64,000 bases of DNA from Arenicola marina. Lineage: Eukaryota > Annelida > Polychaeta > Arenicolidae. Under the pieces are notes generated by a model that was not told where the DNA came from, searched no databases, and saw only the letters and a program-made list of their open reading frames with translations. Shown one piece after another: positions 1 to 64,000 of this stretch. The translations under genes were made by a program, and so were the position numbers. Numbering within the stretch: the stretch's first letter is position 1; each line of letters begins with the position of its first letter. The DNA lies in NCBI GenBank assembly GCA_964019135.1, contig OZ025252.1, positions 45,792,959 through 45,856,958 of the forward strand. The letters run 5' to 3'.

Positions 1-212
1 TCCAGAACGGTGCAAAAAATGTTTCCAAGCATCCATCTCCCCCGGGCACATCGGTCATAGCAGGGACAGGCTCCCCGCACATAGGCGTCTCTCAAATAAA
101 TACTACACATATTTCAGGACCGACGAGTCTTAATCTAGCCCAGACATCTCATATTAAAACTTTCCGTGAGGACGCTCCAGGAGTTTGCTTTAGACAAAGC
201 CAGACGTGTTGT

Positions 213-692
213 TGTCTGGTCGTGGTGAGTCACTGGCTGGTGGCTGGCTGGTCACTGGCTGGTGGCTGGCTGGTCATTGGCTGGTCGCTGGCTGGTCACT
301 GGCTGGTCATTGGCTGGTCATTGGCTGGTCACTGGCTGGTCACTGGCTGGTGGCTGGCTGGTGGCTGGCTGGTCAGTGGCTGGTCATTGGCTGGTCACTA
401 GCTGGTCATTGGCTGGTCACTGGCTAGTCATTGGCTGTCACTGGCTGGTCATTGGCTGGTCACTGGCTGGTCATTGGCTGGTCGCTGGCTGGTTCATTGG
501 CTGGTCACAGGTTGGTGGCTGGCTGGTCACTGGCTGGTCATTGACTGGTCATTGGCTAGTCGCTTGCTGGTCATTGACTGGTCACTGGCTGGTCATTGGC
601 TCGTCGTTAGTTGGTCGCTGGCTGGTCGCTAGCTGGTCGCTTGCTGGTCGCTGGCTGGTCGCTGGCTGGTCACTGATTGGTCGATGTCACTG
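213..692. repeat. Minisatellite, about 11-bp unit
   Basis: Tandem array of a short unit of the form TGGCTGGTCAC with variants (GGTGGC, GGTCGC, GGTCAT). The repeats generate open frames on the plus strand that read WLVTGWSLAGH-type periodic protein. The unit length is not a multiple of three and indels are frequent, so I treat these frames as artefacts. The array ends in unique sequence near 700. Confidence 0.9.
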
Positions 693-1039
693 GCTGAACC
701 CACTGTTCGTCGACGATACACGTCATGACCCAACGTAGGCGGTGAATGAGTCGAGTGCAGACGTAAAACAACACATTTGGTGAAACGACCATCCTAACAT
801 TGACGGTTTAACACCAGATCCTTGTTTAACTTGCCAAAGCGGGGACTGTGATATCAGTATTGACACAACCGCCACATAGTTGCCGCCTTTTGCGGCTTGC
901 ACTGAGCTGGTGGAACAGATGTCTCCACAGGAAGCCGCACGGCCATTTCCGCCCTGGGCCGATAACTGTTTATAGATTTAGATGAACAAGAAACTGGTAC
1001 AAATAAATTGAGGCAATCTGTTTCGAGACGGCGAAAACA
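693..1039. other. Unique spacer, no gene seen
   Basis: Non-repetitive spacer between two minisatellites. No splice-flanked conserved exon, RNA gene or transposon end could be recognised. Confidence 0.5.
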
Positions 1040-2190
1040 GACACAGAGGCAGGGCATGGATGAGGGACTGGGCTGAGGGACAGGGCTGAGGGAGGGAGCG
1101 GGCTGGGGAGAGGGCTGAGGTACAGGGCTGAGGGAGGGAGAAGGCTGGGGGAGAGGGCTTAGATACAGGGCTGAGGGAGGGACAGGGCTGAGGTACAGGG
1201 CTGAGGTACAGGGCTGAGGGAGGGACAGGGCTGAGGTACAGGGCTGAGGGACAGGGCTGAGGTACAGGGCTGGTGGACAGGGCTGAGGTACAGGGCTGAG
1301 GGAGGGACAGGGCTGAGGTACAGGGCTGGTAGACAGGGCTGAGGTACAGGGCTGGTGGACAGGGCTGAGGTACAGGGCTGAGGGAGGGACAGGGCTGAGG
1401 TACAGGGCTGAGGGAGGGACAGGGCTGAGGTACAGGGCTGAGGTACAGGGCTGGTGGACAGGGTTGAGGTACAGGGCTGAGGTACAGGGCTGAGGGAGGG
1501 ACAGGGCTGAAGTACAGGGCTGAGGTACAGGGCTGGTGGACAGGGCTGAGGTACAGGGCTGAGGGAGGGACAGGGCTGAGGTACAGGGCTGGTGGACAGG
1601 GCTGAGGTACAGGGCTGAGGGAGGGACAGGGCTGAGGTACAGGGCTGAGGGAGGGACAGGGCTGAGGTACAGGGCTGAGGGAGGGAGAGGGCTGAGGTAC
1701 AGGGCTGAGGGACAGGGCTGAGGGAGGGACAGGGCTGAGGTACAGGGCTGAGGGAGGGACAGGGCTGAGGTACAGGGCTGAGGGAGGGAGAGGGCTGGGG
1801 GAGGGACAGGGCTGAGGGAGGGACAGGGCTGAGGTACAGGGCTGAGGGAAGGACAGGGCTGGGGGAGAGGGCTGAGGTACAGGGCTGGTGGACAGGGCTG
1901 AGGGAGTGACATGGCCGAGGGACATGACTGAGGGACATGGCTGAGCGAAAAGGCTGGGGGACAGAGCTGGGGGACATGGCTTAGGGACGGCTGAGCGAAA
2001 GAGCTGAGGAACGTGGGCTGAGGGTCGTGGCTGAGGAACTGTGCTGGGGGACAGGGCTGGGGGAGATGGCTGAGGGACAGGGCTGAGGGAGGGACGTGGG
2101 CTTAGGGACAGGACTGAGGGCAGGACATGGGCTGGGGGATATGGCTTAGGGACAGGGCTGAGGGCGGGACGTGGGCTGGGGGACAGGCTG
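1040..2190. repeat. Minisatellite with mixed 13- and 17-bp units
   Basis: A mosaic of two related units, one like GAGGTACAGGGCT (13 bp) and a longer one with an extra GAGG (GAGGGAGGGACAGGGCT, 17 bp), plus a GGTGGACAGGGCT variant. The right end (after about 1,900) is more degenerate. The purine-rich plus strand leaves the minus strand open in all frames (PQPCPSLSPV-type periodic frames of up to 352 codons), which are repeat shadows. Confidence 0.9.
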
Positions 2191-2270
2191 ATTCACACCA
2201 CCCCGTGCAGCACCCTGCACGCCTCGATCACATCCAGTTTATCATACCGGGAGCAATGATCGCAAGCCTC

Positions 2271-2450
2271 TCAGTCCAGCACCCCCCCCCCCTCCAATCT
2301 CTCTCTCTCGCCATTCCCCTCTACTATGTCCCCCCTTTCTATCACTCTCTCCTTACCCCCTCACCCTTGCTTCTCCTCTTCTCCTCTCGCCTGTGCCACA
2401 CACTCGGTTCCGTCTTCCACCTTCCCAACCTCTCCAGAGCTCGCTAGATT
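2271..2450. repeat. Pyrimidine-rich low-complexity tract
   Basis: C/T-rich stretch on the plus strand containing poly-C and CT runs. No ordered unit and no coding signal. Confidence 0.6.
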
Positions 2451-3610
2451 AGCCGCCCGCTCGTGATGTTCCGGGACGCCATCAAATATTTAGGAGCACC
2501 TGGGGCTCTAATCACTGCCAGATTTCTGGCTGTATCCCTCCGCCTAACGGGTCAGGCTCCTGTTACCCACGGACGTGCGGCGACAACAACGTCAAGTTGG
2601 CGTCCCGTCACTAAGCGAAAGAAATTGATGCCCTCCGCGCACAAAAGAGTGTCTCTAATTACTTCATTTAATTACAAAAAAATTATATAACTGGTGAACG
2701 CGTCCTTATCAGGAAGACCTTGTTTCTGGTTTTTTGCGTGGAGCAATATATCTTCGAAGATAGCCAGACGGATTTCACTGTGGAATAGACATCGCACCAC
2801 CCAAAGGGCTCCCATGGTTTCTGTATAAATTATAGTCCTGCTTGTTAGACGTAATCAAGGGAGTTCGCGAGATCACAGTGGCGCCAGCTGGCGAGTACTA
2901 TTTATATGTGACCGTTTCTCCACCTTGCAAGCACTTTTTATTTTCGATATCTCAATCTTAATCCAATGTCAATAATATAGTTATGCAATGCCGCGAACGT
3001 AACAACGCGTGTCCGTGCTTCATGTGCTTTGAAATTGAAATCACGTTGAGCGTTATCAGACAAACGAGACTTCTGGTTACCCTTGACCCTTAACGCCACA
3101 AAATTCGAATCTGTAGAGTACGTGACAATAATGTCCAATACTTTGGAGAAAGCAATAATAATCAAAAGTGATTAAAACTACTGAAAGTGTTTCAAATAAA
3201 GCTTTACTGGGTTACGCCATCCGCAGTATTAAGGACTTGATGATATGTTGAGCGAACAGCAATTACTCAAATGCAAGGATATTAGTTAATAAGTTCACTA
3301 TTTAAGGCGCTGCAAAAGCATAAAAGTCCGAACATTTCGGCCCATCATCAAAAAGGGAACAGCAACGGCGAATCTGCAAGTCTGCAAGCAATCAGCAAAT
3401 GGCTGTGAGCCTGGGGCCGCAGATACCATATCCTGTAACACAGGTGCCACTCGGGCCGCAGATACCCTATCCTGTAACACAGGTGCCAGGTGATTTTTCT
3501 CGCCGGTTCAGTTTCGAATGGCCGCCCCGGGGCTCCGTTCATAAAAGCGCTCTCCACACCAGATGTGGCTGGATGCCGGGGGTAAGGGACAAAGCCTTCG
3601 TCATCTTCAG
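2451..3610. other. Unique intergenic DNA, nothing recognised
   Basis: About 1.1 kb of non-repetitive sequence between arrays. Short open frames occur on both strands but none resembles a known family or is bounded by convincing splice signals. Confidence 0.5.
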
Positions 3611-3611
3611 C

Positions 3612-4882
3612 ACCTCCCACCATCAGCAGCATCATCTATCCCACCCAGGCCATAGCCTCCACCATCAGCGGCATCATCTATCCCACCCAGGCCATAGCCT
3701 CCACCATCAGCAGCATCATCTATCCCACCCAGGCCATAGCCTCCACCATCAGCAGCATCATCTAGCCCACCCAGGCCATAGCCTCCACCATCAGCAGCAT
3801 CATCTATCCCACCCAGGCCATAGCCTCCACCATCAGCAGCATCATCTATCCCACCCAGGCCATAGCCTCCACCATCAGCAGCATCATCTATCCCACCCAG
3901 ACCATCGCCTCCACCATCAGCAGCATCATCTATCCCACCCAGGCCATAGCCTCCACCATCAGCAGCATCATCTATCCCACCCAGGCCATAGCCTCAACCA
4001 TCAGCAGCATCATCTATCCCACCCAGGCCATAGCCTCCACCATCAGCAGCATCATCTATCCCACCAAGGCCATAGCCTCCACCATCAGCAGCATCATCTA
4101 TCCCACCCAGACCATCGCCTCCACCATCAGCAGCATCATCTATCCCACCCAGACCATCGCCTCCACCATCAGCAGCATCATCTATCCCACCCAGGCCATC
4201 GCCTCTACCATCAGCAGCATCATCTATCCCACCAAGGCCATAGCCTCCACCATCAGCAGCATCATCTATCCCACCAAGGCCATCGCCTCTACCATCAGCA
4301 GCATCATCTATCCCACCCAGACCATCGCCTCCACCATCAGCAGCATCATCTACCCCACCCAGGCCATCGCCTCCACCACCAGCAGCATCATCTATCCCAC
4401 CCAGGCCATTGCCTTCACCATTAGCAGCATCATCTATCCCACCAGACCATCGCCTCCACCATCAGCAGCATCATCTATCCCACCAGACCATCGCCTCCAC
4501 CATCAGCAGCATCATCTATCCCACCCAGGCCATCGCCTCCACCATCAGCAGCATCATCTATCCCACCCAGGCCATCGCCTCCACCATCAGCAGCGTCATC
4601 TATCCCACCCAGACCATCGTCTCCACCATCAGCAGCATCATCTATCCCACCCAGACCATCGCCTCCACCATCAGCAGCATCATCTATCCCACCCAGGCCA
4701 TCGCCTCCACCATCAGCAGCGTCATCTATCCCACCCAGACCATCGCCTCCACTATCAGCAGCATCATCTATCCCACCCAGACCATCGCCTCCACCATCAG
4801 CAGCATCATCTTTCCCACCCAGGCCATCGCCTTCACCATCAGCAGCATCCACCACCCAGACCATCGCCTCCACCACCTCGGC
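3612..4882. repeat. Minisatellite, 42-bp unit
   Basis: About 30 tandem copies of a 42-bp (14-codon) unit. On the plus strand a unit reads HHQQHHLSHPGHSL in one frame, and on the minus strand DDAADGGGDGLGGI. Because 42 is a multiple of three, long frames open on both strands. Near 4,440-4,490 two neighbouring units each lack one base (CCCACCAGACC instead of CCCACCCAGACC), which shifts the plus-strand frame. This argues that the array is not under coding constraint. Confidence 0.92.
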
Positions 4883-4994
4883 CGCCTTCCCTCCCATCGT
4901 CTCTGTCACAGATACAGTGGGTTGGACAGTGACACCCGGGGTAGTAGCAATGGACTACGACTCAAAATTAAGTTTTAAAATGCTCAAGTTTCCT

Positions 4995-6098
4995 ATGGGA
5001 GAGTCTCAAATTAAAAGTATGGAGGAGCCTCAATTTCAACCTATGGCAGAGCCTCAAGTTAAAACTATGGCAGAGCCTCAAGTTAAAACTATGGCACAGA
5101 CTCAAGTGAAAGCTATGGCAGAGTCTCAAATTAAAACTATGGAGGAGCCTCAATTTAAACCTATGGCAGAGCCTCAATTTAAACCTATGGCAGAGTCTCA
5201 AGTTAAACCTATGGCAGACCCTCAAGTTAAACCTATGGCAGAGCCTCAAGTTAAAACTATGGCAAAGCCTCAAGTTAAAACTATGGCGGAGCCTCAAGTT
5301 AAACCTATGGCAGAGCCTCAAGTTAAAACTATGGCAGAGCCTCAAGTTAAACCTATGGCAAAGCCTCAAGTTAAACCTATGGCAGAGCCTCAAGTTAAAC
5401 CTATGGCAGAGCCTCAAGTTAAAACTATGGCAGAGCCTCAAGTTAAACCTATGGCAGAGCCTCAAGTTAAACCTATGGCAGAGCCTCAAGTTAAAACTAT
5501 GGCGGAGCTTCAAGTTAAACCTATGGCGGAGCCTCAAGTTAAACCTATGGCAGAGCCTCAAGTTAAACCTATGGCAGAGCCTCAAGTTAAACCTATGGCA
5601 GAGTCTCAAGTTAAACCTATGGCAGAGCCTCAAGTTAAACCTATGGCAGAGCCTCAAGTTAAAACTATGGCAGAGCCTGAAGTTAAAACTATGGCAGAGC
5701 CGCAAGTTAAAACTATGGCGGAGCCTCAAGTTAAACCTATGGCAGAGCCTCAAGTTAAAACTATGGCAAAGCCTCAAGTTAAAACTATGGCGGAGCCTCA
5801 AGTTAAACCTATGGCAGAGCCTCAAGTTAAACCTATGGCAGAGCCTCAAGTTAAACCTATGGCAGAGTCTCAAGTTAAAACTATGGCAGAGCCTCAAGTT
5901 AAACCTATGGCAGAGCCTCAAGTTAAACCTATGGCAGAGCCTGAAGTTAAAACTATGGCAGAACCTCAAGTTAAAACTATGACACAGACTCAAGTGAAAG
6001 CTATGGCAGAGCCTCAAGTTAAAACTATGACACAGACTCAAGTTAAAACTATGGCAGATTCTCAAGTTAAATCTATGGCAGAGCCTCAAGTTAAATCT
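4995..6098. repeat. Minisatellite, 24-bp unit, 46 exact-length copies
   Basis: 1,104 bp, which is exactly 46 x 24. The plus frame reads MAEPQVKP/MAEPQVKT over and over inside an open frame (4,917-6,167, 416 codons) that begins and ends in non-repeat residues. The minus strand is open too (RFNLRLCH-type repeat, 4,968-6,185). Unit differences include both silent (GCA/GCG) and replacement (CCT/ACT, GAG/AAG) changes without clear third-position bias. I therefore favour a non-coding array, although the complete lack of indels is unusual. Confidence 0.88.
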
Positions 6099-6550
6099 AA
6101 ATGTAAAGCCCATAAAGTCTTGGTAATTTGTAGCTTCAAGCCATCTACTGCAATGGTAGCTTTTTAAGTTACGTCGCCGCCGCACTACTGTGGGGCTGAG
6201 GGAGCGGGCAGAGGGGGAGGGGAGGGATCAATGATCTCTCTTCTCGGACATGACGGTCTTGTTGTCATGGGCACCTTGCACTTTGATCGTCTTCTCCCCG
6301 ACGTCCGCAGGGCCCCGACCTGTTTTTCCTTGGTGTTTACTTTCAAGGAGAACTAACAACACCAGTCATTAAACTAACCCAGCAAATATTTGCCGATGAA
6401 AGAGGAATAGCATGTCAGAAGGCGGAACTATATGCCATCGTCGGTCGTATATCACGCGCCCAGTTACATGGTTTCATAGACATATACCTATATATACAGA
6501 AAATCCCTTGGGTTCTGTGGCCTGCGCTCATCAAGGTGGTCTAGCGCTAT
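6099..6550. other. Unique spacer, nothing recognised
   Basis: Spacer between two minisatellites; no gene, RNA or transposon terminus could be supported. Confidence 0.5.
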
Positions 6551-6865
6551 ACGAGGTGTATAGGTGGTGTATAGGTGACGTATAGGAGGTGTATAGGTGG
6601 CGTATAGGAGGTGTATAGGTGGTGTATAAGAGGTGTATAGGAGGTGTATAGACGGTGTATAGGTGGTGTATAAGAGGTGTATAGGTGGTGTATAGGTGGT
6701 GTATAGGTGGCGTATAGGAGGTGTATAGGTGGTGTATAAGAGGTGTATAGGTGGTGTATAGGTGGCGTATAGGAGGCGTATAGGTGTATAGGAGGTGTAT
6801 AGGAGGTGTATAGGAGGTGTATAGGCGGTGTATAGGAGGTGTATAGGAGGTGCATAAGAGGTGGT
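6551..6865. repeat. Minisatellite, about 10-bp unit
   Basis: Tandem copies of GTATAGGTGG/GTATAGGAGG with occasional GTATAAGAGG. The minus strand stays open as YTPPIHLL-type periodic frames. The unit is not a multiple of three, so no coding role is inferred. Confidence 0.9.
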
Positions 6866-6966
6866 GTATAGGTGGTGGTCCCTATCGCACCGCCAGATGC
6901 GAGTCGATCTTTGCCTCCCACTCCCATACACACACTGCTAAAAGTGACCGAACCACGGAATGTGCG

Positions 6967-7972
6967 TCTACACCGTGGAGTGTCAACACCATGGAGTGTC
7001 TACACCATGGAGTGTCTACACCATGGAGTGTCTACACCATGGAGTCTCTACACCATGGAGTGTCTACACCGTGGAGTGTCTACACCGTGGAGTGTCTACA
7101 CCATGGAGTGTCTACACCATGGAGTGTCTACACCATGGAGTCTCTACACCATGGAGTGTCTACACCGTGGAGTGTCTACACCGTGGAGTGTCTACACCAT
7201 TGAGTGTCTACACCGTGGAGTGTCTACACCATGGAGTGTCTACACCGTGGGGTGTCTACACCATGGAGTGTCTACACCATGGAGTGTCTACGCCATAGTG
7301 TCAACACCATGGAGTGTCTACACCATGGAATGTTTACACCATGGAGAGCCATGGAGTGTCTACGCCATGGAGTGTCTACGCCATAGAGTGTCTACGCCAT
7401 GGAGTGTCTACACCATGGAGTGTCTACGATATAATGTCTACGCCATGGAGTGTCAACGCCATAGAGTGTCTTTGCCATAGTGTCTACGCCATAGTGTCTA
7501 CGCCATGGAGTGTCTACGCCATGGAGTGTCTACACCATGAAGTGTCTACGATATAGTGTCTACGCCATGGAGTGTCAACGCCATAGAGTGTCTACGCCAT
7601 AGTGTCTACGCCATGGAGTGTCAACACCATAGAGTGTCTACGCCATGGAGTGTCTACGCCATAGAGTGTCTACGTCATGGAGTGTCTACACCATGGAGTG
7701 TCTACGATATAGTGTCTACGCCATGGAGTGTCAACGCCATAGAGTGTCTACGCCATAGTGTCTACGCCAGTGTCTACGCCATGGAGTGTCAACACCATAG
7801 AGTGTCTACGCCATAGAGTGTCTACGCCATGGAGTGTCTACACCATGGAGTGTCTACGATATAGTGTCTACGCCATAGTGTCTACGCCATGGAGTGTCTA
7901 CGCCATGGAGTGTCTACGCCATGGAGTGTCTACACCATGGAGAGTCCACACCATAGAGTGTCCACACCACAC
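6967..7972. repeat. Minisatellite, 16-bp unit, about 60 copies
   Basis: Array of ACACCATGGAGTGTCT. The first third is mostly ACACC units; the remainder mixes ACGCCATGG, ACGCCATAG and a shorter ACGATATAGTGTCT variant, with CAACACC units interspersed. Several overlapping plus-strand frames arise from the 16-bp period. Many units contain CCATGG. Variant types cluster, which suggests higher-order block duplication. Confidence 0.92.
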
Positions 7973-8938
7973 GTGATGGCAGTGACGCCGACGAGGGGGG
8001 GGGGGGGGAGGAGTGGACGGGCCGGCGGGCTGCCACCGAGCAGGCTGGGGGCGGCAGACTTTGACCGTCCCGCCTCTAACTCTGTTCAGTATCGCACACG
8101 GCGCCCCGTGACATCGGGGGAGAGCTCTGGCGATCGATACCAGATAACAAACACTGGAAGAGATCGATGGGGCGGCCAGAAGGCCCGCCCTACACCCCCC
8201 CCCCCACCTCCCTCTTCCTCCACCCACCCCCACGGGTGAAGTCGTGTGCCGGACGCGGTTTTGGGTGGGGTAGGGGTCTGGGCCGCTGTGGATAGGAAGG
8301 GGCGGGGGGGGGGGGGGGGCGAGTTAGGGGTCTGTATCGGCCACTGTCAGCATATCTGACTTCCCTGCACATCATATTTCACCCAGGGGCCGCTGTCATA
8401 ATTCGCATTGTTCGTTCCATAATACACCGGACCAGCCCACGCCACCACGACACTGCCGCCCTGCCACCGACCAGAAGGAGGTTAACTACGGCTCGCTGTA
8501 CACAAAAAGAGCGATTCAGACATGCTGTCAAGTGGCGGTGTAATAAACGCAGATGCGACCACATATATCGATATAGATCGGTGTAGCCGCTGCTCCAGGA
8601 TAATAGAAGAGCTGCCCAGAGACCCCAGACCATGAAATCAATACCCTCCATTGGCCCCATCTGTTGTTAGTGGTGGGTGTGTTTCAGGCGAGGGCTGCAT
8701 ACGTCAAACTTAATCATGACCCCAGGTATTTTCTTGCCTTTTTTTAGGGTCCGGATATCGGCTCGAAATAATCTCTGGCTTTAGGTGCTTATCTCGTCAC
8801 GGCAGCCGGGCTGGATTACCACCGCAGTGAGACAGGAGGCCTCGGGCGGGCATCCCCCTCGCCCCCCCCCCACCACCCCCCACAGGAGGGGGTCGTCATG
8901 CACGCCAGCGCGTATCCCCCAGCTGCGACGGACGGCTT
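7973..8938. other. Intergenic DNA with homopolymer runs
   Basis: Contains several poly-G and poly-C runs (near 7,997, 8,194, 8,307 and 8,863). No conserved exon or RNA gene recognised. Confidence 0.5.
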
Positions 8939-8939
8939 C

Positions 8940-9178
8940 GGTACATACAAATAGAGGCGGTAGCCTACGCAGGAAACGTGTTTTTTAGTCTTAGCATCAA
9001 CAGCTCACTGTGGTGCTGCTCATGATCAAGACATCCTCTTCGGTATAATTTTAGCATTTTCTTAATTCAGAAAACTCATTTCTTACGCATTTTGAAAACG
9101 ATAATCGCTCGACAAATCTTCAACTTAGCGCTAAGTCTATTGGCGTAGCCTGAGTGGCGATTGTGAATACGGCCACCG
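8940..9178 (-). mobile_element. MITE-like element, copy 1
   Basis: This stretch is similar, in reverse orientation, to 14,131-14,378. Both share blocks around CTTAGCGCTAAGT, GATTTGTCGAGCGATTATC and CTGAATTAAGAAA, and end in a GGCCGTATTCAYAATC-type terminus. The terminus nearest 9,178 is well preserved, whereas the one near 8,940 is degraded. No coding capacity. Inferred to be a non-autonomous DNA transposon relic. Confidence 0.7.
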
Positions 9179-11495
9179 GGCGGTACTGTCACGTCACCAT
9201 AGACCAAATGCACTAATATAATCACTACGTTTATAGTGAGCCCATCGACATACCTGTAAGAGGCGGAGTAAGAATCACGGACTCTTAGGCCGAAAAAAAA
9301 TGCTTTAGTTTTTGGCCGGCGAGTTACAAAGTAAAGCCGCGAGTCGGTTTTTATCACCAGTTGCCCCTGAACACAAGTTACCACGACGCCACTCCTTGGT
9401 TTCAGGATATTCAGTACTATATGAGATGCGAAGCGCCCCAGCTTTACATTTTTTGGGATAATAATATGCATGCTTCTGCAAAAAAACGTGTGATGAGACA
9501 AAATCTGACGCGCGGTGTTTGCGTTTAAAACGCGGTTGTTCAAGTCGACGGGGGCTTACGTATATATGTACACGAGGCTTGCGCTGTTATCTGAGTGATA
9601 ACAAGAGGGATGTTTCTCCACTCGTTCACGGCAAAGCAGCACTTGAACCTGATCCGGAAAACAGGATTCGAGCAGATAAAGAGTTTGAGTGCTAGATTAG
9701 CGCCCTGCTGGAGGCCATATGAAGCGACGTTGAAGGAGCATCCATACTCCACCAACAAACGTCTCGAGAAGCCGCTCAAGCCATAACTTAACGAGCACGT
9801 GTCTCGTTAACTCCGCATTATCGCCCTATGGTAAGCGGAGAACGCGGAACCAGCCTGATATGGCGGTGACATCAGATTCCAGCGTACTAAGGATGGGCCA
9901 CTTGGACGGGCTCGTAAACCCTTGAATCTTCACCGAATATACGTGAAGGTCCTTCGTGAAGGGCATCGGGTGAAAGCCAAGCGTGGGTGGGTGGTTGGAT
10001 GGGTTCGGTCGGGTTGCACGGGACCAGATAAACCATGATGACCAGGACCCGTACGAAACCAGCCTGGCTGTCGTTACGGAGACAGGGGGGGGGGGGGGGA
10101 TACCTCCTCCGGTCTCCGCGATGGGGGGATCGTTATTTATGCGTACAATTCCTGGTTCATCGCGAAGACCTTTCCGCTATTTACCGCGATCCGTTATGGC
10201 ATTCTGTGTATGCCACGACCTTGACGTTATCACCTGTAAGGTGCTTTTTTTTCGGGCAGTCTTGAGCAGTCCTCATCTTTAAGATTAGAAATTACCCTCC
10301 GTCATTCTTGGGGATTTGGGATTCAGAGGGATACCCCCGCCCCCCACCCCCCCCCCCCACATTACGTAATTATTATTCGTTATTCAGGCCCAACACCTTG
10401 ATTTTGACATGGGGTTTCGTTTTTAAAATTGACGATCGGGAGTAGGGGCGTGAAGGGGGAGTTTAACCTAGCCAGATGCTTCTCACGCAAGGACGGCAGA
10501 TAGGTTGAGGTGGCGGACATTCTTGAAGCCAACTGTATACTGGAATGAATTGCACGTCGACACAGTCGGATTTTTATATGTCCGTGTATTTTATACATGC
10601 CCCCCCCCCACCCCCAACGATCGCCCCCGCTACCTCTTTCGTATTAAGCTTTCATAACTAAATTAAAAGGGGGGTGGGGCCTTACAATACCAACAGGAGA
10701 TATATACATTATGTGCTTATTTATATACGCATAGATATAATACATATCATATGAGTAATACAAGACTTATGTACGAGTAAAGACAGGTTCAGAGTGACGC
10801 GAATGACTATCACCAGCCCCAGGCGGTTGTCCGTACTATCATACCGTACAGCACCAGCCTTTCAGCCAAAGGAGCTGATGGCAGCCGGGTTATCAGTGGC
10901 GAGCCTGAGTGCCTGGGATCCTTATTATCTCTTCCCCAATCTATTATTTATCATATCTCGTGCGACGCACCCCACAACCCCAAGGCTGTCTTACCCTTTA
11001 CATATAGGGGTAGGTTGGGTCTGTGCTGTGCCGTGCCGCAGTGACGGTGTGGTACACTTTCCGAGACCACGGGCAGTCCCCTGGATGGTGTGTGTGTGTG
11101 TGTGCGACCCCGTGACGGTGGAGAACCTGGCCTTCGCCGCCCCCCCCCCGTCACACAACCATCACATCATCCACTCCCACCAGGAGCTGACCCACAACTT
11201 GGCACATTTTAGCTATGGAGAGCGCACAACGGGGGGTGGGGGTGGGGGTAGAGTGAGGGGGGGGGGGGGTTAGAGTGAGGGGGGATGTAGTACGAATGGG
11301 ATACGGAGAGGGAAAGGGAGAGGACGAGGGGAAGGGAGAAGGGGGAAGAAGAAACGGGAGAGGGGAGACGAAAGCTGCCAGCTGACGGGACCCTCACATG
11401 CTCGCGTTTGCACCTACCCAATCTACCCCAGCCCCTTACTACTCTATCAAGTTGTGGCCAGTACAACTGTCACGCAAACGTCAGATTTGCCTGCC
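9179..11495. other. Intergenic DNA, nothing coding recognised
   Basis: Contains homopolymer G/C runs, a short GT microsatellite near 11,087-11,103 and a G/GA-rich tract at about 11,230-11,370. The open frames here lack family similarity. Confidence 0.5.
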
Positions 11496-11776
11496 GATCA
11501 ACATGGAAATCACGGATGATCCTGTCAGCTCGCCGAGGGGTCCTGTTGCCGGGGTCATGGCCCCATGGGGAATCGAACCCCGATCATTTTGCGGCGCCGA
11601 GCGGCCATATGCAACGTAACCTAGCCGGTAGCTATAGTTTTTGGGGCATGTCTTTCTTCGTAAAGAGTAGGAGGTTAACCCCGGGGGCATGGCTCCACTC
11701 TCCCTTCCTTCTCTCATTGACGCGATATGACCAAAAGTGGTTAAAGCGTCCTGACTAAGCAACCAACCAACCAATG
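11496..11776. mobile_element. Rearranged SINE fragment
   Basis: The right part (11,646-11,776) matches the 3' body of the intact SINE at 28,546-28,799, including TCTTTCTTCGTAAAGAGTAG, GACGCGATATGACC, GGTTAAAGCGTCC and an (ACCA)n tail. To its left lies a tRNA-like segment whose B-box-like GGTTCGATTCC reads on the minus strand (about 11,568-11,578), so head and tail are in opposite orientation. This is a chimeric or rearranged copy. Confidence 0.65.
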
Positions 11777-12600
11777 CCATTTCGGCATTGGGCTAATCAC
11801 GCATACGAACATAGGTTCGAACTTATTTATCTGTGCAAAAGACGACACGACGTGGTTTGGACACAGCAATGTTGCACCGAATGGAAGGACTAGAAGCGAA
11901 CCGCGATTGTATATCAACCCCATATATGTGGTATGATCGAGATCGGGTATGAAGTCCTTAAAGCTTAAGAGTAAGATTATTGCTGTATTCTCATGACATT
12001 TGGTCTGTCAGTGTGTAGCTCGTTATGTGCTCACCAGAGCCCAAATCCACCAGGGAGCAATGGAGTTTATTGTAAAAACAGCGCATTAACAAAATGGCGC
12101 GACCGAGAAACCGCTTTCGATAATCGACGTATAGTTTACAGCAATGAATTACGATTGCTTGCTTTGGTGAGTACAACCATGATTCTGTCCAGGAAAAAAT
12201 GCAGTTTTACTCTAGTTAGGTATGAGGCATTAAGGCGATCTAATATTTTTGAAGGCCGACGCTTCGTCATAGCTGCATTCAGTGTAAGTGAGGGCAAGCT
12301 GCCGCCATGTTTGGGCGGAGGCCGGGAGTGCTGGGGTAAATTACGGGAGGACAATTGGGGGGGGGGGGTGGGGCGATGATGGTGGGGGGTCTGAGTGATG
12401 AAGACGCGGCGGTGTGAGGGAGGTGGATGACAGCGGATATCGTTTCGTTTATCGACTATTTTTTTCTTTCTCTTGAGTGCAGTGCTGTCTGTGTCACGCA
12501 GTGATGGCGACATCTGTGCCGTGTCGAGTGCGCGGCGCAGAGACAACGGTCGGTGCCGTGTACGCCGTGAATGGTACACGGGACTAATAGCGTGTGCGTG
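11777..12600. other. Intergenic DNA, nothing recognised
   Basis: No conserved exon seen. Its last bases (about 12,588-12,607) match one unit of the 18-bp minisatellite that resumes at 12,944. Confidence 0.5.
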
Positions 12601-12607
12601 ACCCATA

Positions 12608-12943
12608 CAGGGCATTACATCAACTTCTGAGCTAACTTGTCCTATCGGGCAAGTGGAGAGCCAATTTTACTTGCTCTGACCAAGAATACACTTGCCTCGT
12701 TATCTTATCGTGTTCAAAATCGCGATGTCTGATTTTTCACTTGAAACGTGCTTTAGCCAATCAGCGGTACCGAGGCATAGATCGTTTGGATCTCGGACAA
12801 GCTCGTTTTCTTAAAAAAGAGGCGAGAAAATTAGCCCGACGGAAAGCACTTGCCCGATCAGCAAGTGCTCCACAAAATTCACTTGCCCTGACCCATCTTT
12901 CACTTGCCCCGGGCTATCGGGCAAACGCTAATGTAATGCCCTG
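12608..12943. mobile_element. hAT-like MITE inside a minisatellite
   Basis: A 336-bp element with inverted ends CAGGGCATTACAT and ATGTAATGCCCTG, flanked on both sides by CCCATA (12,602-12,607 and 12,944-12,949). CAGGG termini are typical of hAT transposons, although their usual target duplication is 8 bp and I can match only 6. The interior carries repeated CACTTGCCC motifs and no transposase frame. The flanks are both pieces of the neighbouring 18-bp repeat. Confidence 0.75.
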
Positions 12944-12949
12944 CCCATA

Positions 12950-13380
12950 GCGTGTACGTGACCCATGGTGTGTACGTGACCCATGGTGTGTACGTGACCC
13001 ATGGCGGGTACGTGACCCATGGCGTACACGCGACCCATGGCGGGTACATGACCCATGGCGGGTACGTGACCCATGGCGGGTACGTGACCCATGGCGTACA
13101 CGCGACCCATGGCGGGTACGTGACCCATGGCGGGTATATGACCCATGGCGTGTACGCGACCCATGGTGTGTACGTGACCCATGGCGGGTACGTGGCCCAT
13201 GGCGTGTACGTGACCCAGGGCGTGTACGTGACCCATGGCGGGTACGTGACCCATGGCGTGTAGTGACCCATGTCGGGTACGTGACCCAGGGCGTGTACGT
13301 GACCCATGGCGGGTAGTGACCCATGGCGCGTACGTGACCCATGGCGGGTACGTGACCCATGGCGTACACGCGACCCATGA
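12950..13380. repeat. Minisatellite, 18-bp unit
   Basis: About 24 copies of GTACGTGACCCATGGCGG with variants GTGTAC, GTACAC and GCGACCC. Because 18 is a multiple of three, several frames remain open on both strands (YVTHGG, HGSRTR, MGHVPA types). There is no start, stop or splice context to support coding. Confidence 0.92.
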
Positions 13381-14130
13381 AGTACACTTGTATATAGATG
13401 CATGTTTTGTAGACTCACAGATTACAAATGTGGCTTACTTTATTCAGCATAACGACCTCTCCATCGAACACTCGGTTTCTAGCTACAGCACTTGTTGAAG
13501 TGAAGTGAAGTGAAAAACGGTCAACCAACATCCCTAATGAAACTATTATGGGGATGCCGGGGGGGTCATGCCACATTAACATACTTAATGCAGTCCTTTA
13601 TCGTAGCACTCGAACGGATGTCTATAAAATGTAAGGCAATAACATTATAAATAGCAGAGGCGGCCAAAGAAAGCACCCACTGTTGCCTTTCACTTCCTTG
13701 TGAGACGTTAGCTATTGGGGCACCCGACTCTCGATCTCTCTACACACACACGCGCTTACACAGACAGTCACATACGTAGCAGGCGGGACAAGGGTAACTC
13801 ACTCACCCCAGAACGTCGCGGCAATTATGCTTTAAATATGCATGCCTCCTCCCGCCATCTGGCCATGCGTTCATGTATTTATGAATATTAATAAGGTAGC
13901 TACCAGGAGTAACAGCTCGTCTGTTTCTTGCCGCCTGTCGCAGGGCGGTGATAGCGGAAAGGTGGTTAAAACTGATTCACCGACCTAGGACAAATATATC
14001 CATGTTCAACAGTGTTCCCCCGGCATGTAAGTCACCATTCGGACAGCGGCCGATTTTTGCCCGTCCCACAGCCACATAACTAGGGATAGGTCAAACCAGA
14101 CTAAGTATTGTTTTAATGAATCAGCAGCGG
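13381..14130. other. Intergenic DNA, nothing recognised
   Basis: No conserved exon, RNA gene or transposon terminus seen. Confidence 0.45.
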
Positions 14131-14378
14131 CCCTATTCATAATCGCCACTTAGACTACGCCATTAGACTTAGCGCTAAGTGGAAGATTTGTCGAGCGATT
14201 ATCGGGTTCAAACTACATAAGTAGTCACCCAATAAGTGGATTTTCTGAATTAAGAAAGGGCTAAAATTATGTTGAAGATGATTTTTTTAATCATGAGCAC
14301 CACCACAACGAGCTGGTGAGGCTAAAATGAAAATGCACTTTTCGTGGGTAAGTTACGAGGAGATTATGAATACGGCCC
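14131..14378 (+). mobile_element. MITE-like element, copy 2
   Basis: A 248-bp stretch whose ends are inverted: GGCCCTATTCATAATC on the left and GATTATGAATACGGCC on the right. Its interior aligns in reverse orientation with 8,940-9,178. No protein-coding content. Inferred to be a non-autonomous DNA transposon; a target-site duplication was not obvious. Confidence 0.75.
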
Positions 14379-17300
14379 CAGGACCCGTATAGAGACATCG
14401 AACCCTAGAATAAGACAGTGATAGGTTAGGAGAACCACCCAGGCAGCGTCCTTTAATGACACCATCCACTGATCCAGGACTACAAAGCGTCCAGGTACTG
14501 TAGGTTGCAGGTTGGCTAGCACAACACTAAGGTCGGACGTTTTATTGGATCACGAGATGGCTGGTAACTGATGGTGGCAACCAGCGGTATTGAGCCGCCA
14601 GTCCGACGCTAATTAATCGCACAGACACAGCTGATTTCGCTACATTCTTTATGAAATACTTAAACACCACTGCTGATGTCGAAGGGTCAGACGGTGGCCG
14701 CCCCCTACCGCTGGCCTACTGCGCAAGCGCTCCCATAAGACCGGCCACCTCACGAAGACGAAGATGGGGGGGTACGCGTACTAATATCTTTGCCGTAACA
14801 TAGCGACGGAGCGTGGCACCTTCCAACGTATAGGGGGGGGGGGGGGGGGGGGCAAAGACTGCACTGTAACATATGGAGGGGCATAGAACGTTGCAACGTA
14901 TGGCACGTTTCAACGTCTATGGATGAGTGTAGATGGTCCTTCCGCTATATAGGTTAAGCCTACAGAGTTGTTCATAGGAGTTATACGGGGTCAGTATTTT
15001 CGCGCAGGTGCAAGCCATCATATATCATGCTCCACAGAAGAAGTTGGTTTAAACGCTGTAGGATAGATCACGATAATGGGAAGGGTCATGGTAACGAGGA
15101 GCCCTGTGTCAGGGGCATAACCCCATACCGCACAGACATAGGCATGTGCACAGACAGAGAAGTGTGAGGGGTATTCCGCTATGCGCTATGCATATATAGA
15201 CGTGCAAGGGACATGGGTGTTAGAACAAATATTGGTATGAAAACGATGTCTGCCTTCCGCTCAACGCGCAAAGAGTCGAAATGAACGATAACGAGGAAAA
15301 CGAAATCCAGGATCAGTCAACAGGCTTCTAGCCTAAGAATATGACTGAAGAGGATATGTATGTATGTGTATGTAGAACAGCGACAAGGAAGCGATGCCGC
15401 GTAACAAAGAAACAAAGGGCGCATGAAAGATATATTTTTCTGTCTCACGTAAAGTTTAACCAGCAGGAACTCTTAGGAATGTCAAGGGTTGATTACCCCC
15501 CCCCCCCCCACTCCCCCCGCCCCGCAGGATCCGCGCTTCTGCGGCACGAGCTTCGGTCCACGTGAAGTCACTGGCTACGAATCCGGTCCTATTTGCTGCC
15601 AAGTAGCGAAGGCACACGAAGCAGGATGTGACCGGCCACTTCACTTCAATCGGGCCCACCGGACTCTCTGGTGTCGACTAGAGCCTGGCACTCACTTCCT
15701 CAGTCCACCTGGCCAGGTACTTTCCGAAAACCCTAGCAGTGATGTTGACGTTGCTACCGTTCACGGCTCACTGATTTATGAACCCTTGTCTGGAGACGGT
15801 AAAGCCACAAAAGTCTCCTAAAAACTGAACTGAAAGATCTCCCTTCCCCTCAACAAGCCCTGCACCACCTGTATCTAACTGTTCTGTGTGGTGTACCCAC
15901 AAGGGTACTGGACTAAATGCGTAAGTCAATGAGGTCTGTACTAGAATGACCATTGTATGGCACAGACAGCGACCCCCCCCCCTTCGCCCCTCATCCAAAG
16001 ATCTATGATATCGGAGGCAATTACACAAGTTAGTACCGCAGTCAGCCTTCAGCATCAAATGTCAGGGCCCAGTGCTGTCAGTGCCACTCAAGGGCCTCCC
16101 CCCTCCAACCATCCTAACCTTTTGTCCCCCTCTTGTGCCCGACTCGCAGTTCAACACTGCAGAAACCCTCATGTCAGCTGTATATTGACTGTTCTGGAGG
16201 TGGTCTTTTGCTCAGGACACAAGAACATGACATCTGCAAACAGTGTTTAAATGTCAGTATCTGTGTGTGGACGCACCGCTGAGGACACAGCCGCAAACCA
16301 ACCATCACAGTTTGTATGTCATGTAAGGAAGGGACTTCAGCCACGTACAACCCTAGAACTCATACATCAACTGGCTTAATTGCATCAAACGTAATGCACT
16401 AATAAATTCATCAGTAAAATGATTTCACATAACTTCCCAGACATGCTTAATGTTTTTTGCACGATAAAAGAAAACATCGATTTGCATTATTTGGTATTTA
16501 ATTAGGGCTAAATTAATTAAACAAATTTCAGAAGAAAGTAAAAGTATAAAAACAAGGAGAAACAGTAACATAATACAGTTTTACAAAATTTAAATTACAA
16601 TTTTTTCTGTAATAACATATCAGAAGTAAGGCAAGAAACCTGGACATTACTGGTTCCATGCAAAACCTATCCTGGCTTGTCAACTTCAATAAAAAAATAA
16701 TACCTGGTAATTAAAATTTAATCTATAATTTAATCATTGTTCACTTGTTGATGCCATATAATATCAAATGCTATTTGGATAAATTAATTAGTAGTATATT
16801 TGAAAAAACATTTAATGGTTTGATGATTTGTAACTTCAAGATAAGTCTTATAAATTGTTGTTGAGCTGAACATACCATGCATATAGCCTCAGAGGTCTAA
16901 TTGTATGGCTAGGTCTCCCCCTCCCTCCCTCCCCCTTCCTGCTCATAAGAATTTCCATCTGCTGCCTAAGACAAGGTTGTTTTCGTTACTTCCAGTGTAT
17001 ATAGTGTATTATGTATACGCTCTTCACTTGTATGCAGAGAGTTTTAATTTATTTTGACCCAGGAATATGAAATTTATTCTTCCAGATCTGGAAACAAGAC
17101 CCCTCCCTTGCCTCCCCCCTCTGTAGTTAGGTCTTCTCCCCCTTTCCTATCACTGTTTTAAACCCTCTGCTCCCTCACATCTTGGTCATAGGGATTTCCA
17201 TCTTCCCTGCCCAAGACCAGGTTTTCTTCATCACTTCCAGTATATAATGTCCCTTCCGGCACATTGTATTTTTCTCTTTAAAGAGCTTACAACTAAAAAT

Positions 17301-17575
17301 CCATTTCAGTTTGAAAAATAACTGTTGTTCAGATAAGTAATAGCAACCTGTCTTCCTTTAGGTTTAGTTTGATTAAGGATATTGCTGTAAATTATCATTT
17401 TTCCTGAGTTAATGATGGTAAAAAGTTGCTTGACAATCTTGAACAAATAGCTTTTCAATATGTTTCTGTGTTGTTTGATTGACTCAACATGGATAGAATG
17501 ATTTGCACATCAGTTTGGGTCCAGTTATAAGTTGTGACAGATGTTCTTTATTGTACTGTATTGTTGTATATTCGT
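14379..17575. other. Intergenic or intronic DNA; diverged duplication at 16.9-17.25 kb
   Basis: Mostly unique and increasingly AT-rich to the right. Two related blocks near 16,911-17,011 and 17,129-17,250 share pyrimidine tracts, ATTTCCATCT, AAGACNAGGTT and ACTTCCAGT, indicating an old local duplication. No coding exon supported. The second exon of the PPP1R14-like gene could fall here, but I could not identify it. Confidence 0.45.
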
Positions 17576-17985
17576 CATAGTGGCTGAGCTTGACTGAGTG
17601 GGGGTAAAGTAATTCTGTCTGCTACATTGACTAAACTAGATCAAGAGGGGCCATGGTAAGTCATTCTGGCTGCCATATATGGCTGACATATGACTGAGCA
17701 GGGCAATGAACAGTCATTCTGTCTGCTATATGGTAAGTTGACAGACTGAGCGCGGCATTAATGGGATGTCATTATGTGACTATATATGATGGCTGACATA
17801 GACTGAAAAGGCAATATATGGAAAGGACATCACTCTGTCGTTATATAGTGACAACCAGAAACAGAGCAGGGCAAGTCATTCCGTCTGCTAGATAGTGGCT
17901 GACATAGACTGAGCAGGGCAATGGGTGTCATTCTGTCTGCTAGATAGCGGCTGACATAGACCGGGCAGGGAACTGGAAAGTGATC
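17576..17985. repeat. Degenerate tandem repeat, about 50-60 bp unit
   Basis: Roughly seven diverged copies built from GTGGCTGACATAGACTGAG, CAGGGCAATG and GTCATTCTGTCTGCTA. The unit length varies between copies. No coding potential. Confidence 0.75.
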
Positions 17986-18739
17986 ATGTCAAAAATTTTC
18001 CTTTCCGACACATTTTGAGCACATACTTATTGATTAGTAATTATGTCTCCAAAAACACCACAATATGCACACAGGTTTTTAATAGCAAGTAATAGTGGTT
18101 ATATGCCATGAAGATCAGAATTTATGATGTTAGATATATGTTGAATGATTAATATGACCTGATAACTATATACCTGTATTCACATATATTCATGTTCACA
18201 TGAGGTTAGATGTTTTTAACAGATATGATCGTTCAAGATTAAAATAATAAAAATGGTAATAGAAGGCTAGAGTTATTTTAACGCAATATGGTGATTTAAG
18301 TTGATTAAGCACCATAGCCTTTGATACTAAACTGTGTGGTCAAAAACATGTCCTTTCCAACATCCTTCAGGTTGTTAAATGGGTTCAATAGAAAGCTACC
18401 AAGTGGGAGTTGACCTTACAATCACTGCACTATATAACAACAACATGTATAGTTTCCCAAATTATGGCTAAGGATTCATTATAAAGCTAAAACTATGAAT
18501 ATACTATGCATAATTATGCATATGATTAATTGTTTGATGAATCATGGTTCATAGCCAGTGAAAGGCTATTGATTATTGGTGTGTTTAAGGTATATATACA
18601 TGTATAAAAATAGTTTGTGTTATATTATATTACACTACGACAAATGTCTCTCAAAATATACTAGCTGTCAAACAAATTTGTGCTTTCTGCATGATGTGAG
18701 TTCGGAAAAGACTGTTTTTTTGTGTCTGTATATTGCCTA

Positions 18740-19174
18740 CCGTAAACTGCCTATTTGAAGCCGCATACATATTAGAAGCCACACCTGTATCTCTGCCTAA
18801 TCCGGTCCCGCCAATGAAACCAATTAATTGTTTATACAAGCGGCAGTAGTAATAAATAACACAACCATAAGTAACTCATTGTCAGTCTTCATTGCCACAG
18901 TAACACAATGCCTGGGAAAAGAGCATCTTACAACGCAGCTTTCAAGTTGACGACATGTTGACTTGTATGGATGCAATAAATTATTTTGGCAACACCGGTA
19001 TAATTTTTCGTATTACCTTATCCCCCCCCCCACCTGCCAGCTTGTCTCGCCACGCTCACTTGAAATCGGCAAAAGGCCCTATTTAAAGCTGCACCCTGAC
19101 TTGCGACTTAAACCCGGAAAGTGGAGCCTACAACTTCCTAATATACGCTGCATCTTCAAATAGGCAGTTTACGG
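18740..19174 (+). mobile_element. pogo/Tc1-mariner-type MITE with transposase N-terminus relic
   Basis: Perfect inverted repeats of 21 bp (CCGTAAACTGCCTATTTGAAG) bound this 435-bp element. It is flanked by TA on both sides (18,738-18,739 and 19,175-19,176), the Tc1/mariner/pogo target. At 18,908 a short frame reads MPGKRASYNAAFKLT before a stop, resembling the N-terminal DNA-binding start of pogo/Tigger/CENP-B-like transposases as I know them. The rest of the transposase is missing, so this looks like a deletion derivative of an autonomous pogo-like element. Confidence 0.85.
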
Positions 19175-19837
19175 TAGTTTGATTCTGACAATAGTTGGCA
19201 TGATCTAATGTGAGAATTGTGCATCATACACCTTCTTAGACTTCATAATAGACAGAGTTTTTAGGATATTTTAAATCTGTTTTCGGTGTAGAAGCCATGA
19301 CCTATATCTATCAAATAAGTCTGCATGATTTTATTGATGTCACTGAATACTTTGATGTTATTTTCTATCAATTTTCTAGCCAATAACAGTATTTTATTAT
19401 ATTTACTGTTTCCCCACTCAAAAGCTGATGTTCTTTTTAAAAAGGATTTTTTTATACTGTAACATATTTCTCATGACACTAGAAAGCTTATACTACCATA
19501 ATAAAATATAATTACACTTAAATAAAGAGTTTAATTTTTTGACCCCAGTGAGACAAAAAGGTGCCCATGACTGTAAAACTGCCCATATCAGTTTTCCAAG
19601 CCAGGACATGTGAAACAGTTTCTGTGTGAGCAGATTCAACTACATATTCTACATTCAACATATAAAGCTAACAACTGGTTAAAGTATTGATACCTATCAA
19701 ATTTAACTTATTAAGCTTAATTAACAAACTCATATGAAAGTTATTAAAATAAATACAATTATAATTTTTTAATATATTTAAAAGCTCAACAAATCAAAAA
19801 CTGGAAATTAAATGGCAATCTCATGAAGAATACTTAC

Positions 19838-20146
19838 CACATCATATAATGATTTTAATTGGGTATCAATCCAATCTTCTACTTCTAATCGTTTGCGTAT
19901 TAAGCGCATTTGATGCTGAGGATATTTGGCAGTAAGGTACTTTTTGCGATCATCTTGAGCATCATCATTCTTTGCTGATGAAGTTCTGAAACCAACTGCG
20001 TGATTGTCAACACTGACAACAGGTGAGTCTCTGCTAGGCCTACTTTCCGAAGAATGAGATTGAGAGACTGGATTTTGGGCTGGGAACCTTTCCTGTCCAG
20101 ATCCAACCCGGTTACCTGTATGAAACTGTGTGTTAACTGTAGCCAT
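19838..20146 (-). CDS. PPP1R14: PPP1R14-family protein phosphatase 1 inhibitor, first coding exon
   Basis: One 103-codon minus-strand exon starting at an ATG in good context (GCCATGGCT on that strand) and ending at a GTAAGT donor in phase 0. The first 70 or so residues are Ser/Gln-rich and unremarkable. The C-terminal part, around KKYLTAKYPQHQMRLIRKRL followed by EVEDWIDTQLKSLYDV, matches the start of the PHIN domain of CPI-17/PHI-1/KEPI proteins. In that family the threonine in the VTVKY-like motif is the activating phosphosite; here it is the T of YLTAKY. Known role: phosphorylated PPP1R14 proteins inhibit PP1 and myosin phosphatase in the cytoplasm. The remaining helical exons should lie to the left, but I did not find them. 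I choose the second in-frame ATG over one nine codons upstream because of its better context. Which paralogue it is cannot be told. Confidence 0.72.
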
Positions 20147-20274
20147 GGCTGAATCCCTACAGGCAACGTGCAAAAGAACCTCCTGTTTTTGGACGTTGAC
20201 AAATAAACACGGCTTCTTCCTTGATCACACAATGCTGGTAAGGTTATAAACTCTTCACTCCAGTTGTATTCCAA

Positions 20275-22560
20275 CCGCGACGCTGACCTGCTGACTGAGT
20301 GTTGACAGTGTTGTTGGTTTTGACAACAACAAGCCTAATATGCATGTATTCCGTAATCCACAAGAGCAAAGTGACTTGCGCTAGATCTTTACTATCTATC
20401 AATCAAACGATATCATCTAAGCAAATGTAAATCGGTTGAACAGATCGAGACGAGCGGACCATAGCACCACTTTTGACAAGTCCTCAGCGAGCACTGACGT
20501 TGCACGGAAGTCACTCGTGGTTACCACATAGATTTATTCACCAGATGGCGCTTCTGTCAGACTGCCCGATTCGCTAGGTGTCGAATCTTGATGTCGTTGC
20601 ATCTGTTTGGAGATTGGCTCCAGGGATGGTTTCTCGAAGAAATTCATTGTCTCTTCATTCGTTTTTACTACTTCTTGATGGATACTTAATTATATATCAT
20701 GCTTCATAACTACGATTATAGCTAGACTTAAACGCTCAATGTTATTAATGTGTTCAAATTACTCTCCATGGACAATATTTAAGCTGTTAGACTTGGACTT
20801 CATCGAAGTCTAAATTCGATCTTTACTCTAGACAATATGCTTACGAATGATAAACTTTATTATGTTCTATTATCGGTCAATAGCACTTATTGTCGGTCAA
20901 TGGCAATTGTGCTAATGTTCATAGCGACGTACGTTGCCCACCCTTTCATTGACTAAGTGTCAGGCAGAGCTAAGAGTTACAGTTAAGGGATCATTGGGGA
21001 AAGTATAATAGTTAAACTAGAATTGCGACATTGCGTAACTTGTGATGAAAATTAAGCTCTGAAAGTTGTTACTGATTATATGGCAACAAAACAATGTATC
21101 TGTAATTGCTTAATTCGTGGTATTGATTTTGAGGGTCTTGAACCACATTTTTTTTCAAATAAAGATCATTGTTTCGCTTTGATTACTTTATGAGGGGGTA
21201 AATGTTTATATGAGTGATAATAGTACCTACATTAAATAATATGTATTTGATTGGAGACTATTTTTTTTTAATGAGGTCGTATCACCACAGAGTAGATATA
21301 TATCTACTCTGTAGTATCACCCGAACTGTAATTAACACCCAGTGGAAGTTCAGCAGGGTGAATTTTGCGAAGTTAGTTTTTGAACAAATCGACAGAATTT
21401 GTGGTCAAAGTTCCTGATTTTATTATTCACTAATATTTACTCTTAATAATTTACATTAGACATTGCACTAATATATCGATCGTCATATGAATGCTACGAT
21501 TGCTCGGAGAAGGAGAGACAGTCGCATTTCAACGGAGAGCCGTACACTCGCAAGGCGGTGCCGCGACGGCGGTGATCCCGCGTGCCATGCACTTATTATT
21601 TAGACGATGATTTATTGGTTGTTGGATTGATTGTGATCGCTCGATCGAGCGTGTCGTCATTGATTTCTTGAACAATGCACTACGTACTATAGTATATATT
21701 CGACCGACCGAAAAAGCATTATCAAAAAAATATATAATTATTACATCTATATTTCCGTCGTAACTTTCAAGTTGTATTAACCGACCTAGCTGTTCGATGA
21801 TTGGGAAATTGCCGACGGACTGCCACTGAGGCCTACATTCCTTGGTTTCAAACACTGCTGCATGGCAAGAAAGGTGTATGCACGCCATTGATCCTGACTC
21901 GCCTTTATAGAGACAATCATATTCTGGTTCATCAATAAAGCTCCAGTCGCCTAGTATCAAACTATGTCAGTGCACAAAATTTAAACATAGTTTATTGAGA
22001 ACGTACGCGTCCTAACATTTATTAAGTACCCTTAAATATCATTTAAATGCATGTCACCTTCAACGAATTTTAAACTATATATTAGTTATGTCGATCGCCG
22101 CCAAACGGCTATTCCTAGACTGGAAATCTGTCGTAAACATCATGCAATTCATAATTGACTATAAACAGATGAAATGAAAGCAATCTTCTGCGCAGGTTTT
22201 ACTGATACAACATTGTGGATGTCACATATACATGTATATATACCGCCGCGGCGGGTAGGATGAAATTTCTCCGACTATCATTACATTGGCCGAGCCTTCA
22301 TTAGTATTAGTACCGATCTCACATATACAGCTATACATACCGGTGGGTCACCCAGGGTTCAGTTAATTGATACTCCGTCAGTAACCATGCAAGGATAAAA
22401 TGAAGTAGTCTACCGTACTTTTGATAAAAGTTGAAAGAGTGCTCGAATATGAATTTATTCGACAAATACACATCTGGTTGCATGCCGTGACGTCATCACT
22501 GTCGCCATGTTGGAAAGCAGCTGGGGATGTTTTGGTTTGTGAATTGACTGTCAGACTGGT
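20275..22560. other. Intergenic DNA with a perfect palindrome
   Basis: About 2.3 kb between the divergently transcribed PPP1R14-like and LRP11-like genes, so it probably contains both promoters; no TATA box or other element could be assigned. A perfect 26-bp palindrome lies at 21,287-21,312 and is listed separately. No further conserved exon seen. Confidence 0.5.
21287..21312. repeat. Perfect 26-bp palindrome
   Basis: ACAGAGTAGATATA followed by its completing half TATCTACTCTGT; the 26 bp are identical to their own reverse complement with no loop. Its role is unknown. Confidence 0.9.
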
Positions 22561-22631
22561 GTTTACACGATTTCGTCGTGTTTTAACTATTTGTTTTGTG
22601 ATTAAGGGAGCCGCCTTTATAAGCATACAAA

Positions 22632-25600
22632 ATGCGTTCTATACTTTGGCTGATAGCCGTGATAGTATGCGCATCGGCCGAGAGAGAACGTGTTGGAGCT
22701 AACACTAAAGAAGCGACCGACAACCTCAGTCGAAAGTTATGGGTTGAATTAAAAAAGCGGCTTCAAGATGATTATGGCATGAACGTTAATGACTTGGATG
22801 CATTGGACGGCGTGGCAGATCCTCAATGTGACACTGATATTACTAATAGATCAATTATCAGCACACATGAATCTATCAAGAATGGTGCTCTTTACATTGA
22901 TTCACCATCTGTCAGCGATAAAGAAGAATGTATTCATCAGTGTTGTAGCCAAGAAAACTGTAACATAGCAGTTTACAAGGACAAGGTTAGTTCTCTCCAA
23001 AAAATCTGTAGTGTAATGGATGGACCTGCCACAATTTCTGAAATTTTTAGCTGGCGAAGAAAAGGTGTTCCGTGTATATACAGATCTAAACTAACGCCAA
23101 TCAAATAGGTTGCTGCATTTGAAGTAGCAATTTTACGATTCATGATTTTCTTCCAAAGAAAAGGCCCTTTTTGGTCGGTAAACATGTTTATCTGCATGCT
23201 GTTTTTTACATAATTTTTTTTTTTAGAATTAAGATGATATGATATAATTTTTTTTTTACAGGACGACCATGTATGTTATCTTTTTGATTGTGGAACTCCC
23301 AGTGTGTGTATTTTCACACCCCATCCTGAGTTTTCCATCATACATTTACCACTTCGGCAAACTGGTGACAAGAGGTTGCAGAAGCATGAAGACGACCTTG
23401 CAAATCTTATCACTGATCCACCAACTTCGACCTCCAGTATGGTAACTACCACTACTACACAAGTTCCAAGTGTTGCAGTCCCTGGTAAGTAAACCTAATG
23501 GACAATATATAAAGCGTAACTATTATTTAATATTTGATATCTTGAGAACTATTTTATGGATATCACAAGAAATATTGTGTGACTGATTGATTGACAATAC
23601 AGTAGTCATGCATTATTACACCTCAATTATACTACCTGTAGGGGAGCAGGACAACTACCCCTTGGATAATTCCTCCCCTGCCAGTTCCACCCCCCCCCCC
23701 CCCAGACCATTCACCCCAGGATACCTCCCCCCCCCCCCCTCTGGGCTCGCGCTAGGATATTTTTTCATTAGCCAATTTGGCTCATTCTGTGGAAAAACAT
23801 TAGCCAAAATTAGCCAAATATTTGTTCGAGGATTTTCTGGTTCCATTTGTTGAAAAAAACATGAATAAAAATGTGTTTGTAGTTGAAATTTTATATTTGC
23901 CATTTTGGCGAGTGTCCAGGAAGTTCTTATTGCCAAATCCCGAATTTTCTCGCCAAATGGCTATTGGCGAATGATAACGCGAGCCCAGCCCCTGATGATT
24001 CCCCCCTGACAATTCCCCCCCCAGGACAATTCCCATCTGGACAACTCCCACCCAGACAACTCCCCTTAGGAAAACTCCCCCCTCCCCCCCCCAGACAGCT
24101 CCCCCCCCCTCCAGACAACTCCTCCTCAACTATTCCCTCTGACTATACCCCCCTGGACAATTTTTACAACTCTTCCCCTGTAAGTTTCCCCTGAGACCAT
24201 TTCCCCTAGAATACCCCCCCCCCCCTCCCCCATCCCCCTGGACACTTCTCTCCCATGAGAACTTCCTCAGGGCAATTGCCACTCAGAAACCCCCCTTTAA
24301 CCCCACCCCAGACAAATTAGCTTTGAGGCAATCCCCCGGCCCCTCCCCTGACAAATCCACTCCAAGCGTGCACTTGATCCCGGACGATAGCTACCCCCTG
24401 GAAACACCCACCCACAAACAGACCAGCGCCCCCTCCATCCCCCATCCACATTATTTAGTTTGGATTTAGCTTGTTGAGACAGCATTCCTCAGTGTGTATG
24501 AAAATATAATATGAAACATGCACATCTACAGTGCAACCTAACTGGTTATAGAACAGACAGCGCCACGCTTCTTCACACACTTAACACACTCTTGGTGGTC
24601 CGGAGTTGGGGTTTGACCGGTGGGGATTGTCTGGGGGAGAAGGGGGTGGGCCTTCTCCGTTTGGAAAGATGTGTGTGGCAATCTCTGGGAAATTTGTTGT
24701 TTGTTTTGGCTAGTGTTGTTTAGAATAACAGGGTTATAGATATCTTTCTAGTAATTGAAACCTACTCAATATTATATAACACATTTCATCTTCATTATTG
24801 GATATACTGCTAGGCCAATCATGTATATAGGCCAGTAGCCTGCTTTTTATTTGTCATTGTGTATCACTATGTGTCATTCTATTCTTTTGATATCATTATT
24901 TCTAGTCTCTCTATATGAAGAATGCACAAGCCATAAAGATTGTGCTGGCAGCCTCACCATTTGTTTAACTGGACACTGTGTATGCAAGCAAGGCTATCAT
25001 GCACAGGAAGGAAGCTGCAGTAAGTATTTTAGGACAATGTGTATATTTAAAGCCAGAGCAATCAGAGTTTTAGTGGAATTTACCCTTTAAATTCGATTGT
25101 AAAACCCTATATATATATTACTGGTAGTAGGGATCTGGATGGGTAACTGGTGACATTGCAGTTTATAAAAAAAATGATGCCTGACATTAGCATACATATT
25201 CAGACATTGTTACAGTTTCACAAAAATTCTGACAGCGACGTCATTATTCCACATGGAAATGGACAGTGAGCACTGTAAATGTTGAAAAATGGACACTGAC
25301 CACACTACCGGTCGATGCCACTACCAGACCCCTATAAGATACTGGTAACATGATGGCACAATTGGGTTTTTCTGTATCAGTGAAAACATTATAGCTAGGT
25401 TAATAATTATTGATCAATGACATATTTCAATAATCTCATATACGTCTACACCAATACTTTACAGGAAAAGATTGCACAAACTTCGAATTTGAATGTGCCA
25501 ATGAAGGGAAGCCAATGTCCTACCCACAGTGCATTGCCATTTATGATCGCTGTGACGGTATTCAGCATTGTGGTGATGGGTCAGATGAAAGGAGATGTGA

Positions 25601-28600
25601 CGGTAAGTTTATTGGCGTTTCTGCAAAGCAGATTAATGGCTTTTTTTATACGTTGGCTTTCTCATTTCAATCTGCAGATGATAACAATTGCTTGAAGTTC
25701 TTTAGGGATGGATCTGGTGTTTATATCCAGATAGTATGGTGTCAGGTACTGGCATAGGTCTGTTTGGCTTATGGTGCTATATTTTACCATATTTGCTGGT
25801 TAGGTTTTGCAGAACCTAGGTCTGATTTCTGTTACAATTTCTGTCCCTGGGAGTAATATTCTTCTATGAAAGTGTATTGTACAGTATTTTTGGGTGAGAG
25901 AAATAGTGAGAGGCATAGAATGGCTTGGGTATCTTTTTGTTCTTGGTGTTATCTAATGTCATTATTGGTGTAGGTTTCTATTTAATATGTTTATTTGTAA
26001 AGATAATGATGTGTGGTTTATCAGGTCATATATTATAGCACTAAGTGTTACTAAATTTGCTGTACTAGTACACATATATCAAAGCCTCCTCATTAATGGG
26101 AATTAACTTGCCTCTTTTCTTGGAATGCCTGTCATTGACTTTGGTCTGTAACCTGACACTGATTGTCGTGGGTCACAGAGTATCAGGCTCCCGGTCAGCA
26201 GCCAGCCATGTATTCTCCGGCCCTGGGTCAGGCCGCCTTCCCAGCCCCTGCCCAGATGCAGCCCCAGCGTCAGCCCACTCAGCTACAACAACAGCCCCAA
26301 CCCCAGCCTCCTCCTCAACTCCAGGCCCAACTGACACAACAGCAAGCCCTGTCCCAGTCGCCGTTGTCACCTCAGTCGCAATCGCAGCTGCCTCAACACT
26401 TAGTACCCCAACAGCCGCAGCCCGTACGGCAGCCAGAACCTATCCCCCAGTCTCAGCGACCTATCCCAAACTCCCCAACCCTCCCCCAGTCCCAGCCCGC
26501 CCCCGGACCGCCTCGACAAGCGCTCGGACCACCAGCGGACGAGCCCCAGGAGCCAGCACAGCAGGAACCGCAATCTGGGTTTGTCCGCGGCTCGTATCAG
26601 CAACAGCTGCAGTCTCTGCAGCCCCAGAATCAGCCGCCCCAGAATCAGCCGCCCCAGAATCAGCCGCCCCAGTATCAGCCGCCCCAGTATCAGCCGCCCC
26701 AGTCGTATGGTCAGCTCATCCAGTCGTACGGCCAGGCGAGCGTGCCGCAGGCCGGGGACCCGCGTGGCAGCCTGCAGCAGAATGTCCCATATGGCCAACA
26801 GCCCACGGCAGACTTGCAGCAGTATGGTATGTGGCAACAGCAACAGCAACAGCAACAGCAACCACCGCGGCAGACCGGCTCCTACCCGAGTCAGAACTAT
26901 GACAGTCCACAGCAGCCGATGAGCCAGTCTCCGCCCCAGCTACAACCCCGACCCGAAGCCCTCCCTCAGTCGCCATCCGAGCCCGGACCCCGTCAGCCAG
27001 GGGCGGGGGATGCACATCCCCGCACGTACGACCCACGTCCTGTACAGCAGCAGGACTCGGCGGCGAACTGGCCCCAGCACGGCCCGCAAGCAACTAAACC
27101 CCGGGGCGGGATGGAGGAAGGCACGATGCACAGCGTCAATGCGGGATTTAATCCTGATGGGAGCTCCCAGGTGCCGCAATACCCAGCCACACCAGGGAGA
27201 CAAGGTCAACAACCGTTTGTAAGCAAGGGCGGCCAAGCCGGCGCGCCGTCGTACGAATTCCAGCCACCACCTCGGCCTGACCAAAGCCGTAAGATCCCTA
27301 CTGGGCTACCCGCACCCGGAGATAATCCCTCTCCCCCCAACAACGGCAATACCCAGTACAAGGCTCTAACAGAGGCCGGTACCCATTCCGAGCAGCAGCA
27401 GCAGCAGCAGCAGCAGAATGGCGCGAAACTGTCGCAGTCCGGATATATTCCCGCGCAAACCGCGACGTCAGGCAGAAGACCTGATGAAAATGGCCCCACC
27501 ACTCCTTCACAGAAGGGTACTAAAGATACTCTCGACCACAGCGCTAAAAGCAAGCCCTCTGCGGGTGACGATTACAGAACAGATGGCAGCACACAAAGTG
27601 GGAAAGGCACGGGCTACGCCAACACTAGAAACAGACAGGGCTACCCGAACTCAAACTATGGCGGTTACTTTAACACCAATGGCGTTTATGACGACTACAA
27701 TAACGACTTTGGATTTAGAGGTAAATACCTTGGCAATCAGGACGGCAACAACAACCGCGGAGGCAACGGTTACTATGGCAACGATGGTTATTACAAGAAC
27801 ACGTACCCGTCGGAGAGGCGCCCGCCAGGTGGCGCTCACTACTTGGACTACGAACAGTACTTTGATCGCGGAGACGGCCGTCTGTTCGGAGGTTTTGGCG
27901 CCAACCAAGACTACGATTACTATGCAGACTCCGCAGGTACCCGGTGGACGTTGTCAGTATTTGTTGTCCACTCATTAGGTCGTTTAAACGTTTATTCTTT
28001 TTCGGTGAATTTCTGTAGTTCTGTCAATAAATATTTGTTCGATGTGCCTGTTTTTACTCTATTTAGCTACATGTATATCTGTTATGGGTTTATATCTCTA
28101 AGGCGTGTGACATGTTGAAACATTTATTCTTTTAGTAGTTTGTTATGTTAATGCCAATCATATCAATTGTGTAGAATATGTCTTAGAAAAAGGGATTATA
28201 AGCAAAATAATTTTCGCATTCATGGTGTGATATTTTAATGGAAATGTTTAGACATTATGCAATCATTTTTTCTTTTTTGCTCTGCCTTTTTGTGTCTTCG
28301 TAAGTGTCTTCAAGGAATACCTCTCGGTTGAATGATCTTACGTTTAGTTCGTTCAGTTTTGTGATGTTGTGTTTGGCGAGATTTTGATAGTCTTAAAACT
28401 TGTTTTCCAGGAAAAAAGGTCTCTAGCAAATCTTTCTGATGAGACCAGATGAATAATGTTTACAGTAGAACGCCTGTATTATGCCTTTATCACAATAAGA
28501 TTTCGGTGAAAAGTGGGTGTTTTACTGTACATGCCATGTCATGTGGGGGCCGGCGCGATAGATTAGTGGGTTAGAGCGCTCGCATTGAGTGCTCTGGCCA

Positions 28601-31255
28601 TCTTAGAGCCTAACGGCACGTGGATCGATGGTTTGAGCCCTGCTGTGGCTATGTCTGTGTGGTCGCAGGATAAAGATCCCATGTCTTTCTTCGTAAAGAG
28701 TAGGGGGTTACCCCCGGGGACATGGCTCCTCTCTCTCTTCTTTCTCCCATTGACGCGATATGACCAAAAGTGGTTAAAGCGTCCTGAATAACCAACCAAC
28801 CATGTCATGTGAATATCACTTCTACAGGCTTTGCGTTCGTATCATTTGTGCTTCGTATGTATGTTGGTATGTTGTTATGTAGTTTCATTATATAATTTAA
28901 ATCCATCAAACTATACTTCTTCGTTTCCCGCAAGGGATGCACCAATCTAAGGTACTTTAGTAACATTAGTAACCGTGCACACTACATATTAGTATTAAGC
29001 ATTCAGGACTTAAGGATGTAACAACCTTACAGTAACTTTGAACTCCGTTGAAATAATCTGTGACCATTGTTCTGTCAGTTCTCTGTAACTTACGGTTGTT
29101 TACATAATTGTATCTATTATGATTTCACAAAAGACTAGCGAAGAGTTTTTTTTGTTATGAGTATTATCTGTTACACACATTTCCCGTTTTGATGTACAGA
29201 TAAGAAAGAAGACGCTTCGAAAGTAGCTGAGGACGGTGAGTGCCTTGCTGCTGGTTCTGTTTGGATGTTCGCTGCGACGGGGAATTCATGAATTTTAGGG
29301 GTCGAAACAAATCGTATAATGCAGAAAAATAATAGAAAGAAATAATACTGAACTGACATGATTTTGTAAAGTACGTTTTGCTGGTTTTAGGGGATGATTC
29401 GTCTGCACGAGTGGTTCACGACGATGAAGTGGCTGGTAAACCTGGAAAGCAGGCCCCCGGTGAGTGGCAATATCACTATGACAATATGCAGGACGCTGTC
29501 ACACCACAGGACAGTCACACCACAGGACACTGGCGCATCACAGGACAGTTACACCACAGGACACTGGCGCATCTCCGGAAACTGTCACACCACATGACAC
29601 TGTCACACCACAGGACAGCCACACTACAGGACAGTCACACTACACGACACTGTCACACCACAGGACACTGTCACACCACAGGACAGCCACACTACAGGAC
29701 AGTCACACTACACGACACTGTCACACCACAGGACAGTGTCACACCACAGGACAGTCACACCACAGGACGCTGTCACACCACATGACACTGTCACACCACA
29801 GGACAGTCACACCACATGACACTGTCACACCACAGGACGCTGTCACACCACAGGACACTGTCACACCACAGGACGCTGTCACACCACAGGACGCTGTCAC
29901 ACCACAGGACAGTCACACCACAGGACGCTGTCACACCACATGACACTGTCACACCACAGGACAGTGTCACTACAGCACAGTCACACCACAGGACACTGTC
30001 AGACCACAGGACACTGTCAGACCACAGGACACTGTCAGACCACAGGACACTGTCACACCACAGGACGCTGTCACACCACATGACACTGACACCACAGCAC
30101 AGTCACAATACAGGACACTGTCAGACCACAGGACACTGTCAGACCACAGGACACTGTCAGACCACAGGACACTGTCAGACAACAGGACACTGTCAGACCA
30201 CAGGACACTGTCAGACCACAGGACACTGTCAAACCACAGGACACTGTCAGACCACAGGACACTGTCAGACCACAGGACACTGTCACACCACAGGACACTG
30301 TCAGACCACAGGACACTGTCAGACCACAGGACACTGTCACACCACAGGACACTGTCAGACCACAGGACACTGTCAGGACACAGGACACTGTCAGACCACA
30401 GGACACTGTTACACCATAGGACACTGTCAGACCACAGGATACACAGCTTCACACTGCGCTTTTGTGTTTCTCATTTTCTTTACATTTAGATGACTGCTGA
30501 TTACAATGACGGTTCTGCTTTCAGACAACGGGAAGCCAGTTTTTAGCGAAGACCAAAGGCCCATTGCTGATGGCGGGAAGGATGGCGGTCGGTTGGGTAC
30601 GGGGCAGCATCTTGGTGGGGAGGACGCATTTGGCGGTGATCACATGACTCACGGAAATGGCGTCAGCATGGCAGGTACTGACGGTGACGATGACGTCAGC
30701 ATGGGCGGCAGTCACGGTGATAATGACGTCAGCAAGGGAGATGGTCATAGTGATAACGACGACAGCAAAATCGGCGGCGATGACGCGGACCATGCTGAGA
30801 GCCAACCAACAAAGCTGTCAGATTCAGACAGGCAATCAGAGGACACGGCTGGCAGTGACGTCAGCAGTGACGCCAGCAGCAGTCAGCAGGTTGAGGAGGA
30901 GGCGGCGAAGGGTGGAGATGAGACGGAGGAGGGCGAACAGATACCGGCCTCGACAGGCGACGACAGCGGCGCGGCCGGAAAAGCCAAAGTGGTTGTCCTG
31001 AGCAACCAGCATGGCGATGACCAGGCGGTTATCAACAAAGCAGAGGAGCAAGTGGGCGAGGCGGACACGGAATCCGCCGGGTTTTACCAGGCCAACAAGG
31101 GTGCCGTGGTAGCGCTGTCCCTGGGCCTGGCGCTCACCGCTATGCTTCTAGTCTTCGTCGGCTGCCGGCTGAAAAACGTGCGACGACACGTGCGTAGGGG
31201 ACGCCCGCTCACCTCGAACGAAGCAGACTACCTGGTCAATGGTATGTACCTGTAG
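22632..31255 (+). CDS. MANSC-EGF-LDLa single-pass membrane protein, LRP11-like
   Basis: Eight coding exons: 22632-22985, 23262-23484, 24906-25019, 25465-25602, 26179-27936, 29200-29235, 29391-29459, 30525-31255. The frame is continuous across all joins (first junction phase 0, the rest phase 1), giving 1,140 residues. The protein starts with a signal peptide (MRSILWLIAVIVCASA). A MANSC domain follows, with Cys pattern EECIHQCC..NC and CYLFDCGTPSVC, split between exons 1 and 2. Then come a Thr/Ser stalk, an EGF-like module (exon 3), an LDLa module ending DRCDGIQHCGDGSDERRC (exon 4), a 586-residue Q/P-rich then Y/G/N-rich segment (exon 5), acidic linkers, one hydrophobic span (about AVVALSLGLALTAMLLVFVG), a basic stop-transfer stretch and a short tail ending NGMYL. 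MANSC plus LDLa plus one span fits LRP11; SPINT1 is excluded by the lack of Kunitz domains. I see no PKD domain. Ligand and function are unknown. Confidence 0.85.
23680..24440. repeat. C-rich degenerate repeat in intron 2
   Basis: Intron sequence dominated by poly-C and a loose CCCCCAGACAACTCCC-type unit, interrupted by the MITE at 23,741-23,988. Open frames here are compositional artefacts. Confidence 0.7.
23741..23988. mobile_element. Short inverted-repeat element in intron 2
   Basis: Ends CTGGGCTCGCG and CGCGAGCCCAG are inverted, and imperfect complementarity continues inward (TTAGCCAATTTGGC near the left, GCCAAATGGCTATTGGCG near the right). About 248 bp, non-coding. Probably a MITE inserted in the C-rich tract. 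Confidence 0.7.
25128..25337. mobile_element. MITE family with TAGGGGTCTGG ends, copy in intron 3
   Basis: Starts TAGGGATCTGG and ends CCAGACCCCTATA, with internal TGTTGAAAAATGGACACTG. The same end motif and the TTTTGAAAAATCGACACTGG-like core recur at 46,514-46,848 and 61,585-61,655, so this is a dispersed family. Non-coding. Confidence 0.65.
28546..28799 (+). mobile_element. tRNA-derived SINE with 12-bp target duplication
   Basis: Flanked by CCATGTCATGTG on both sides (28,534-28,545 and 28,800-28,811). The 5' end has an A-box-like TAGATTAGTGGG (about 28,560) and a B-box-like GGTTTGAGCCC (about 28,630), the internal Pol III promoter of tRNA-derived SINEs. The 3' body contains GACGCGATATGACC and ends in (ACCA)n. 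It lies in intron 5 of the LRP11-like gene, in the sense orientation. Related fragments are at 11,646 and 61,013. Confidence 0.88.
29483..30445. repeat. Minisatellite filling intron 7, 18-bp unit
   Basis: About 960 bp of GGACACTGTCAGACCACA units with ACACCACA, GACGCTG and short AGTCACACC variants. The left half is mixed and the right half nearly homogeneous. It occupies about 90% of the 1,065-bp intron between exons at 29,459 and 30,525 of the LRP11-like gene. Open frames on both strands come from the 18-bp period. Confidence 0.92.
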
Positions 31256-32454
31256 CGCAGCATGCACATGCTTGAGGCGGAGACCTCGGGCACTCCCGTC
31301 ATGCACTGCGCACCGAATACCTGGTCAGTGTATTGCAACATTAACAGACTCGGGGAAACCCGTCATGCGCTGCGCGAGTAGTTTATGTTTCTTCTTCAGG
31401 AGTTCTTGTCTTACCAGTGACTGCGGGTCCCTTGCAGAAGGGGTTTCAGCTGGAAGAACCCCATTCGCTTGCTGGTTTTGCGTGGTGCAAGTGTGGTGCA
31501 AACTACCCACGCGATATGGTCCGCTCATAGATCACGCGTTTCATTTGTGGATTTAGCATAATTGGGATTTCTTTAGTTGTTCGGTTATCTCTTCTCCCCT
31601 GTGTTGATGATGAAGAAATGAACTTGGAGCATGATGATAGCTCCTTGTTGATTTAAGAGATAAATATAATATTCGTCGTTGTTCAAATAAATCCAATCTG
31701 TTCAGCCCTTACTCCCACCGCTATTTGAATCAAAATGGTGTGTCACAACCAGAGACTCAGTGAGCATCACCTCGCGCATGCAGGGCCTTACATGTTTTCT
31801 ACGTCAGACTGGTAACTCACTTTTGTTATTTACCAAAGTTATAGGAATTATCTTACTAAAATACTTGCGTCACTTCTGTGATTCGACTGGTTTTGTACAA
31901 GATCATTTTCTTGCAGATGTACTATGATCATTTTCTACGAAATCAGTTATTTAAAGGTAAGCACCGAAATGAATTACATTATAATACTTGTGTGATTACA
32001 TGAAAGCTTTTGGAATCACTGTTTGTATCCTCCCATGATGGAAAGCTAAAAACCGCTAAACTCGATTCAGCGAGATGTCCTGGCGTTATTTGGTATGTAG
32101 GAGCTATGCGCGATGTATACTATGGCATCTATGTATAAATGTTAATGTATTACTCCAGTGGTACCTGTGATATATTCATCATCTCCCGAATGATCTGTAC
32201 CAATGGCAATAGTCAGTCTGTACACGCTGGTCACCCGAAAGGTCAATTCTAATCTGATGTGTTCATACTCTCGGTTACAAATAATTTGTACACAGAAACC
32301 GAATCAAAAAAAAAATGTAGTTAGCTTGCTGATACAATATTGCTTTGTTTGTCTGTTCACGCAAACGGTGATGTAATTTAGGATATATAACCAGTATTGG
32401 TACGTTTTTGACGTGTGTGAAACAATTGCCACGCGATGCGTTTCAATAGACAGT
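31256..32454. other. 3' flank of the LRP11-like gene
   Basis: Presumed 3' UTR and downstream DNA. A candidate polyadenylation hexamer AATAAA occurs near 31,686. No other gene recognised. Confidence 0.5.
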
Positions 32455-32468
32455 TTCCCAGATATGCC

Positions 32469-32653
32469 AGGGGGCCTCCCTGGTGTAGTGGTTAGCGCAC
32501 TAGACCGCAGATCAATAGGTCCTGGGTTCGAATCCGGGCTCGGGCACCTAATCTGGGGCATGTTTCATTCCTTCATCGTCTCGGGAGGTTCCTTGGCCCA
32601 ATTTAGCCTGTATGTGCACAAAAAGTGGCCTAAAACACCAACATTCCATTCCA
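32469..32653 (+). mobile_element. Second SINE family, tRNA head, 14-bp target duplication
   Basis: Flanked by perfect TTCCCAGATATGCC direct repeats (32,455-32,468 and 32,654-32,667). The head contains TGGTGTAGTGGTTAGCGCAC (A box) and GGGTTCGAATCCGGG (B box), close to a full tRNA, followed by an unrelated body and a CATTCCATTCC tail. The intact duplication suggests a fairly recent insertion. It differs in head, body and tail from the (ACCA)n SINE at 28,546. Confidence 0.9.
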
Positions 32654-32667
32654 TTCCCAGATATGCC

Positions 32668-35600
32668 CTTTGACCTGAATATGTTGTCTGACCTAACGAC
32701 AATCTAGAGGCCTTGAAGGTGCGTGATTGGTTGATCGCATTGACTTCTACTGTTGAGAAGAACAACACTTGGTCCCTGGTTGACGCTTTAACTGGAATCG
32801 CTCCTTCCGTGATGATGTAGCCTGAACCTGTACATATTTGAGTTAAGATCAAATTGTGTGCGATGATTATGTATGTCCTTTGTATGTCTATCATGTGTCC
32901 TGTCGAACAACGATTCAACAGCGGGTAAACCATTCCCGACCCGTAGCAGCGTTTCAAATGCTGTCTTCACTTGTTTCGCTTTCTCATGTTTGGCACCTTG
33001 GTGTGACAAAACACGCCAAACAGTTGTATATTTGGAGTGTAGCCTCAGCACATTGTTCAGATAGCTAATCTATAAGTTAAAGCAACTGCAAAATTATCAT
33101 TCGTGATTTCCTATTTTCCCGCTCTTTTCCTAATCTTCAGCAATTGTCGTCTGCCTTTAGCTATTTCGCGCGAAGCCTCAGGGAGTGTGTACGATATATC
33201 CCTGTGTTTCCCACCCCCGTTATTCCTGGTAAATGTTCTGTGGAACAATTTGTCTAAGTCTGTTTGGTCTCTTTGTTAAGCGCCTCACGAATGTCGACTT
33301 TATCGGTTCATAATTGTATCTCAAGGAGACGTGTGCAGTTGTTCCTTCCGAATTTAACGTGGTGTTGGCAATGATACTTTGTTAGTGAATTGCCGTCTTG
33401 GACAGATATGTGAAATAATAATTATGATCGTGTAAGATATAACGCGAACCGGTTGGTTTATGAAATTGTGTGATTAGGAATGGTTGTAGACGGGAGTGCC
33501 AGCTGGGGATGACGTGTGTAAGCTATTACCAGCGGCCTGTATCATTGCGTTGAAAGCCTGCGGAATCTGATACGATCAAAATTTACTTTTATTACTACCT
33601 TACAGGACTGAGCAAGAGGGATAACAGAAGATGTTCACTATATAAATACATGCTTCAACTATTGTGATATTTACACGAATAATCTATTCCAAAATATCTT
33701 ACTTTTCTTTCGTTGTTGTTGGCGTGGGCAGAGCCTCTTTGCTATTTACTTATTTAGTCACTTTTATATGTGTATATATAGTAATATATGCGTAAAGTTG
33801 CTGGCCTGACCATCGTGTAAATTGCATCATAGATGTTGTATTGCAGAAACACAAAAACGTTAGATCATGTTGCGTATGATCATAATCAAAACGTGTCTAC
33901 ACGGAAATCATCAATAAAATTATTTACGTATAATTACTCTTACTATTCCTTTCATGAAAGACTTCGGAAAGACTGTCTTCAGTTTCCAACATTGCAGTCA
34001 TGTTTTCTACTGCATATGAATATGAATATTACACCTGCTGGACTAAAGAACTATCTGTTTTAAGTGTATTTTGAAGTCCAGATGAGCGTCAGAAGATTGC
34101 CTTTTCACTGAGTTCACCCATTTTCGCTAGTTCACTAAGTCACGGCGCCACTTTGCAAACTTGTCAGGAGTTACCTCCAAAGAAGCCATACCATTAGAAT
34201 GCGAAATTTATAAGATAATATCTGATTAATAATCGTAAAGGTAAACGCGGCTACTCTTATCTTATCCCAAGGGGGAGGGGGATGTTAGCGGGCGCGTGTC
34301 GGTTGGTTGAGCGGGCAGTCTTCGTTGGTGAAGCACCCGAGAGCGATTTTCTCGAATATAATTAATGAAATAAGAAAACTTCAAAACTATAATTTCAATG
34401 AAAAATGCTTTTATTAAAAAAACAAACAGGCTGACACAATTTGTAGAAGTAGTGACTTCATTGGGCTAAGTAAACACACGTTATCCTTTAATTTAACCCA
34501 TAACAAATAAACAAGTTATGCGTTATAAAACACTCCGCGTTGAAAATACTTTATGTAACCAGGAACAAATGTTGGTTGTAGAAACACTACTGAGTCTTCT
34601 TGAAACACTCTTGAATTTTTCATTGACCGGAATATTTTACGGGCACCGTTTAATCAAGCCCATTACACCAAACATTAATTAAGCGACGAAGACCAATAGG
34701 TTTCAATTAAGGTCTATGTACCACTTGAGGGAATGGAACACAGCCAATTTGCATGTCGTATGCTGTATCGAAATTCCACAGTTCCTTGGTCGCTGTGAAG
34801 CGCAATGGAAGATGTTGACCGATGACCATCGCTATGTGTTACTGATAATAATAAATACACTAACCCAACCACTGGGCATATCGTTCCGATAATAATAGAT
34901 AGTTAACCCAAACATTGGGCATATATTTCGCTACGTGTTTCCGATAAAAATCAACACCTTGACCCAAACATTTTTCATTTCCGTCACTACATCGGACTGA
35001 TAATAACGAACATCTTAACCCAGACACTGGGCATATCATTCAACACCTGGACTCAAACACTGCGAACACCGTTGTTTGCTAAGGGATATATATACCCAAT
35101 AATATATACATCAGAGAACTGTCGCGTGCCGGATACATCTTAACAAAATCAATTCATCTTAACAAAGCCAATCTCAACAGAATATTAATACAGAAGCACA
35201 CGAAATACCATGTGGAAACAAGCAGCTGAGGTACTGTTGTATTTAGGAGAAAACACCACACTAGAGTAATTGATCTTTGTCTTGATTAGTCCTTGAAGCT
35301 TTCGCATGTACCTGATCTACACAATTGTATTTGTTGGGACAATTCTCAACTTATCCATTATAGCGCCCAACCAGGCACGAAATACAAGGCCTACACCTAT
35401 AGCTTTCCGACGTTTCGGGCGGGAACTTTCTACTAGCTGATATCACAGACCCTAGAAAAGAGAAACAATGCGTCATAAGATCTACATTCAGCGTTCCAGG
35501 TCACCCTGTTAAAATCCCTTACTTTTCGTCATGTCGCTCAACATCTCCTAACATACAATAAGTAAGTAACAACTAAACGATATTTACACATATATATATT

Positions 35601-36890
35601 TATGTATATATGAAGGTATGAACCAAATGTTAAGATTATTAAGGGCAAATTAAATAAAACTAGCACCAGTACGCTCACAATACGCGAAGAATTATGCCTG
35701 AACCAAGGAGTTCAAGCACAGGCGGAGGTTAACAGGTTTCCATAGCAACAGGCGGAGACGGGAGGCGGGCCCTACAGGTCATCAGTGTTTCTCAGAGATC
35801 TGTAATCAACGGACGACAGGCACATTGGTACAGAGTCGCTATGCGATTGCTTCCCGTGATTTTAATAATTGACCTAAACGCTCAGCGGTTGTAATACCTT
35901 ATTGAATGCTAATGGAGACGTTTTTGGGCACCACAAGCAGTATGGTATATATTGACTGTTGTTCTAATATTGGTTACCACAGCGATTAGAGCAGGAGATG
36001 TAAAAAGTGGAGAGAACTTGATACAAAGTCGGGTTATATGTTGGCTTTATGAATAATGTATAAATATATCAATTGTGCGCCATGTATGCTACAGCAGACA
36101 ATATTTTAGTCATAAAACAAAATGTTAGATCTGCTAAGGCTACCCGTACACATGTTACAGGTAACCCCGTTCCCTTGTATGTGGAGTTTTCTGTCAGAAG
36201 CCATGCATCGGCGGGTTACCAAGTAGGGCGTGGCTTACGGCGATCACTAAGAAAAGGTGCATAGGCCATACCCAAAATAATAAGAATTGGAATCAGTAAG
36301 ATGTTGCAAGTATTAGAAGCAATAGGATCAAACGAAGAAGCAATGGACTAGTGCAAAACTTCAAGGAGGTGATCAACACAACCGTACCGAGAGAAGAGGA
36401 TAGGATTCATGGCTCAAGTTATATGGTGGCCGGTTGAACTAGAAGATCGAATGAAGCTGTCTTTGATAGCGCCACAGGACACAGAGAAGACCAGAGGATT
36501 ACTGTAGGCTACACTGACTGTCCTTCGCGGGAACACGTGCGGTTGGGAAGGACAGATTAGATTGCATGTGGTGTAGATGACAATGGTACCAGCCACTGAG
36601 ACCAGGTTGCATTTGTGGCAATGGCTACCACACGTTTAGTATTATGGTCAAATCCCATTGTAGGACTCTGCCTGGTTATTTGTTTCTGAGCCTAACCGCA
36701 TGCAGGGGTGGGTGTATCCTGTTTGTCAGTCACACGCAGAAGCATTCAGATCAGAAGAAAGGTCGGGGAGAATGGTCGGAAGGAAGGTCAGAAGGCTAGG
36801 TAGAGCCCATACCGACCCAACTCGATCCAAGCCGTAAAATCTGACCAGAAACTGCCCTCACCAACAACTCGCAAGCCTCAATAGACTCGA
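32668..36890. other. Intergenic DNA between convergent genes
   Basis: About 4.2 kb between the LRP11-like and PCMT1 genes, which are convergent. Apart from the degenerate repeat at 34,840-35,060 I see no conserved exon, RNA gene or transposon. Confidence 0.5.
34840..35060. repeat. Degenerate tandem repeat around AACCCAAACATTGGGCATAT
   Basis: Three to four diverged copies of a roughly 60-70-bp unit with ACCCAAACACTGGGCATAT and CGATAATAATA motifs. Confidence 0.6.
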
Positions 36891-36896
36891 GTCAAC

Positions 36897-36990
36897 ATGG
36901 CGTTGGGTCGAGTTGGGCTTGGGTCGAGTTGGACTTGGATCGAGTTGGGCTTGGGTCGAGTTGGGCTTGGTTAGAGTTGGGCTTGGATCG
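36897..36990. repeat. Short tandem repeat, about 18-bp unit
   Basis: About five copies of GGGTCGAGTTGGGCTT with minor variants, directly downstream of the distal last exon of PCMT1. Confidence 0.85.
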
Positions 36991-37033
36991 ATTGGTTCAG
37001 CGGCGAGATGAGTTAAGTACCGACGAGCGGTTA

Positions 37034-37213
37034 TTAGCTAAACCTGGGCCATTGCTTCTCCTTGCTGGTGAGCGGCACGTATATGACGCCCATCAGCTCC
37101 TTCTGCACCACGCTGCCGTCCTCCTGCTTGTCCACCTGCACCAGCAACTGGTTGTGGCCCTCGGGACCAACGGGCAAAATCAGGCGTCCGCCGGGTCGAA
37201 GCTGCTCAACTAA
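37034..37213 (-). CDS. PCMT1: PCMT1 last exon, distal version
   Basis: Encodes [20 protein letters not shown] onward, ending KEKQWPRFS then stop. The acceptor is TTGCAG, phase 0. It is closer than the proximal copy to the vertebrate sequence at MGVIYVPLT. Its use requires skipping the proximal terminal exon and its stop codon. Confidence 0.9.
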
Positions 37214-40200
37214 CTGCAACGACAGTCATACACACCCTCACCATCGTACTCGTCGCTAGCTGCAGGCTAGGAAAGCCGAGCCCAGTTGTTCGCCGGAACC
37301 GGAAGTTGCTAACCGGCGGAGACCTTGGTATTACCAACCTTCCACGTGTAACTGCTCAACACTTACAATGCTTGGGTCACACTGCTCATTGGATTTGCTC
37401 ATCGCCTCACTATTGCCAGCACATATTACCAGAATCCGTTATTCAATTAAATGTACCGTCTGTACAAGCTCCTGTAATATGGTACCCATTTATTTACTGT
37501 TTATCTTTAGCTACCAATCCTTTAATCTTGACAATTCTTGAGTAAATGGCTCAAATGACCCAAACTACGGATCACCGCGATTAGCAGTAAAACGTTACAC
37601 TGTCATCCTGCATCACAATAGCGTTTGTGTATTCTGCCATTTCTGTCAATCACACTATTCTCTCTTGATCACTGCCAGTGTATTGCACATATCAGCCAAT
37701 ACAATTCATTAAAGCCACAGTAAGACAAGCGGCAAATAAACCTATTGTGACTGCCAATATATTACAGCGATCATCTGACCATAACTCTGTAGCATACCCG
37801 ACCCGTATGGGAAGGAAATCGATCATTTCTATATAATTACATGCATTACTATATAGAGATATGAAAGCATGTAAAAATAAAAACGTAAATCGTAAACAAA
37901 AGTAGAACGAATTAAAATTAAATTCGTATAATAAAATCATGGCAGAACCACGAATATCAACTGCTGAAAATAACAGAATTAATTCCTTACAAAAAATTAC
38001 AGCCAAAAACACAATTAAGTATGGGGCATTGTCATTTTCTTTATTGCCGTGCACATTTCATGCCATTCTGTAACATAACAACACATACTAAGTCGTCCTG
38101 CTATCGAACCTATCAATAGGAAAATGCATGAAAGTTATATACATTTTAGAAGTGTACATTTCATGAAAAGTTAACAAAGATAACAAATGTATCACATAAA
38201 TAATAAATACATATTTCAAGAAACTTACACCTGTGGATGATAGGGTGTCAAAATTGATCATCATCGGTGAGCTACACATTACGTTCTACAAACATAAGGG
38301 AGGTCAAGAAACTAACACCTATGGATGACAGGGTGTCAAGTCGATCAACATCGGTGAGCAACACCTTATGTTCCAAAAATATCGAGGAGTGGGCAATGAC
38401 ATACATGTAAGTGCCACTTGGGCTTTGGCAGAGTGAAAAGAAGATGGTTCAAAGAAAAGAATAGGCAGATGGCAGCAGAATGACGGATTGTTTAAGGTAG
38501 TCCTCTCTTGATTTGACTTCGGTGAATGATGGTATCCTTTAAGTGGCAGGTATCTGCTGCATCACTGGTGGTGTAGAATGTTACTTCAATGTAACAATAG
38601 TTTCAAAATGTTGCTGCAATCTCCGACGATTCATCTGTATATTCACTACATTGCTCATGCAGCTCCCATGTTTTTGTCAAGCAACGCAACATGCTATGTG
38701 GCTAAGTTCAACCAGGATGCCAGCTTCCTCGCGTCCACTGCTCCAGTCGGTCTATCTAAATCGCGTAGGCGGCGGCCACTGCTTGGCTTTGCAGGTCAGC
38801 GGCACGTAAACCACTGACATCTTTCGCTTCTCCACCAACGAGCCATCCGCCTTTTTGTCGACCTGGATGAGTTTCTGCGTCTTGTTGGCCGGCCCGACAG
38901 GCACGACTAACCTACCCCCGGCCTTCAACTGGCTAGTGAGCTGTAAGGCAGGGACAAGGGAGGTACCGGGGATCACTCAGCGGCTCTCGATCATGTCCCC
39001 CACAGTAGCCAACCGACATGCAAGGTTTACCCATTCAAAATGGCGTCTGCTTATGTGTGTTCTTACCATTTGAGAACTATAACATGTTTGGTTCGCCACA
39101 TTTTTACTTCTCTTTTCTTTGTAAAACGATCCCCTAGGTGTATGTGGCGATAGAAGAAACGGCGCGAAGGGTATTCACATTCCTTAGGGGTGTTACGTAC
39201 CTGCATAAATCCACATGCCAGTAACTTGCTCAAAATGTCTCGTCTGATAAATATCACGGCGACGTGACTCACAAATGTGTATACACACGTGCTTAGCACC
39301 ACGTGCACATGACGCCTTCTTGACGTCATTCTACTATCCCGTCAAAGGAGATTAAATAACATTACTTCCCATTGATAAGAAAATATGTCATCGCACATTT
39401 TCCGATAGCTCGAATGGGGGATTAATTTAGAGGCTGTGGCAGGTACTGACCGCAGTGGGGATGGAGGGGGCGGCGGCGCCGACGTGGATGGCGTCATAGG
39501 GAGCCTCCTCCGGGTGCCCCTCCCGCCCGTCCCCCACCACCAGCTTGAGACGCCCGGCCTCCAGCAGGGCCTTGGCCGTGGGATCCTTCTTGCAGTTGGC
39601 GATGGACTCATTAACTAGCGAATCGATGTGGTCGATTCCCACTGCCTTGCCAGTCTCCCCCACCTGGTTGGCATGGTAACAAAGCCTAAATTAAATTAAC
39701 ACAATTAAAAAGACGGAAACCGTATAAATTGTATATGTATAGTACCTGTATACCGGTACCTGTATACCGGTATGACGCTATGCGAAAAGTCACGTTAATG
39801 GGAATAATTTCGCCTCGTCCTTTGCTCCAAAGTTGTATTCTGATGCTAGCAATCAAGTGATAATATTATGAGCATATAATAAATTAAGTATATTGACGGT
39901 ATAACATTAATTAAAGCGCAGTCCAAGCGCAAACCAAGAACAAACAGCAAGTACGTTTACCAAGAACTTGCCGTTGAACCAATCACTGAGGGGTACAACT
40001 GAGAATGCAGAAGCAACTCAAATCGTTGCAAGTACTTTAGGTCAAACACTTACCATTTTGGCCATGCATGCTGTTAGATAGCCACTTCCAGACCCCACGT
40101 CCAGGGTTTTGGAGCCTTCTTTGATGTGGTCAGACAGTATTTCTAAAGCGTGCGCATGCTGGAAGTGTAGCCAAAGGGATTGGGTTGACACGGTGAAAAC

Positions 40201-41622
40201 GATACACCCAAAACACACAAAATCCACATCAAACGTTAGAAATGTCTTCAATGATAAATCCTTTTAGAATTGCAAACAAAATCAATTAATCACATTTAGT
40301 GAAGCAAATGACTGTAAAATAAAGAGTCATTCTGCAAACACGCTGGGCATGATCATGTTCGTTATATAGTAAGTGCTACGAGCAAAATATTTGTAATGGC
40401 CAGTTTTAAGTACAGTGTTAAACGCAAAAAATTGGGCTGAAACTACCAGTTGCGTTTTACTCTACGTCTGTACTCTACCCGTAAATCAATTACCATACCG
40501 CCTCGCATGTTGCAATTGCACAAATATCTTCTTGCGTAGATGTTTGGATGCATCAACATCATGCTGACATTTTTGACAAATTAACTATTGTGGCCCTAAA
40601 TATTGTTAGTTTTGGAGAATTTAATTTGTGTGCATGGTGAGTTAGTACCTTATTTGGACACCAATAAGACCGAATTTTAATGAAGTTCCAAATAACCGTT
40701 CGCAGCACCCATAAGCATGCGGACAGTAAATAGTGGATTGAATCGTTTTACCATCACTGCCATGCAGGCAGTCAAGTAACCACTGCCTGAGCCTACATCC
40801 AGGACCGTTGCACCCTTCTTCAATGAAGATTCCATCAGCTCTAAGGCATATGCATGCTGAAAGAACCTAGCCCAGTTCATAGCCATCCCGACAAACCCAA
40901 AATGGACAATGAGATTATCACGCCATGTGTGAAGGACCACAACTGATTGGCATGGGATGGATGGTCTCAAATTTACAAATATACATTGAGCAAGACCACA
41001 ATTCTCTTTGTCGCGCGCTAGTCTTTATTGTAGAGCAAAAGCAGAAGTTTTTGGATTAGATAATCGAAAGTCACCTGCTTTCTATGTGTTTTCGTATCTT
41101 CTAAGCCATCATCATAGGTACATTATACTATATGATGGCGGGGGTAAGCGTTTCAAGACAAGAGAAAGAAATGAGTACCATGTGTGGTGCACTGATGGTG
41201 ACAGCATACCCAATGCCCTGGGGAGAATCCATATAAGGGTTGTTCGGGCAAAAGTTCCTTCTGTCCACAGACTTCATGGCCTCAGCAACAGAAACATGCT
41301 TCACAATGCCATTGGCTGCAAAGCACATAGGGAAAGTCATTTATGTTAATATATGCACGCTTACGTACTTCGTTCAGATCATGTCATATAAGCTAACAAA
41401 CAGCTAATAAAATTTACAGTATTACTAAATGGCTGTACAAATCAACTGTTCAAGCAACTAACCATCTGTTCCATTCAAAATGTAAGTATCTTGTCCTAGT
41501 CAAAACTACACATGGTAATTTTATAATATAAGTAATTACTTGCATCAATGCTATTTATGTCACATACCCACTAAGTTTTCCACCAGCTGACTATTGGATG
41601 TGCCACTGGACCTCCAAGCCAT
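37034..41622 (-). CDS. PCMT1: Protein-L-isoaspartate O-methyltransferase with duplicated exons
   Basis: Minus-strand exons in order: 41568-41622 (start [18 protein letters not shown]), 41179-41315, then either 40752-40856 or 40054-40158, then 39451-39663, then either 38752-38940 or 37034-37213. Splice phases match throughout. Predicted products are 232 or 229 residues, close to the roughly 227 of vertebrate PCMT1. Recognised segments are the [21 protein letters not shown] substrate-side block, SAM motif [36 protein letters not shown] and GGRLILPVG, ending with [11 protein letters not shown]. The enzyme uses S-adenosylmethionine to methylate isoaspartyl residues in damaged proteins, initiating their repair, mainly in the cytosol. 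Neither C-terminus has the RDEL ending known from one mammalian isoform. The start ATG is chosen by alignment to the family. Confidence 0.93.
38219..38385. repeat. Diverged tandem duplication, about 85-bp unit
   Basis: Two copies share CACCTRTGGATGAYAGGGTG, TGATCAACATCGGTGAGC-like and TTCYRMAAA motifs. It lies between the two terminal exons of PCMT1. Confidence 0.75.
38752..38940 (-). CDS. PCMT1: PCMT1 last exon, proximal version
   Basis: Encodes the C-terminal beta-sheet portion starting [20 protein letters not shown] and ending [10 protein letters not shown] then stop. The acceptor is TTACAG, phase 0. It retains the GGRLVVPVG and YVPLT family blocks. It is the first terminal exon met by the transcript. 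Confidence 0.88.
40054..40158 (-). CDS. PCMT1: PCMT1 SAM-binding exon, version B
   Basis: 105 bp, phase 0 at both ends, bounded by a TTCCAG acceptor and an ATG|GTAAGT donor. It encodes [20 protein letters not shown] followed by [15 protein letters not shown]. Equal length and phase to version A indicate a tandem exon duplication. Inclusion of both would keep the frame but duplicate SAM motif I, so alternative use is the likely arrangement (inference). Confidence 0.9.
40752..40856 (-). CDS. PCMT1: PCMT1 SAM-binding exon, version A
   Basis: 105 bp, phase 0 at both ends, bounded by a TTTCAG acceptor and an ATG|GTAAAA donor. It encodes [20 protein letters not shown] followed by [18 protein letters not shown] motif I. 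It is collinear with version B (40,054-40,158), with 23 of 35 residues identical and the differences concentrated before the motif. Confidence 0.9.
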
Positions 41623-41768
41623 GGCGGAGAATCGTAGGGTTGTCGGGATTAAGAAAGCTAGTGATACAGTAACAGATAAATATTTTCGCCACATATAGGC
41701 AACCTTATCAGTTGTTCTAATGATTCTCGTTCACATCGGATTCATCACAGATGACACGAACGTTTTAG

Positions 41769-41851
41769 CAGAATAGTTCTACAGCTGGCTATTGCCTCCA
41801 GGTCCTGCTCAGAATAGTTCTACAGCTGGCTATTGCCTCCAGGTCCTGCTC
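41769..41851. repeat. Exact 41-bp tandem duplication
   Basis: Two identical adjacent copies beginning AGAATAGTTCTACAGC and ending AGGTCCTGCTC, about 150 bp upstream of the PCMT1 start codon. It is either recent or an assembly artefact. Confidence 0.9.
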
Positions 41852-44104
41852 CTTGGTGTCTTGGTCATGTTCATCCAGCAAACATTTCTGGAAGAAATGG
41901 ATGGTACAAAACTGAAAAGTAAGCAATCAATTATATTTACATCTCTATGAGAGTTGATTGGGGGAGGGGATAAGTTTAGTTATTAACTTGATCTACCGGT
42001 AGTTTTGTTTTTGATGACTAATGGTTGTACAATCAAACCGGTACTAGACGTTGTAGGGCAAAAATAGGACACAGAGAGTCTAGTCGAAATTGTCTCGATG
42101 TTTTACGTTCATAATCTTAGTAGTGTCGATCATTTGAAGTTTGGCAAAAACAACTCACTAACAGTTGCTTGACGGGGTGCCAAAACTCGAGCAGTAAATT
42201 TGTGTAGCCAAGCTGCTAACTGTATTTCATTGAGATGAAAGATGTTTTATATGTCTGAACCCTGGGCGTAAGAACTTGATTAGCTTGGTCAAGCCCTAAT
42301 GCCCTTTGGGGTATTTTAATTGGAAACAACTCTAGAACATAATTGAAACACAGGCTGCATGGTTCTGATTACTGGTACATTGCTCTGAAAAGAATGCTAC
42401 TCTTTACTCACGGGTTGTCCTCCATGATTTGCTTGAACACATCTATAAAATCTATAGCCTTAACGTTGCTCTATACACAATCACAATTTGGCCCTGAGCA
42501 GCATTTAAATTTTGATGTAAATTATGATGTCATAATATACAATAAATCAAAGGGTATATGCCTTGACAGTACTTTTCCAGACTGGTGCATCTCATATAGG
42601 AATATGCATCAGGTATGAGTTGTCATCAACTTCTGACATAGCTGCTTGTTAACATGGGGAACGTAGATTTCACAGAACATACGTTTCTTAATGCCGGCAC
42701 ACCCTGAAGCTGTATTATAGCGCCATTTGAGTGTTTGATGATACTTGAGCGAAACCGGCCCATCTTGGGGCATCCCTCTATTATACAGTCTTTTCTGACT
42801 GGCAGAATAGAAGTCATATAATGCAGGAACCACTGTACTCAGTTCTGTTGTCCAAAGAATTCACATGATGCCAAAATCAATAGTTTTATACAAACAAAGA
42901 AGTTTCTCTATAGCTGTTGATTTATTTACCTTGTCATCTATCATGTCTGCGGGCAATAGTATTGCTGGTATTTTGAGAAGGGTTAGTAGGGATGGGGGCG
43001 AGGTTGTATCAATGCCAAGCCATAATTTGAATTACTTGCATTTCTTGTACCTGTTATATACACATAGAATCTATATAAACATTGCTTACTACCTTTCAGA
43101 CTTTAAGCCAAATTTTGCTTTTGGAAGCTAACAGGACTGTAGTAGACTTTGTATAGACAAAAAATTCTTTGTCCCCTTTGCTTGTTGTTGATATTATACT
43201 CTCCCACAGGCTTACTTCTTTTAACCAATGGAAAAAATAGTAATATGACCTTGTAACCCTTATAAACACAGCTGTCAATACACTTTCGTCTGCTATACTT
43301 TATGCTGGAGACTATCGTGCTGTGATGTTATTAAACAAGATATATATCTACTTGCAGTTAAGTTAAAATCGCAAGGGTTTTTTGTATACTATACTAATGC
43401 TAATAGTACCACTCTAATACCAGTAATGGAGTAAGCTTATATAAATCATGGCTGCACATGATGCACAGAAAAACATATGATAGCATGGTGACAGATATTA
43501 AACGCGACAGCCATAATTCTCACATCAAAACCACTGCCAAGGCCCCCTGGCTGAAGGGTTTTATGTCTAAGCTAGGCATTGGCTTGGCCTAGCCCTGATG
43601 CATGGCCCTCACGACCTCAACCCTAACAGAGGTGTATATGCCATGCCATACACATGGTAAAAAAAACGTATGTTGATATCAGGCAATAAAACCAGCATAT
43701 TCTGCATGGCAGCACCACTAATTCTTGCTGTGTCTATAGTCGTGCAGGTGTTTTTGATGCAACTACAGTGGTGCTGCCATGCTGAAGTCATGGAAGATGT
43801 CAATTGTATTGCCTGGTCAAATTTGAAGCGTCAGAGAGGAAAGCCATTAACAACTGACAAAAATATAATTCATATGCAAGTAATAGAGAGCAAACTTGCA
43901 AATGAATACATGCATACTATGGTCCACTTAAATAATGTCTAAAGAAGAGAGTCAAGGCGATTTGGAGAGGTAGGCTCATTGCCATAAATAATCAACAATC
44001 GTTCCTTGAAGTGAGCTTTGTGAAAACTTTCTTGACCATGTGTATTGCTTGACACTTGTGCCTATCACAGATACAGTATCACTATCAGCTTGTTTCACTA
44101 TTAG
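41852..44104. other. Intergenic DNA upstream of PCMT1, nothing recognised
   Basis: No exon or element I can support. Several 60-90-codon frames exist but none resembles a known protein. Confidence 0.45.
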
Positions 44105-44559
44105 CTTGGTTCATGGGATGGAAGTCCTACGGCCTGTGAATATGCTATATATTACAATTACTTGTAATATATAGCGTATATAGCCCTGTCACATAGCCCC
44201 CAGCCGCAGGGCGGACCGGAGGGCCATGGATTCCCCAGCACGGCCCGCAGTCCGAGAGGCACAAAGATTAAAGGCCTACAGCGCTACTCACAAATTTATC
44301 AGCCCACCAGATATCCACCAAAACTTCTGCCACTCACAGCCATTTCAAAAATGCATCTAACTCTTCATAAATGTATCCTGGGCATGAATATGTGACATAT
44401 ATGTAGCGTCTTCATCACATTTTTGTGAAATCCAGAAATCTTTGTCACCCCCTGCCCTTGGACGGTAGGCCAAGATCGGTCTGCTCTGCGGCTGGTGGGC
44501 CATGCTATAGGGATATAGCATATATACAGGCTGTAGGACTTCTATCCTGTGAACCGAGC
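44105..44559. mobile_element. Long inverted repeat element
   Basis: The left arm (44,105-44,227) and right arm (44,468-44,559) are inverted copies. Shared blocks include GAAGTCCTACRGCCTGT, TATGCTATAT and CCAGCCGCAGRGC. The left arm also holds a perfect 13-bp stem hairpin, CTATATATTACAA/TTGTAATATATAG with a 4-base loop (44,146-44,175). No coding content. Probably a foldback or MITE-type transposon; a transcript would form a long double-stranded hairpin. Confidence 0.8.
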
Positions 44560-44590
44560 GCCCGTGGTCAGAAGGGTCAAGTTTACTCAC

Positions 44591-44650
44591 GAGCACTTGA
44601 ATCAGTATGCTCCTATCTATAAAGATAGGAGCGTACTGGTTTGAGTGCTC
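44591..44650. repeat. 28-bp hairpin with 4-base loop
   Basis: Arms GAGCACTTGAATCAGTATGC... and ...GCGTACTGGTTTGAGTGCTC pair over 28 positions with about four mismatches around an ATAA loop. It lies 31 bp right of the long inverted repeat. It could be a small palindromic element or, less likely, a microRNA-like precursor. Confidence 0.75.
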
Positions 44651-45884
44651 ATGATTTTACTGACCATATTGGCGCAAGTGCCCCCAGGCAAGCCCGCTTC
44701 TCACGTCAGTGATTTTTAGAGCGATCGCGACAAATTCGTGGAAAATATGGGCCGAAACGACACGCTACGGCATTTATGACTTTGATTTTAAAAGGCTGCA
44801 TAACCCTACTGCGAGACTGGCCTAGATCAATGTAGGAGAGCTTGTTTAAAAGCACAACAGTTGACGGCAATGACCATTATGCTTCATTTACATAACTACC
44901 TTAAGCCTGAAATGGCTTAATCAACTAACTTCAATAACAAACAATGTTTTACTCTTATTCAAGGTTAAAACCACTGATCATCACCGAAATCAGATCGAAA
45001 ATGGGCGTCAGAAAATGTAAATATCCGCTGACCTTGACCTCTTAAAATATATCTCTCTCGCCAGATGTCGCTGCATTGTATCTTCCTCTGGCAAAAGAGC
45101 CCTCTGCCCGGAGATCGGATACACTAGGGCCACTCTCTGCCTCCGACTCACTCCGCTAGGGCTCCATTATATCTCTGTTGTCTCCTACGTCGTCAATGCA
45201 TTTTCACTCTCGCTCGCCAGGGCGGCGCTGCGGAAATTGATCAGAAAAATGCGTCGCGCATTTCTACACAATGGGATTACGTGATATTTTCGTGAGTAAA
45301 GTGTTGAGGCATTGAGTGAAACGAGGAAACCGCGCAGTCGTGGCATTTTGTTGACGAAATCGACCGATGTTGTTCGGGCTGAGTTTTCTGGCTGCAAAAT
45401 GGCTTGCCTACCTTCTCTCTTTATATGACACATGTGTGAAGCCGGCCGCCCCCCACCCCCCCCTCCCGCCCTACCGACCCACGATTGAGGCACCTGTGGT
45501 TTGGATATGCGATCGGAGAAATCGGCGCGGATATTTGGAGCATGCGGACTCACTCTTTCCGCTAATAGGCGGATCAATATTAACCGAACGCAAAATCCGC
45601 GGTCAGCGTGAATGTGGCACTTGCTGGACTGCACAAAGTATGAAGATCGTTAACTAGCGCCATAAAATAAATCAACGGATACGTATTGTGTTCATTATCT
45701 TATTCTCGTTGTTATAATATTATTTACAGATTTTTTGCAGGTCACTATACTACTATATATATATTAAATGTATTGTTCGGCCTGGACGCCATGTTGGAAA
45801 TTCTCGTGATCCTCTTCTGGGTGGGGAGTAAGGTCTGGGAGTAAAATGTACCACGTGACCGCCCTATTGGACCACAATCTCCGC
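44651..45884. other. Intergenic DNA, nothing recognised
   Basis: No supported exon or element. A poly-C tract lies near 45,455. Confidence 0.45.
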
Positions 45885-45935
45885 GTTCGGTTATGCACTC
45901 CGCGGAGTCAGACTACTCCGCTCGCATAACCGAAC
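45885..45935. repeat. Inverted repeat GTTCGGTTATGC
   Basis: 12-bp perfect arms at 45,885-45,896 and 45,924-45,935, with further partial pairing of the ACTCCGC-rich interior. It directly precedes the left arm of the larger inverted pair at 45,951. Confidence 0.8.
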
Positions 45936-45950
45936 TCACCATCAGTGTAT

Positions 45951-47671
45951 CGTTTTTGTAATTCACACCCGGTTGGCACTTCCGGTTCCGTGATTACGCA
46001 GTTTCTTATGAATATTCAAACAGATATCTGCATGCGGGCGGGAACAGTAAACGTAAACGTTTCGGCGCGTTGTTTTCGGAAATATGCATCACCCGGTCTT
46101 TCCCAGCTAACACATAACGTTTTAAGAACCTTTTTAGAACTTTTTTTGGGTTCTTATGTGGTTACAATAAACCATAACGTTTTTATTACCATATAAATAC
46201 GTTTTAGGTGTAATTCTTAATAGGCTCGTAATTCAAAACGTTTTACTGCGGTTTAAAGAACTTTGTTTTATCTCGAAAATTCAGGTGCCAAAAAATCGTT
46301 TTTGTCGATGGAAAAAAAACGTTACAAACCAAATGATTGACAAGATGAAACTAAGATACGTCACTTGAAAGTAAAGGCAGGTGATACAGTCAAGGTATCG
46401 GCGAGTAGCAGATTCCTGGAAAGGGCTGACTATCCGCTGAAATTGTGCCTGTTATTTCAAAGCAACTGAACCCCCCACTCCACCCCCGTTTTTTGTCCGG
46501 CATTCGCTAGATATAGCCAGGGGTCTGGAACGGGTAAATGGCGACATGCAACACAGGCATATTTAAAAAATCGACATTCGACATTGACCCCCAAATTCCG
46601 ACACCGAGGATTTGAAAAGAAAACATCCACACGGATAGTGGCATTTTAGAAAAAAACGACACTGAAAAAAGCGACGCTTTTGACATTTAACACTGCAAAT
46701 TTTGAAAAATCGACATTTGACAGTGCAAATTTTACAAAATCGACATTTGACACTGCGAATTTTGAAGAATCGACATTTGACACTGCGAATTTTGAAAAAT
46801 CAAGACTGGATACTGGACGCCCCCTTACAAACCCCTATAGATCTAATTTAAATTGTTCTCAAGATTATTATTAAATTAATTGATACATATAATTTGGGTG
46901 AATTACGATAAGATAACATTTTAGTTGTTAATAAACATTGTTTATTCTTTGTTATATTGTGTTCAAAAACTGGTATTCACCCCTTCTTTCTTGAATAAGA
47001 CCGGCCTAATTAATGCACATATTGATATGTCGCTGATCAACAAAATTATGACGGCACATCACCACACCCTACACTGATTTATTATGGTGCCTCCCCCCCC
47101 CCTACTGTGACTGCATGTAGAGCGATGTCACATTGTGAATGTTGTTGACTAAGCCCCTGCATACTACTAACAACTTCAGCTGGGTAACCTGCTTTTGGGC
47201 AAGTTTGATCGAGGGTCGAAAAGTCGAAAAACAACTTAATTGAAGAATGGAAGCAATGAAGTGTCGCTTGCAAGCCAGTCCTGTCTCGAGCCCAGGCCCA
47301 GCTCTCGCTACTTCGTTGCTGTGATTCACAGCCAACTCCGCTACCCGCCTGGCTGTCTCGCTTTGTCAGTCTCCCCTTCGCCCCTGTTATGGTCTCTAAA
47401 AGCACATTAACCTTGTTGACACCTTCAGCTTCACTGTCTGTATCACTTTCCCTTTCGGTTTTGCTGTTGCTGGTCAGATAATTCCGGACAGGGTGAAGAT
47501 TCCGTCGAAGTGGCCAGTTTAACCACTGTCACTGACAGTTTCCGGTGGAGAAAAGTTGGCCTTACCTGCCTGCGGCGACGTACTGAATATTCATCAGTGT
47601 TCATGATTAATTAAAATATGCAAAATTATGAGAAACCGGAAGGGCCAACCGGGTGTGAATTACAAAAAACG
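45951..47671. mobile_element. Inverted-repeat-bounded 1.7-kb segment
   Basis: About 40 bp at 45,951-45,990 (CGTTTTTGTAATTCACACCC, then CGGTTGG and TTCCGGTT) recurs inverted at 47,632-47,671. The interior has no transposase that I recognise and includes another repeat (46,514-46,848). It could be a non-autonomous DNA transposon or two inverted copies of a smaller repeat. Confidence 0.6.
46514..46848. repeat. Dispersed repeat with internal 30-bp tandem units
   Basis: Begins CCAGGGGTCTGGAACGGG and ends CCCTTACAAACCCCTATAG. It carries four copies of a 30-bp unit based on TCGACATTTGACACTGC and AAATTTTGAAAAA. Same family as 25,128-25,337 and 61,585-61,655. Confidence 0.75.
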
Positions 47672-47690
47672 CATCAGTGTATGAGTTTGA

Positions 47691-48935
47691 GCGGCGGTAC
47701 CATCTTAAGGCGTAAGCGGAACGCCCTCTGCCGGGGATTGTGCCATTCGCCAGGGTTCGCTCCGTTCCCCCACTGTCTCATCAGCATTTGACTGTCTGCC
47801 GCTGGCCGCGCAACACAGGCAGTGCGTGGCCCTAGCCCCAGTTTTGTGGCTGTGAGACGGGCAAAAAATCTGAACACAACCAAAAGGTCATAACAACACG
47901 GTCAAATTATTGGCTACAAATGCTTTTAATAATCATTTACAGGGATGCAAAAACAGAATGATGCCGCAAATCACGAAGAACACATTTCTTAATTTATTCC
48001 CAGTTCACTATACGCACCGGGCCAGTCCTGGCTAACAATGGCCTGGAGGTGGCAACACCGGCAAGTGTATGTGAGCCGTCGGGCCAGCGTCGGACCAGTC
48101 ACGTGTCACCAACCGCTCATGCACTGGCCTGATGTCGTGCGAGTGACGGCAAGAGCGTGCACGTGAAGCAGAATATGACAATAACACAAATGTGACGCTG
48201 TAGAAGTTTCCCGGAAAGTTTGACTACTCTCCAAATAGAAAGTGCCTAAAACTGAATGTTTGATATCCTCGAAAGTATCATTAGTTTTAATCGGTCTGTG
48301 GGGTATATCAAAACTTTTTGGCAAACAGATCACCTTTTCCAGTATATCTTTCACCATCGTCTTCCATTCCTCTTCCATTCTGTATTGCGTAAGATATATT
48401 GTGTCTTTCTCTGCCACTGTCTGAAGGTCTTCGTAACATTCAGTAATCTTTCTCTGTTTGTTACGACGAAATATCATATTTCGTCTTATGTCGGAAGGAC
48501 GAATTTTTTTTAACCACTCCGCTGCATTCCGCTGCGTATGTTTGTTTGTTTGCATTTATTTCGTACCCTCTACTGCCCTTACGACAAAAGCTATCGTTCA
48601 CCAATATTTATGGAAATGCGGCATGTCCGAACCTCCACAATTTTCAAGTTACGGAGTTTCCAATGTCAAAGGTCAAAGGTCAAGACCGTCCTATTAAAGG
48701 AAAAACGTAAAAGTGCTAAGGCTTTCTTAATATTTGTCCTAAAGGGATGCGACTAGCGGCAAAATGTTCAACTGATTAGGGGAACAACTTTAATATAGAT
48801 CATTTTTTTGCGCGTAGGAAGAAGTATGGCGAGTCCCCGTTACTTTGACGTGACACGTTGTCTTCGGAACACATTATGGCGAGGCGGATAAGTGTGCGTC
48901 AACCTTATAGCTAAGGTGCTCTTACGAGACCCACC
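47691..48935. other. Intergenic DNA with one unexplained minus-strand frame
   Basis: Holds a 149-codon minus-strand frame at 48,106-48,555 (for example RNAAEWLKKIRPSDIRR, then KTMVKDILEKVICLPKSFD). Its composition looks protein-like, but I do not recognise it and it lacks clear splice boundaries. It may be a degraded exon or transposon fragment. Confidence 0.35.
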
Positions 48936-49202
48936 ATGGCCAGGTTCACGTTCTTCCCGGACCGACAAGATGTCTGGGACAACAAGAGGCAACTGCGCGG
49001 CACGAACATCTTTGTGAACGAAGATCTGCCAAAGACGATGCAGGAAGAGCGACGCCGTCTGCTGAGTGTTATGAAGGCCGCGAGGCACGACGGTGAGCGA
49101 GCCAGTCTGGCCGAAAACAAACTTATCCGCGAAGGAAAAGTATACTACGTGGATAGGGTTTCGACGATTCCAAGCAGCTGGCTACAGGACTTTAGAAAAT
49201 GA
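48936..49202 (+). pseudogene. LINE ORF1-type C-terminal domain remnant
   Basis: An 88-codon frame contains VWDNKRQLRGTNIFVNEDLP and then EERRRLLSVMKAARHDGERA and KVYYVDR. This is the pattern of the C-terminal domain of L1/Tx1-like LINE ORF1 proteins (family knowledge). Nothing of the rest of ORF1 is visible upstream, so this is a fragment. A LINE reverse-transcriptase fragment in the same orientation lies 1.1 kb downstream. Confidence 0.7.
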
Positions 49203-49544
49203 TCTATTACTGATTTTGAGATGGCTCCCTATGCTGCATGTGTATGCTCGTTTTACTCCTGCAAAAACTGCATGAACGATTTGAGCGATTGACGCTGACA
49301 CAGCGAGATTGTATATTTCACCGTGGGTCGAAAACGACACCTTTATGTGCTTTCTCCCGTGTCGCAGTGTTATTGTATTGTACTTGTATGTGGTCCACTA
49401 TGGCAAGCCAAAGTGGAATTTAATAGAGTATTTGCACATAATAATAATAATGTTTATTGTCCGAAGATCAAGGGTATACATCGCAGGTAAACAAACATAT
49501 AGTACATTGACAATAGCAGAAGCCGAAGCTTATATGCCCAAATA

Positions 49545-49830
49545 TTTGCACATGTCCAAATGAATTACACATATGTGTAATTCAATTGCACATATGTCCA
49601 AATGAATAAAACATATCTTCAATTCAATTAAAGATATCTTTTAAGACCCATATTTAGACATATGTGTAATGATTTAGACATATGTCCAAATGAATTGCAC
49701 ATATGTCGAATTCAATTGTACATCTGTCCAATTCATTTGCACATATGTCCAAATGAATTGGACATATGTACAATTCCAAATTAATGTTATCATTAATTCG
49801 AATTAATGATATCATTAATTCAAATGAATC
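49545..49830. repeat. AT-rich repeat of ACATATGT palindromes
   Basis: Multiple copies of ACATATGTCCAAATGAATT and ACATATGTGTAATTCAATT, then AATTAATGTTATCATTAATTC copies. Each carries the self-complementary ACATATGT core. Confidence 0.8.
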
Positions 49831-49837
49831 AATGTTA

Positions 49838-50335
49838 TCATTAGGGGGTGGGGGTGGGGTGGATGTGGAGGTGGAGGTTGGGGTGAGGATAGAAGCGGGT
49901 GGGGGTGGCTGTGAAGGAGGCGGAGGTGGCTTTGCAGGTGGAGGTGGAGGTGGAGACGTAAGTGGCTTTGGAGGTGGAGGTGGAGATGTAGGTGGCTTTG
50001 GAGGTGGAAGTGGAGATGGAGGTGGAGGTGGGGGTAGGGGTGGGGGTGGATGTTGAGGTGGAGGTTGGGGTGGGGATGGAAGCGGGTGGGGGTGGATGTG
50101 AAGGAGGCGGAGGTGCCTTTGCAGGTGGAGGTGGAGGTGGAGATGGAGGTGGAGGTGGAGATGGAGGTAGAGATGGAGGTGGAGGTGGATGTGCAGGTGG
50201 ATGTGGAGGGGAAGGTGGAGGGGGAGGAGGTGGCGGTGGCGGTGGAGGTGGAGGTGAAGGTGGAGGTGGGGGTTGGGGTGGAGGCGGAGACAGAGGCGGA
50301 GGGGAGGGGGAGGTTGGGGGTGGGGTGGAAAATCG
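49838..50335. repeat. G-rich GGTGGA array
   Basis: About 500 bp of GGTGGAGGTGGAGG-type repeats with nearly every third position a purine or T between GG pairs. This yields glycine-rich or VEVEVGVG-type frames. It has high G-quadruplex potential on the plus strand. The frame runs on into the LINE fragment at its right edge, but that is coincidental. Confidence 0.9.
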
Positions 50336-50690
50336 AAGAATTTAATAGAATTTTGAAGTTTTATGGAAAAAGGAATTTGTCTCTGAGGGATAGGGTGACC
50401 GTTGTAAAGTCACTGGCTTTACCAAAGTTGGTACATGTTATGTCAGCGCTTCCCACACCAGGTCAAGCTTATATTGATCAGCTCACTAGAGCCATCCGCA
50501 AGTTTATCTGGAAAAATAAGACACCTAAGGTTTCTATGGGAAGAATGTGCCAAGGGATAGACTCCGGAGGTATGGGCCTCACCCATGTTCCATCGTTTAT
50601 AAAAGCACTGAAAATGACATGGAATAATAGCCTAGTAGACGCTTGTGGTACCTGGCAAGATTTAGAGCTCTCCACCCCCCATTTGCACCC
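50336..50690 (+). pseudogene. LINE reverse transcriptase fragment (L1/Tx1-like ORF2)
   Basis: An open stretch reads LSLRDRVTVVKSLALPKLVH, then AIRKFIWKNKTPKVSMGRMC and GGMGLTHVPSFIKALKMTWN. This matches the region just after the RT palm/thumb of L1-clade ORF2 proteins (GR.TVVK.L.LPKL..., FIW..K.P+, GGL...D...F..ALK.+W). The catalytic RT core and endonuclease are absent. It is abutted on the left by the G-rich array and degrades after about 50,670. Confidence 0.85.
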
Positions 50691-52349
50691 CCCTTTCAAA
50701 TTCCTAGATCCGCCCCGGGGCGGATACATAAAAATGGATCCTGTTCCAACCATATTTTCTCATCGCCATCCCCTGCCATCCTATGCTGCACACCCTCCAC
50801 CCCCTGCTGCGCAGTATGCCCATGGCCCGCCAGTCGACCCGGCTGCTAGCTTCATGTCCCTCTCCTCCACTACCCCTCCCCACCACCCCTATAGACCGCC
50901 ACCCCACCCACCCTAACCCATACGGCTGTTCTGTAGTACGGCCGTCCTGTCCATACACCCTTCAGTGACAGTGAGTTTCTAAGACTGCAGCTGTATCAAG
51001 TTACACCATCGACTGCCGCTTCCCGAACCATAGCCCGCATCTCTACGAGTCAAGTCAAAGTTGGGCACCCTGCCAACAATGACGATGGTCCCCTGACTCC
51101 ACTCCCACCCCACCCTCCCCTCCGTTCTAATGCAATACGGCTACACTGACTACGCGATGCGTCAACGACCTCTATAAACAATGCCTAACCGACCGTCGTC
51201 ATCCCTTATAGGTTCAAACTAGTACCCGATTAAATCATCAGTTGGTGTAAACTCGGTGCTTACTTCAACTTCTTCGTCCGACTCGCAGGAAGTTTGTTCT
51301 TGCTCCGCCATACTGTAAACATTTGGAAGTACCATCCGCGTAAAAACTCTAACGCGATGTAATTAGGTAATTAAACCTCTTCGATATTATAGGTTCCGAT
51401 GGTAGTAGTCGTCTAAACCTACTGGTCGCTTCATCGCCGGTGACGTCATAATCAGTGCACTGAGGCGGGTGCCCACGGCAAGTTGGGTAGTCGTGCAAAA
51501 GTGCTTGGAACTAAGATTAAAATAAATAGATTTTGTGTAATGTTTGGGTTATTCCTTGTAATGATATGTAAATGATATGGGACCATTTCCCTTTAAATGT
51601 GACATCGCGAGTTAACATTGAAGTGTTAAAGTTACTCATTACAGCTATATTTTCCATGAGAAACTTTGAATTTGAATGGTGATGATGTATTAAAGTTCTT
51701 ATTGTATTATTAAGGACACACTTATTGTACGTAAAAAATAAAAGGTAATGTTGTAAGCGTGGTGGGGGTGTGCTGTGCATGCCATACATGGAATATGGAG
51801 AGTGAGAAAATTGCTTGGCGAATGGCATCCAAATTAGACACTGATAGCTATACAACGTAGGGGAAGAAAGAGGCCAGCCGATCGAAATCTCCGGGCACGG
51901 GAATATATGCGAGGGAAATATATGGATCATTCGCTTTCCTCGAAAACATTGAGAGAAACTAGTCTTTTGCTCTGAGAAAAGAGAAAAGGGGCAAAAAGGG
52001 CTCATTTGGGCGGAAGATAATGTGCATATCTAACCGGCTATTAGTGCCCCCCCCCCACCGGGAGGTGCATCTCGTATGGGAAAGTGAGGGTTTCTTCACT
52101 GTCATAAAAATAATCTTTTTATCTATGATAACACAAGTTTTTGAGTACACATTCGCACAGTCAGCTAATGCGTAACATACACGTCACCCCTACGTCACAG
52201 ATTGTCAGGATACCAGTGTGCGCAGAGATTCTAGACTCGTTCTGAACACGTGATTCGTTTTTTTTGTTCCCAAAATGAGTAAACCGGAAGTCTAGGCGAA
52301 CGAGACTTTATAGCCCTATACACGTGAATAGACCACGTGACCCTATTAT
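50691..52349. other. Intergenic DNA, nothing recognised
   Basis: C-rich to about 51,120, then unique. No exon, RNA gene or element supported. Confidence 0.45.
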
Positions 52350-52500
52350 GGGTTGGCGGAACCACTTGCCATGCACATAGGTGAAATACATCACCATGTA
52401 CATTGGCGGAACATATCGCCCTGTATGAAGCCGGAACACATCGCCACGTACGCAGGCGGCACACATCGGCATGTACGTATGCCAAATACATTATCCAAAT
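52350..52500. repeat. Tandem repeat, about 25-bp unit
   Basis: About six copies of a unit like CGGAACACATCGCC plus RTGTACGTAGG, moderately diverged. Confidence 0.75.
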
Positions 52501-53561
52501 ACATATTGACTGGTCACCTTATAATTGGTAAAAGTGGATAGACTGACAATACTTGGTAAATTTCGCCCGTTTAAGTAAAAGCGAAATTAAAAATGGATTA
52601 AGACCACTCAGAATTAATGTGTTGGCCTAAAATTGACATACCATTTTCAGTCAGCTTGAGTTACCACGTACTAAAATTTCAATTCCGCCATGCTCACAAT
52701 ATATCAATAACATTCATAAGTTTCATATTTAAATACCTTGGTACATATATCATTGGGATTTATTCCAAATCGCAATCCCTCAGTTGATTAATCAAAAAGA
52801 TTGGCGAAAAAATATATTAAAATGGACAAATTTCAAGATTTATACTTGGTCTGGAGATTCAATAATATTGATTCAAACTTCGTATGGTCGCTTTCATGCG
52901 AGCCACTGGAATTCTCATTTGTAATGTAGCTTTCTATTTAATTGAAAGCTGGCGGTATCGAAAGTATTATACATTTGCAAATGAGGTTCAGAAAAACGAG
53001 GAGCAGTGGTCATCCATTTCCATAAATATTCAGTTATCTGTTAATCAAATAATTCTACGTCAGTTTATTACGAAAGTGCATAAATAGAAGAAGAGTTGTA
53101 TGGTACAAATCATACTATACTTATCAATTCAATAATTCCTGAATTGCGTACCGATAAACCGAAATTCAAGTAAAACGTATTATAAGGGAGGCGGTGGGGA
53201 GGAGGGGGTAAACTCGTCAGCATCTGTTGTCCGAATGACCGACTGGGTAGAACTTCTTGCCACCAGCCACCAGCCGGTCTCTCATTGGTTGACTTTAATA
53301 AACAGCGGGTTGCTAGAAGCGTCAACGTGGAAGAGTCCATTCTTGTTTCTGTACCGGAAAGGGGGTTTTGTTACCCTACGGGCTAAATAACATCTCGCGA
53401 ATACATAAAATTAATTCTGAATTTCAGAATTGTTTTATAATGACATGAATACAGTAAGTATATACATGTATTGCTTTTGGGGTATTGGCAGCCAAATGCG
53501 CTCCGACGGCAAGGACCTGGAAGTTCCGAATCAAGGGGGTGCCCCTGGGGTTATAGGCCTG
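52501..53561. other. Intergenic DNA, nothing recognised
   Basis: No supported feature. Confidence 0.45.
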
Positions 53562-53668
53562 GCGCTGGCCAGTGACCAGGGATCCGACCAATCCTAGCGC
53601 TGGCCAGTGACCGGAGATCCGACCAATCGGAACGCTGGCCAGTGACCGGGGATCCGACCAATGAGAGC
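53562..53668. repeat. Tandem repeat, 35-bp unit, three copies
   Basis: Three near-identical copies built on CGCTGGCCAGTGACCRG and GATCCGACCAAT. Confidence 0.88.
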
Positions 53669-54670
53669 GCCGAATTCCGAAGGCTTGTAGCCGAAGAGGG
53701 AGGTGGCGAGAGGGAGAGAGGTGACTGGGGCCTAATGACCTAGAATTACTAATAGTAATTCTGGACAACTACATTTACCACTTTGTCAACTCAGCTGGTG
53801 GTGACAGGGTGTTGTCGTCATTTTCATTCTGTCCGTAGAGTTTCCTTTTCTTGTACCGGCTAATTCCCAAAGCAAGAATGGACGTCACTGCCTGGTTCCC
53901 ACCGAACTTCATCATTAAATCGATCTAAGCACAGTAATTTTAAAGCAAAAAGGCTACGAATTACGGTGAGTACGATTGATTCAAACAGTCAATCAGTCAC
54001 CACATTGAAGACGCACCATAACATGGTTACTTTATTTTGTATGTTCTCATCATTGTACATTAAAGAGAAATTGTTATCGAAGAAAGCGGCTAAAGGTATT
54101 TTTGTCTTATTTCTGAAGTAATATGAAAGTACGTTTTATATACACGATATCAACATGAGTTGGAACAATGAGAGAAAGAGGACCGCCAGTCCCGGAGGGA
54201 TAACTAGATACAACCATTTGCAAGGAGCCCAAAAATCTTACCGACCCAAGTACCAAGAACTGTGTAAAATTAAGGGTCATCAACGTACCAGTTGCGAAAG
54301 ATTTTGGCAAAATCTACCATAACGAAAATCCTTAGGATCGGCTCTCCAACTTGAAAATTGATCGGACCCTTCGGCGTACCAACCCCCCCCCCCCACCCTA
54401 AAGTATACCTATGCAGGTACCAGAAGTTTATAACTTAGGACCCATTGGCGTACCAAAAATGCACGAAAAAGACACCTATTCCAGCAGTACGTCCCCAGCA
54501 GTCAATTACCTTGTGATACACCCCCGAGCCGCCAGTACAGAAATAATTGTAAGCAATATATTTTACGAATGCAATAATATGATGACCCCATATATCTGAA
54601 AATGACATTCCATCCGGTAGAAAATTGGGTAGTGGACGAGAATGCTGGCACCTGTTGCTCGATGACAGCA
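53669..54670. other. 3' flank of the channel gene
   Basis: Presumed 3' UTR and downstream DNA of the minus-strand channel gene. No other feature supported. Confidence 0.4.
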
Positions 54671-57600
54671 TCAGACGGGACACCCTTTCTCTCGGCTCTG
54701 CATTGTAATACGTGTCGCGTCCTGCGGCGGTGGTCGCGTGCGACTAGCGTCTCTCCGGCGTTTCATTATCTTGTAAATCAGCCAATCGAGGACTTCGACG
54801 ACGCTGAGTGCACTTGCACCCAGAAACAGACCCATATATCCACCGAGGTCGCCTGCAGAAAACGCGATGAAGGAGCATGTCAATTGACAGTTTCTTCGCT
54901 GTTTCAAAAAAAGTTAGGGTAATTCTCGTCGTGTTATCTTGATCTTGATTATCCGTTTGCTTTATGGTTGTTTTAGCGTTACTTTATTGTCGGGTTAAAA
55001 CATGTTAAGTAGGGTCACAACCAATAGGCTTTTATGAAATATGGGTAACATGGGTAACTGATCGAACTATTTACCTCCAAAGTCGGGCAGATCGTATGCA
55101 ACCGTCTGCGTGATTTTCTCCTCTTGCAGCTGGGAGAAGTAGACATCTAATCTCAAAATATTCCGCCTGGAATGAAATCACAGATTAAGTTCTGCTCACA
55201 ACGTTCCTTCATACCTTTACAGGCCCCTTTACAGGGCCACGTTGTCGTCATTCATGAATTTTACATTTTCCGTCTGTTCCTTGCTGATGCGTTATTGTCT
55301 TTTGGTATCTGACCGATCTGTGCGTAAATACTTTAAAGCAGCCTACTTACATGCGCCATCTTAGATGTTTTACATTTTAGTATCAAGGCTATAATATCTC
55401 AAAATTATGATGCATATATGTTTTATATCTCGTTGAGTCTCTAAAACAACAATTTCAACGTAAAACTCCGCGGACTAGTTTATCGCGCGCGGACGTCCTA
55501 GCGAGCCGCGGTCGACATCACACAGAATACCGAACAGCGAACAGGCGCGCAGGGATGTAAAGCAGGCCACCAACTTCTGCTCCGGTGAACAAATTTGCTT
55601 TTCTCTGGATAGCCCACAGGCTTTCAGGATTTAAATTCAAGACAAAATATACTTGTTTGACACGGAGAAGAGATATAATATAATATGAAGATTACAGAAT
55701 ATATTTGCTTTAATTTTACTGGGCGTTGATATTTAGAAGTTATTCGTGATGGCTCTATTCTAGCCAATCATATATTTCCACATTGGAAAACCAACGTAGA
55801 CACGGCATGAAGAGTTATTTGTGGGCGTGTGACATATCCACTTAACACGCTCCAACCCTCCAATGGGAGAGCAATTTCTACCTTCTTCCTGTCGGGGCCC
55901 TTTGTATTATTTTATGAGTTACCACAAAAGACATAACTAATATGCCACTCTCACCGTAAATTTGTGTATAATTTGTACTATGAATGCACAGTTTTCGTAG
56001 TTGAGATGAAAACAAAGAGTGTCAAGCGAAGATGAATGAAATAGATAATATCGTCTTCTGCTATGCTGATAATAAACAGATCTCGCATTTACCTGACAAA
56101 CTCGACGTCGATTTGTGCGGCATCGTGAAAACGACGAAGATTTCCCTGTAAGTCTTCGAAGCTGTCTTCTAGCTGCAGTCTTTGCTTTAGAAGGAAAGAC
56201 TGAAAAGCGTCCATCTCTAGCGAGAGGCCTCTGAAGAAGTCTTCAAGTATGTTCTGCAAGGTAAATAGAATGTCTCACAGGGCGATTCCCCCTAAACAAC
56301 ACCATGAGCCCCCTCCCCGCCCCCCTCCTCGAGCAACGCCTCTGAATTCTGCATGAATTCTGCATAGACAACAACAACAAGATTTCGCTAACTAGCCTCC
56401 AAGGCGGCCCTCGACAAGTGAAAGCAAATGCATGCCTTCACAAACATTAAGGCCTTAAACACAGTCACGTAAATATGTAAGGATGCATGAAGGATATTGA
56501 CCTTACCTGGATGCGTTCCTGTCCGTTTGTTTTGAGAAATGACGCCACGTTGGGTATTGTGACGTCACCGTAGTAAGTGTTCTGCCTGGGAATGACGCGC
56601 TCAGCACTGTCGAGGTTAGCGACAGGCTCTCGCCAGAGGTACAATGCCTTGGCTCTATCAGTAAAGATGCCACGTGCCTCCGGTTGGCTGAAGTACTCTC
56701 CTAGTTCTATGACGTCATGGAGCCCTGTCATATACGCCGTCAACAGAGTATCCTTGAGTTCATCAAACTTACTGAGCCTCGGCGCCACATATGACCGCTC
56801 CAAGTGGCCCTCAATGTCTCGAAAGAGGCTCCAGAAGGTCTGATTCACTCGCTCACTCAGGGTTAACTCCATTTCCAGCTTCGTCATTTCTAACGAGGAG
56901 TATTTACGGTAAACGTCTTTGATTTCGCGTCGTAACATTTTTATTTCATTCAGTGGTTTATCGATATACCGGCCTGTCAGTTTCTTGAAATGGATGTCAC
57001 CCTTGATGTTGTTTCTGTTAGTTTCAACCGTCTGGAGAAATGTACTGTAGGAAGACAAGCACTTAATTAAGCTTTCTATGTTGTCTTGATATTGCAAAAT
57101 GAATTCATTTGTGTACATTAAATTACTCATATAGCTGGATGACACGTTGTCAATATTTATGTTGGAAGTGGCGTTATGCAGCTCGAAAGCCGTTATCAAG
57201 TGTTCTCCCATTGCCGGATCCGATGTTGTTCCCTCCACTACTTCATCGCTTGCGTTTGCTAATCTTTCATTCTCAGTGTTCTTTTGATCCAAAAAAGTCC
57301 TTAAAAGGCCTGTCACGTTCGAGCGAATAAAGTCTACAATGCTATCGTCATACTCTTGCCACCATGCACGCGAGCACGCTTCTCGTGGCCCTTTGCCGTG
57401 GACAAGAGTCGCCGGCAACTCTACGGCCGCCATCGCGTGTTCACACACATGGGATGCATCGATGAAGCCTGATGTCAAAAACACAATATGTAAAAGTTCT
57501 GTAGAATTTCCTACCGCAGCTTCTAAGTCCGTCAAGCCGATGTCGACTTGACGTAATGTCTCCAGCGCGTCGTTCGCGTCGCCATACAGCAAGACAATCT

Positions 57601-60109
57601 TGAGGGTGCGGAGCTTCACTTGTGACACGATGTCAATAACATCTCGAAGAATGGTCACCAGCGTCTCGCGATCCAGCGCAAGGTTAGTTTTGTAGGCTTG
57701 CTGGTAGACATCAATGTCAGCGTACAAAGAAGCCATATCTTGCTCCACTCTAGATAACAATACGGCCACAGCGCTGTCGATTCTCTTGAAGAGCGACGTC
57801 TTTTTGGAGGAGACGGTGAACGTCAGCAACTTGTCGATATCCTTCAACGAGTCCTCCACGGCAATGATCTGGTTGAGAACATCCGGTAGATATCTTCCGG
57901 TGACCCGCTGTTTCACCTCCTGCGCCTCTTGATAGCGCCCCTTAAGTGTCTCCAGGTTCGCTCCCTCGAAGTAGCTGACCACCGCTTCGGACAGCGGGGT
58001 AGTGGACAGGTCATGTCGGTACACAGTCGTGCTACAGGCGCCGACACACCTTTCTCTGTCCTCCCTTGGTAGCTTAGTTCCTGGAGCAGCGGCTTCTGGG
58101 GCGATCGCTTCATCTGATTAAGAGACGCAGCATACTTTCAACGTTAAAACCATATTCTCCCGCTCTCCAGCACGATCGGATGTAAGGAGACTCCAGCGTT
58201 TGCTAATTGTACTCTCCCTAAATTGAAGAGGCTACTTTGGATGAGTTACATTTTAAATGAGTGTATTCTCTTTTCTTGCAATGTGGGCACTCTTCAAAGC
58301 AGTACAGTATGGGTGGCACACAGAAGACTTTTTTTTCTTTGACAAAAATATACATTTTGTTTCCTCGCCTCCCGAAGGGGTTCACCTCAAAAAATTCACA
58401 TTGGAATCCTGATATTACCTTGTATTACGCATGACAAATATGACTTCATGTCACATTCTGGTTCGTCCCCTGAAACGAAATTAGTTAAAAGTGAACCGTA
58501 GCCATGAATACTATTCGAACCCATTTGAAGCGATAAGCCGGACGAGAGCGGTAAGGAAATGTCACCGCAATGTGGCGCCATCCCCGATGCGACGACCACC
58601 TGGGCCCCAAAGCCCATGCCTTTTCTTTAAAAACATGTTTATTTTACTAGGTTTTGGAAAGACATATATGCCACGAGTTGCCATTCAAACTTTTGGAGTA
58701 GGTCATGGCAAGCCATCTGGGTTATAATTTAGAAAAAAACTCCTAGTTCGTTAAATAATTTTCTCTCTATTTTATTTTCGTACCGGCATTTTTTAATTTT
58801 TTTTACTATATTTTGCACGGTTGCGTTTGGTGAGAGAAGAGCAGATCATATACCCGACCATTCATGTGAATGTCTTCACAGTGACACCGCCGTTCCAGAG
58901 CTTCAATCTCACGTTGTCTGATACAACGAGAGTACGTGTAACTCTCGTTGCGGAAATGCGAGAGGTCTTTGGTTCCACATGTGCCGTAAGGTGGAGAAAG
59001 AAAGTTCATCTGTTCAAAGCATAAAGACATAATTGGGACCCCTCATCATTATAGCAAGCATGTCATAGTTCTCACATAGGAATTGTCACACGATAAAATG
59101 GGCAAGTGAATAAAAAACTTAGTTTTGACGAAGACGGTAGGTGGTCGCATAACACAGGTCATCGCGGAATACAGGTGGTTGCGGAATACAAGTAGCCATT
59201 GAATCGCGGTTATAAAATAATAATAATATTTGATAAAAAAAGATACATGTTTGGATTATTCTATAATTCTGTAAAACATGACCCGGTTGATGCGGTTTGA
59301 CTGGTGGATCGGAGTGACATTGTGGGTACGTACGTTACTGAGTGCCAGACTGGCGAGCATATGTCGTCCCGGGCCTAGATTAAAGCCGAGGTTCTTCATC
59401 AAGGGAACGTCATCTTGTTCGTGAAATAACACCTAAATGACAGAAAAAACATTTCGACTCAAAGTGACCAGCAAAAAAGTGGCGCCCAAATGAGCTTGTT
59501 AATTACGAGTTAATCTATGATCACATTCACCGGCGTCAGACCTTGGTTGTAAAATACCATGCTCATGACAATTGGGCCATTTAGCGTAAAATTATCGTAA
59601 TAATCCATTACGCTGTTGCCTACTATAAATTACGATTTCCCTTTAGATATGCGTAAATGGTTCATATAATATTAGCTAGATTAGCTTGATTAGCTAAAGG
59701 TTTTATTGCTTTTCATGCACAGGAAGTCTCGAACGAGCACGAAATGTACTAAAACCATAAAGCATGATTCTGGATGTAACATGGATACTGATACTGATAA
59801 ATGTATATATATATATAATATTCTATCACGAGAAACAAGATGCAGCCATGCCTAGCGCAAAAGAACGGTATAATTGTGCCAATACCTTGACTCCGGATAC
59901 GGGAGCCATACCAGGGATGTACTCGTAGTCCTCGATGTCCATCCATAACTGAAGTCCAGAATAAGCTCCTTTAAACCAAGGAGACGGTACATATATAAAC
60001 AACGGTTAGAAACGTGGGAAGGAGAGGGAAATTATCAACGCACCGGTGGGAAATGGGGCAGGGAGACGGGAAATACATAAACACCAGCGGGAAACTTTGC
60101 AGGGAGACG

Positions 60110-60142
<33 letters not shown>

Positions 60143-60771
60143 GCGGCGAGAAAAGTGGGAGGGGGACGGGAATTATATAAACACAGGTGGGGAACGAGGC
60201 TGGGAGAGGCAAATATATAAACACAGGTAGGACATGTGGCAGCGAGGCAGGAAATATGTTCAAATATTACCAGAAAAGTTCAAAATAATATGATACAACT
60301 ATGATTTGCCATACACTTTGGCGCACACATCGTGGAAAAAAGAAGGCCCCGGTAGAACAGAGGCTGGAATCTCACCAGTGGATGTGGCTTGGAGGGGAGC
60401 GTGCTTGTCGCCGTTAAATGTAAAACACCTCCCCATATCGGTAATTGTCTCCATGATCTTACCACTGCACGATGAATCAGCCCACCGGCAACTTACAAAC
60501 ATAAAATAAAGAAGCAGCGTCATATCCACATCAATGAAACAACCCTTTGTGATTAGAATGTCAACAGGAGACACACAAAGTTGAATCTATGTTTGTATAA
60601 TATACGCAAACATAATTGAATACACTATTCATACGGTGTCCTTTTACTTGATGTATGCGGTAACTTAGACTTTTACATTTTATTTTCCGTGAGTGCTATA
60701 CCACTAAATAACTCACGATAGAATTGTTTCTCCCGACACCGTCTTGGAAATGTTCGAAAGGCTACTGTCAC
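54671..60771 (-). CDS. DEG/ENaC/ASIC-family sodium channel with giant pre-TM2 insertion, 5' end missing
   Basis: Minus-strand exons in order: 60717-60771, 60376-60491, 59886-59968, 59334-59432, 58859-59009, 58419-58469, 56507-58113, 56093-56253, 55075-55166, 54671-54852. All junctions are GT/AG and phase-consistent, giving 865 residues from the first exon listed. Family landmarks are ILSCRWADSSCSGK with MGRCFTFNGD (finger), LQLWMDIEDYEY, LFHEQDDVPLMKNLGFNLGP, FLSPPYGTC, SRCIRQREIEALERRCHCED, EPECDMKSYLSC, CVGACSTTVYRHDLS, NILRLDVYFSQLQEEKITQT, and TM2 with GGYMGLFLGASALSVVEVLD. These proteins are trimeric cation channels of the plasma membrane. An insertion of about 570 residues separates RHDLS from NILRLDVYF, a gap of some 25 residues in ASICs. 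TM1 and the N-terminus are not in these exons. The ligand or stimulus cannot be inferred. Confidence 0.9.
56507..58113 (-). CDS. Insertion exon of the channel (536 codons)
   Basis: One 1,607-bp exon, acceptor CAG|ATGAAG in phase 1 and donor CAG|GTAAGG in phase 0, open throughout. It starts with the last channel cysteine pair (CVGACS) and RHDLS, then enters sequence with no similarity to ASICs. The insert is rich in charged and leucine residues and looks helical or coiled-coil. It has at least five N-glycosylation sequons (NSTE, NVTG, NATS, NVSS, NQTF), consistent with an extracellular location, and three cysteines. Two stretches beginning TGRYLPDVLNQI (about 57,901) and TGRYIDKPLNEI (about 56,970) look like an internal duplication. 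Near its end VTIPNVASFLKTN resembles the ASIC segment that normally follows the CxxxC strand. The adjoining 161-bp exon (56,093-56,253) continues the helical sequence. Confidence 0.85.
60014..60250. repeat. Tandem repeat with TA microsatellite in a channel intron
   Basis: Four to five diverged copies of a unit of about 45 bp (GGGAGACGGGAAATACATAA, then ACACCRGYGGGAAAC), interrupted by a TA dinucleotide run at about 60,111-60,142. Confidence 0.75.
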
Positions 60772-61012
60772 CTGCGGAAAACGGATAAAACAAATTGCCT
60801 TAAATTTAATTTAAAGATCTTACAAAGAAGAGACATTGTAAGCACGTAATTGTGCAGAGGTTATTCAAGTTGTGCACACCTTCTTATGAGATGACAGAGG
60901 CGGCGGTCTACGAAAAGTAGTTGGATCCATATCTAAATCTGCAGTATAATTTGCACAATAAACGCATGATTCAAAGGAATCATGCACAAATAATGTATGG
61001 TCCCTGACGTCA

Positions 61013-61200
61013 AGGCGCGCCCTTCTTCGCAAAAGAGTAGAGGGGAACTCCCGGGACACGGACCCGCGCTCTCCTTCCTGCTCCCTTTGACGCGATATGA
61101 CACGAATTGGTTAAAGCGTCCGGAAAAAAACGAACAGCAACCAACCCTTCGCCCATTGACGCGATGTGGCTACAATTGTTTATCGGCCATGACGGTCGCA
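61013..61200 (+). mobile_element. SINE 3' fragments
   Basis: 61,013-61,140 matches the body of the 28,546 SINE (CCTTCTTCGCAAAAGAGTAG, GACGCGATATGAC, GGTTAAAGCGTCC) with a short CAACCAACC tail. It is followed by a second partial copy containing CCCATTGACGCGATGTGGC. No head or duplication is visible. Confidence 0.7.
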
Positions 61201-62462
61201 TATGGGCCCCAACGTGTTACTCTATTCTACGCAGGGAACTGTTGTCTCCGCGAAAGTTAATTGAAAATCGGTGGAAAAGTTTTATGGCAACAAAATGATC
61301 TTTTGTTACGTTTTGCAGAGCCTTTTGGCGCGGCTTGGGTAGTGGATCAAAGAGTGAAATATAACAAGAGGGTGCATTTCCTATGCGTTGCAATATAACG
61401 CGCCCTGTGTCGTGCTATATCCAGCGGCTGAGAAGTAAATATGTTAGGAAGATGAAGAGAAAACGTTCGGGTTTTACCCCACACCCCCGCCTCCGTCGAG
61501 GATCGAGGCAAGCTCTATACCAGCGATTTGAGAAAAAAAATGGAAGTTGGGCAAAAAGCTGCAAACCGTCGTGACACATCCAGATTCGACACTACACATT
61601 TTGAAAAATCGACACTGGATACTGCAACCCCCTTCCAGACCCCTACTTACGACGTAAGGAACCCAGAAAAAAACCCATACGATACATACACCTAGCTTAT
61701 AACACGGTTACCAATGCATAGACAAATAGGATACACAAATATGGCATGGAAGGATATTAAAGTTATCAAAACAGATGTTTCCTGCCAATTAAGGAAAATC
61801 TGCATGGGATACTGAAAGGGAAGGTTGTCATTCACATTTAACACAAGTGTAAAATTTGCTTACAATGGTCCTGGCAAGCTTGCCAGACAAGATATGATTT
61901 GCATGACAGCTTAATTGCCGTAAGTTGAAAGGTACGCGCACTACGTCACATATGTGTGTGTAGTGTACAAGTGTTGTACACCATTTAAGGGATGTTGAGC
62001 AGGCTATGGGCAATGCAATTCCGTGAAAATTAAATCAAAACAGAGATCATTCTTGCACTAATCAGGTCATAATATGCAACAAATTTATCCTGACATGGTT
62101 TTGGCGTGAAACAACTGTTTGAATAGCTTTAAATTGTTTATAATATATCTAGCGATGCAGGAAATCCAAGGCCACATTTCATGAAAAAGACTGCACTATA
62201 TGGTGTAAAGAAAGCCAGCGATTGGCTCACAAAACATGGGAAGGTGTTACCCACCATTGTGTCAATCTCTAAATTCGAAAGTTGTTTGTGGCATTTTCTC
62301 TCGGTTGGCGGTAAGCCAACTGCCTATATCGTCCTACTGTATTGTGCCCACAGGCGGACAATGAAAATAGCGAACTGCTACAGTTTGTATCGCCCTCTAG
62401 TGTGCGTTATTTTCATGATATAATTATACAATGTTTATTCTATCTAATGTAAAAAGCCTTAC
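61201..62462. other. Probable intron or intergenic DNA
   Basis: Contains a short piece of the dispersed GAAAAATCGACACTGG family at 61,585-61,655. No TM1-like or other conserved exon was found here on the minus strand. Confidence 0.45.
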
Positions 62463-62825
62463 CAGCTTGAGAGATGAGATATTCCCACGATTGGCGGTCA
62501 AGCCAAGCGCCGATATCTTCATCCTGTGGTGAGTCTTCCATCCACTTGGCAAGCATAAAGCGGTCGAGATGGACATCAGGTACTCTGAGCTGGGCAGCTG
62601 AAGTCGGCCTTGTGAATAGACCAACATCCGTGGAAGTGCCTTCGTAATCTGGACCACTGAAGACGACTCCATGCACGATGGAGGGAGTAGTTTCAGTGAC
62701 AGCACGGAGATATATAGTGGCCGCATCACTCACAATGTCGTCATCCGCCGTCATCGTTGCACTTTCGACGCCGCTGAGGATGCTCATGGTGACACTCGCC
62801 TTGCTACCGGCGGCAGGAGTGCCAT
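62463..62825 (-). CDS. Exon of an extracellular module of unknown type
   Basis: 363 bp, phase 1 at both ends (TACAG|ATGG acceptor, CTG|GTAAGG donor), open for 121 codons starting DGTPAAGSKASVTMSILSGV and ending SWEYLISQAG. I do not recognise the domain. The symmetric phase-1 boundaries are typical of shuffled extracellular modules. It follows the MAM exon in the same orientation and its donor phase fits the first recognised channel exon (60,717-60,771). Confidence 0.65.
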
Positions 62826-63021
62826 CTGTAGTTTGCAGATATTGCTTAGCCAATAGGGTAACAATTTTACATCCGGTTAAACAGTTTTATCCCCTCACGT
62901 AAATCGTATGCTTTTGATCTACTGCTGCATTGGTGTTACCATTAACACTTATAGTTTCTGTGTGTTACATGATATCTGGATTAGCATTTAATAGTTTGTA
63001 TCGTACAGACAACAACTTTAC

Positions 63022-63354
63022 CTGTCTGTGGGCATGGATCCTGGTCTATCTTAATGTCGTCTATGGCTATTACTCCAGGGCCACCAGCAGCGATGACCAT
63101 CAACGGATACTGTCCAGGCGGCAAAATCACCGCCATGTCCGACCACTTATACGGCTGAACGAACTCCGAAGCCATATAGAAGTGGATGCTAATGGTCTCT
63201 TCAGCGAGAATGTGTACAAACAAATGACATTCTGTGCAGAATATCTTATAGCGTAGACACGACCCTTCCGGAACTGATTGACTGATGCTTTCCATCCAGG
63301 AGAAGGTGTACGACGGCGTCGCCACCTGCATGTGGCAATCACCGGTGGCGCCAT
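63022..63354 (-). CDS. MAM-domain exon, possibly part of the channel gene
   Basis: 333 bp, phase 1 at both ends. The translation runs DGATGDCHMQVATPSYTFSW through SCLRYKIFCTECHLFVHILA to VILPPGQYPLMVIAAGGPGV and IAIDDIKIDQDPC. The second half matches the MAM fold signature (C-L-x-F/Y-x-Y/I, W...V.LP.G.Y.l, IAIDDI.l...C). MAM domains are extracellular adhesion modules. Whether it belongs to a separate gene whose 3' end I cannot see or to the channel downstream is open; phase, strand and the absence of a stop exon favour a single gene. Confidence 0.75.
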
Positions 63355-63984
63355 CTGCAGGTAGGAAATAAAGCAACGCAAAAAAAGTTATTGGTGAAAT
63401 GAAGGAAATTGAGATGGATTGGTCAGATTCACAGATAAATGATATAGCTTGTATCATATTAATGTTATGATTTAGATTATTTCGAAAAGATATATTGTAC
63501 TTTACGTCGATGACAATGTAAATAGATTATTGTCTAAATAGTGATGTGCTCACGCCATGTTGACGCTGACTTGACGCTAAGGATGCGCCTTTGTAAAGAG
63601 AGACAGACAAACAAGGAGAAAACTATCAATACAAAAAGCCACACGATAGGTGGTTTAAGAATTGAATTGAATTAAAAGTACGTGCTTGTATGCGCTGTGC
63701 CTAGTTGTGATAACTGTGCCAGTAACCTGCCTGCAGGTTCAAAATGACTGGCACCGGGCGAATATAATACATAAGGGCATTTCCATGTATCCTGTTATGG
63801 GTAGTTTCTATTGTTATTTCAATCGACATGATATCACCAGGAAAGTAGCGACCGACCCTGCTAGATACATATTCCATATAAACTCGTTAGGCGCTCGCTT
63901 TGTAAGTTAGCATGGAATACATAAATACTAAAATAGCTTTAATAGATTAAACTTGACGTCTGCCACTGTTAGTGACAAACTTAC

Positions 63985-64000
63985 CGCATGCCCGCACCCA
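63985..64000 (-). CDS. Partial exon at the window edge
   Basis: Only the last 16 bases are visible, ending at a strong donor (GCATGCG|GTAAGT). In phase 1 it would read WVRAC and then join the MAM exon's DGATGDC. Coding status is an inference from splice strength and phase. Confidence 0.4.

Follow-up and report, generated by a model that had tools for sequence, protein, structure and literature searches.

The window analysed here, a stretch of 64,000 nucleotides of Arenicola marina DNA (contig OZ025252.1, positions 45,792,959 to 45,856,958), carries on its minus strand a large part of a gene for a DEG/ENaC-type channel with a 554-residue insert in the knuckle of the ectodomain. This insert is real and old, and the encoded protein is a strongly unusual variant of an already known kind of channel. 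New in the present analysis are a series of extracellular modules within the finger domain and a clustered gene family, both of which had been missed by the first reading of the window. Channels of the DEG/ENaC type respond to protons, peptides, proteases and force, which raises the question of how the ectodomain is acted on by extracellular partners.

Gene model and finger-domain modules

The full gene is predicted to comprise 30 exons coding for 2,113 residues in phase from ATG to stop, with the splice sites read from the sequence only; the exons in the window were checked by AG/GT borders and phase consistency. The region 54671..60771, to which the original prediction referred, covers about 40% of the coding sequence. 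From the N to the C terminus, the protein contains the HG motif, TM1, finger helix alpha-1, a PAN-like domain, MAM, Kringle, LDLa, MAM, a CUB-interrupted MAM, MAM and the remaining finger, followed by palm and thumb, the 554-residue knuckle block, beta-11/12 and TM2. Read upstream from the window exons, the gene thus holds four MAM domains, CUB, LDLa, Kringle and the PAN-like domain, then TM1, the HG motif and the ATG. These eight extracellular modules are located in the finger domain after alpha-1, and only the last MAM domain of the chain falls inside the window. The position of the CUB domain between two halves of one MAM domain is odd and could reflect an alternative exon choice. Possibly, the module chain is no more than a passive spacer.

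In Pfam searches, the part from the ATG to the thumb matched ASC (1.8e-45) and the assembled protein matched MAM (1.1e-33, four stretches over the whole protein), CUB (5.1e-15), Kringle (3.6e-9) and LDLa (9.9e-6), all above the cut-off. The PAN exon (3.1e-4) reached 21.0 bits, just below the Pfam cut-off of 21.4. The TM1 exon was found within L010:5425-5697 (E 7.1e-12), and together with TM2 it brackets one large ectodomain. We take the N-terminal sequence ETTWHGVKF to be the HG motif and GLFLGASAL in TM2 to be a filter of the G-x-S type. The original statement that all recognisable DEG/ENaC landmarks are present goes too far for the window, as TM1 and the HG motif are located about 15-20 kb past the window end.

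The spliced product of the window exons matched PF00858 (Pfam, E 2.7e-46) and ASIC1 structures (E about 1e-33), confirming a channel of the DEG/ENaC type. All exons are on the minus strand. The N-terminal part of the last MAM domain enters the window with an exon end at 63985..64000 (phase 1, donor GTAAGT) and reaches C5:45857038 outside it, C5 being the contig of the window; the C-terminal part is encoded by the exon 63022..63354 (phase 1-1), whose stop-to-stop frame gave a MAM match below the cut-off (Pfam, E 0.037). E2 (62463..62825), which also has copies beside paralogs, connects the MAM and finger domains, the latter of which includes E3 (60717..60771). E4 (60376..60464) encodes GRCFTFN, the counterpart of GKCYTFN in ASIC1, and is followed by two palm/beta-ball exons, E5 (59886..59968) and E6 (59334..59432), and by two thumb exons, E7 with the motif PYGTC (58859..59009) and the 51-bp E8 (58419..58469). 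Exon 9 (56507..58113; 1,607 bp, 535 codons) encodes the thumb end, beta-10 and all of the knuckle insert except its final 53-54 residues, which come from exon 10 (56093..56253; 161 bp). E11 (55075..55166; 92 bp) contributes beta-11/beta-12 with NILRLDVYF, and E12 (54671..54852) TM2 with the GAS motif and a short cytosolic tail ending at a TGA stop codon. The exons from E2 to E12 rest on splice sites and phase, to which alignment with ASIC1 adds support for E4 to E7, E11 and E12, and copies elsewhere for E7, exon 9, exon 10 and E12. For exon 10, similar open frames were seen by eye in L032 and L034. E8, exon 9, exon 10 and E11, all named in the original prediction, are present with AG/GT borders and agreeing phases.

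The knuckle insert and the gene family

Between RHDLS and NILRLDVYF, the window copy has 554 residues, encoded by exons 9 and 10, compared with 26 residues (381-406) in the ASIC1 structure chain and 46-56 in seven canonical channels of the same genome (an eighth, L002, was left out); the 554 and 26 residues are close to the ~570 and ~25 first proposed for this protein and for ASICs. When exon 9 was shuffled 2,000 times under a first-order Markov model, the longest open run was 254 codons, compared with the 535 observed. Codon-usage scores did not discriminate between the frames of this exon (true frame, -0.009; other frames, -0.043 and -0.005). Its start lies in the thumb/beta-10 segment, the thumb cysteines and beta-10 share the frame of the insert, and exon 9 follows the thumb exon and precedes TM2 in 18 of 18 gene-like sets, whose grouping assumes that order. 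The shared frame and the position in the 18 sets speak against exon 9 being part of a nested gene, an outcome that would have overturned the original prediction. Skipping of exon 9 (1,607 = 2 mod 3) or of exons 9 and 10 (1,768 = 1 mod 3) breaks the reading frame and removes beta-10, so a skipped form would not yield an ordinary channel.

The insert presumably replaces the stretch of ASIC1a from K384 to E403, as judged from our own mapping of the residue numbers. The distal end of beta-10 is said to join the knuckle (PMC9052164), and K384-E403 of human ASIC1a are listed as knuckle residues (PMC12658276); the knuckle has been described as lying at the top of the palm. The insert is therefore not located at the palm/wrist next to the gate, as initially assumed, but follows beta-10 and occupies the knuckle, at the top end of the ectodomain.

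The description of the insert as a large glycosylated helical module was borne out in part: it is in frame and has six N-glycosylation motifs in the window copy, but helicity is weakly supported, with an amphipathic-helix signal of p<0.05 in 9 of 35 windows. A single-sequence AlphaFold model of exon 9 was poor (mean pLDDT 35.4). Two cysteines of the insert are invariant in all 15 aligned copies. For the insert, Pfam searches gave only coiled-coil look-alikes below the cut-off, Wtap and TACC_C, and a PDB profile search gave a single match with an E value of 0.4. A large protein database returned no match to a query from the insert to the C terminus; the conserved channel core also returned none, which points to a database lacking usable animal channels and makes the absence uninformative. 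An internal duplication of the insert was considered, as the two halves scored 67 against each other (shuffles, 36.1 +/- 5.5; none of 500 as high), but it is not claimed because comparison of the halves as profiles with three sets of paralogs gave P values of only 0.055, 0.12 and 0.26.

The contig of the window holds 13 near-full-length copies of exon 9 without stop codons, including that of the window, and diverged copies that are 18-30% identical in the alignment occur on three other contigs. On C5, 18 gene-like sets with the last MAM exon, exon 9 and TM2, again including that of the window, form two clusters; exon 9 is complete in 13 of them and present only in pieces in the other five, some of which may be pseudogenes or misassembled. 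The second MAM domain was matched in all 18 sets, PAN in 13 and Kringle in nine, and in three sets besides that of the window TM1 matches were found on the strand of the modules and upstream of them. On C19, a relative with about 20% identity in exon 9 combines MAM and CUB-like parts with those of the core, the insert and TM2. Identity among the copies is 65-94% for the PAN, Kringle and second MAM exons, 52-89% for the last MAM exon, 43-82% for E2 and 56-89% for exon 9. The many copies in the genome suggest a family whose channels form an integral part of large extracellular receptors.

Pairwise dN/dS values of exon 9 had a median of 0.41 and a range of 0.19-0.59 (77 of 78 pairs, the remaining pair being nearly identical). 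Pooled over pairs, which are not independent, dN/dS was 0.49-0.89 in insert codons 121-320, compared with 0.15-0.38 in the flanks. No pooled window exceeded 1; among single-pair windows of 100 codons, two did (2.02 and 1.02). By these estimates, exon 9 is under purifying selection with a more variable middle.

Proposed mechanism and alternative explanations

With a probability of about 0.5, we propose that the gene encodes a Na+ channel fused to a receptor for adhesion or for a ligand, in which the modules and the knuckle block are predicted to act on the pore. Both would sit where finger and knuckle of adjacent subunits meet, at the upper outer corner of the trimer. The module chain would bind matrix or cell-surface or secreted proteins, and the knuckle block would serve as a stalk with a glycosylated, fast-evolving outer part, enlarge the contact surface and convey a pull or a ligand-induced displacement to the finger-knuckle hinge, from which it would reach thumb, lower palm and pore. 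Binding of extracellular partners by the modules and transmission of force or binding to the pore by the finger-knuckle interface are functions that we infer. FMRFamide gates FaNaC at the finger/knuckle corner (PMC11026163), and a knuckle N-glycan site of alpha-ENaC matters for shear sensing (PMC7958617). In FaNaC, alpha-6 itself is described as relatively static in gating (PMC11026163), so the knuckle might serve as an anchor rather than as a lever. More tentatively, the copies might constitute a large family of receptor-channels that is still growing and whose Na+ pore is gated directly by shuffled adhesion modules and a diversifying knuckle stalk when these bind matrix, cells or foreign surfaces.

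The clustered copies with their fast-evolving insert could instead be diversified receptors for self/non-self, gametes or microbes that use depolarisation as a signal. We regard this as rather unlikely; it agrees with the 18 sets in two clusters on one contig, with the raised dN/dS in codons 121-320 and the two single-pair windows above 1, and with the long low-complexity stretches in a length-variable loop of the C3 and C19 copies, but relaxed constraint fits equally well, as pooled values from non-independent pairs never exceed 1. The higher conservation of the PAN, Kringle and second MAM exons also argues against it, although the last MAM exon and E2 are no more conserved than exon 9. Somewhat less probable, and drawn by analogy, is a protease-controlled channel, whose modules would dock proteases and whose inhibition would be lifted by cleavage in the finger modules, as in the GRIP domain of ENaC. 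Kringle and PAN domains in plasminogen and HGF, and LDLa, CUB and MAM domains in enteropeptidase, are typical of trypsin-like protease systems. The Kringle part indeed matched plasminogen, HGF and prothrombin chains, and the position of the chain after alpha-1 is, we assume, comparable to the site of the protease-sensitive GRIP domains. These module types are, however, common in many adhesion proteins, the best matches of the CUB part were procollagen C-endopeptidase enhancer, cubilin and neuropilin, and the knuckle block would be left unexplained.

An only slightly lower probability is assigned to additions that merely extend or shield the channel or restrict its assembly partners, without a role in gating. 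The fast evolution of the insert middle and the influence of finger and knuckle contacts on ENaC assembly (PMC7413742) would fit, but the insert has been retained, with two invariant cysteines, in copies with only 18-30% identity in exon 9, and MAM and CUB-like parts are present in the one distant copy that was read upstream. That exon 9 or the module exons are a retained intron or stem from another gene is very improbable. The way in which the splice sites were obtained leaves room for such an artefact, but the frame runs from the thumb into the insert, dN/dS is 0.41, the exons recur together in 18 gene-like sets and three other sets have TM1 matches upstream of the modules. A fusion of receptor and channel would offer a natural family with finger binding modules and a large knuckle block as a direct test bed for tether and ligand gating, and it suggests a possible route by which ion channels become adhesion-type receptors, in many copies in one genome.

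Comparison with known channels

By sequence, the ASIC1 structures are the best structural relatives of the core, with a similar palm, thumb, beta-11/12 and GAS motif in TM2, but the longer ASIC1 chains matched have 527-531 residues instead of 2,113, a knuckle gap of 26 residues instead of 554 and no counterpart of the eight finger modules. In the alignment with ASIC1, for which we mapped the residue numbers of ASIC1a ourselves, K211 is replaced by S, K374 by H, E375 conservatively by D and E413 by S, E418 is kept, and no His occurs in the predicted protein between TM1 and FPAVTICN, where H73 presumably falls. The proton-sensor residues given for ASIC1a are H73, K211, E242, E375, E413 and E418 (PMC12658276), and most of those compared (K211, E375, E413, E418 and the H73 stretch) differ here. 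The channel would thus not be a proton sensor of the ASIC1a type, the loss being not proven since the exchange of E375 is conservative.

Among the best-ranked literature matches listed, no DEG/ENaC member with a comparable insertion was found, in agreement with the original prediction, but shorter knuckle insertions have been described in the TadNaCs of Trichoplax (PMC6827283). These are predicted loops and not a 554-residue block, and the available part of that source does not mention a module chain. The EGAS channels of C. elegans resemble the present protein in that they combine a DEG/ENaC channel with extracellular modules ("EGF plus ASC domain"), and their current in oocytes was indistinguishable from that of controls (PMC10424705). 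Going by the name, their modules are of the EGF type, which distinguishes them from the chain described here. The GRIP domain of ENaC follows alpha-1 and is a small domain, not a set of shuffled MAM, CUB, Kringle, LDLa and PAN modules; ENaC is not known to have a large knuckle block, and the peptide pocket of FaNaC is formed by the normal domains, without added modules. Nevertheless, ENaC resembles the present channel in having an extra domain by the finger, which in ENaC is protease-sensitive, and its knuckle alpha-6 touches the neighbouring finger (PMC7413742), and in FaNaC the same finger/knuckle corner is the ligand site for FMRFamide (PMC11026163).

Channel core and coding status of exon 9

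The part of the channel gene lying in the window was read as 12 exons on the minus strand (54671-63354) with AG acceptors, GT donors and agreeing phases, which bears out the phase-consistent introns of the original prediction. The spliced product matched PF00858 (E 2.7e-46) and ASIC1 chains (E about 1e-33), the ASIC1 alignment falling into two parts (query 247-446 to chain 180-381 and query 995-1061 to chain 402-467). The gap between RHDLS and NILRLDVYF is 554 residues, compared with 26 in the equivalent stretch of the ASIC1 chain. Of eight single-exon channels of the same genome, seven have 46-56 residues there, the eighth not being parsed by the pattern. Exon 9 (58113-56507; 1,607 bp), which carries beta-10 and most of the insert, has 535 codons without a stop, whereas the longest open run in 2,000 first-order shuffles was at most 254 codons; the large in-frame insert proposed before TM2 was thus confirmed. 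A transcript lacking exon 9, alone or together with exon 10 (56253-56093; combined length 1,768 bp), would go out of frame and lose beta-10.

The strongest evidence that exon 9 is coding comes from the rest of the genome, i.e., from its copies. A search of the genome (762 contigs totalling 867 Mb), where the window spans C5:45792959-45856958, yielded 37 matches. Thirteen of them, the window's included, are near full length (525-535 of 535 residues) and stop-free; all lie on contig C5 in two clusters (35.6-36.1 and 45.8-46.1 Mb), and the 12 others are 56-89% identical to the window's exon 9. The remaining C5 matches are partial or broken, and remoter ones on contigs C14, C3 and C19 show 23-37% identity within the matched stretches. 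Pairwise dN/dS among the 13 copies ranged from 0.19 to 0.59 (77 of 78 pairs). The stop-free copies and the median dN/dS of 0.41 show that exon 9 is maintained as protein. Between the window's exon 9 and copy L014 (C5:46059818-46061416), dS is 0.08 over codons 401-500 and 0.52-0.72 in the four preceding 100-codon windows, a drop as would be expected under gene conversion between copies.

Elsewhere in the window, plus-strand open frames at 22623-31255 suggest a membrane protein that would have a signal peptide, a cysteine-rich N-terminal domain, a Gln/Pro-rich stretch and one membrane span. Long minisatellite-type repeats (854-7480 and 29357-30493) produce spurious open frames that overlap one another.

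Module chain upstream of the window

In the 30 kb read past the window's upper end, which include locus L010, a profile of channels from the same genome located TM1 at L010:5425-5697, and PF00858 confirmed it (E 7.1e-12). From TM1 to the window, in-phase exons encode alpha-1, a PAN-like module, MAM (three exons), Kringle, LDLa, a second MAM (two exons), the first part of a further MAM, CUB (two exons), the rest of that MAM (two exons) and the N-terminal part of the last MAM (one exon); one donor is GC. With an HG exon and an ATG exon upstream of TM1, the whole model comprises 30 exons and 2,113 residues. The assembled ATG-to-thumb part matched Pfam MAM in four stretches (1.1e-33), CUB (5.1e-15), Kringle (3.6e-9) and LDLa (9.9e-6), all of which passed their cut-offs. 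PAN_1 was not among the Pfam matches of this assembled protein, and the PAN-like exon alone scored 21.0 bits (cut-off, 21.4); of the three first-MAM exons, two drew no Pfam match when searched singly. Because the chain follows finger helix alpha-1, it counts as a finger-domain insertion of eight modules. In the MAM-Kringle intron, L010:1-2331 (C5:45866959-45869289) holds frames resembling, by eye, a THAP/Harbinger-type transposase as well as part of a reverse transcriptase; these may account for the intron's length.

Relatives of the gene

C5 matches to PF00858, exon 9, the C-terminal part without exon 9 and the module chain were grouped by strand and distance, giving 21 groups. Eighteen, the window's included, are gene-like sets with the last MAM exon, exon 9 and TM2; two are lone exon-9 fragments, and the group at 37.10 Mb has PAN and MAM only. 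Exon 9 is full in 13 of the 18 sets, all 13 having at least one upstream module, and fragmented in 5. The second MAM was matched in all 18 sets, PAN in at least 13, Kringle in at least 9, TM1 in at least 4 (the window gene's coming from direct exon reading), and the CUB and third-MAM exons in at least 2; as the searches score best candidates only, failure to match a module does not argue for its loss. Since a new gene was opened wherever the order broke, order within groups is partly by construction, and what matters is that complete sets emerged. Identity to the window gene is 65-94% for the PAN, Kringle and second-MAM exons, 52-89% for the last MAM exon and 43-82% for the exon joining it to the finger domain (62463-62825).

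The C19 relative, with an exon 9 about 20% identical to the window's, has upstream frames matching MAM (1.2e-6) and CUB (9.8e-4, just under the cut-off), followed by core, exon 9, an exon-10-like exon, the beta-11 exon and TM2. Its upstream reading covered 10 kb and ended at a MAM exon, before the region where PAN, Kringle, LDLa and TM1 would lie; for the C3 and C14 relatives, 5-5.5 kb were read around one copy each. Because these parts recur in so distant a relative, the layout, at least its MAM-CUB-core-insert part, is old. The C3 copy of exon 9 (L033:965-3289; open frame, 775 aa) has a long Ser/Tyr/Pro repeat in its length-variable loop. PF00858 had at least 100 matches in the genome, counted per exon, with clusters among the matches listed at 8.4-8.8 Mb of C6 and at 10.6-11.2 and 24.4-24.7 Mb of C13, and the predicted DEG/ENaC repertoire is large; across 14 named control genomes, the same family search had a single match above the cut-off (Thermotoga maritima).

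The knuckle insert and its possible role

The insert comes after beta-10, a strand that connects at its distal end to the knuckle (PMC9052164). PMC12658276 terms K384, K388, K392, K396 and E403 of human ASIC1a the knuckle and locates it at the top of the palm. By our own number mapping, the insert replaces this stretch; its earlier placement at the wrist was wrong. Pfam and PDB searches found no fitting family for the insert. Across 15 of 16 copies (L019 was left out as near-identical to L018), two cysteines (exon 9 residues 246 and 351) are invariant and flank a gap-rich, length-variable stretch, which is directly preceded by the window of highest dN/dS (codons 161-200). In a pool of nine chosen pairs, dN/dS lies at 0.15-0.38 towards both ends and at 0.49-0.89 over codons 121-320. 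Twelve of the 15 copies retain two glycosylation sequons: every aligned C5 copy has them, and none of the three distant ones. An amphipathic-helix signal (p<0.05) was found in 9 of 35 insert windows, and AlphaFold, run on exon 9 without relatives, gave mostly helix at a mean pLDDT of 35.4, too uncertain for use. The insert may form a helical stalk whose outer part is glycosylated, evolves fast and is bracketed by a disulfide.

The FMRFamide site of FaNaC lies between the finger helices and the neighbor's alpha-6, which itself moves little (PMC11026163); contacts made by the finger and alpha-6 influence how ENaC assembles (PMC7413742); and the shear response of alpha-ENaC depends on palm and knuckle N-glycan sites, while glycans added to delta-ENaC work via the matrix (PMC7958617). 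The finger and knuckle additions are best read as a putative binding device coupled to gating. ASIC1a-type proton gating is unlikely, because four of the five palm/acidic-pocket positions checked differ from ASIC1a, one of them conservatively, and the wrist histidine is absent.

Literature searches with limited coverage of subscription journals, directed at DEG/ENaC channels bearing a MAM, Kringle, CUB, LDLa or PAN domain, at insertions in the knuckle, and at channels of lancelets or other deuterostomes, showed no channel of this kind among the matches listed, and no paper was found that combined ENaC, "MAM domain" and "sodium channel"; predicted proteins of the same kind may stand unnamed in sequence databases. 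The original prediction that no described member has such an insertion therefore holds for the matches listed but needs qualifying: the knuckle loops of the TadNaCs are a precedent for a knuckle insertion, and the EGF-bearing EGAS channels are one for a module-carrying channel.
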